From IMG/VR virus record IMGVR_UViG_3300048447_000459, positions 1 to 23,789 of that record: a DNA stretch of 23,789 bases; one strand, 5' to 3'. Below, piece after piece: positions 1 to 23,789 of this stretch (position 1 is its first letter; each line of letters opens with the position of its first letter). The position numbers and the translations under genes were made by a program. This DNA comes from a virus. The notes below the pieces were generated by a model. It saw only the letters and a program-made list of their open reading frames with translations. It was not told where the DNA came from and did no database searches.

Positions 1-2329
1 GGGCGGCTGCCCCGAGTGCCAGCCCGGCACCGGCACGGATGACGCGCCGGGCGATTTCTTGAATGCGCCTAGCGGGTTCGTCCCGCTGGGCATCCAGACC
101 TTGGTTTAGGCCGTCCACCGTGTAGCCGCCCAGTTGGGTGAACACGCGGGAAGGGCTGTTGATATCCAACACGTCGGCAAACCAGCTACGCACGTTGCCT
201 GCCATGCCCACCACGTGGTCGCGTAGGTCGGCCAGCTTGCCGGTCAGCCCGCCGATCAGGCCATCCACAATGGCGCTGCCCAGCGAGCGGAATTGTTCGG
301 GGATCTCGACGCCCAACGCGGAAAGCGCGGTGGTGATGCCTCGGTACAACAGCCCCAACGGCGACCAGTTCATCAAAAGCTGCGCAACTGCCCCCAGCCC
401 ATTATCAAATGCGGTTTTTACCTGCTGCCATAGCCCTTGGAAAAAGGCTTTGATGGGTTCCCAGTAGCGGTAGATGAGATACGCGGCGGCGGCAATGGCG
501 GCCACCGCGGCGCCAATGGGGTTGGCGACGGACAGCATGCCCACTGCGCGAATCACTCCGCCCAACCAGGTAAGCGCTTTACCCACCATGAGCGCCTGTG
601 GGCCAAGCATCGCCATGCCAAAGCGCACCATGGCGAAGGGGCCGAGGATGGAGGCGAGCATCAGCGTAAGCGCGCCGCCCGCTGCCACCAGCACCGCCAC
701 CAGGGCGGCGGCTTTGGCGAGGGTGCCTGCCAGCTTGGGGTTTTCGTTGATCCATTGGCCGATGCCACGAGTAATGGCGGTGACGTTCTGAATCAGGCCG
801 CGCAGCGCGCCGTTGTTGGTCTCGGTGATCGAGATACCCACTTCATCCCAGGCCGATTTGAGCGATTTAAGGTCGCCGCCGATGTTGTCGGCCATGGTTT
901 TTGCCACACGGGCGTTTTCGCCGGCGGCGTTGGAGATAATCTCGACAAACGCTTCGATGCCTTCACTGCCCTGCTGGGCGATCAGCTCCGCCATGCCTGC
1001 GCCGGGTTCTTCGCCGAAGATGTCTTTCAGGTAGGCGGCGCGGTCGGCGTTGCCCATCGCTTCGGTGGCTCTTGCTACGTCGGTGAGAATGCGGGGGATG
1101 TCGCGCAGGTTGCCTTCGGCGTCTTTGGCGTTCACGCCGAGGTCGGCCAGCGCACCGGCAGCGGCCCCGGTGGGAGCGGCCAAGCGGGTGACCATGGCGC
1201 GCAGGGTGGTGCCTGCCTGGCTGCCCTGAATACCCACGTTGCCCAGCAGCCCGGCCATGGCGGCGGACTGTTCCAGCGACATATTCATTGCCCGCGCTTG
1301 CGGGGCGACGTACTTCATCGATTCGCCGAGCATCTCTAAATCGACGTTGGCCCGGGTGGTGGTGGCGGTGAGCACATCGCCCACGCGGCCCATCTCGGCG
1401 GGGTCTAACCCAAAGCCGGAGAGGATGTTGGAGGAGATATCCGCCGTGCGGGCGAGATCCGTTTGGTTGGCCAGTGCCAGGTTGAGCATATCCGGCATGG
1501 CCGCTTGAATGGCGGCGGGGTCGAAACCGGCCATGGCTAGGTAGCCTTGGGCATCGGCGGATTGCCCGGCGCTAAAGGCGGTGGTAGCCCCTAGCTCCCG
1601 CGCTTGCTGGCGAAGCGCTGCCAGGCGTTCGTCGTCTCCCTCCAGGCGGGTGAGCGCCTGCACCCGCGACATCGATTCCCCGTATTCAACACCGGGGGCC
1701 AGCAGCCGCGCCCCGGCGTACAGCGCGGCACCGCCGCTGGCCACCATGCCTGCGCCGGTACCGGCCATGCTGCTGCGTAGGCTCATGGCGCGGTCGTAGC
1801 GGCCACGCGCCTGGGCGGCGTTGCGCTGCTGTTCGGCCAGCCGTTTGAGCTGCTGCCGCTGCTCTTCCACGGCAGTGTTGGCCTGCTGGATGTCGCCGGA
1901 AAGCCGCCGTTGATCGCGTGAGAGGTGGGCGGTGCTGACGCCGTTTTCGTTCAGGGTGCTGCGCAGCCGCTGAAGCTGCTGGCGTTCTTCATCCACCCGC
2001 TGGCTGAGCCTGCGCGCTTGGGTAATGGCCTTTTGCCGTTCGGCGCGCAGGGCGGCGCTGTCGCCCTGGTGGGTGTGCATTTGCTGCGAGAGGCGGCGAA
2101 TGCGCTCTTGCTGTTCCCGTAGGGCGGTGGCGGTTTCCGTGGATTGCCGGGTGAGGGTACGAAAGGAGCTAACGTTCTTCTGCGTAGCCTGCAGCTGCTT
2201 TAGGCGGTCGCGGTTTTCACGCATGGCCTGAGACGCGGCCTGGCTGGCACGGTCGATGGCCCGCAGCGGGCGAGTGGCCCTATCCACGGCGTTTAAAATG
2301 ACCTGCAGCTTGAGGTTGTTACCGGCCAC
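1..2329 (-). CDS. T: Tail tape measure protein (P2 gpT-like), 3' part outside window
   Basis: An open frame runs without a stop from a GTG at 2329 to the left edge, giving 776 residues of a longer protein. The GTG is chosen because an AGGAG lies just upstream and because the preceding E' frame ends at 2319, overlapping this start as in P2. The first ~170 residues are rich in Gln, Arg and Leu and look like coiled coil. A TP901/PhageMin-type tape-measure domain follows (about 190-420), for example 'MSRVQALTRLEGDDERLAAL' and 'RFGMAMLGPQALMVGKALTW' further on. Hydrophobic segments lie around 520-640. The protein should set tail length and occupy the tube lumen before DNA ejection. It is the last visible gene of the FI-FII-E-E'-T operon. 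The identity rests on domain character and gene order. Confidence 0.93.
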   Translation of the reverse strand, partial: MAGNNLKLQVILNAVDRATRPLRAIDRASQAASQAMRENRDRLKQLQATQKNVSSFRTLTRQSTETATALREQQERIRRLSQQMHTHQGDSAALRAERQKAITQARRLSQRVDEERQQLQRLRSTLNENGVSTAHLSRDQRRLSGDIQQANTAVEEQRQQLKRLAEQQRNAAQARGRYDRAMSLRSSMAGTGAGMVASGGAALYAGARLLAPGVEYGESMSRVQALTRLEGDDERLAALRQQARELGATTAFSAGQSADAQGYLAMAGFDPAAIQAAMPDMLNLALANQTDLARTADISSNILSGFGLDPAEMGRVGDVLTATTTRANVDLEMLGESMKYVAPQARAMNMSLEQSAAMAGLLGNVGIQGSQAGTTLRAMVTRLAAPTGAAAGALADLGVNAKDAEGNLRDIPRILTDVARATEAMGNADRAAYLKDIFGEEPGAGMAELIAQQGSEGIEAFVEIISNAAGENARVAKTMADNIGGDLKSLKSAWDEVGISITETNNGALRGLIQNVTAITRGIGQWINENPKLAGTLAKAAALVAVLVAAGGALTLMLASILGPFAMVRFGMAMLGPQALMVGKALTWLGGVIRAVGMLSVANPIGAAVAAIAAAAYLIYRYWEPIKAFFQGLWQQVKTAFDNGLGAVAQLLMNWSPLGLLYRGITTALSALGVEIPEQFRSLGSAIVDGLIGGLTGKLADLRDHVVGMAGNVRSWFADVLDINSPSRVFTQLGGYTVDGLNQGLDAQRDEPARRIQEIARRVIRAGAGLALGAAA

Positions 2330-2456
2330 GCTGGCTCCTGGTGTCTGTGGTGGTGCTGCGTTTGCGCGCTCGTTCTCGCCAGGCCATGAGTTCGCGCAGG
2401 GTGAAGGCGGCGCAGTCTTGCGGGGTCCAGTGGAAGACGATGGCGAGATCCGCCAT
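2319..2456 (-). CDS. E': Tail assembly protein E' (GpE family), 3' frame of the E/E' frameshift pair
   Basis: A 45-codon frame begins MADLAIVFHWTP and continues with RELMAWRERA, the signature of the P2 GpE/E' family (short, 'FHW..' then 'L..WRERA'). It is too short for most gene finders. It can be read alone from the ATG at 2456. In P2-like phages it is mainly expressed as the C-terminal part of a -1 frameshift fusion with gpE. The same frame is open upstream as far as a TTTTTTG heptamer at 2522-2516, which supports that here. Its stop (2319) overlaps the GTG start of the tape measure gene. Role: tail assembly chaperone that binds the tape measure. Confidence 0.85.
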   Translation of the reverse strand: MADLAIVFHWTPQDCAAFTLRELMAWRERARKRSTTTDTRSQRGR

Positions 2457-2803
2457 CGCGTCTTCTATCTGGTTGGGGAGGTTTATTCGCTCTCGCCCTT
2501 GGCCCGCTTCGTCAGCAAAAAACCGGCGATTTCACCACCGCACTGCACGAGATCCGCTGGGTCCATTTGGCGCACCTCAGTGGCGGTGAGCGAGGGGTTA
2601 GAGAGGCGCGGGATCAGGGTGATCAGCGCGTCGGTTTGCATCTGCAGCACATCGGCCAGCGAGACGCCGCGCAGCTCGCCAGAGGTGGGTTTGCGCAGGC
2701 GTAGCTCGGTGATCTCGGTTTCGCCCCGGGTGAGCGGGGTATCCAGGGTGATGGTGGCACTGGTTGTGGTGACGGGGGCTTGAGTGGTGGCAGTTTTGGT
2801 CAT
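2319..2803 (-). CDS. E+E': gpE-E' frameshift fusion (programmed -1 frameshift)
   Basis: The heptamer TTTTTTG occupies 2522-2516 on the minus strand and is in phase as T TTT TTG with the E frame. After a -1 slip the new frame reads A-D-E-A-G-Q-G-R-E-R-I-N-L-P-N-Q-I-E-D-A and runs without a stop into the E' sequence (MADLAIVFHW...) to TAA at 2319. The fusion would be 161 residues: 96 from E plus 65 from the second frame. P2 is known to use the same heptamer at this place for its E+E' product. What is seen is the heptamer, correct phase and open frame; the frameshift itself is inferred from the P2 precedent. Confidence 0.85.
2483..2803 (-). CDS. E: Tail assembly chaperone gpE
   Basis: This 106-residue protein has a short Thr-rich start and then a conserved core (LRKPTSGELRGVSLADVL, ALITLIPRLSNPSLTATEV, QMDPADLVQCGGEIAGFL), as in P2 gpE / phage tail assembly chaperones of the Mu gp41/P2 E type. 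It lies between the tube gene and the tape measure gene, where tail chaperones with programmed frameshifts are found in long-tailed phages. Near the 3' end, codons 94-96 read GGT TTT TTG and contain a T TTT TTG slippery heptamer. Ribosomes that do not slip make this 106-residue form. ATG at 2803 is the natural start, 55 bp after the tube gene. Confidence 0.92.
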   Translation of the reverse strand: MTKTATTQAPVTTTSATITLDTPLTRGETEITELRLRKPTSGELRGVSLADVLQMQTDALITLIPRLSNPSLTATEVRQMDPADLVQCGGEIAGFLLTKRAKGESE

Positions 2804-2858
2804 GGGTGTGTTCCTAGTGTTGGGTTAAGAAGAAAAGGAAGCGGGTTAAACGCCTGCG

Positions 2859-3371
2859 TTAAATACCCAGGCGCTGGCGGCGGCCTGCCAAACGGTCGAC
2901 GCCGTTGACCTTGAACACGCCGTTCACCAGGTCGATCTCAATTTTCTCGGTGCCGTCGATGGTGAGCTTGTAGTAGCTGAGCGTGCTGGTGACCTGGTGC
3001 TCGGTGTTCTCGCCGGTTTGGGCGTCGCCCATATCGATCTCGGTGTGGCGGCCGCGCATGACCACCTCGACCGAGGAGGCGTCGTCGATGTCATCGCGCT
3101 CGTAGCTGCCGGTCATGCGCAGCATGTCGGCGTCGATGCGGGCGGTGCCGAAGTTGTCGAACAGGCTTTCTACCAGCCCGCCGACCGTCCACTGCACGGT
3201 GAGCAGGCCGTCTTGGCCCATATCGATACCCACCGCGCCATCCATGCCGCCGCCGCGCCACTCTTCGATCTTGCGGGTGAGGGTCGGCAAGGTGATCGAC
3301 TGGACGATGCCCTGCCAGCTTTCGCCGTTGCTGAACAGGTTGAGGTCTTTGAGCTTTTTCGGGAGTGCCAT
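2859..3371 (-). CDS. FII: Major tail tube protein FII
   Basis: The 170-residue protein starts MALPKKLKDLNLFSNGESWQ and has the P2 FII layout, including a 'RKIEEWRGGGMDGAV' segment and a C-terminal stretch ending in a conserved 'EIDLVNGVFKVNGVD'. P2 FII is about the same length. It polymerises as stacked hexamers to form the inner tube of the contractile tail. The gene follows sheath FI after 21 bp and precedes gpE, the usual order. Both are likely transcribed from the late promoter upstream of FI. Confidence 0.96.
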   Translation of the reverse strand: MALPKKLKDLNLFSNGESWQGIVQSITLPTLTRKIEEWRGGGMDGAVGIDMGQDGLLTVQWTVGGLVESLFDNFGTARIDADMLRMTGSYERDDIDDASSVEVVMRGRHTEIDMGDAQTGENTEHQVTSTLSYYKLTIDGTEKIEIDLVNGVFKVNGVDRLAGRRQRLGI

Positions 3372-3392
3372 GGGGGTCTCTCGCTAATCCAT

Positions 3393-4577
3393 TCAGGCGG
3401 TGGCCGCGACGCGCTCGGCGAAGTCGGCCAGGTAGGAGTCGGTGATGCGCTGCTGAAAACCGAGGTCTTCCAACGGCGGTACCGGCGTGTAGTCGTAGTC
3501 GATGCGCAGCTTGCCGCCCTTGAGGGAGGTCTGGGTGTTGAGCTCTTCGTTTAGCCAGGCGCTGCCATCGACAATCAGCCCCAGGGTTTTCAGCTCGCGG
3601 AACTTGGCGTTCAGGCCTTCGATGATGTCTCGTGCAAGGGAGGCGTGCAGGGGCAAATCCACCGCCCATAGGTGCGCTTCGGCCACGGTGTCGGCGAGGA
3701 TCTGGGCGGTGCGGGTGTAGTTCTCGAACGGGAACAGGCTTTCTGGCCCGGCGCAGGTACGCGAACCCCAGAAGCGGTAGCCGTTTTGGTTCACCAGCGT
3801 GGTGACATCGGCGGCGTTGAGCAGCCCGGCATCGGTGTTGGGGCTCTGCAGATCCCAGAACACGTCTTTATTGATACCGGTGACGCCGTTCACCGCCACG
3901 TTACTCAGGGTTTTGTGCCAGCCCACGGTTTGGTCCAGCTTGGCGCGCAGGCCGAGAGCGATGGCCACGGGGCTGATATCCACCGTGTTAGCGTCGTCGG
4001 TATCAAACGCCTGCCACTGGGGCCAGATCACCATCAGCTCACGAGCGCCGAACTGGTCGCGGTAGGCGGTGACCTCGGTGATGGTCTCGCAGCCGTGGGC
4101 GTACACGTAACCAAAGGCACGCAGCTGCTGCAGCACCGCGACCATGGCGGTGGCCACCGGCTGGGTATCCAGGTTAGGCACACCAATAATGCGCGGCGTG
4201 ACGCCCAGCTTCTGCTTGGCGGTGAGTAGCGCCTGTAGCCCGGTGCGCTGGCCTAGCTCGGTGGTGGTACCAATCACGTTGGCGGTGGTGGTTTCGTCGT
4301 CTATGCCTTCATCCACGCGCACCACCACGATGATCGGCTTGGCCTGCTGGCCAATGGCGGTGAGGGTGTCTTTCAGCGTGCCTTGGGTGCCCGCTTTGCC
4401 AATGGCGGTATCCACATTGGTCACCAGGGCGGGCTGGTTGAGGGGGAAGGTGGTGGCGTCCGCATCCGGCGCGGTGCAAACCACGCCAATAACGGCGGTG
4501 GAGACGGTGCGGATGGTGCGCGTGCCGTCGTTGACTTCGGCAACGCGCACGCCGTGGTGGTATTGATCGAGTGCCAT
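3393..4577 (-). CDS. FI: Tail sheath protein FI
   Basis: This 394-residue protein, about the length of P2 FI (~396), begins MALDQYHHGVRVAEVNDGTR, the conserved sheath N-terminus whose strand hands over to neighbouring subunits. Further conserved blocks are STAVIGVVCTAPDAD, GYRFWGSRTCA and a C-terminal LEDLGFQQRITDSYL. It forms the contractile outer sheath. An SD-like AGGAG lies upstream of the ATG at 4577. It is the first gene of its operon, about 100 bp downstream of the late-activator box (4675-4694) and the terminator at 4721-4738, which marks it as a separate late transcription unit like PF in P2. Confidence 0.97.
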   Translation of the reverse strand: MALDQYHHGVRVAEVNDGTRTIRTVSTAVIGVVCTAPDADATTFPLNQPALVTNVDTAIGKAGTQGTLKDTLTAIGQQAKPIIVVVRVDEGIDDETTTANVIGTTTELGQRTGLQALLTAKQKLGVTPRIIGVPNLDTQPVATAMVAVLQQLRAFGYVYAHGCETITEVTAYRDQFGARELMVIWPQWQAFDTDDANTVDISPVAIALGLRAKLDQTVGWHKTLSNVAVNGVTGINKDVFWDLQSPNTDAGLLNAADVTTLVNQNGYRFWGSRTCAGPESLFPFENYTRTAQILADTVAEAHLWAVDLPLHASLARDIIEGLNAKFRELKTLGLIVDGSAWLNEELNTQTSLKGGKLRIDYDYTPVPPLEDLGFQQRITDSYLADFAERVAATA

Positions 4578-4674
4578 GGTGGCTCCTGCGCAGGTTCACT
4601 GTTCGAGTAACGAAAAGGGTGAATTCACGCAGGTATCGTGCGGGGGCTGAGGGGAGGGTGGTAGCGGTGGTGGG

Positions 4675-4694
4675 TGTAAGTGGGGTGGTTTACA
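4675..4694 (-). promoter_or_regulatory. Late-activator (Ogr/Delta-like) box of the FI operon
   Basis: On the minus strand this reads TGTAAACCACCCCACTTACA, a dyad with TGTAA/TTACA arms. It lies 98 bp upstream of the FI start, just after the preceding operon's terminator, at the position of the P2 late promoter PF. Copies occur at 13279, 18974 and 23635. A -10-like GATACC lies at 4637-4632, 37 bp beyond the box. P2 Ogr recognises TGT-N12-ACA; here the spacing is N14. Function is inferred from position and recurrence. Confidence 0.7.
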
Positions 4695-4716
4695 TGGTGG
4701 GGGTCGAGCAGGTACG

Positions 4717-4738
4717 AAAAAGCCCGCCGAGGCGGGCT
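4717..4738 (-). terminator. Intrinsic terminator after the V-to-fibre operon
   Basis: A perfect 8-bp stem (AGCCCGCC / GGCGGGCT) with a 2-base loop at 4721-4738 is followed, on the minus strand, by TTTTT. It lies 19 bp past the end of the DUF4376 gene and before the FI late-activator box, so it should end transcription from the V operon. Confidence 0.85.
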
Positions 4739-4756
4739 GTTGGCTGTTAAGCATTT

Positions 4757-5347
4757 TTAAGCGCCACTCAACGCCTCTTCAAACGCCTGACGAATATTAA
4801 TCGCGTGCAACGCCTCTGCTCCTTCCGCCGCTGCAATCTGATCACTGACCTGCCGTTCCGCTGTAAAGCACGCCTGTACATGCTGCGCTACCGCCTGGGC
4901 GATGGGGCGTAGTTCGGCCTCGGTGACTGTTACCCAGCCATCGGCCGCTTTCCATTCAATCGAATCGACAAAAGGCTGGGTTAGCGACTGGTAAGCGCTT
5001 GTCAGCTGCGCCTGGCTTTCGCGATCTGTGAGGATGCGGGCACCATCGGGCAGTGTTACGCCGCCGGTTTCGATTCGCCAGCGGTGGTCGGCTAGTTCTT
5101 GTAGGCGCGCTTCGCGGCGCTGCTCGATGAGCTTGGCCCATTCCTCGGTATCGATCTCGCGCAGTACGCCGGGCACGTCGGTTTTGCGGTCGTTGGCGAC
5201 TAGGCCAAAGTAGTGCGCGGGGTTGTTGCCTTCCCACCATAAGATGGTGATGTTCTCGACCGGGTCGGCGGGGCCGTGGCGTGTCGGGTATTCGGTGGCG
5301 GGACGACCGTCGCAGGCGTCCACTTTTACAAATTCAATCGGTTTCAT
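4757..5347 (-). CDS. DUF4376-domain tail-fibre-associated protein
   Basis: The 196-residue protein has an N-terminal part (WWEGNNPAHYFGLVAN, TDVPGVLREID) seen in small phage proteins encoded after tail fibres. It is followed by a DUF4376-type region (about 85-190) with 'RRWRIETGG'-like, 'GARILTDRESQAQL' and a C-terminal amphipathic helix ending QAFEEALSGA. It occupies the place of P2 gene G (tail fibre assembly) directly after the H-like fibre and before the operon terminator. It could be a fibre chaperone or a small fibre-tip component; the sequence does not decide. No resemblance to P2 gpG itself was recognised. Confidence 0.8.
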   Translation of the reverse strand: MKPIEFVKVDACDGRPATEYPTRHGPADPVENITILWWEGNNPAHYFGLVANDRKTDVPGVLREIDTEEWAKLIEQRREARLQELADHRWRIETGGVTLPDGARILTDRESQAQLTSAYQSLTQPFVDSIEWKAADGWVTVTEAELRPIAQAVAQHVQACFTAERQVSDQIAAAEGAEALHAINIRQAFEEALSGA

Positions 5348-5359
5348 GGATCACCTCGT

Positions 5360-7543
5360 TTATAGGTAGACGCGGCGGACGGCGCGCGCGCTTTGTGCTG
5401 TTCCCGATTTTTGAACGAGAGTTTCCGTTCCAGACACAAAAGATGCCCTAAATGCGGCGCTTCCACTTTCACTGCTAGACCAGTAGACGACGGCGCCAAA
5501 TGATTCACTTTGGCCGTTAAAGAAAGCGGTTATAATGGTTCTTTCGGGATTATTTGCCGTGTAATTACCGAGCGAGGGTACTACTCGGTTAGATGCACCA
5601 AAGCTGGTGTTGTTACTATCAGTGGTGGGCTTAAACTCTCGATAAAGAGCGCGCAGCTCGTCAATATCAGGGAGTTTCCAGTCAGTATGCCCACCAATAG
5701 TTAATGCTGCTGTAAAATCGGTAGCGTCCTGCCATGACACACTACTGTCGTTCCCCTCTCCCTTTGGACTAACCACAAGCGCGTACTCAGAATTTACTTC
5801 ATCCCGCATAACGCGCACAAAATAGCCGCCGCCAAAAGGCGTGCCGGGTTCGTCGGGCACAAACTCCGCCGCCGTGGTAAATGAACCCTTTCCCCAAGCA
5901 CTCGTTGCGAGATCATGCCCCTGAAACTGCACTTCGACGGTATAGGCGGTGGCTACTTCCAGAATACCGGCGGGGATGACGACGCTGGTTTTGTTTTGGG
6001 CATCGTTCAGCGATGACCAAACCAGGAGCCCTTCAGCGGTTTTGATCTGCCAGTTGGTGGCCAAGTGGGTATCCGCACCGCCGGGGGTGGTGGCGAAGGC
6101 GCTGGCTTCGATTACCGGCGATTCGGGAACGTCGCTGGCCCCGTTCACCGGTGCGGTGATCGCCGGTGTGTTGATGTACTCATTAACGGTTTTGAACGTA
6201 ATGGGTGTTGACCACTCGGAGGCCCCCAGCGTTGCGCCGTGGTGGCGGGCGCGGAGGTAAAGGGTGGTGTCGCGGGGCAGGTCGGTGACGTCCCAGCTTT
6301 CCAGGCTTTCCGTATCGCCTAGCGATTGCTTAACGATGTTGTTGAAGCTGCTGTCGGTGGCGATCTGCCAATCGGTGCTTTGGTGTGTGTCCATGTTTCT
6401 CGGGTAGGTCTGAAAGGTGGACGTCGTGGCGGTGGGCTGGGTGCTGACTGCCGTGGCACCGCCGGTGGGGTTGAGCACCGCCGGGCGGGCGATGGATTGC
6501 GCGCCCACAGCGATGGCGAAGGCGTTTTCGCCACCGTTGCGGCCGACGGTGAGAAAGAGCGACGCATCGGCCGCCCCGGCGGGGATCTCCAGCGTGATGG
6601 TGTTACCGCTGCGGGTGGCGGTGCCCACATCGGTAGCCACGGTGTAATCGCTGAACGCATCGTAATCAGTGATGGTGTAGCTGTTGCTGCTGCCGGGGTA
6701 CACCAAGCTAGGACCATCGAGCGAGACGCGGGAGAGCGTGACCGTACCCACTTCTTCATTGTTGACGAACTCGACCGTGGTGCCGCCTGTGACCGGGGTG
6801 GCGAGCTTCACCTGGGTGGTGTTGAGCGCGCTCCACTGTTGATGGGTTAAGCGCTTGCCGTTGACGTAGATAGCGAGGCCACGGGTGATGGTTTTTTGCA
6901 GATTGAACACATCCTGCTCGCCCACGGCTTGTCGGGTTTCCGTGACGGAATGAACGCGAAGGTGCATGCCCTCGGCTGGGTCGGCCCAAGCGGCGTCGCC
7001 TTCGGCATTGGAGTTTTTGCGCAGCCAATTTCCGGCATTACCACCGGTGGGCAGGATGTAGGGCCGGATCTCTTCGATATCGGCCTTGGTGGCAATGGTG
7101 ATGTAGTCGTCGATCACGGCGGTGACGTTTTGCGCGCTGCCGATCACGGTCACTAGATCGAAGATTTGTTCTACCAGGGTCGCTCCGCCTTCGGCTGGTA
7201 AGAAGTCGCTTTGCTCGGCGCTGTTGCTGTAGGAGTAGAGCCGTTCCTGTTGGGTGTCCGGGTCGCGGGCGAACACACCGATCTCGCGCACAAAGAAGCC
7301 AACCTCGACCCCTTGGTTGGTCATGATGGCCCGGAGCTTACTGGTACCGTCGCCCAGCAGCTCGAAGGAGTGAATCGAGAGGCTCTGGCGTTCGTTGACC
7401 AGGGCGGTGAGGGATTCAGGCGCGCTTGGGGCGCTGCCGTCCCCCAACGCGACACGTAGAAACTGCAGGGGCTGCCCGATCTGTGCCTTGGCCTGCAGGT
7501 TGCGGCCATCGGCGGTTAGGATCAGCCCAGGGAAATTCGCCAT
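5360..7543 (-). CDS. H: H-like tail-collar fibre protein with DUF1566/C-type-lectin-like tip
   Basis: This 727-residue protein begins MANFPGLILTADGRNLQAKA, a phage tail-collar fibre N-terminus (DUF3751-type, about 1-165, with FFVREIGVFARD). This part attaches the fibre to the baseplate, as in P2 gpH. A linker (GNWLRKNSNAEGDAAW) and a 'LAIYVNGKRLTHQQW' block follow. Next are beta-sandwich, fibronectin-like repeats (about 270-560) with the recurring pattern DTHxxTxWQI. The last ~155 residues (from GGGYFVRVMRDE) match a DUF1566 pattern: DWKLPDIDELRALY, VVYWSSSE, and a terminal SARAVRRVYL. That fold is C-type-lectin-like and suits receptor binding. The DNA for the tip (about 5400-5800) is visibly more AT-rich than the rest, which suggests exchange of the tip. 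Expected role: host recognition. Confidence 0.88.
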   Translation of the reverse strand: MANFPGLILTADGRNLQAKAQIGQPLQFLRVALGDGSAPSAPESLTALVNERQSLSIHSFELLGDGTSKLRAIMTNQGVEVGFFVREIGVFARDPDTQQERLYSYSNSAEQSDFLPAEGGATLVEQIFDLVTVIGSAQNVTAVIDDYITIATKADIEEIRPYILPTGGNAGNWLRKNSNAEGDAAWADPAEGMHLRVHSVTETRQAVGEQDVFNLQKTITRGLAIYVNGKRLTHQQWSALNTTQVKLATPVTGGTTVEFVNNEEVGTVTLSRVSLDGPSLVYPGSSNSYTITDYDAFSDYTVATDVGTATRSGNTITLEIPAGAADASLFLTVGRNGGENAFAIAVGAQSIARPAVLNPTGGATAVSTQPTATTSTFQTYPRNMDTHQSTDWQIATDSSFNNIVKQSLGDTESLESWDVTDLPRDTTLYLRARHHGATLGASEWSTPITFKTVNEYINTPAITAPVNGASDVPESPVIEASAFATTPGGADTHLATNWQIKTAEGLLVWSSLNDAQNKTSVVIPAGILEVATAYTVEVQFQGHDLATSAWGKGSFTTAAEFVPDEPGTPFGGGYFVRVMRDEVNSEYALVVSPKGEGNDSSVSWQDATDFTAALTIGGHTDWKLPDIDELRALYREFKPTTDSNNTSFGASNRVVPSLGNYTANNPERTIITAFFNGQSESFGAVVYWSSSESGSAAFRASFVSGTETLVQKSGTAQSARAVRRVYL

Positions 7544-7545
7544 AG

Positions 7546-8232
7546 CTAGGCCCTCGGTTGGATGGTGATGGTGGTGGCAATAAGCGCCGCCGCGCCGGTA
7601 TGTAGCGCGGTGGCCGCTGGGGTGAGCGCGACCCGTGCGGGGTGTACCGTGGTGGTGTTGGCCCGGTGCCAGGCCACGCCGAGCGTGACCGACGTGGCCG
7701 ATGGGCGCGGATTGAGCCGCGAGCGGATGGCCATGTGGGTGCCGGTGTGGGTATAGGTGCCCAGGGTGAACGCCAGAGTGGCCGAGCGCTTGACCTGCAG
7801 CGCAGCGAGCCAGGCGCGGGCGGGTTTGGTGGCGTCGACCATGCGAATAAGGCGCTGGTAATCCGCATCGCTGGCCAGTTGCCCGGTGGTGGCAATCTTG
7901 AAGGTGTAGGGCTGGCCATCGAACTGCCAGGCTTCCAGGATTTCGCCGCCGCCGAAGATCAGCTCAATCACTTCGCGCACGGCGGCGGGGGTGCCCTTGC
8001 GGCGGTGGATGGCCACGGCCGTGGTGATGATTTGGCGCTTCTGCTCGACGCTCCAGGCTTCTTCCCAGCGGTCGACGCTGAATGCCCAGGCGAGCCAGGG
8101 CAGCAGGTGCTCGGGGCAGGTAGCCGGATTCCAGATATCGCGCAGCGGGGCGGGCAGCTCGCCCAGGCGGGCGGTGACTTGCTCCAGCCTGCGCTCCATG
8201 GCGGTGGTGTTGGGCGGTAACAGGCTGTTCAT
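7546..8232 (-). CDS. I: Baseplate/tail protein gpI, with C-terminal extension
   Basis: The 228-residue protein contains the P2 gpI core: LLPPNTTAMERRLEQVTARL, a WNPATCPEHLLPWLAWAFSV block, and RKGTPAAVREVIELIFGG. It is a baseplate component and part of the fibre-attachment region. P2 gpI is about 176 residues, so the last ~50 here (HTGTHMAIRSRLNPRPSAT onward, Thr/Ala-rich) are an extension. Its start overlaps the stop of the upstream fibre gene by ATGA, and the H-like fibre begins 2 bp after its stop. In P2, I follows J directly. Here two fibre-related genes lie between J and I. Confidence 0.92.
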   Translation of the reverse strand: MNSLLPPNTTAMERRLEQVTARLGELPAPLRDIWNPATCPEHLLPWLAWAFSVDRWEEAWSVEQKRQIITTAVAIHRRKGTPAAVREVIELIFGGGEILEAWQFDGQPYTFKIATTGQLASDADYQRLIRMVDATKPARAWLAALQVKRSATLAFTLGTYTHTGTHMAIRSRLNPRPSATSVTLGVAWHRANTTTVHPARVALTPAATALHTGAAALIATTITIQPRA

Positions 8233-11093
8233 GCGTAGGCCTCGAACGCGGTGGTGGCCACTGTTAAGGAGGTGGCCACGCGGGCATCGCCACTGGCGGG
8301 CATGGTAATGCGCGGGGTAACGACGCCGGTTTCGATGGGGATGTTGACGGCTCGGTTGCCCACGGTGAGCGTGACGGTTTGCTGGGTGGCGGGGGCGACG
8401 AACAGGATGCGGTCGCCTGACCGGCTGACGCTGCCCGCCGTGGCGGTGACGCTGTAAGGCGTGCCGCTGTCGTAGTTGGTGATGCGGATCTCCACGCTTT
8501 GGCCGACGTAGATTTTGTTACCCGGCCAACTCAGCGTGGGGATGGTGACGGATTCGATTTTGGTGGCGAACTGGTTGGGGTCGAAGTCTTTGTCGGTCCA
8601 GATTTTATGCCAGGTATCCCAGTTCCCGGCTTTCTTGACCCGGGCGCTGAGGTTGCCGCCGCTATCAAAGTCGGCTGCGAGCTGGAACTGGTAGCTGTCA
8701 CCGTTGCGGTGCGACGCCTGAATCACGTATTGCCAGGTGTGGGTTTTGAAGGGGGTGGCGTGATCCAGATTGGAGCCGTCGTAAAACCCTGACGTGGTTG
8801 GAGCATTCCAGTCTACCCCTGGGTGGCGGCCACGCCCTGCATCATCGGTGATTTTGGCCCACTGGAATTGGCTGGCATGGCGGCCATCCAGGCGGTCTGA
8901 GTCGGTCGCTTTGGCCCCTGCGTCCAGCTTGCTCGCTGGATTGAAGTTGCCGGTGTGCCAAAGCGTAACCCACGGCGTCCAGACGGTGCCGCTATTATCT
9001 TGTAATCGATAAGCGACAATAGGGGTGGAGGCGCTACCATTGCCGTTATAAGAAACGGCATATTGCACCTTTGCCTCACCACTGTATTGGCGTTGTGTTT
9101 CGATAAGCCAAAATGAAGCTCCAGGCGGATAACTACCCAGGTTTCCAGTCGAATAAAGCCCAAAATCACCGACTGAAGCATCATCTACATTGACTCCTGA
9201 CGAGCCGGAATAGTAGCTACCATGCCTAGCCAATCGATCTTGATTTACATCATCAGGTTGGGTGGCAGTATCTGCTTTGGCACCTTGGGTGGCGGTGGCG
9301 AACGCCGATGCATGTTGTCCGTCCAGCTGATCGGCATTAAGACCGGAGCCTGCCCCATCCACAGTGAGCAGCTTGGCCAACACGTCGGCAGCTGTGTAGG
9401 CGCTGGCGTTCAGCTTGGTGCCGATCTGTTGGCTAACCGTGGTGGCAAAGTTGGGGTCGTTCCCCAGCGCTGCGGCTAGTTCATTAAGGGTGTCGAGGGT
9501 GGCGGGGGACGAATCAACTAGCGCTGCCAGCGCGGCATTGGTGAACGCTCTGTACTCGGCTTCGATGGTGGCCAGCTGTTTGCCGTCCAGCATGTCAGCA
9601 TCCAGCCCTGAGCCATGTCCGGCAACGGTGAGCATCTTGGCGAGCACATCGGCGGCGGTGTAGGCGCTGGCGTTGAGCTTGGGAGCGGTGACGGTGTCGG
9701 CGTGTTCTTTGGCGTTTTGCTCGGCTTGATCGGCCGCGGCTTGGTACTCGCCTTCCAGCGTGGCGAGCTGTTTGCCATCCAGCTTGTCGGCATCCACGGC
9801 TTTGGCGGTGGCGTTGAGTTTGCCATTCAGCAGGGTGTCGAGCTGCTGCTGGGTGTAGTAGCGGCTGTCGTGGTCGTGGGCTTCTGCCGGGTAGGCGCTG
9901 GGTTTGCCGGTGACCTCGCCAAAGCTGGGCCAGCGGGTAGCCGTGGCAGGTTTGCCGCTGACTTCTGCCCAGGTGTGGCCATGCACTGCCAGAGCGAAGG
10001 CGGCGGCGTGTAGGCCATCCAGCTTATCAGCGTTGAGTCCTGACCCTTCACCGTGCACCGTGAGCAGCTTGGCGAGCACATCGGCGGCGGTGTAGGCGTT
10101 GGCGTTGAGCTTGGTGCCGATCTGTTGGCTGACCGTGGTGGCGAAGTCGGGGTCGTTGCCGAGCGCGGCTGCCAGTTCGTTGAGGGTGTCGAGGGTTTCC
10201 GGCGATGAACCGACCAGGGCAGCCACGGCGGCGTTGGTGAACGCTCGGTACTCGGCTTCGATGGTGGCGAGCTGTTTGCCGTCCAGCGTGTCGGCATCCA
10301 GCCCTGAGCCATGCCCGGCCACGGTGAGCAGCTTGGCCAGTACATCGGCCGCCGTATAAGCGCTGGCATTGAGTTTGGGCGCCGCCAGAGTGTCGGCATG
10401 AGCTTTGGCGTTTTGCTCGGCTTGATCGGCGGCGGCTTGGTACTCGCCTTCCAGCGTGGCGAGCTGTTTGCCGTCCAGCGTGTCGGCATCCAGCCCTGAG
10501 CCATGCCCGGTCACGGTGAGCAGCTTGGCCAGTACATCACCCGCCGTGTAGGCGCTGGCGTTGAGCTTGGGCGCGGTGACGGTATCGGCGTGTTCTTTGG
10601 CGTTTTGCTCGGCTTGATCGGCGGCGGCTTGATACTCGCTTTCCAGCGTGGCGAGCTGTTTGCCATCCAGTTTGTCGGCATCCACGGCCTTGGCGGTGAC
10701 GTTGAGTTTGCCGCTTAGCAGGGTATCGAGCTGCTGTTGGGTGTAGTAGCGGCCGTCGTGATCGTGGGCTTCGGCGGGGTATACGTCGGGCTTGTCGGTC
10801 ACTTCGCCAAAGCTTGGCCAGCGGGTAGCCGTGTCGGGTTTGTTGAGCAGATCCTCCCAGGCGACATAGGCCCAATCGGTAGCGTAGTCGTCACCGTTCA
10901 CCTTCATCATGACCGCACGAGCGTTACCCCCTTTGGGCACGCCGTGGCCGGGTAGGCCACGCATGCCGACGGCCACGGTGGCCGCCGGGGTGCCGGGCAC
11001 ACGGATATTGGCCGTGCTGATGGTGATAGTGCCGATGTGCTGGGCAACGGCAATGGTACGCACGGGGGCGGTGACATGGACGCTGATGCTCAT
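8229..11093 (-). CDS. Large repeat-containing tail fibre protein
   Basis: The protein has 954 residues from the ATG at 11093, which is chosen because it overlaps the preceding stop as ATGA and because the ~31 residues upstream are Arg/Pro-rich non-homologous sequence. The N-terminus is a short beta region followed by GLPGHGVPKGGNARAVMMKV, a common fibre linker. The centre (about 85-600) is built of repeats such as ASAYTAADVLAKLLTV, GLDADTLDGKQLATLE and ADQAEQNAKEHADT, arranged in a superunit of about 297 residues. A pyocin-knob-like domain follows (about 615-720; YGVW-type ending TVWTPWVTLWHTGNF), then a second similar one, then a beta-sandwich domain that stops abruptly (VATTAFEAYA). It probably forms a trimeric side fibre. 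It lies between the small beta protein and gpI. Confidence 0.87.
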   Translation of the reverse strand: MSISVHVTAPVRTIAVAQHIGTITISTANIRVPGTPAATVAVGMRGLPGHGVPKGGNARAVMMKVNGDDYATDWAYVAWEDLLNKPDTATRWPSFGEVTDKPDVYPAEAHDHDGRYYTQQQLDTLLSGKLNVTAKAVDADKLDGKQLATLESEYQAAADQAEQNAKEHADTVTAPKLNASAYTAGDVLAKLLTVTGHGSGLDADTLDGKQLATLEGEYQAAADQAEQNAKAHADTLAAPKLNASAYTAADVLAKLLTVAGHGSGLDADTLDGKQLATIEAEYRAFTNAAVAALVGSSPETLDTLNELAAALGNDPDFATTVSQQIGTKLNANAYTAADVLAKLLTVHGEGSGLNADKLDGLHAAAFALAVHGHTWAEVSGKPATATRWPSFGEVTGKPSAYPAEAHDHDSRYYTQQQLDTLLNGKLNATAKAVDADKLDGKQLATLEGEYQAAADQAEQNAKEHADTVTAPKLNASAYTAADVLAKMLTVAGHGSGLDADMLDGKQLATIEAEYRAFTNAALAALVDSSPATLDTLNELAAALGNDPNFATTVSQQIGTKLNASAYTAADVLAKLLTVDGAGSGLNADQLDGQHASAFATATQGAKADTATQPDDVNQDRLARHGSYYSGSSGVNVDDASVGDFGLYSTGNLGSYPPGASFWLIETQRQYSGEAKVQYAVSYNGNGSASTPIVAYRLQDNSGTVWTPWVTLWHTGNFNPASKLDAGAKATDSDRLDGRHASQFQWAKITDDAGRGRHPGVDWNAPTTSGFYDGSNLDHATPFKTHTWQYVIQASHRNGDSYQFQLAADFDSGGNLSARVKKAGNWDTWHKIWTDKDFDPNQFATKIESVTIPTLSWPGNKIYVGQSVEIRITNYDSGTPYSVTATAGSVSRSGDRILFVAPATQQTVTLTVGNRAVNIPIETGVVTPRITMPASGDARVATSLTVATTAFEAYA
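9300..10843 (-). repeat. 891-bp-period direct repeat inside the fibre gene
   Basis: The segment around 10809-10843 (fibre motif TATRWPSFGEVT) recurs at 9918-9952 with only a few base changes, an offset of 891 bp or 297 codons. The sequence downstream of each copy continues in parallel: YYTQQQLDTLL, AVDADKLDGKQLATLE, EHADTVTAPKLNASAYTA, then the SGLDADxLDGKQLATIEAEY and LDTLNELAAALGNDP blocks. Within it, the AYTAxDVLAKxLTV motif occurs five times. The second copy lacks one internal sub-block and ends near 9300. The boundaries are approximate. Confidence 0.85.
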
Positions 11094-11446
11094 CGCGTGA
11101 CCCCGGGGCGCACGGTAACGCTGCCTTCTAGCAGGCGGTGGGTATCGGGGCCGGTCAATAGCAGGTCGTAAACCCCTTCGCTCCAACTCAGGTGGCTGGT
11201 CTCTTCGGCGGTGAGGGTGATTTGAATCACCCCACTGGTGGGTTGGTCGACCAGGATGCGGCCGTTTTCGGGGTTGCAGGCCAGGAGGATCTCGCGGGCG
11301 GTGGCACTCTCACGCACCTGTAGGCGCGGGGTGTAGGGAGTGAGATCCATGGGGGTGACGTTATCCCCTTCGCCTTCAGTAAGGGTGAGGTCCAACGTGA
11401 AGGTGGTGTATTGCTCGATGGTTAGGTCGAAGCTTCCGGCGCTCAT
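11090..11446 (-). CDS. Small beta-rich fibre-module protein (BppU-N-like), function unknown
   Basis: The 118-residue protein reads FDLTIEQYTTFTLDLTLTEG, DLTPYTPRLQVRESATAREI, GVIQITLTAEETSHLSW and GVYDLLLTGPDTHRLLEGSV. This is the strand pattern of the small Ig-like/BppU-N-type proteins often encoded just upstream of phage fibres. It is coupled to gpJ upstream and to the large fibre downstream by ATGA overlaps on both sides, so it is translated with them. It may link the fibre to the baseplate. The assignment to a family is by pattern only, and it is absent from P2 at this position. Confidence 0.65.
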   Translation of the reverse strand: MSAGSFDLTIEQYTTFTLDLTLTEGEGDNVTPMDLTPYTPRLQVRESATAREILLACNPENGRILVDQPTSGVIQITLTAEETSHLSWSEGVYDLLLTGPDTHRLLEGSVTVRPGVTR

Positions 11447-12309
11447 GAGTCACCTCGCGTCACGGTTACGCTGATGCCCGTGCAAAAGGGGGCTTGTTGC
11501 TTGTCGCAATGGATGTCAGCCGTGGGGCGCAGTAGCTCAACGGCTTGCACGCCGGGGCGATGCAGCGCGGCATACAGGGCGGAGAGGGGGACATCCCGGC
11601 CGAGGGCGTGCCGTTCAGCGACAAGGCGTTCGGTTTCATCGACGGCGGCATCCTGCACCACGCCTGCATCGGGGCCTTCGTCAATGGTGAGCTGGGCTTC
11701 GACGGTGTAGGCAACGACTGTGGCGCTCTGCACGCTGACGCGGTCGGTGAGTGGGCGCACATCTTCGGCGCCCACAGTGTTAAGCACGCTGGCAAGCAGC
11801 GTGGGGCCTGCGGTGCCGTTACCGGAGCGGGCCAGCACGGTGATCATGACGTCGCCCGGTGCGGGGCTGGTGATACTGGCGTCTTTGATGTTGGGGTCGG
11901 CACCGAGGGCGTGGAAGCGGTAGCCTTCGGCGGGGCCTGCGGTGCTGTAGCCTTCTGGCGATAGCTGGATGCGGCGGCGGTAGTTGGCATCGCTTTCACC
12001 TTCCAGCTTTTGCACGCTGTAATTCGCTCCAATCTGTTCCAGGTCACTACCTCCCGCATAGGCGAGCATGACGGCGCGGGCCGCTTCGTTGATGCGCTGG
12101 CGGAGTAGTAGCTCGCGGTAGGCGTTCTCTTCTAGCAGCTTGACCAGCGGTTCAGATTCGAGAGCCAGCAACTCGGCCATAGCGTCGCGCTCTTCTGCGG
12201 GGGTTAGCTCAATCAGCCGCGCTTTGCGGTCGGCCAGGATCGTCTCAAAGTTCAGTGGCTCGATGATGTTGGGCGCGGGGAGCTGGGAGAGGTCGATGGG
12301 TGTGCTCAC
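11443..12309 (-). CDS. J: Baseplate assembly protein gpJ
   Basis: This 288-residue protein (P2 gpJ ~302) has the baseplate J family features: an N-terminal IDLSQLPAPNIIEPLNFETI, a helical segment LRQRINEAARAVMLAYAGGS, and a C-terminal half with DRVSVQSATVVAYTVEAQLT. It forms the wedge of the P2 baseplate together with W and I. ATGA overlaps join it to W (upstream) and to the small beta protein (downstream). Confidence 0.95.
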   Translation of the reverse strand: MSTPIDLSQLPAPNIIEPLNFETILADRKARLIELTPAEERDAMAELLALESEPLVKLLEENAYRELLLRQRINEAARAVMLAYAGGSDLEQIGANYSVQKLEGESDANYRRRIQLSPEGYSTAGPAEGYRFHALGADPNIKDASITSPAPGDVMITVLARSGNGTAGPTLLASVLNTVGAEDVRPLTDRVSVQSATVVAYTVEAQLTIDEGPDAGVVQDAAVDETERLVAERHALGRDVPLSALYAALHRPGVQAVELLRPTADIHCDKQQAPFCTGISVTVTRGDS

Positions 12310-12656
12310 ACATTCCCCCTTAGCGGCACGGCTAGGCTGACGCTTTCCCCGTTATCTACCCGGCGGCCAGAGATGATCAGGTCAAAGCGGCCGGGGCGTT
12401 GGGTGGAGACTTGCCGGGTGACTTGTTGCACGCGAATGCGCGGTTCCCACTTCATTAAGGCCACCACCGTGGCGGCGTAGGCGCGCAGGGCGGTGGGGCC
12501 GTTCAAGGGCTGATCAATCAGTTCCGGAAGTAGCGAGCCGTACTCCCGGCGCATCACTCGGGAGCCGATGGGCGTGGTAAGAATGTCCGCCACCGATTGC
12601 TGGATATGGGCCAGCGAATCCAACTGGCGGCCGGTGTGTGCGTTCATGCCTGCCAT
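12306..12656 (-). CDS. W: Baseplate wedge protein gpW (gp25-like)
   Basis: The 116-residue protein is the same length as P2 gpW (~115). It has the gp25-like pattern IQQSVADILTTPIGSRVMRR followed by EYGSLLPELIDQPLN and a terminal beta segment (RFDLIISGRRVDNGESVSLA). It is a baseplate wedge subunit that triggers sheath assembly in T4-type systems. Translation is coupled to V by a TAATG overlap; MAGMNAHTG offers a second in-frame Met three codons on. Confidence 0.95.
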   Translation of the reverse strand: MAGMNAHTGRQLDSLAHIQQSVADILTTPIGSRVMRREYGSLLPELIDQPLNGPTALRAYAATVVALMKWEPRIRVQQVTRQVSTQRPGRFDLIISGRRVDNGESVSLAVPLRGNV

Positions 12657-13231
12657 TACACTGGCCCCTGGGTGTTGGCGGTGCCGGGCTGGATGCCGCT
12701 ATGGGTGTGGTCGTGCCCCACGTTTTTGCCGTTGTGAGTCAGGCCGCCGCCTTGCTGGCTGTAGCTGCCTTGCCGGTTGAGCTCGCCGGTGTGCTGGATG
12801 TTGCCTTGCCAGGTGGTACCGCCGGGGGCGCTGATTTCGATGGCACCGGGCAGGCGAATGCGAAGCACGCTATTGGCGTGGTCGTACTCGAACATCCCCT
12901 CATCAGGGAAGATTCTGCGCCACAGCGTGGCGACCTCCGCCGGGGCGGGGTGCGCGTTGGAGCACAGCCCACACAGCACCACACCGGCGGCGGGGTCACC
13001 GCCGGGGGAGAAGATGATCACTTGCTCGCCCTGGGTGGGCGGGTCCCAGTCCCGCGTGGTGCCTGCGCGGCCTTCGATCCACGGCAGCCAGTCCGTTAAC
13101 AGCTCGCCGGTTTTGACGCGCACGCGGGGCGGTCGCGGCGGATCAGCGTCGGCATCGCCGTGATCCACCTCGGCGATGGTGCCGAGGCGGATCAGGTTGT
13201 GCAGCAGGCGGAGGAGTTCGGGAATATTCAT
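12656..13231 (-). CDS. V: Baseplate spike protein gpV
   Basis: The 191-residue protein starts MNIPELLRLLHNLIRLGTIA and contains an OB-fold region (GELLTDWLPWIEGRAGTTRD, GEQVIIFSPGGDPAAGVVL). A triple-stranded beta helix with a TWQGNIQHTGELNRQGSYSQ segment follows. It ends HDHTHSGIQPG, with the H175-x-H177 motif that binds iron at the tip of P2-type spikes. It punctures the outer membrane during infection. It is the first gene of the V-W-J-fibre operon, with a late-activator box 48 bp upstream. No clear SD precedes the ATG. The activator box is so close that the mRNA may have little or no leader. Confidence 0.95.
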   Translation of the reverse strand: MNIPELLRLLHNLIRLGTIAEVDHGDADADPPRPPRVRVKTGELLTDWLPWIEGRAGTTRDWDPPTQGEQVIIFSPGGDPAAGVVLCGLCSNAHPAPAEVATLWRRIFPDEGMFEYDHANSVLRIRLPGAIEISAPGGTTWQGNIQHTGELNRQGSYSQQGGGLTHNGKNVGHDHTHSGIQPGTANTQGPV

Positions 13232-13278
13232 AGCCGCTATCCTGCGGCGGCGTTTGGCGAAGGCGAAGCGGCGGCGGG

Positions 13279-13298
13279 TGTGAATGGGGCTATTTACA
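13279..13298 (-). promoter_or_regulatory. Late-activator (Ogr/Delta-like) box of the V operon
   Basis: On the minus strand this reads TGTAAATAGCCCCATTCACA, with arms TGTAAAT/ATTCACA (6 of 7 paired). It lies in the 76-bp gap between S and V, at the place of P2 promoter PV. A -10-like GATAGC lies at 13241-13236, the same 37-bp gap from the box as at FI. Confidence 0.68.
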
Positions 13299-13307
13299 CC
13301 GAGCCAC

Positions 13308-13766
13308 TTATACCGAGCTTAAATGATGAAGCACTGAATCCATGATGTGCTCTTGATCCAGTGCGGTGAAACCGAGCAGCTCCCGCTGGGCGTACTCGAC
13401 GCGGGGGCCGTCGCGGCTGACGCGATCTTTTAAGCCGCGTTGGTGGGTGGTGGCGATGCGGGCGACGCTGCCGAAGAAACCCACCACGGCGGTGTCGCCT
13501 TGGGCGGTGGCTTTGAGCCATTTGGCGGTGGAGAGTTTGTTGAACATGGAGCGCCTTTTGATGCTGCCTTGCTGGGCGCGCAGGCGCTGTTCTTTGCGCG
13601 GGGCGTAGGGTGTGCCATCCGGGTTGGTTTGGGCGCGGATGCGTTCGCGCTGACGGCGGCGGAGATCCCGCGCCACGTTACGGGCCAGGGTGCGGCGCTG
13701 TTGGTCGTCCAGCTTGGCGAGCAGCGGGCCGACCCACTCCTCTAGTGCTTCCATATTATCCGCCAT
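13308..13766 (-). CDS. S: Tail completion protein gpS
   Basis: The 152-residue protein (P2 gpS ~150) carries the phage virion morphogenesis pattern: MEALEEWVGPLLAKLDDQQR, ARDLRRRQRERIRAQTNPDG, YAPR, a central positively charged stretch, VVGFFGSVARIATTHQRGL, and LLGFTALDQEHIMDSVLHHL at the end. It is needed to finish the head-proximal end of the tail. It overlaps R by 11 bp and is the last gene of the O operon before the V late promoter. Confidence 0.94.
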   Translation of the reverse strand: MADNMEALEEWVGPLLAKLDDQQRRTLARNVARDLRRRQRERIRAQTNPDGTPYAPRKEQRLRAQQGSIKRRSMFNKLSTAKWLKATAQGDTAVVGFFGSVARIATTHQRGLKDRVSRDGPRVEYAQRELLGFTALDQEHIMDSVLHHLSSV

Positions 13767-14250
13767 GGGGGCCGTCCCATTCGGCTACCAGGGTGTACTC
13801 CGCTTGGGCCGCGCTGTCGCGGATCAGTAGCTGCCAGCGGGTATCCGGGCAGCCGGTGGTCTCGAATCGTGGCAAGGCGCGGTCGACCTTAATGTGCCCA
13901 GTCGCGCATTCCACCTTGGCGAGCACCCGTTCGCTAAGCGTTACCCGCAAGGCCACATCCACCGATTGATGACTGAGGATCTCGGCTTCGAAGCGGATGG
14001 CTTCAGCGGGGTCGGCATCGGGTTGGTATTCGGCCAGCCACTGCAGCAGCGGCACGATGATGGTATCTAGGTTCGCGCTGAAGTCGGTGAGCACGAGCTG
14101 GGCGGTGAACTGGTATTCGTGGGTGAGGTTGGGGCCACGGCGAAAGGCGATCCTGCCTTCTTCCACGAAGGTGAGCAGCCGGTCTGGGTCTTTCGCCAGG
14201 GCGGGTACCGCGTTAATCAGGTGAGCGCGTAGCAGGTGGAGCTTCTGCAT
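13756..14250 (-). CDS. R: Tail completion protein gpR
   Basis: The 164-residue protein starts MQKLHLLRAHLINAVPALAK and contains GRIAFRRGPNLTHEYQFTAQ and ADPAEAIRFEAEILSHQSVD, matching the P2 gpR family (~155 residues). It acts with S in finishing the tail for head joining. Its start lies inside the end of the Rz1-like gene (38-bp overlap). Confidence 0.93.
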   Translation of the reverse strand: MQKLHLLRAHLINAVPALAKDPDRLLTFVEEGRIAFRRGPNLTHEYQFTAQLVLTDFSANLDTIIVPLLQWLAEYQPDADPAEAIRFEAEILSHQSVDVALRVTLSERVLAKVECATGHIKVDRALPRFETTGCPDTRWQLLIRDSAAQAEYTLVAEWDGPHGG

Positions 14251-14497
14251 GGTGGGCCTCTTGGCAGGCGATGACGGTATCGACCTCGGCGGCGCACTGT
14301 GCCCAGGCGGCTTCGGTGCGTTCTAGCTGCAGGTCGAGTTCGCCGTTGGTTTCGGGATTACTCGCGGGGAGCGTGCAGGGGCTGGGGGTCGCGCACTGAT
14401 TGATGATAAGCGTCGGCACCGGTGACGGCGGGGCGGCGGCGCATCCGGATAACAGCATCAGGCAGGCGAGAGCCAGCCCAGGCGCGAAGTTCTGCAT
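14213..14497 (-). CDS. lysC: Rz1-like outer-membrane spanin (LysC)
   Basis: This is a 94-residue lipoprotein from the ATG at 14497. Its signal sequence ends ACLMLLSG before Cys19, a lipobox. A Pro-rich stretch follows (AAAPPSPVPTL), with Cys35 and Cys41, which could form the internal disulfide known in P2 LysC. It starts inside the LysB/Rz frame and extends 145 bp past its stop, the overlapping Rz/Rz1 arrangement. With LysB it would bridge the inner and outer membranes and fuse them at lysis. An alternative start seven codons upstream is less likely because it would precede the signal peptide with charged residues. Confidence 0.85.
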   Translation of the reverse strand: MQNFAPGLALACLMLLSGCAAAPPSPVPTLIINQCATPSPCTLPASNPETNGELDLQLERTEAAWAQCAAEVDTVIACQEAHHAEAPPATRSPD

Positions 14498-14780
14498 TTT
14501 CACGGTGTAGCTCCTCAATGGTGGCCAGGCGGTTGGCCGCTGTGCGGGTGAGTGTGGCCTGCTGCTGGGCGAGGGCGCGGCGCTGGCTTTCTAGGCGCAT
14601 GGCGTTTTCCCAGAGCGCATCGATGACCACTTTGCTTTCTGCTTCCCGCTGCTGTGATTGGGCGAGCTGCTGTTCGGCCAGTTCGGCGCGGGCTTCGGCG
14701 GCGTGGGTGCGTTGCCAAAGTGCCCATGTAACCAGCAGCACCAGGGCGAGGATGGCAAGAGCGGCGATTAGGCGGGTCAT
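14358..14780 (-). CDS. lysB: Rz-like inner-membrane spanin (LysB)
   Basis: This 140-residue protein begins at the ATG at 14780, which overlaps the endolysin stop as ATGA. One N-terminal membrane segment (LIAALAILALVLLVTWALWQ, residues 4-23) is followed by a long coiled coil rich in Ala, Glu and Gln. The C-terminus (LRAWAGSRLPDAVIRMRRRP, AVTGADAY) is that of P2 LysB-type proteins. It is the inner-membrane partner of the overlapping lipoprotein LysC. Confidence 0.88.
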   Translation of the reverse strand: MTRLIAALAILALVLLVTWALWQRTHAAEARAELAEQQLAQSQQREAESKVVIDALWENAMRLESQRRALAQQQATLTRTAANRLATIEELHRENAELRAWAGSRLPDAVIRMRRRPAVTGADAYHQSVRDPQPLHAPRE

Positions 14781-15262
14781 GGGGTGATCTCCTGTTCTAA
14801 CCCTGCCAGGCACAGTTCCCGTTCGGTGGCGCGGCGGCTAACCAGCCCGTTGAGCCGTTTTCCCCCGGCGTAAACCCAGCGGCTGAGTTCGTGGCAGGCA
14901 CCGCGTAGGTCGCCTTGGTTGAGTTTGCGCAGCAGGGTGGAGCGGGCGAAGTTGCGGGCCCCGACGTTGTAAACGAACGAGGCCAGCGCGGCGCGGGTGG
15001 GTTCCGGTAGCTCGACCTGAGCGCGGCGATCCACCACCGCGAAGGCGTCGCCGAGATCCTGCTGCAGCAGGGCGGTGCATTCAGCCTGGCTAAGGGTTTG
15101 CCCCAGGCGGGCGGTTTCCGTGTGGCCATAGCAGATGGTCGGGATGCCCACGGGGTCGCGGTAGGCGGTGGGCTCGTACCCTTCATAAAACGACACCACG
15201 GCGGTGGCGATACTGATGGCCCCGGCGGCCAGGCTGACGCCGAGCTTGGTTTTAAGACCCAC
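14777..15262 (-). CDS. K: SAR-type endolysin (lysozyme, GH24)
   Basis: The 161-residue lysozyme of the R21/P1 Lyz type cuts peptidoglycan. The catalytic triad is visible with the expected spacing: E27 (SFYEGYEP), D36 (AYRDP) and T42 (GIPTICYGHT). The N-terminal hydrophobic, Gly/Ala-rich segment (LGVSLAAGAISIATAVVSF, residues 8-25) looks like a signal-anchor-release domain, so export would be Sec-dependent with later release. P2's own K is a different enzyme class member, but the position between holin and LysB is the same. The start overlaps the holin gene by 11 bp. Confidence 0.93.
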   Translation of the reverse strand: MGLKTKLGVSLAAGAISIATAVVSFYEGYEPTAYRDPVGIPTICYGHTETARLGQTLSQAECTALLQQDLGDAFAVVDRRAQVELPEPTRAALASFVYNVGARNFARSTLLRKLNQGDLRGACHELSRWVYAGGKRLNGLVSRRATERELCLAGLEQEITP

Positions 15263-15455
15263 GGCGGTTCTCCCAGTAGTGGCGTAAACGAGTGAGGTAG
15301 CGGGGAATCAGCAGCCCGATTTGTAGCGCCAGGTAGAGCAGGGTTAGCACCGTGACCCAATCGGCGGGCGTCATGCCGCCGACGTGCAGCAGCGAGACGA
15401 TGGCCGGGGGCGCAGCTTTGGCGCTTTCGGTGGTGATTTCAAAGTGGTGGCTCAT
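15252..15455 (-). CDS. Holin (HP1-type, small, single membrane segment)
   Basis: This is a 67-residue protein with a hydrophilic N-terminus (MSHHFEITTESAKAAPPAIV), one clear membrane helix (WVTVLTLLYLALQIGLLIPR) and a basic tail (YLTRLRHYWENRRGS). The pattern, including AAPPAIVSLLHVGGMTPADW, resembles small holins of the HP1 family. It lies between tail protein X and the endolysin, the place of P2 holin Y, but is shorter and unlike Y. It is likely to form the lysis pore or depolarise the membrane so that the SAR endolysin is released. Confidence 0.8.
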   Translation of the reverse strand: MSHHFEITTESAKAAPPAIVSLLHVGGMTPADWVTVLTLLYLALQIGLLIPRYLTRLRHYWENRRGS

Positions 15456-15478
15456 ACGGGCCTCGGCGGTTTAGAACG

Positions 15479-15703
15479 TTAATCCCACAGGTTCACCGTG
15501 GGGGCGCGTTGGGTGGCCTGGGGAATGGCAGGCAGGTTGACCGGCGTGCCGTGGGGCAGCATCGGCCCCTGTTCTGCCAGCCCGGGGTTGGCGGCCAGCA
15601 CTTGCTCGGTGACGCCTCGGGTGGTGCCATAGACGCGGTAGCAAATGGCATCCAGGGTGTCGTGCTGCTGGGCGCGCACGGTGGTGGATTGAGAGCGGGT
15701 CAT
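15479..15703 (-). CDS. X: Tail protein X (LysM-like)
   Basis: The 74-residue protein has RAQQHDTLDAICYRVYGTTR, LAANPGLAEQGPMLPHGTPV and NLPAI, the LysM-like fold of P2 gpX (~67 residues). It is a tail component, probably near the tail hub. The start overlaps the stop of L by ATGA. Confidence 0.93.
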   Translation of the reverse strand: MTRSQSTTVRAQQHDTLDAICYRVYGTTRGVTEQVLAANPGLAEQGPMLPHGTPVNLPAIPQATQRAPTVNLWD

Positions 15704-16185
15704 ATCAGCTCGACCGTGCTGTGTGGCCGCCCTTCGATCTCGCTGATCGCCCAGGCGGCGTCGCGGCGGTAGCCATCGGCGGGGGCTTGGAGCTGTTCGC
15801 CTCGCTCCCGGGCGCTGTTGGTGGCGTCATAATCGGCGTAGTGCTCCAGCAAGCTGGCGTGAGCGGTGGAGTACACGGCGCGCAGGTAGAGCACGTTGAA
15901 CACTTCCGGCGACTGCCACACAGGAATGGGCAGCGAGGCCATGGTGGGGTAGCCCGCTTCGACCTTGGCCTGCTGCCAGTGGCGCAGCACGCGGTTGACC
16001 GTGATCATGGCGGCCTTCAGGGCGCTTTCGATGCGCGGCTGAGTGATGGTGCTGTCTAGCCGGTGGGTGGCGCGAAAGTCGCTGGGCTGGATGTCTGGCC
16101 AGAAGCCGTTGTTTTCGAGCGGGCTGTCGAGCGGCTGCTCGGTGGTGTCGCTTTTGGGTGTGCCTGCCGAGATAAAGCTGCTCAT
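15700..16185 (-). CDS. L: Head completion protein gpL
   Basis: This 161-residue protein begins at the ATG at 16185, chosen because AGGAGG lies 4 bases upstream. The 19 residues that precede it in frame are basic and unlike the family. Conserved blocks are NNGFWPDIQPSDFRATHRLD and ALKAAMITVNRVLRHWQQAK, plus a C-terminal YRRDAAWAISEIEGRPHSTV as in P2 gpL (~169 residues). It closes the filled head. A 146-bp gap separates it from M, more than elsewhere in the operon. That gap contains a short dyad, GGCGTTAAAACGCC (16269-16282), and nothing else recognised. Confidence 0.94.
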   Translation of the reverse strand: MSSFISAGTPKSDTTEQPLDSPLENNGFWPDIQPSDFRATHRLDSTITQPRIESALKAAMITVNRVLRHWQQAKVEAGYPTMASLPIPVWQSPEVFNVLYLRAVYSTAHASLLEHYADYDATNSARERGEQLQAPADGYRRDAAWAISEIEGRPHSTVELI

Positions 16186-16331
16186 CGTGCCTCCTGGTAG
16201 CGGGTAAACGTGTTTCGCGCGGGGTCGGGCGCGATGAATCAAAAGGGGGTGGGCGGCGTTCGAGCGTGGGCGTTAAAACGCCTGGCTCTTACGTCGCGCC
16301 CCCTGACGTCGGCGGTCGACTCGGTTGGCCG

Positions 16332-17012
16332 CTAGCCCGTGGGCTGAGCAGCAGCGTTCTGTTTGCGTTCACGTTCCAGGCGTTCGAGGTCTTTCTTCAC
16401 GCCAATGCGGTCGTTGAGCGAAAGGGCACGCTCCAGTTGGTGCTGGGCGTCGTCTAGCTGGCCGGTGGCTCGGCAGGCGTAGCCCAGCGCTTTGTGCAAC
16501 TTGGCGCGGATCTGGTCGTGCATATCCGCATCCCGGGTGAGCGCTTCCACATCGACTAAGTGAACAAGCAGGGCGGTGGTGTCTGCGCCTTCTTCATCGA
16601 GCTGCTTCAGCGCTTGGTCGGCGACTTCCTCGGCGATGATGGCGGCGGTGCCGCGCTCGAATTGATCCGGCGGGGTAAGGCCGTGCTTGGTGGCGTACTT
16701 GGCGATGGCAATGGCCCCGGCGAGGTCGCCGGCATCGATGCGCCAGAGCATCACGCGCATCAGCACGTCGTCTTGCGCGCCCTGGCCCGCTTCCAGGACG
16801 CCGGTGATGTATTCGGCGTACTTGGGCAGGATCTCGCGCTTGATCTCGGCTTTGCGCTCCATGGATTGGGTGGATTTGAGCAGGCGATAGTCTTCAAACA
16901 GCGCGGCTTGCATCAGCTCATACGCTTCGCCTTGCATGGGGGCTTCTCCCGCGTCAGCGGCGGCGAGGGCCGCGCTGACGCGTTCAAAGTGGCGGCGGGC
17001 TGGGCTGGTCAT
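16332..17012 (-). CDS. M: Terminase small subunit gpM
   Basis: The 226-residue protein (P2 gpM ~247) starts MTSPARRHFERVSAALAAAD. It has YRLLKSTQSMERKAEIKREI, EYITGVLEAGQGAQDDVLMR and WRIDAGDLAGAIAIAKYATK, the conserved phage small terminase/endonuclease pattern. A TPR-like C-terminal helix pair follows (HKALGYACRATGQLDDAQHQ). With gpP it recognises and cuts cos. It follows N after 9 bp. Confidence 0.95.
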   Translation of the reverse strand: MTSPARRHFERVSAALAAADAGEAPMQGEAYELMQAALFEDYRLLKSTQSMERKAEIKREILPKYAEYITGVLEAGQGAQDDVLMRVMLWRIDAGDLAGAIAIAKYATKHGLTPPDQFERGTAAIIAEEVADQALKQLDEEGADTTALLVHLVDVEALTRDADMHDQIRAKLHKALGYACRATGQLDDAQHQLERALSLNDRIGVKKDLERLERERKQNAAAQPTG

Positions 17013-17021
17013 CGTGTCTCC

Positions 17022-18071
17022 TTAACCGTTCACTGCTGCTGGGGACATCTCGATGTTTTCCACCAGGCAGCCCGCGCCGAAGTCTTCCACCACGTAGGCG
17101 TCGTTGGAGGACTCGTAGTTCTCAATGCGGTTGCGCTTGGGGTTTTCGGTGACGAAGCGGCGGCGGGCGCCGTTCTGCCAGTAGACCGAGAGGTTATCCA
17201 GGGTGGTGACCATCAGCGCGTTATCGGGGAAGAAGGGCACATCCATGCCTTGCAGCCCGCCGATGCGCTTCTGGCTGATCACTAGGTCGGCGGCCAACTG
17301 CTCGCTGGGCGGTAGCTGGTTGAGCAGCGGGAAGTACTTATCCGACATCAGGTTGCGGCCGAGGATGACCACTAGACCGGGCAGGCGGCGGAACCAGGGG
17401 GCGATGAGGCTGTTCACCACGTCGTAGACCAGGGCATTTAGCGTGGCGTAGTCGCCAACGATGCCTCCCGGGATGGTGTCGTTGGGTGTCGGGTCGATCA
17501 GCACTTTGCCGTTGGTTTTACCACCGGTCATCACTCGTGCCGGTGACTGGGTGCGGTAGTGCTGCAGCCAGCCGATGTTGACGTCTTGGAGGTACGGGTT
17601 GGCGACCGGGTCGGTTTGCACGGCGGCGGAGGTACCGTTGAAGCCGATCATCATGCGATCCAGCGCCTGCTGGCGAACGATGACATCGCGCACCATGGCC
17701 TGGAAGTTGGGGAACTTGGCCCAGGCATCCAGCTTGGCGTAACCCAGGTGGGTGTCGAATTCGGTCATTCGGCATTCGTAGCCCTGAGCATCCAGCGTGG
17801 TGAGGTCGCGGGTTTTGCGATCCTGGTTGGCGACGTTGGTACGGGCGGCGATGGGGCCGGTAACGCCGAGGGCGAGCTTTTCGCCTTTCAGCTCATCGAC
17901 GCCGACCATGTTGATGCGCGAGAGGAAGTCGCTGGATTCCTGAATGCGCTTTTCCAGCCGCTGCTGGATGGTGGGGTCGACGGCGAATTTCTGGGTGGCG
18001 TCCGGGACGCCGTTGAGCTTCGCCACCTGGGCGGCGAAGTTGTTGAAGTGCTTGCGGGTATCGTTACGCAT
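17022..18071 (-). CDS. N: Major capsid protein gpN
   Basis: The 349-residue protein (P2 gpN ~357) begins MRNDTRKHFNNFAAQVAKLN. It has the P2-type conserved segments ESSDFLSRINMVGVDELKGE, GWLQHYRTQSPARVMTGG, LVVILGRNLMSDKYFPLLNQ, AADLVISQKRIGGLQGMDVP and NYESSNDAYVVEDFGAGCLV. This is the HK97-fold capsid subunit, and in P2 it is cleaved near its N-terminus by gpO. It lies 9 bp downstream of O. Confidence 0.97.
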   Translation of the reverse strand: MRNDTRKHFNNFAAQVAKLNGVPDATQKFAVDPTIQQRLEKRIQESSDFLSRINMVGVDELKGEKLALGVTGPIAARTNVANQDRKTRDLTTLDAQGYECRMTEFDTHLGYAKLDAWAKFPNFQAMVRDVIVRQQALDRMMIGFNGTSAAVQTDPVANPYLQDVNIGWLQHYRTQSPARVMTGGKTNGKVLIDPTPNDTIPGGIVGDYATLNALVYDVVNSLIAPWFRRLPGLVVILGRNLMSDKYFPLLNQLPPSEQLAADLVISQKRIGGLQGMDVPFFPDNALMVTTLDNLSVYWQNGARRRFVTENPKRNRIENYESSNDAYVVEDFGAGCLVENIEMSPAAVNG

Positions 18072-18080
18072 GGGCGTCTC

Positions 18081-18893
18081 TTAGCAGTCGGTTTCGATGT
18101 CGGTGTCGCCGCCGGTGGCAGGCGTGCGGGCCGGGCGGTTGGGGGTGCTGTCGAGCTGGGTGTAGAGCGCGTCGAACTCTTTTTTCAGGGTCTCGTGGGC
18201 GCTTTTGAGCTCGTGGAAGGCGGCTTGCGTGGGGCGCTTTTTCAGGGCGTCGCTGAGTGCCTGGTGTTTTTCCACGAACAGGCCAAGGGTCTCTTCCAGC
18301 TCGCTGCGGAAGGCCTCAAAACCGGCGGCGCTTTTGGCATCCTGCTTTTTGAACAGCGCTTTGACCCGCTCGGCAAGCGAAGGGCCTTGTTCTTGAGGTT
18401 CATCACTAAACGAGAGGTCGGTTTCCAGCGCTTCGGAGAAGAGGTTCTCCGGGCGCTGTTTGCGGGCGGCCAGCGGGGAGTTTTTGCCCTCAGAGGCGCT
18501 GAACTTGAGCATGGAGGTGCCGAGCGAGGCGGGAGAATCCGTGACCGCCAGCCCGACCAGGTAGGCTTCGCCGGTGTCAGCAAAGTCGAGGTCGATCTCC
18601 ATGGAGGTGTAGACCTTCTGACGTTTTTCGACGAGCGCCTTGAGTTCGTCGGTGGGGTCGATCTCGGCGTACAGGCCTAGCTTGCCGTCGTCGTCTGCCT
18701 CGGTTTTGAGTGCGGTCACGTCGCCATAGGCTTTGAAGGGGCCTTCCGGCAGCAGGCCTTTGATGTGTTCCATATTGACCCGGCAGCCGTACTTGGCGGG
18801 GTCGAAGTTGGCGGCCATTTGGGTGAGCCATTCGGCGCTGATGGTGCGGCCATCGGTGGTTGCGCCTTCTTTTGCGATACGGTGCCAGGGCAT
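18081..18893 (-). CDS. O: Capsid scaffold and serine protease gpO
   Basis: This 270-residue protein begins at the ATG at 18893 (PWHRIAKEGATTDGR), preceded by a GAGG. An in-frame ATG at 18962 is rejected because it lies only 12 bp from the late-activator box and adds non-homologous residues. The P2 gpO protease triad is recognisable as D14 (TTDGR), H43 (VNMEHIKG) and S97 (KVYTSMEI). The C-terminal half (about 160-250) is a charged coiled-coil scaffold, and the end DIETDC resembles the P2 terminus. It acts as internal scaffold, then cleaves capsid proteins and itself. It is the first gene of the O-to-S operon, divergent from P. Confidence 0.96.
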   Translation of the reverse strand: MPWHRIAKEGATTDGRTISAEWLTQMAANFDPAKYGCRVNMEHIKGLLPEGPFKAYGDVTALKTEADDDGKLGLYAEIDPTDELKALVEKRQKVYTSMEIDLDFADTGEAYLVGLAVTDSPASLGTSMLKFSASEGKNSPLAARKQRPENLFSEALETDLSFSDEPQEQGPSLAERVKALFKKQDAKSAAGFEAFRSELEETLGLFVEKHQALSDALKKRPTQAAFHELKSAHETLKKEFDALYTQLDSTPNRPARTPATGGDTDIETDC

Positions 18894-18973
18894 GGTCGGG
18901 CCTCGGTGAGTGGGTGGGCGTTTGACTGCGGTCAGGTTCCCCGCAGTGGGGCCTTGGCTCAATGAGGGCTGGG

Positions 18974-18993
18974 TGTAAGTGGTGCTACTTACA
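18974..18993. promoter_or_regulatory. Late-activator (Ogr/Delta-like) box shared by divergent O and P
   Basis: TGTAAGTGGTGCTACTTACA consists of two perfect 7-bp inverted arms and a 6-bp spacer. It lies between the starts of O (minus) and P (plus), as the P2 promoters PO and PP do. It is the only fully symmetric copy of the box in this window and the only one that would serve both directions. Confidence 0.75.
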
Positions 18994-19039
18994 TCGGGCG
19001 GGGCAATCGTGACCGTGCCTGCGCGGGTACGCTGGCGGC

Positions 19040-20818
19040 ATGACAGCCCAAGCCCTGATTGACGACGACCAGCACCGACTTTCTGCCCGCCATCTCTATT
19101 GGATGGGGTGGCGGATTGCGCGCATTGCCGAGTTCCTGGATTTGCCCCGAGCCACCGTGGATTCGTGGAAGAAGCGCGACGCCTGGGACGAGGCCACGCC
19201 GACCCAGCGAGTAGAGGGGGCGTTGGAAGCGCGCCTGGTGCAGCTGATTTGGAAGGAGCAGAAAGAGGGCAAGGATTTTAAGGAGATCGACTTGCTGGGC
19301 CGCCAGATCGAGCGGCTTGCCCGGGTGCATAAGTACCAGGGCAGCGGGAAGGAAGCCGACCTGAACCCCAACATCGAGCGCCGCAACGAGGGGCCGAAAA
19401 AGAAGCCCGCCCGAAACGATGTAGGTGATGAGGGGGTGATTCAGATTGTCGAGGCGTTCGAGGCCTCGCTGTTCGATTACCAGCGGGGCTGGTACCGGGC
19501 GGGGCAGCATGAGCGCATTCGAAACCTGCTCAAGTCGAGGCAGATCGGGGCGACCTGGTACTTCGCCCGGGAGGCGATTGCCGATGCCATGGAGACCGGC
19601 AAGAACAAGATCTTCATGAGCGCGAGTAAGGCCCAGGCGCACATCTTCCGCCACTACATCGTGCAGTTCGTGAAGGAAGTGACCGGGGTGGAGCTCAAGG
19701 GCGACCCGATCATTCTCGCCAATGGCGCGGAGCTGCATTTTCTGGGTACCAATGCGAAAACCGCCCAGGGCTACCACGGCGATACCTACCTGGACGAATA
19801 CTTCTGGATTCATGGCTTCGAGACGTTCCGCAAGGTGACGTCGGGCATGGCCATGCACAAGAAGTGGAAGCAGACCTACTTCAGCACGCCTTCCTCGGTA
19901 GCCCATGAGGCGTACCCGTTCTGGACCGGTGACCGGTTCAACAAACGCCAGAAGAAAGCCGACCGGGTGAAGATCGATGTGAGCCACGCGGCGCTGAAAA
20001 ACGGGGCGCGGGGGCCGGATGGCCAGTGGCGGCAGATCGTGACCATTGAGGATGCGATTGCCGGGGGCTGTGACCTGTTCGACATCGACCAGTTGCGCCT
20101 GGAGTACAGCGACGATGAGTTTGCGAACCTGCTGATGTGCGAGTTCGTGGACGATACGCAGAGCGCTTTCCCGCTGGCGATGATGCAGCGCTGCATGGTG
20201 GATAGCTGGGATGCCTGGCGGGATCTGAAACCCTTCGCGCCTCGGCCGTATGGCGAGCATCCGGTATGGATTGGCTACGACCCGGCGGGGGATGGTGAGG
20301 ACGGCGATGGGGCAGGGTTGGTGGTTGTCGCGCCGCCGAAAACCGCTGATAGCAAGCACCGCATTCTGGAACGCCACCGCCTCAAGGGCCGCGACTATGA
20401 AGCCCAGGCGGAATTTATCCGCAGCGTGACCCGCCGCTATAACGTGACGTTTATCGGTATCGATACCTCGGGCCTAGGTGAAGCCGTGGCCCAGCTGGTG
20501 GCGAAGTTCTTCCCCACTGTCACCCGGTACCGCTATACCCCGGAAATGAAGTCGCGCCTGGTGATGCAGGCGCAGCAGATCATCAACAAGGGGCGGCTTG
20601 AATTCGATGCAGGCTGGGTGGATCTAGCGCAGTCGTTCATGGCGATCCGCCGGGAGCTGACCGCCTCCGGACGCCAGATGACCTACACCGCCGGGCGCAA
20701 CAACCAAACCGGCCACGCTGACTTGGCTTGGGCGACCATGCACGCCTTACACAATGAGCCTCTTGATGGCCCTGCCGACTATGGCACGGGCCGTTCCCTA
20801 ATGGAGATGTACGGATGA
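19040..20818 (+). CDS. P: Terminase large subunit gpP (ATPase and nuclease)
   Basis: The 592-residue protein (P2 gpP ~590) has an N-terminal helix-turn-helix-like part (IARIAEFLDLPRATVDSWKK). The ATPase has a non-canonical Walker A (KSRQIGATWYF, from about residue 164) and Walker B (TYLDEYFW, D252/E253). The RNase-H-like nuclease begins WIGYDPAGDGEDGDG (D414), with FIGIDTSGLGEAV as the second acidic motif. It packages DNA into the prohead and cuts at cos. The stop overlaps the start of Q by ATGA. The late-activator box lies 46 bp upstream, so the leader would be very short. Confidence 0.97.
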   Translation: MTAQALIDDDQHRLSARHLYWMGWRIARIAEFLDLPRATVDSWKKRDAWDEATPTQRVEGALEARLVQLIWKEQKEGKDFKEIDLLGRQIERLARVHKYQGSGKEADLNPNIERRNEGPKKKPARNDVGDEGVIQIVEAFEASLFDYQRGWYRAGQHERIRNLLKSRQIGATWYFAREAIADAMETGKNKIFMSASKAQAHIFRHYIVQFVKEVTGVELKGDPIILANGAELHFLGTNAKTAQGYHGDTYLDEYFWIHGFETFRKVTSGMAMHKKWKQTYFSTPSSVAHEAYPFWTGDRFNKRQKKADRVKIDVSHAALKNGARGPDGQWRQIVTIEDAIAGGCDLFDIDQLRLEYSDDEFANLLMCEFVDDTQSAFPLAMMQRCMVDSWDAWRDLKPFAPRPYGEHPVWIGYDPAGDGEDGDGAGLVVVAPPKTADSKHRILERHRLKGRDYEAQAEFIRSVTRRYNVTFIGIDTSGLGEAVAQLVAKFFPTVTRYRYTPEMKSRLVMQAQQIINKGRLEFDAGWVDLAQSFMAIRRELTASGRQMTYTAGRNNQTGHADLAWATMHALHNEPLDGPADYGTGRSLMEMYG

Positions 20819-21858
20819 GCGACGCGGCAGCAAAGCCACGGGTGCGCGTGCCCGCTTACGTGACAGATACCGAGACCACGGCCGCGCCTGCCAAAGCGGA
20901 GGCGTTTAGCTTCGGCGAGCCGACGCCGGTGATCGATGGGTACGATTTTTTCTATACCGGCTGCTGGATGCTGGGCAATGAGTGGTACGAGCCGCCGGTG
21001 GATTTTCCCGCGCTGGCCCAAACCTACCGGGCCACGGCGCACCATGGCTCGGCGATTCAGGTGAAGCGCAATATTCTGGTGCGCTCGTTCATTCCTCACC
21101 CGCTATTAAGCCGCCAGGCATTTAGCGCGCTGGCCACCGACTATCTGGTGTTTGGCAACTGCTACCTGGAGCGGATCTTTGGCCGCTTGGGCAGGCTGCT
21201 GGCATTGAAGCCTGCGCGGGCGAAGTACGTTCGCCGTGGGGCAGATCTCAAACGTTACTTCTGGGTGCCCAACTGGTCAGAGCGCAGCGAGTTCGATGAG
21301 GGCAGCATCATCCACCTGCTGGAACCGGATATTAACCAGGAGGTGTATGGCGTGCCGGATTACCTGGGTGCGCTGCAGTCGATCTTCCTCAACGAGAACG
21401 CCACGCTGTTCCGGCGCAAGTACTACCTGAATGGCTCCCACGCGGGGTTTGTGATGTACGTCTCTGACGCAGCCCACAACCAGGAAGACATCGACGCCAT
21501 GCGCACCGCGCTGAAGGAGTCGAAGGGCGTGGGCAACTTCCGCAACCTGTTCCTGTACAGCCCCAACGGCAAAAAGGATGGCATCCAGATCATCCCGATC
21601 TCTGAAGTAGCCGCGAAGGACGACTTCGCCGCGATCAAGAACATCACCCGCGACGACCAGCTCGCTGGCCACCGCATTCCCCCGCAGCTGATGGGCATTA
21701 TCCCCAACAACACCGGCGGCTTCGGCGACGTGGAGAAAGCCGCCAAGGTGTTTGTCACCAACGAACTGGAGCCAGTGCAGGCGGTGTTCAGTGAGATCAA
21801 CGACGTGCTGGGGGAGGAGGTGATTAGGTTTCGGGAGTATTCGCTAGACCCACAATAA
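20815..21858 (+). CDS. Q: Portal protein gpQ
   Basis: The 347-residue protein (P2 gpQ ~344) has YDFFYTGCWMLGNEWYEPPV, LVFGNCYLERIFGRLGRLLA, HLLEPDINQEVYGVPDYLGA and HRIPPQLMGIIPNNTGGFGD, the conserved P2-type portal segments. As a dodecamer it forms the DNA entry vertex and the docking site for the terminase. It is co-translated with P through an ATGA overlap. It ends three bases before the A-run of the hairpin at 21863. Confidence 0.97.
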   Translation: MSDAAAKPRVRVPAYVTDTETTAAPAKAEAFSFGEPTPVIDGYDFFYTGCWMLGNEWYEPPVDFPALAQTYRATAHHGSAIQVKRNILVRSFIPHPLLSRQAFSALATDYLVFGNCYLERIFGRLGRLLALKPARAKYVRRGADLKRYFWVPNWSERSEFDEGSIIHLLEPDINQEVYGVPDYLGALQSIFLNENATLFRRKYYLNGSHAGFVMYVSDAAHNQEDIDAMRTALKESKGVGNFRNLFLYSPNGKKDGIQIIPISEVAAKDDFAAIKNITRDDQLAGHRIPPQLMGIIPNNTGGFGDVEKAAKVFVTNELEPVQAVFSEINDVLGEEVIRFREYSLDPQ

Positions 21859-21883
21859 AAAAGCGCCTGGCATGACCAGGCGC
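21855..21883 (-). terminator. Hairpin after Q, oriented to stop leftward transcription
   Basis: A perfect 8-bp stem (GCGCCTGG / CCAGGCGC) with a 5-base loop at 21863-21883 is flanked on the left by AAAAAA. On the minus strand the hairpin is therefore followed by TTTTTT. No T-run follows on the plus strand, so it is a better terminator for transcripts coming from the right than for the P-Q message. Confidence 0.7.
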
Positions 21884-21944
21884 CTATCGCTCGTTTCATC
21901 CCTGAAAGCAGTGGAGGCGTCCCGGCCCCGCAAGCGATACCCAT

Positions 21945-21977
21945 TACTGTATATCAATACTGTATATTTGAACAGGT
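21945..21977 (+). promoter_or_regulatory. Two overlapping LexA-like (SOS) boxes upstream of the methyltransferase
   Basis: TACTGTATATCAATACTGTA (21945-21964) and TACTGTATATTTGAACAGGT (21958-21977) overlap by seven bases. The second has an exact CTGT-N8-ACAG (21960-21975). The first matches the E. coli consensus at 17 of 20 positions but ends ACTG. The downstream box ends 9 bases before the ATG of the methyltransferase. LexA control is inferred from the motif. Confidence 0.72.
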
Positions 21978-21984
21978 ATCATGG

Positions 21985-22746
21985 ATGATGAATCGACCGA
22001 TTTTGCCCTGGATGGGCGGCAAGCGCCGCTTGGCTAAACAGATCCTACCGCTCTTCAAAACGCACACCGCTTACGTGGAGCCCTTCTGCGGCGGTGCTGC
22101 GCTCTTCTTTATGAAAGCCCCCAGCAAAGTGGAAGTCATCAACGACGCCCACGGGGAGCTGGTCAACCTCTACCGCGTAGTGAAGCACCACCCGGATGAG
22201 CTGGTGAAACAATTCCGCTGGGGGCTGATCAGCCGGGAAGAGTACCTCACCCAACGCAATATCGACCCTCGCCACCTGACGGATATCCAGCGAGCTGCGC
22301 GCTTCTTCTACCTGCAAAAGTTGGCCTTCGGTGGCAAGGTGAGTGGCCAGACGTTTGGCACCTCTGCCGTATCCCCACCACGAATGAACCTGCTACGAAT
22401 TGAGGAAGATCTTAGCGCCGCGCACTTACGCCTGGCTCGTACAGTGGTCGAGCACTTGGACTGGGCAGAGTGCATCAAACGCTACGATCGGGAAGGGACG
22501 CTGTTTTACCTCGACCCACCATATTGGGGAACAGCCGGCTATGGCTGTGACTTCCCGCTGGAGGAGTACTACCGGATGGGAGAGCTGGCCCGAACAGGGC
22601 AGGGGCAGTTCGTGATCAGCGTCAACGACACGCCAGAGATGCGCGACGCCTTCAAAGGGCTAACCATCCAGACAACCGAAATTCGATACACTGTAGGGCA
22701 GAAGGCGACAGGGCCGAGGGGTGAGTTGATCATTAGCAACCGCTAG
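21985..22746 (+). CDS. N6-adenine DNA methyltransferase (D12 class, Dam-like)
   Basis: The 253-residue enzyme is of the D12/Dam family. It has LPWMGGKRRLAKQI (residues 7-20), the AdoMet-binding motif YVEPFCGGAALFF (30-42) and the catalytic DPPYW (177-181), then VISVNDTPEMR. It would transfer methyl groups to adenine N6; the target sequence cannot be read off. All main motifs are intact. The gene lies between portal Q and the cos candidate, where P2 has no gene, and is followed by its own terminator. Two LexA-like boxes overlap its promoter region, so it is probably expressed on DNA damage. It could protect phage DNA against host restriction or alter packaging or replication signals. ATG at 21985 and the next codon ATG at 21988 are both possible starts. 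Confidence 0.92.
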   Translation: MMNRPILPWMGGKRRLAKQILPLFKTHTAYVEPFCGGAALFFMKAPSKVEVINDAHGELVNLYRVVKHHPDELVKQFRWGLISREEYLTQRNIDPRHLTDIQRAARFFYLQKLAFGGKVSGQTFGTSAVSPPRMNLLRIEEDLSAAHLRLARTVVEHLDWAECIKRYDREGTLFYLDPPYWGTAGYGCDFPLEEYYRMGELARTGQGQFVISVNDTPEMRDAFKGLTIQTTEIRYTVGQKATGPRGELIISNR

Positions 22747-22765
22747 GCTGGTAGCCTTACTTATG

Positions 22766-22795
22766 AAGCCGCTCCATTGAAGGGCGGCTTTTTCT
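22766..22795 (+). terminator. Intrinsic terminator after the methyltransferase gene
   Basis: AAGCCGC (22766-22772) pairs with GCGGCTT (22784-22790) and is followed by TTTC on the plus strand. It lies 20 bp past the methyltransferase stop. Confidence 0.82.
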
Positions 22796-22850
22796 TTGCT
22801 GACGTCCACCAAAAAAATCAAGCCTGCTGCCCCAGGCCCGCCACCCCAAG

Positions 22851-22883
22851 GCGCGCCGTCGACTCCCCGCCCCGCCTGCGCGC
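22851..22883 (-). other. cos: Candidate cos site (cohesive-end cleavage site)
   Basis: On the minus strand 22876-22858 reads GGCGGGGCGGGGAGTCGAC, followed by GGCGCGCC. P2 cos, as I recall it, is GGCGAGGCGGGGAAAGCAC followed by TGCGCGCT. The first 13 bases differ at one position, and the GCGCGC just beyond is kept. Orientation and place (beyond the 3' end of Q) are those of P2. The flanking 22747-23012 stretch has no gene. Confidence 0.65.
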
Positions 22884-22897
22884 TAAATGTGTTGGTT

Positions 22898-23010
22898 TTT
22901 ATGCACCCTTGCAGCAGCGACTCAAACCTCGCCACTGCTGGGCTGAATGGCGGTTATAAAGGGATATTTTTTCATGCGTTTTCATGCGCATTTATGCACT
23001 TTTTTGCAGC
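22898..23010 (+). repeat. Short repeats beside the cos candidate
   Basis: TTTATGCAC-CC-TTGCAGC (22898-22915) recurs as TTTATGCAC-TTTT-TTGCAGC (22991-23010). Between them TTTTCATGCG is repeated in tandem (22969-22978, 22979-22988). They may be terminase-binding sites flanking cos; no gene is seen here. Confidence 0.6.
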
Positions 23011-23012
23011 GT

Positions 23013-23276
23013 TCAGCGAGGCGGTGGGGTGAAGTGCGAAGCGAGCAGCTTCACGATGACTGGGCGGTGAGCTTCCCAAGTGCGCTCATCCATTAAGTGG
23101 TCAATGACCTGTGGCATTTCGGCGTAGGTCAGCCAGAGTTCGATTGTGTCGGAGGGAGTGAGGCCGATCTTAGCACCCTGATACTGGTGGCGGATCTCAA
23201 AAACGATGGTCGGTTCGCCAGTGGGCGTTTGGCGAAGGGCATAGCGGAATTTCTTAATTATGTGGGTGGTGCTCAT
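23013..23276 (-). CDS. Small protein of unknown function between cos and the attachment site
   Basis: This 87-residue protein reads MSTTHIIKKFRYALRQTPTG, EPTIVFEIRHQYQGAKIGLT, then WLTYAEMPQVIDHLMDERTW and a C-terminal HRPVIVKLLASHFTPPPR. It is not recognised. The composition is that of a soluble alpha/beta protein with no signal or membrane segment. A GTG four codons upstream (23288) is an alternative start; neither has a strong SD. It is the only gene in the window on this strand right of cos. It is co-directional with a late-activator-like box 360 bp upstream. P2 has a small gene, orf91, in the corresponding right-end region, but homology could not be judged. Confidence 0.6.
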   Translation of the reverse strand: MSTTHIIKKFRYALRQTPTGEPTIVFEIRHQYQGAKIGLTPSDTIELWLTYAEMPQVIDHLMDERTWEAHRPVIVKLLASHFTPPPR

Positions 23277-23314
23277 GAAATGTACCACCAGTGTACCAAG
23301 TAGGCTGGAAAGCC

Positions 23315-23398
23315 CTATTTAACTGGGCTTGTTGTCCCATCCATCATAGGGGCAACAGAAAATCGGCGGGCCGCTTCTGCTGGGTTTTGCTTTGTCAT
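23315..23398 (-). pseudogene. dusA: 5' fragment of dusA (tRNA-dihydrouridine synthase A) at a phage attachment site
   Basis: A minus-strand frame starting at the ATG at 23398 reads MTKQNPAEAARRFSVAPMMD and then GTTSPVK before TAG. RRFSVAPMMD is the start of DusA, which normally continues WTDRHCRYF. The match breaks at GATGGGACA, where DusA would read GATTGGAC. Loss of homology exactly here is what is expected at an integration junction, because the 5' end of dusA is a known target of tyrosine-recombinase elements. As it stands it encodes only a 27-residue peptide. The rest of dusA is not to its left, where phage sequence follows. Confidence 0.65.
23333..23362 (-). other. att: Probable att core within dusA
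   Basis: The minus-strand segment TTTTCTGTTGCCCCTATGAT and the following GGATGGGACA encode the conserved FSVAPMMD of DusA. Homology ends within it. Core limits cannot be fixed without the partner site, which is not in this window. Confidence 0.5.
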
Positions 23399-23634
23399 AT
23401 TAATCACTTGCATACTTGGTATGCGATGTAAGTACACACATCTATTGCCCTCTGATCGCGGCTATTCGCTAAATGAACAGCAGCACCATGACCTACCATG
23501 GTGGCTATCAGAAGTGGTGGGCGCGTTGGCGGGCAATTGTACGCAAGAAAGGGTAGGCAGCACAAAATAAGTCACTGCACTTTGATGCGTGTGCGTAAGT
23601 GGGGGTAACGTGCGGGGGCTTGGGGGAAGGTGGG
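23399..23634. other. Gene-free stretch upstream of the dusA fragment
   Basis: No convincing gene is seen in this interval. It contains a dyad GCATAC-TTG-GTATGC (23410-23424), 11 bp before the dusA-fragment ATG. There is also a possible minus-strand promoter, TTGTGC (23565-23560), 18 bp, TACAAT (23541-23536), that could drive the dusA fragment. A 27-codon plus-strand frame at 23473 (MNSSTMTYHGGYQKWWARWR) has no ribosome site and is not called. Confidence 0.4.
23536..23565 (-). promoter_or_regulatory. Possible sigma-70 promoter upstream of the dusA fragment
   Basis: TTGTGC and TACAAT are separated by 18 bp on the minus strand. The -10 is good and the -35 moderate. The leader to the ATG at 23398 would be about 130 bases. 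Motif evidence only. Confidence 0.3.
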
Positions 23635-23654
23635 TATAAGTGGGGTGGTTTACA
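23635..23654 (-). promoter_or_regulatory. Fourth late-activator-like box
   Basis: On the minus strand this reads TGTAAACCACCCCACTTATA, differing from the FI box at one base. The sequences around the two also match in part: both have GTGCGGGGGCT to the left and a GCCCGCC/GGCGGGC hairpin to the right. By this likeness the box should direct transcription leftward. It has no obvious late gene other than the unknown gene at 23013. Confidence 0.55.
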
Positions 23655-23670
23655 TGGTGGGAAAGGAGCG

Positions 23671-23708
23671 GACGTTAATAAGCCCGCCTCGGCGGGCTTA
23701 TTAACGTC
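23671..23708. terminator. Perfect 38-bp hairpin, probable bidirectional terminator
   Basis: An 18-bp stem without mismatch (starting GACGTTAATAAGCCCGCC) has a 2-base loop. The GC core GCCCGCC/GGCGGGC is flanked by AATAA/TTATT, so a U-rich stretch follows the core in both directions. It would end an operon arriving from the right, just before the box at 23635. Confidence 0.7.
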
Positions 23709-23789
23709 AAAAGAATATAGGCCAATGAGGTAACATAGCGTGTGTCAGCTCGGCTAGCCTAATTGTTAAGTCAAAGAGCTGCAGCACGA

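Follow-up and report, generated by a model that had tools for sequence, protein, structure and literature searches.

The late promoters PF, PV, PO and PP of phage P2 respond to Ogr, or to Delta of satellite P4, through a site described as TGT-N12-ACA (PMC3931495), which the P2 PO and PF sites themselves fit only loosely. A wider element, TGTTGT-(X)13-ACAACA, is known for the Ralstonia phages phiRSA1 and phiRSY1 (PMC5694545); the N13 width is already known, and sites wider than that of P2 are not new as such. The B protein of phage 186, also a zinc-finger activator, has sites at pV, p12 and pJ (NC_001317), which differ in that they end in CCA and form weak dyads. For an N14 spacing, no published report was found in the literature covered, which was incomplete, and the paper describing the nearest annotated relative of the phage analysed here is silent on promoters and Ogr in its main text (PMC11448403).

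The window, that is, the whole stretch of 23,789 nucleotides that was analysed, is a partial 23.8-kb virus record that contains the greater part of the late genes of a P2-like phage. Family searches identified the genes FI, FII, V, S, O, P and Q, and the P2 order of head and tail genes, together with a sheath, portal and terminase of the P2 families, places the phage in the Peduoviridae. Of the annotated relatives, the closest are OR820920 (Bacillus phage vB_BpuM-ZY1, hereafter ZY1), which shares about 94% DNA identity with the window across the matched parts, and PQ368759 (Halomonas phage vB_HboP_4908, hereafter H4908). A Halomonas-type host is most likely, because close prophages are present in Halomonas, Vreelandella, Chromohalobacter and related genera. 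The record of ZY1 names Bacillus pumilus as the host, yet the matched parts of ZY1 are about 94% identical to a Halomonas-type phage, and its host label may need revision. Among the other contents of the window, the collar/fibre-like open reading frame at 8229-11186 contains several near-repeated modules (LNASAYTAADVLAKLLTV...DADTLDGKQLATLE); a 91-residue open reading frame at 23013-23288 was considered as a regulator and dropped, having no PHROG or Pfam match. An Rfam search gave no match. The features on which the analysis depends are as follows.

3393-4577, minus strand: FI, tail sheath, gene 1 of the PF operon (family search)
4675-4694, minus strand: putative Ogr-class operator of PF, TGTAAACCACCCCACTTACA; predicted -10 CACGAT at 4635-4640, +1 at about 4628
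12656-13231, minus strand: gpV, baseplate spike, gene 1 of the PV operon, predicted leaderless (family search and -10 geometry)
13279-13298, minus strand: putative Ogr-class operator of PV, TGTAAATAGCCCCATTCACA; predicted -10 CAGGAT at 13239-13244, +1 at about 13231-13232 (the V start codon)
18081-18893, minus strand: gpO, scaffold/protease, gene 1 of the PO operon (family search)
18934-18939, minus strand: predicted -10 of PO, GAACCT
18974-18993, no strand: putative Ogr-class operator common to the divergent PO (minus) and PP (plus) (matrix and position)
19028-19033, plus strand: predicted -10 of PP, TACGCT; +1 at about 19040, the P start codon
19040-20818, plus strand: gpP, large terminase, gene 1 of the PP operon, predicted leaderless (family search and -10 geometry)
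22844-22913, no strand: conserved block past Q/dam, probably the cos region, as judged from its position and its conservation in most P2-like relatives
23331-23588, minus strand: 5' end of host dusA and upstream DNA, 96% identical to the intact Vreelandella lionensis dusA locus
23635-23654, minus strand: one-base-off fourth copy of the box, 29.6 bits, in host DNA, -10 out of register

Exact TGT-N14-ACA occurs only three times on the two strands of the window, at 4675, 13279 and 18974, and these positions are the three late-promoter gaps, one ahead of FI, one ahead of V and one separating O from P, as expected of P2-type late promoters. About 3.3 occurrences of the bare motif are expected by chance in a sequence like the window, so TGT-N14-ACA proves nothing by itself; the significance comes from the placement in the three late-promoter gaps and from a likeness that extends well beyond TGT and ACA. 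On a 24-bp matrix built from the orthologous sites of 11 relatives, with the window excluded, the three boxes score 33.9, 34.8 and 36.8 bits and the copy at 23635 scores 29.6, compared with 13.2 for the next best place and 11.5 for the best score over 30 first-order shuffles. ZY1 and H4908, which are complete, and nine long contigs each contain three sites of at least about 29 bits, with everything else at or below 16 once opposite-strand readings of the same palindromes are excluded. The three operators of the complete relatives, ZY1 among them, lie in the same places as in the window, and the equal-scoring copies elsewhere that would have spoken against the boxes are absent from the matrix scan of both phages.

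The initial annotation had reported four TGT-N14-ACA copies, a family taken to mark every late promoter position. The count holds for 4675, 13279 and 18974, which correspond to PF, PV and PO/PP, whereas the plus strand at 23635-23654 reads TATAAGTGGGGTGGTTTACA, with TAT in place of TGT, and marks no late promoter of the phage. PO and PP have one operator in common, so that three are enough for the four promoters. The remark that all four copies open with TGTAA and contain CNCCA on the minus strand is correct for the window; among relatives CNCCA is not invariant, and some PO/PP sites are perfect palindromes, such as TGTAAGTAGCGCTACTTACA in Halomonas phage 4908. The proposed site two bases wider than that of P2 is found at all three boxes, and the N12 spacing of P2 occurs in the window only as one unrelated instance, at 9001. 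The half-site TGTAA, unlike that of P2, is consistent with the new specificity that had been suggested.

The copy at 23635 lies outside the phage. Since 23331-23588 matches host dusA and the reading frame MTKQNPAEAARRFSVAPMMD is broken at this junction, the prophage ends near 23330, and the element is situated beyond the attachment site, with the start of dusA about 240 bp downstream of it. Its layout recalls that of a PF promoter module, except that the -10 does not fall in register. Another Halomonas genome (L300) has the same element, accompanied by a terminator, in front of an intact dusA, and no ZY1-like genes were detected within about 10 kb of it. Its 29.6 bits on the matrix had made it a candidate for a functional late promoter driving a cargo gene of this phage, an idea given up once the dusA junction had been identified; its position on the host side of that junction, the copy at the other dusA locus away from phage genes, and the lack of A35 and T39 (defined below) in register make such a role highly unlikely. 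The copy is probably a relic at an integration hotspot rather than a promoter of this phage. A relative of the ZY1 "SOS response" gene (about 85% identity over most of its length) is found at 1662-2004 of L304, close to V. lionensis dusA, and the locus seems to hold several phage relics.

The geometry of the three boxes was examined by numbering downstream from the base after the last base of the promoter-proximal ACA, which is index 0. Among 117 distinct sequences downstream of V, FI, O and P operators, 111 carry A at index 35 together with T at index 39 (36/39 for N13 and 72/74 for N14), compared with 0 at one base nearer. These two bases can be read as positions -11 (A) and -7 (T) of a -10 element of the sigma-70 type. 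Applied to the P2 record, in which the A is at index 35 or 36, the rule gives the starts of PF, PO and PP exactly and that of PV within 1 nt; in phage 186, the predicted and annotated starts differ by no more than 1 nt at pV and 2 nt at pJ. Because the near half-site stays 35 nt from A(-11)nnnT(-7) whatever the width, the extra one or two bases lie on the distal side, and the near half-site is locked to the core promoter from P2 through the Halomonas phages. The predicted dyad centre is about 56-57 bp before +1 in the window, near the -55 position known from P2, where the corresponding values are 55.5-57.5. The window is also like P2 in its gene positions, in having one PO/PP activator site, which the P2 record annotates, and in the weak -10 elements equally far from the proximal half-site; it is unlike P2 in having a 20-bp site instead of 18 bp, the half-site TGTAA and a much better palindrome. 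A search for sigma-70 promoters in window positions 4500-23789 found 0 compared with 4.1 expected, in keeping with P2-type Ogr-dependent late promoters, which lack a sigma-70 consensus. A -35-like TTGAGC (18957-18962, minus strand) is present 17 nt before the PO -10 and absent from PV, PF and PP; such a hexamer can also be seen in KS14. PO may have some basal activity, as judged from its sequence.

The width of the operator was surveyed in 37 IMG/VR records plus ZY1, H4908 and P2 by locating FI, V, O and P with tblastn and listing every upstream TGT-Nw-ACA. In this set the width is constant within a phage and different between phages: N14 (20 bp) in phages of Halomonas and Chromohalobacter type; N13 (19 bp) in those of Kushneria, Salinicola and Marinobacterium types; and N12 (18 bp) in one more distant IMG/VR record. 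Phages of Pseudomonas, Burkholderia and Ralstonia also belong to the N13 class. N12 is the width in the named phage Fels-2, and N13 that in Dobby (phiCTX type) and KS14. phiRSA1 and phiRSY1 resemble the window phage and its relatives in having sites wider than those of P2, four late promoters, an ogr homolog away from D and int/att beside cos, and differ in combining N13 with TTGT half-sites where the window has N14 with GTGTAA. The dyad was not found at the late promoters of four Shewanella-type relatives that have Ogr (G028, G030, G031 and G033), and the published sites of Smp131 show no exact TGT/ACA at the coordinates given.

The specificity of the operator was assessed by searching 2.9 million viral contigs for exact occurrences of a 22-base operator pattern, which gave 65 matches. 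About two thirds of these precede FI, V or O/P, at distances that recur, and the remainder comprise one unrelated recurrent sequence and scattered matches. A separate 21-base pattern, TGTAANNNNCNCCANNNNACA, whose spacing was off by one base, gave no matches. The recurrent 22-mer, TGTAACTAGCACCACTTACACC, occurs in about a dozen contigs (L229, L230, L233-L235, L238 and others) and was put aside as an unrelated family, its host contigs lacking the tested P2 genes. In 82 genomes of the genus Halomonas, a strict pattern gave six matches, four of them in known P2-like prophages, and the reversed-pattern control gave 0. The match in G127 is probably due to chance; its neighbours are an AlpA-like regulator (named by eye) and unrelated genes.

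An Ogr-like activator had been proposed in the initial annotation, with its gene expected near gpD. A gene for the Ogr/Delta zinc finger (PF04606) is present in 39 of 45 relatives, with scores of 50.6 bits in ZY1 and 40.8 in H4908 against a cut-off of 26.3, and the relatives' protein retains CX2CX22CX4C; the other six relatives searched, several of which are fragments, gave no Ogr match. Together with operators at the P2 late-promoter positions, this occurrence supports the proposed activator class. The expected location was wrong for the closest complete relatives: in ZY1 and H4908, ogr is found in the early operon directly before a primase-type gene, about 7-8 kb from D, whereas in P2 it is next to D. 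PF04606 had no match in the window, a partial record that ends before the ogr region, and we infer the phage's own Ogr from its relatives for this reason. A PDB sequence search with Ogr returned no meaningful match. Across relatives, the operators diverge in step with Ogr when the terminase is corrected for (partial r 0.67, p 0.0002), and correcting for seven other proteins one at a time leaves a partial r of 0.51 to 0.75. The most telling case of joint change in operator and Ogr is G042, in which the terminase keeps 96% identity to its ZY1 counterpart while Ogr has only 42%, and in which all three operators, including O-P, are changed from GTGTAA to the TTGT type.

Taken together, the three boxes are very probably the operators of the PF, PV and PO/PP late promoters of a Halomonas P2-like prophage, bound by an activator of the Ogr class. 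Dyads of the form TGT...ACA are common for host factors, and TGT-N12-ACA is used in papers on PpsR/CrtJ, which would be in keeping with binding of the boxes, and gating of the late genes, by a dimeric host factor of the CRP/FNR kind or some other. The operators, however, are wholly different between phages of related Halomonadaceae hosts and follow the phage activator, and they are all but missing from the 82 host genomes outside prophages, so that control by a host factor is extremely improbable.

The tracking of operators with Ogr leaves some room for another protein of the same phage as the binder, Ogr merely travelling with it, since the divergence of gpD and of the primase shows partial correlations with the operators, given Ogr, that are about as high. 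Shared ancestry and linkage therefore form part of the signal, and the test backs Ogr without singling it out. Against a different binder, the -10 spacing is the same as at the Ogr promoters of P2 and the P2 record itself annotates activator sites here. The P2 precedent is Ogr, and we know of none for another phage protein; we regard this substitution as very unlikely. The width classes would be an artefact of alignment if one half-site were truly conserved and the other TGT arose by chance, and the proximal half-site is indeed the better anchored one, while the P2 PO and PF sites are poor dyads. However, 30 of 40 phages have a single width across their three promoter windows, compared with 0 in 200 shuffles, and in the Halomonas clade the distal half-sites are conserved along with the proximal ones, up to the perfect palindromes at PO/PP, which makes an artefact very unlikely.

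According to this model, the Ogr/Delta zinc finger, a product of the early operon, would bind the dyad and recruit RNA polymerase to promoters with weak -10 elements, at three of which no -35 can be recognised. The promoter-proximal half-site would be locked to the polymerase, and the distal half-site would have moved outward relative to the N12 of P2, by two bases in N14 and by one in N13; with the distal half-site shifted, the activator must tolerate, or have evolved, another half-site spacing. PO and PP would use one common operator, as in P2. On balance, we favour the view that at least three discrete spacing classes of Ogr exist (18-, 19- and 20-bp dyads) with differing half-sites, in which only the proximal protomer is locked to RNA polymerase and the distal one shifts by single base pairs, producing a natural collection of mutually orthogonal phage activator-promoter pairs.

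The same geometry bears on translation. The start codons at 13231 (gpV) and 19040 (gpP) coincide with the predicted +1 and are kept in nearly all relatives; for V, 32 of 36 promoters place an ATG at index 46 or 47, and for P, 34 of 35 do so, with a further one at 48. In the P2 record, the transcription start of V is the first base of V. The gpV and gpP mRNAs are therefore predicted to be leaderless or near-leaderless, and both proteins would be translated from such messages. To our knowledge, a leaderless mRNA for a large terminase has not been described.

For P2-like phages in general, these results would supply a start-site rule from sequence alone, in which a dyad of any width is located and 35 nt are counted from the near half-site to -11A, and the textbook TGT-N12-ACA consensus becomes an annotation rule for late promoters, under which the mRNAs of the large terminase and of the baseplate spike are expected to be leaderless. 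The comparison also offers a way to approach how an activator that is small and has a single zinc finger can read a dyad of varying spacing, and which residues set its specificity; natural exchanges of the kind seen in G042 supply pairs already suited to such tests.
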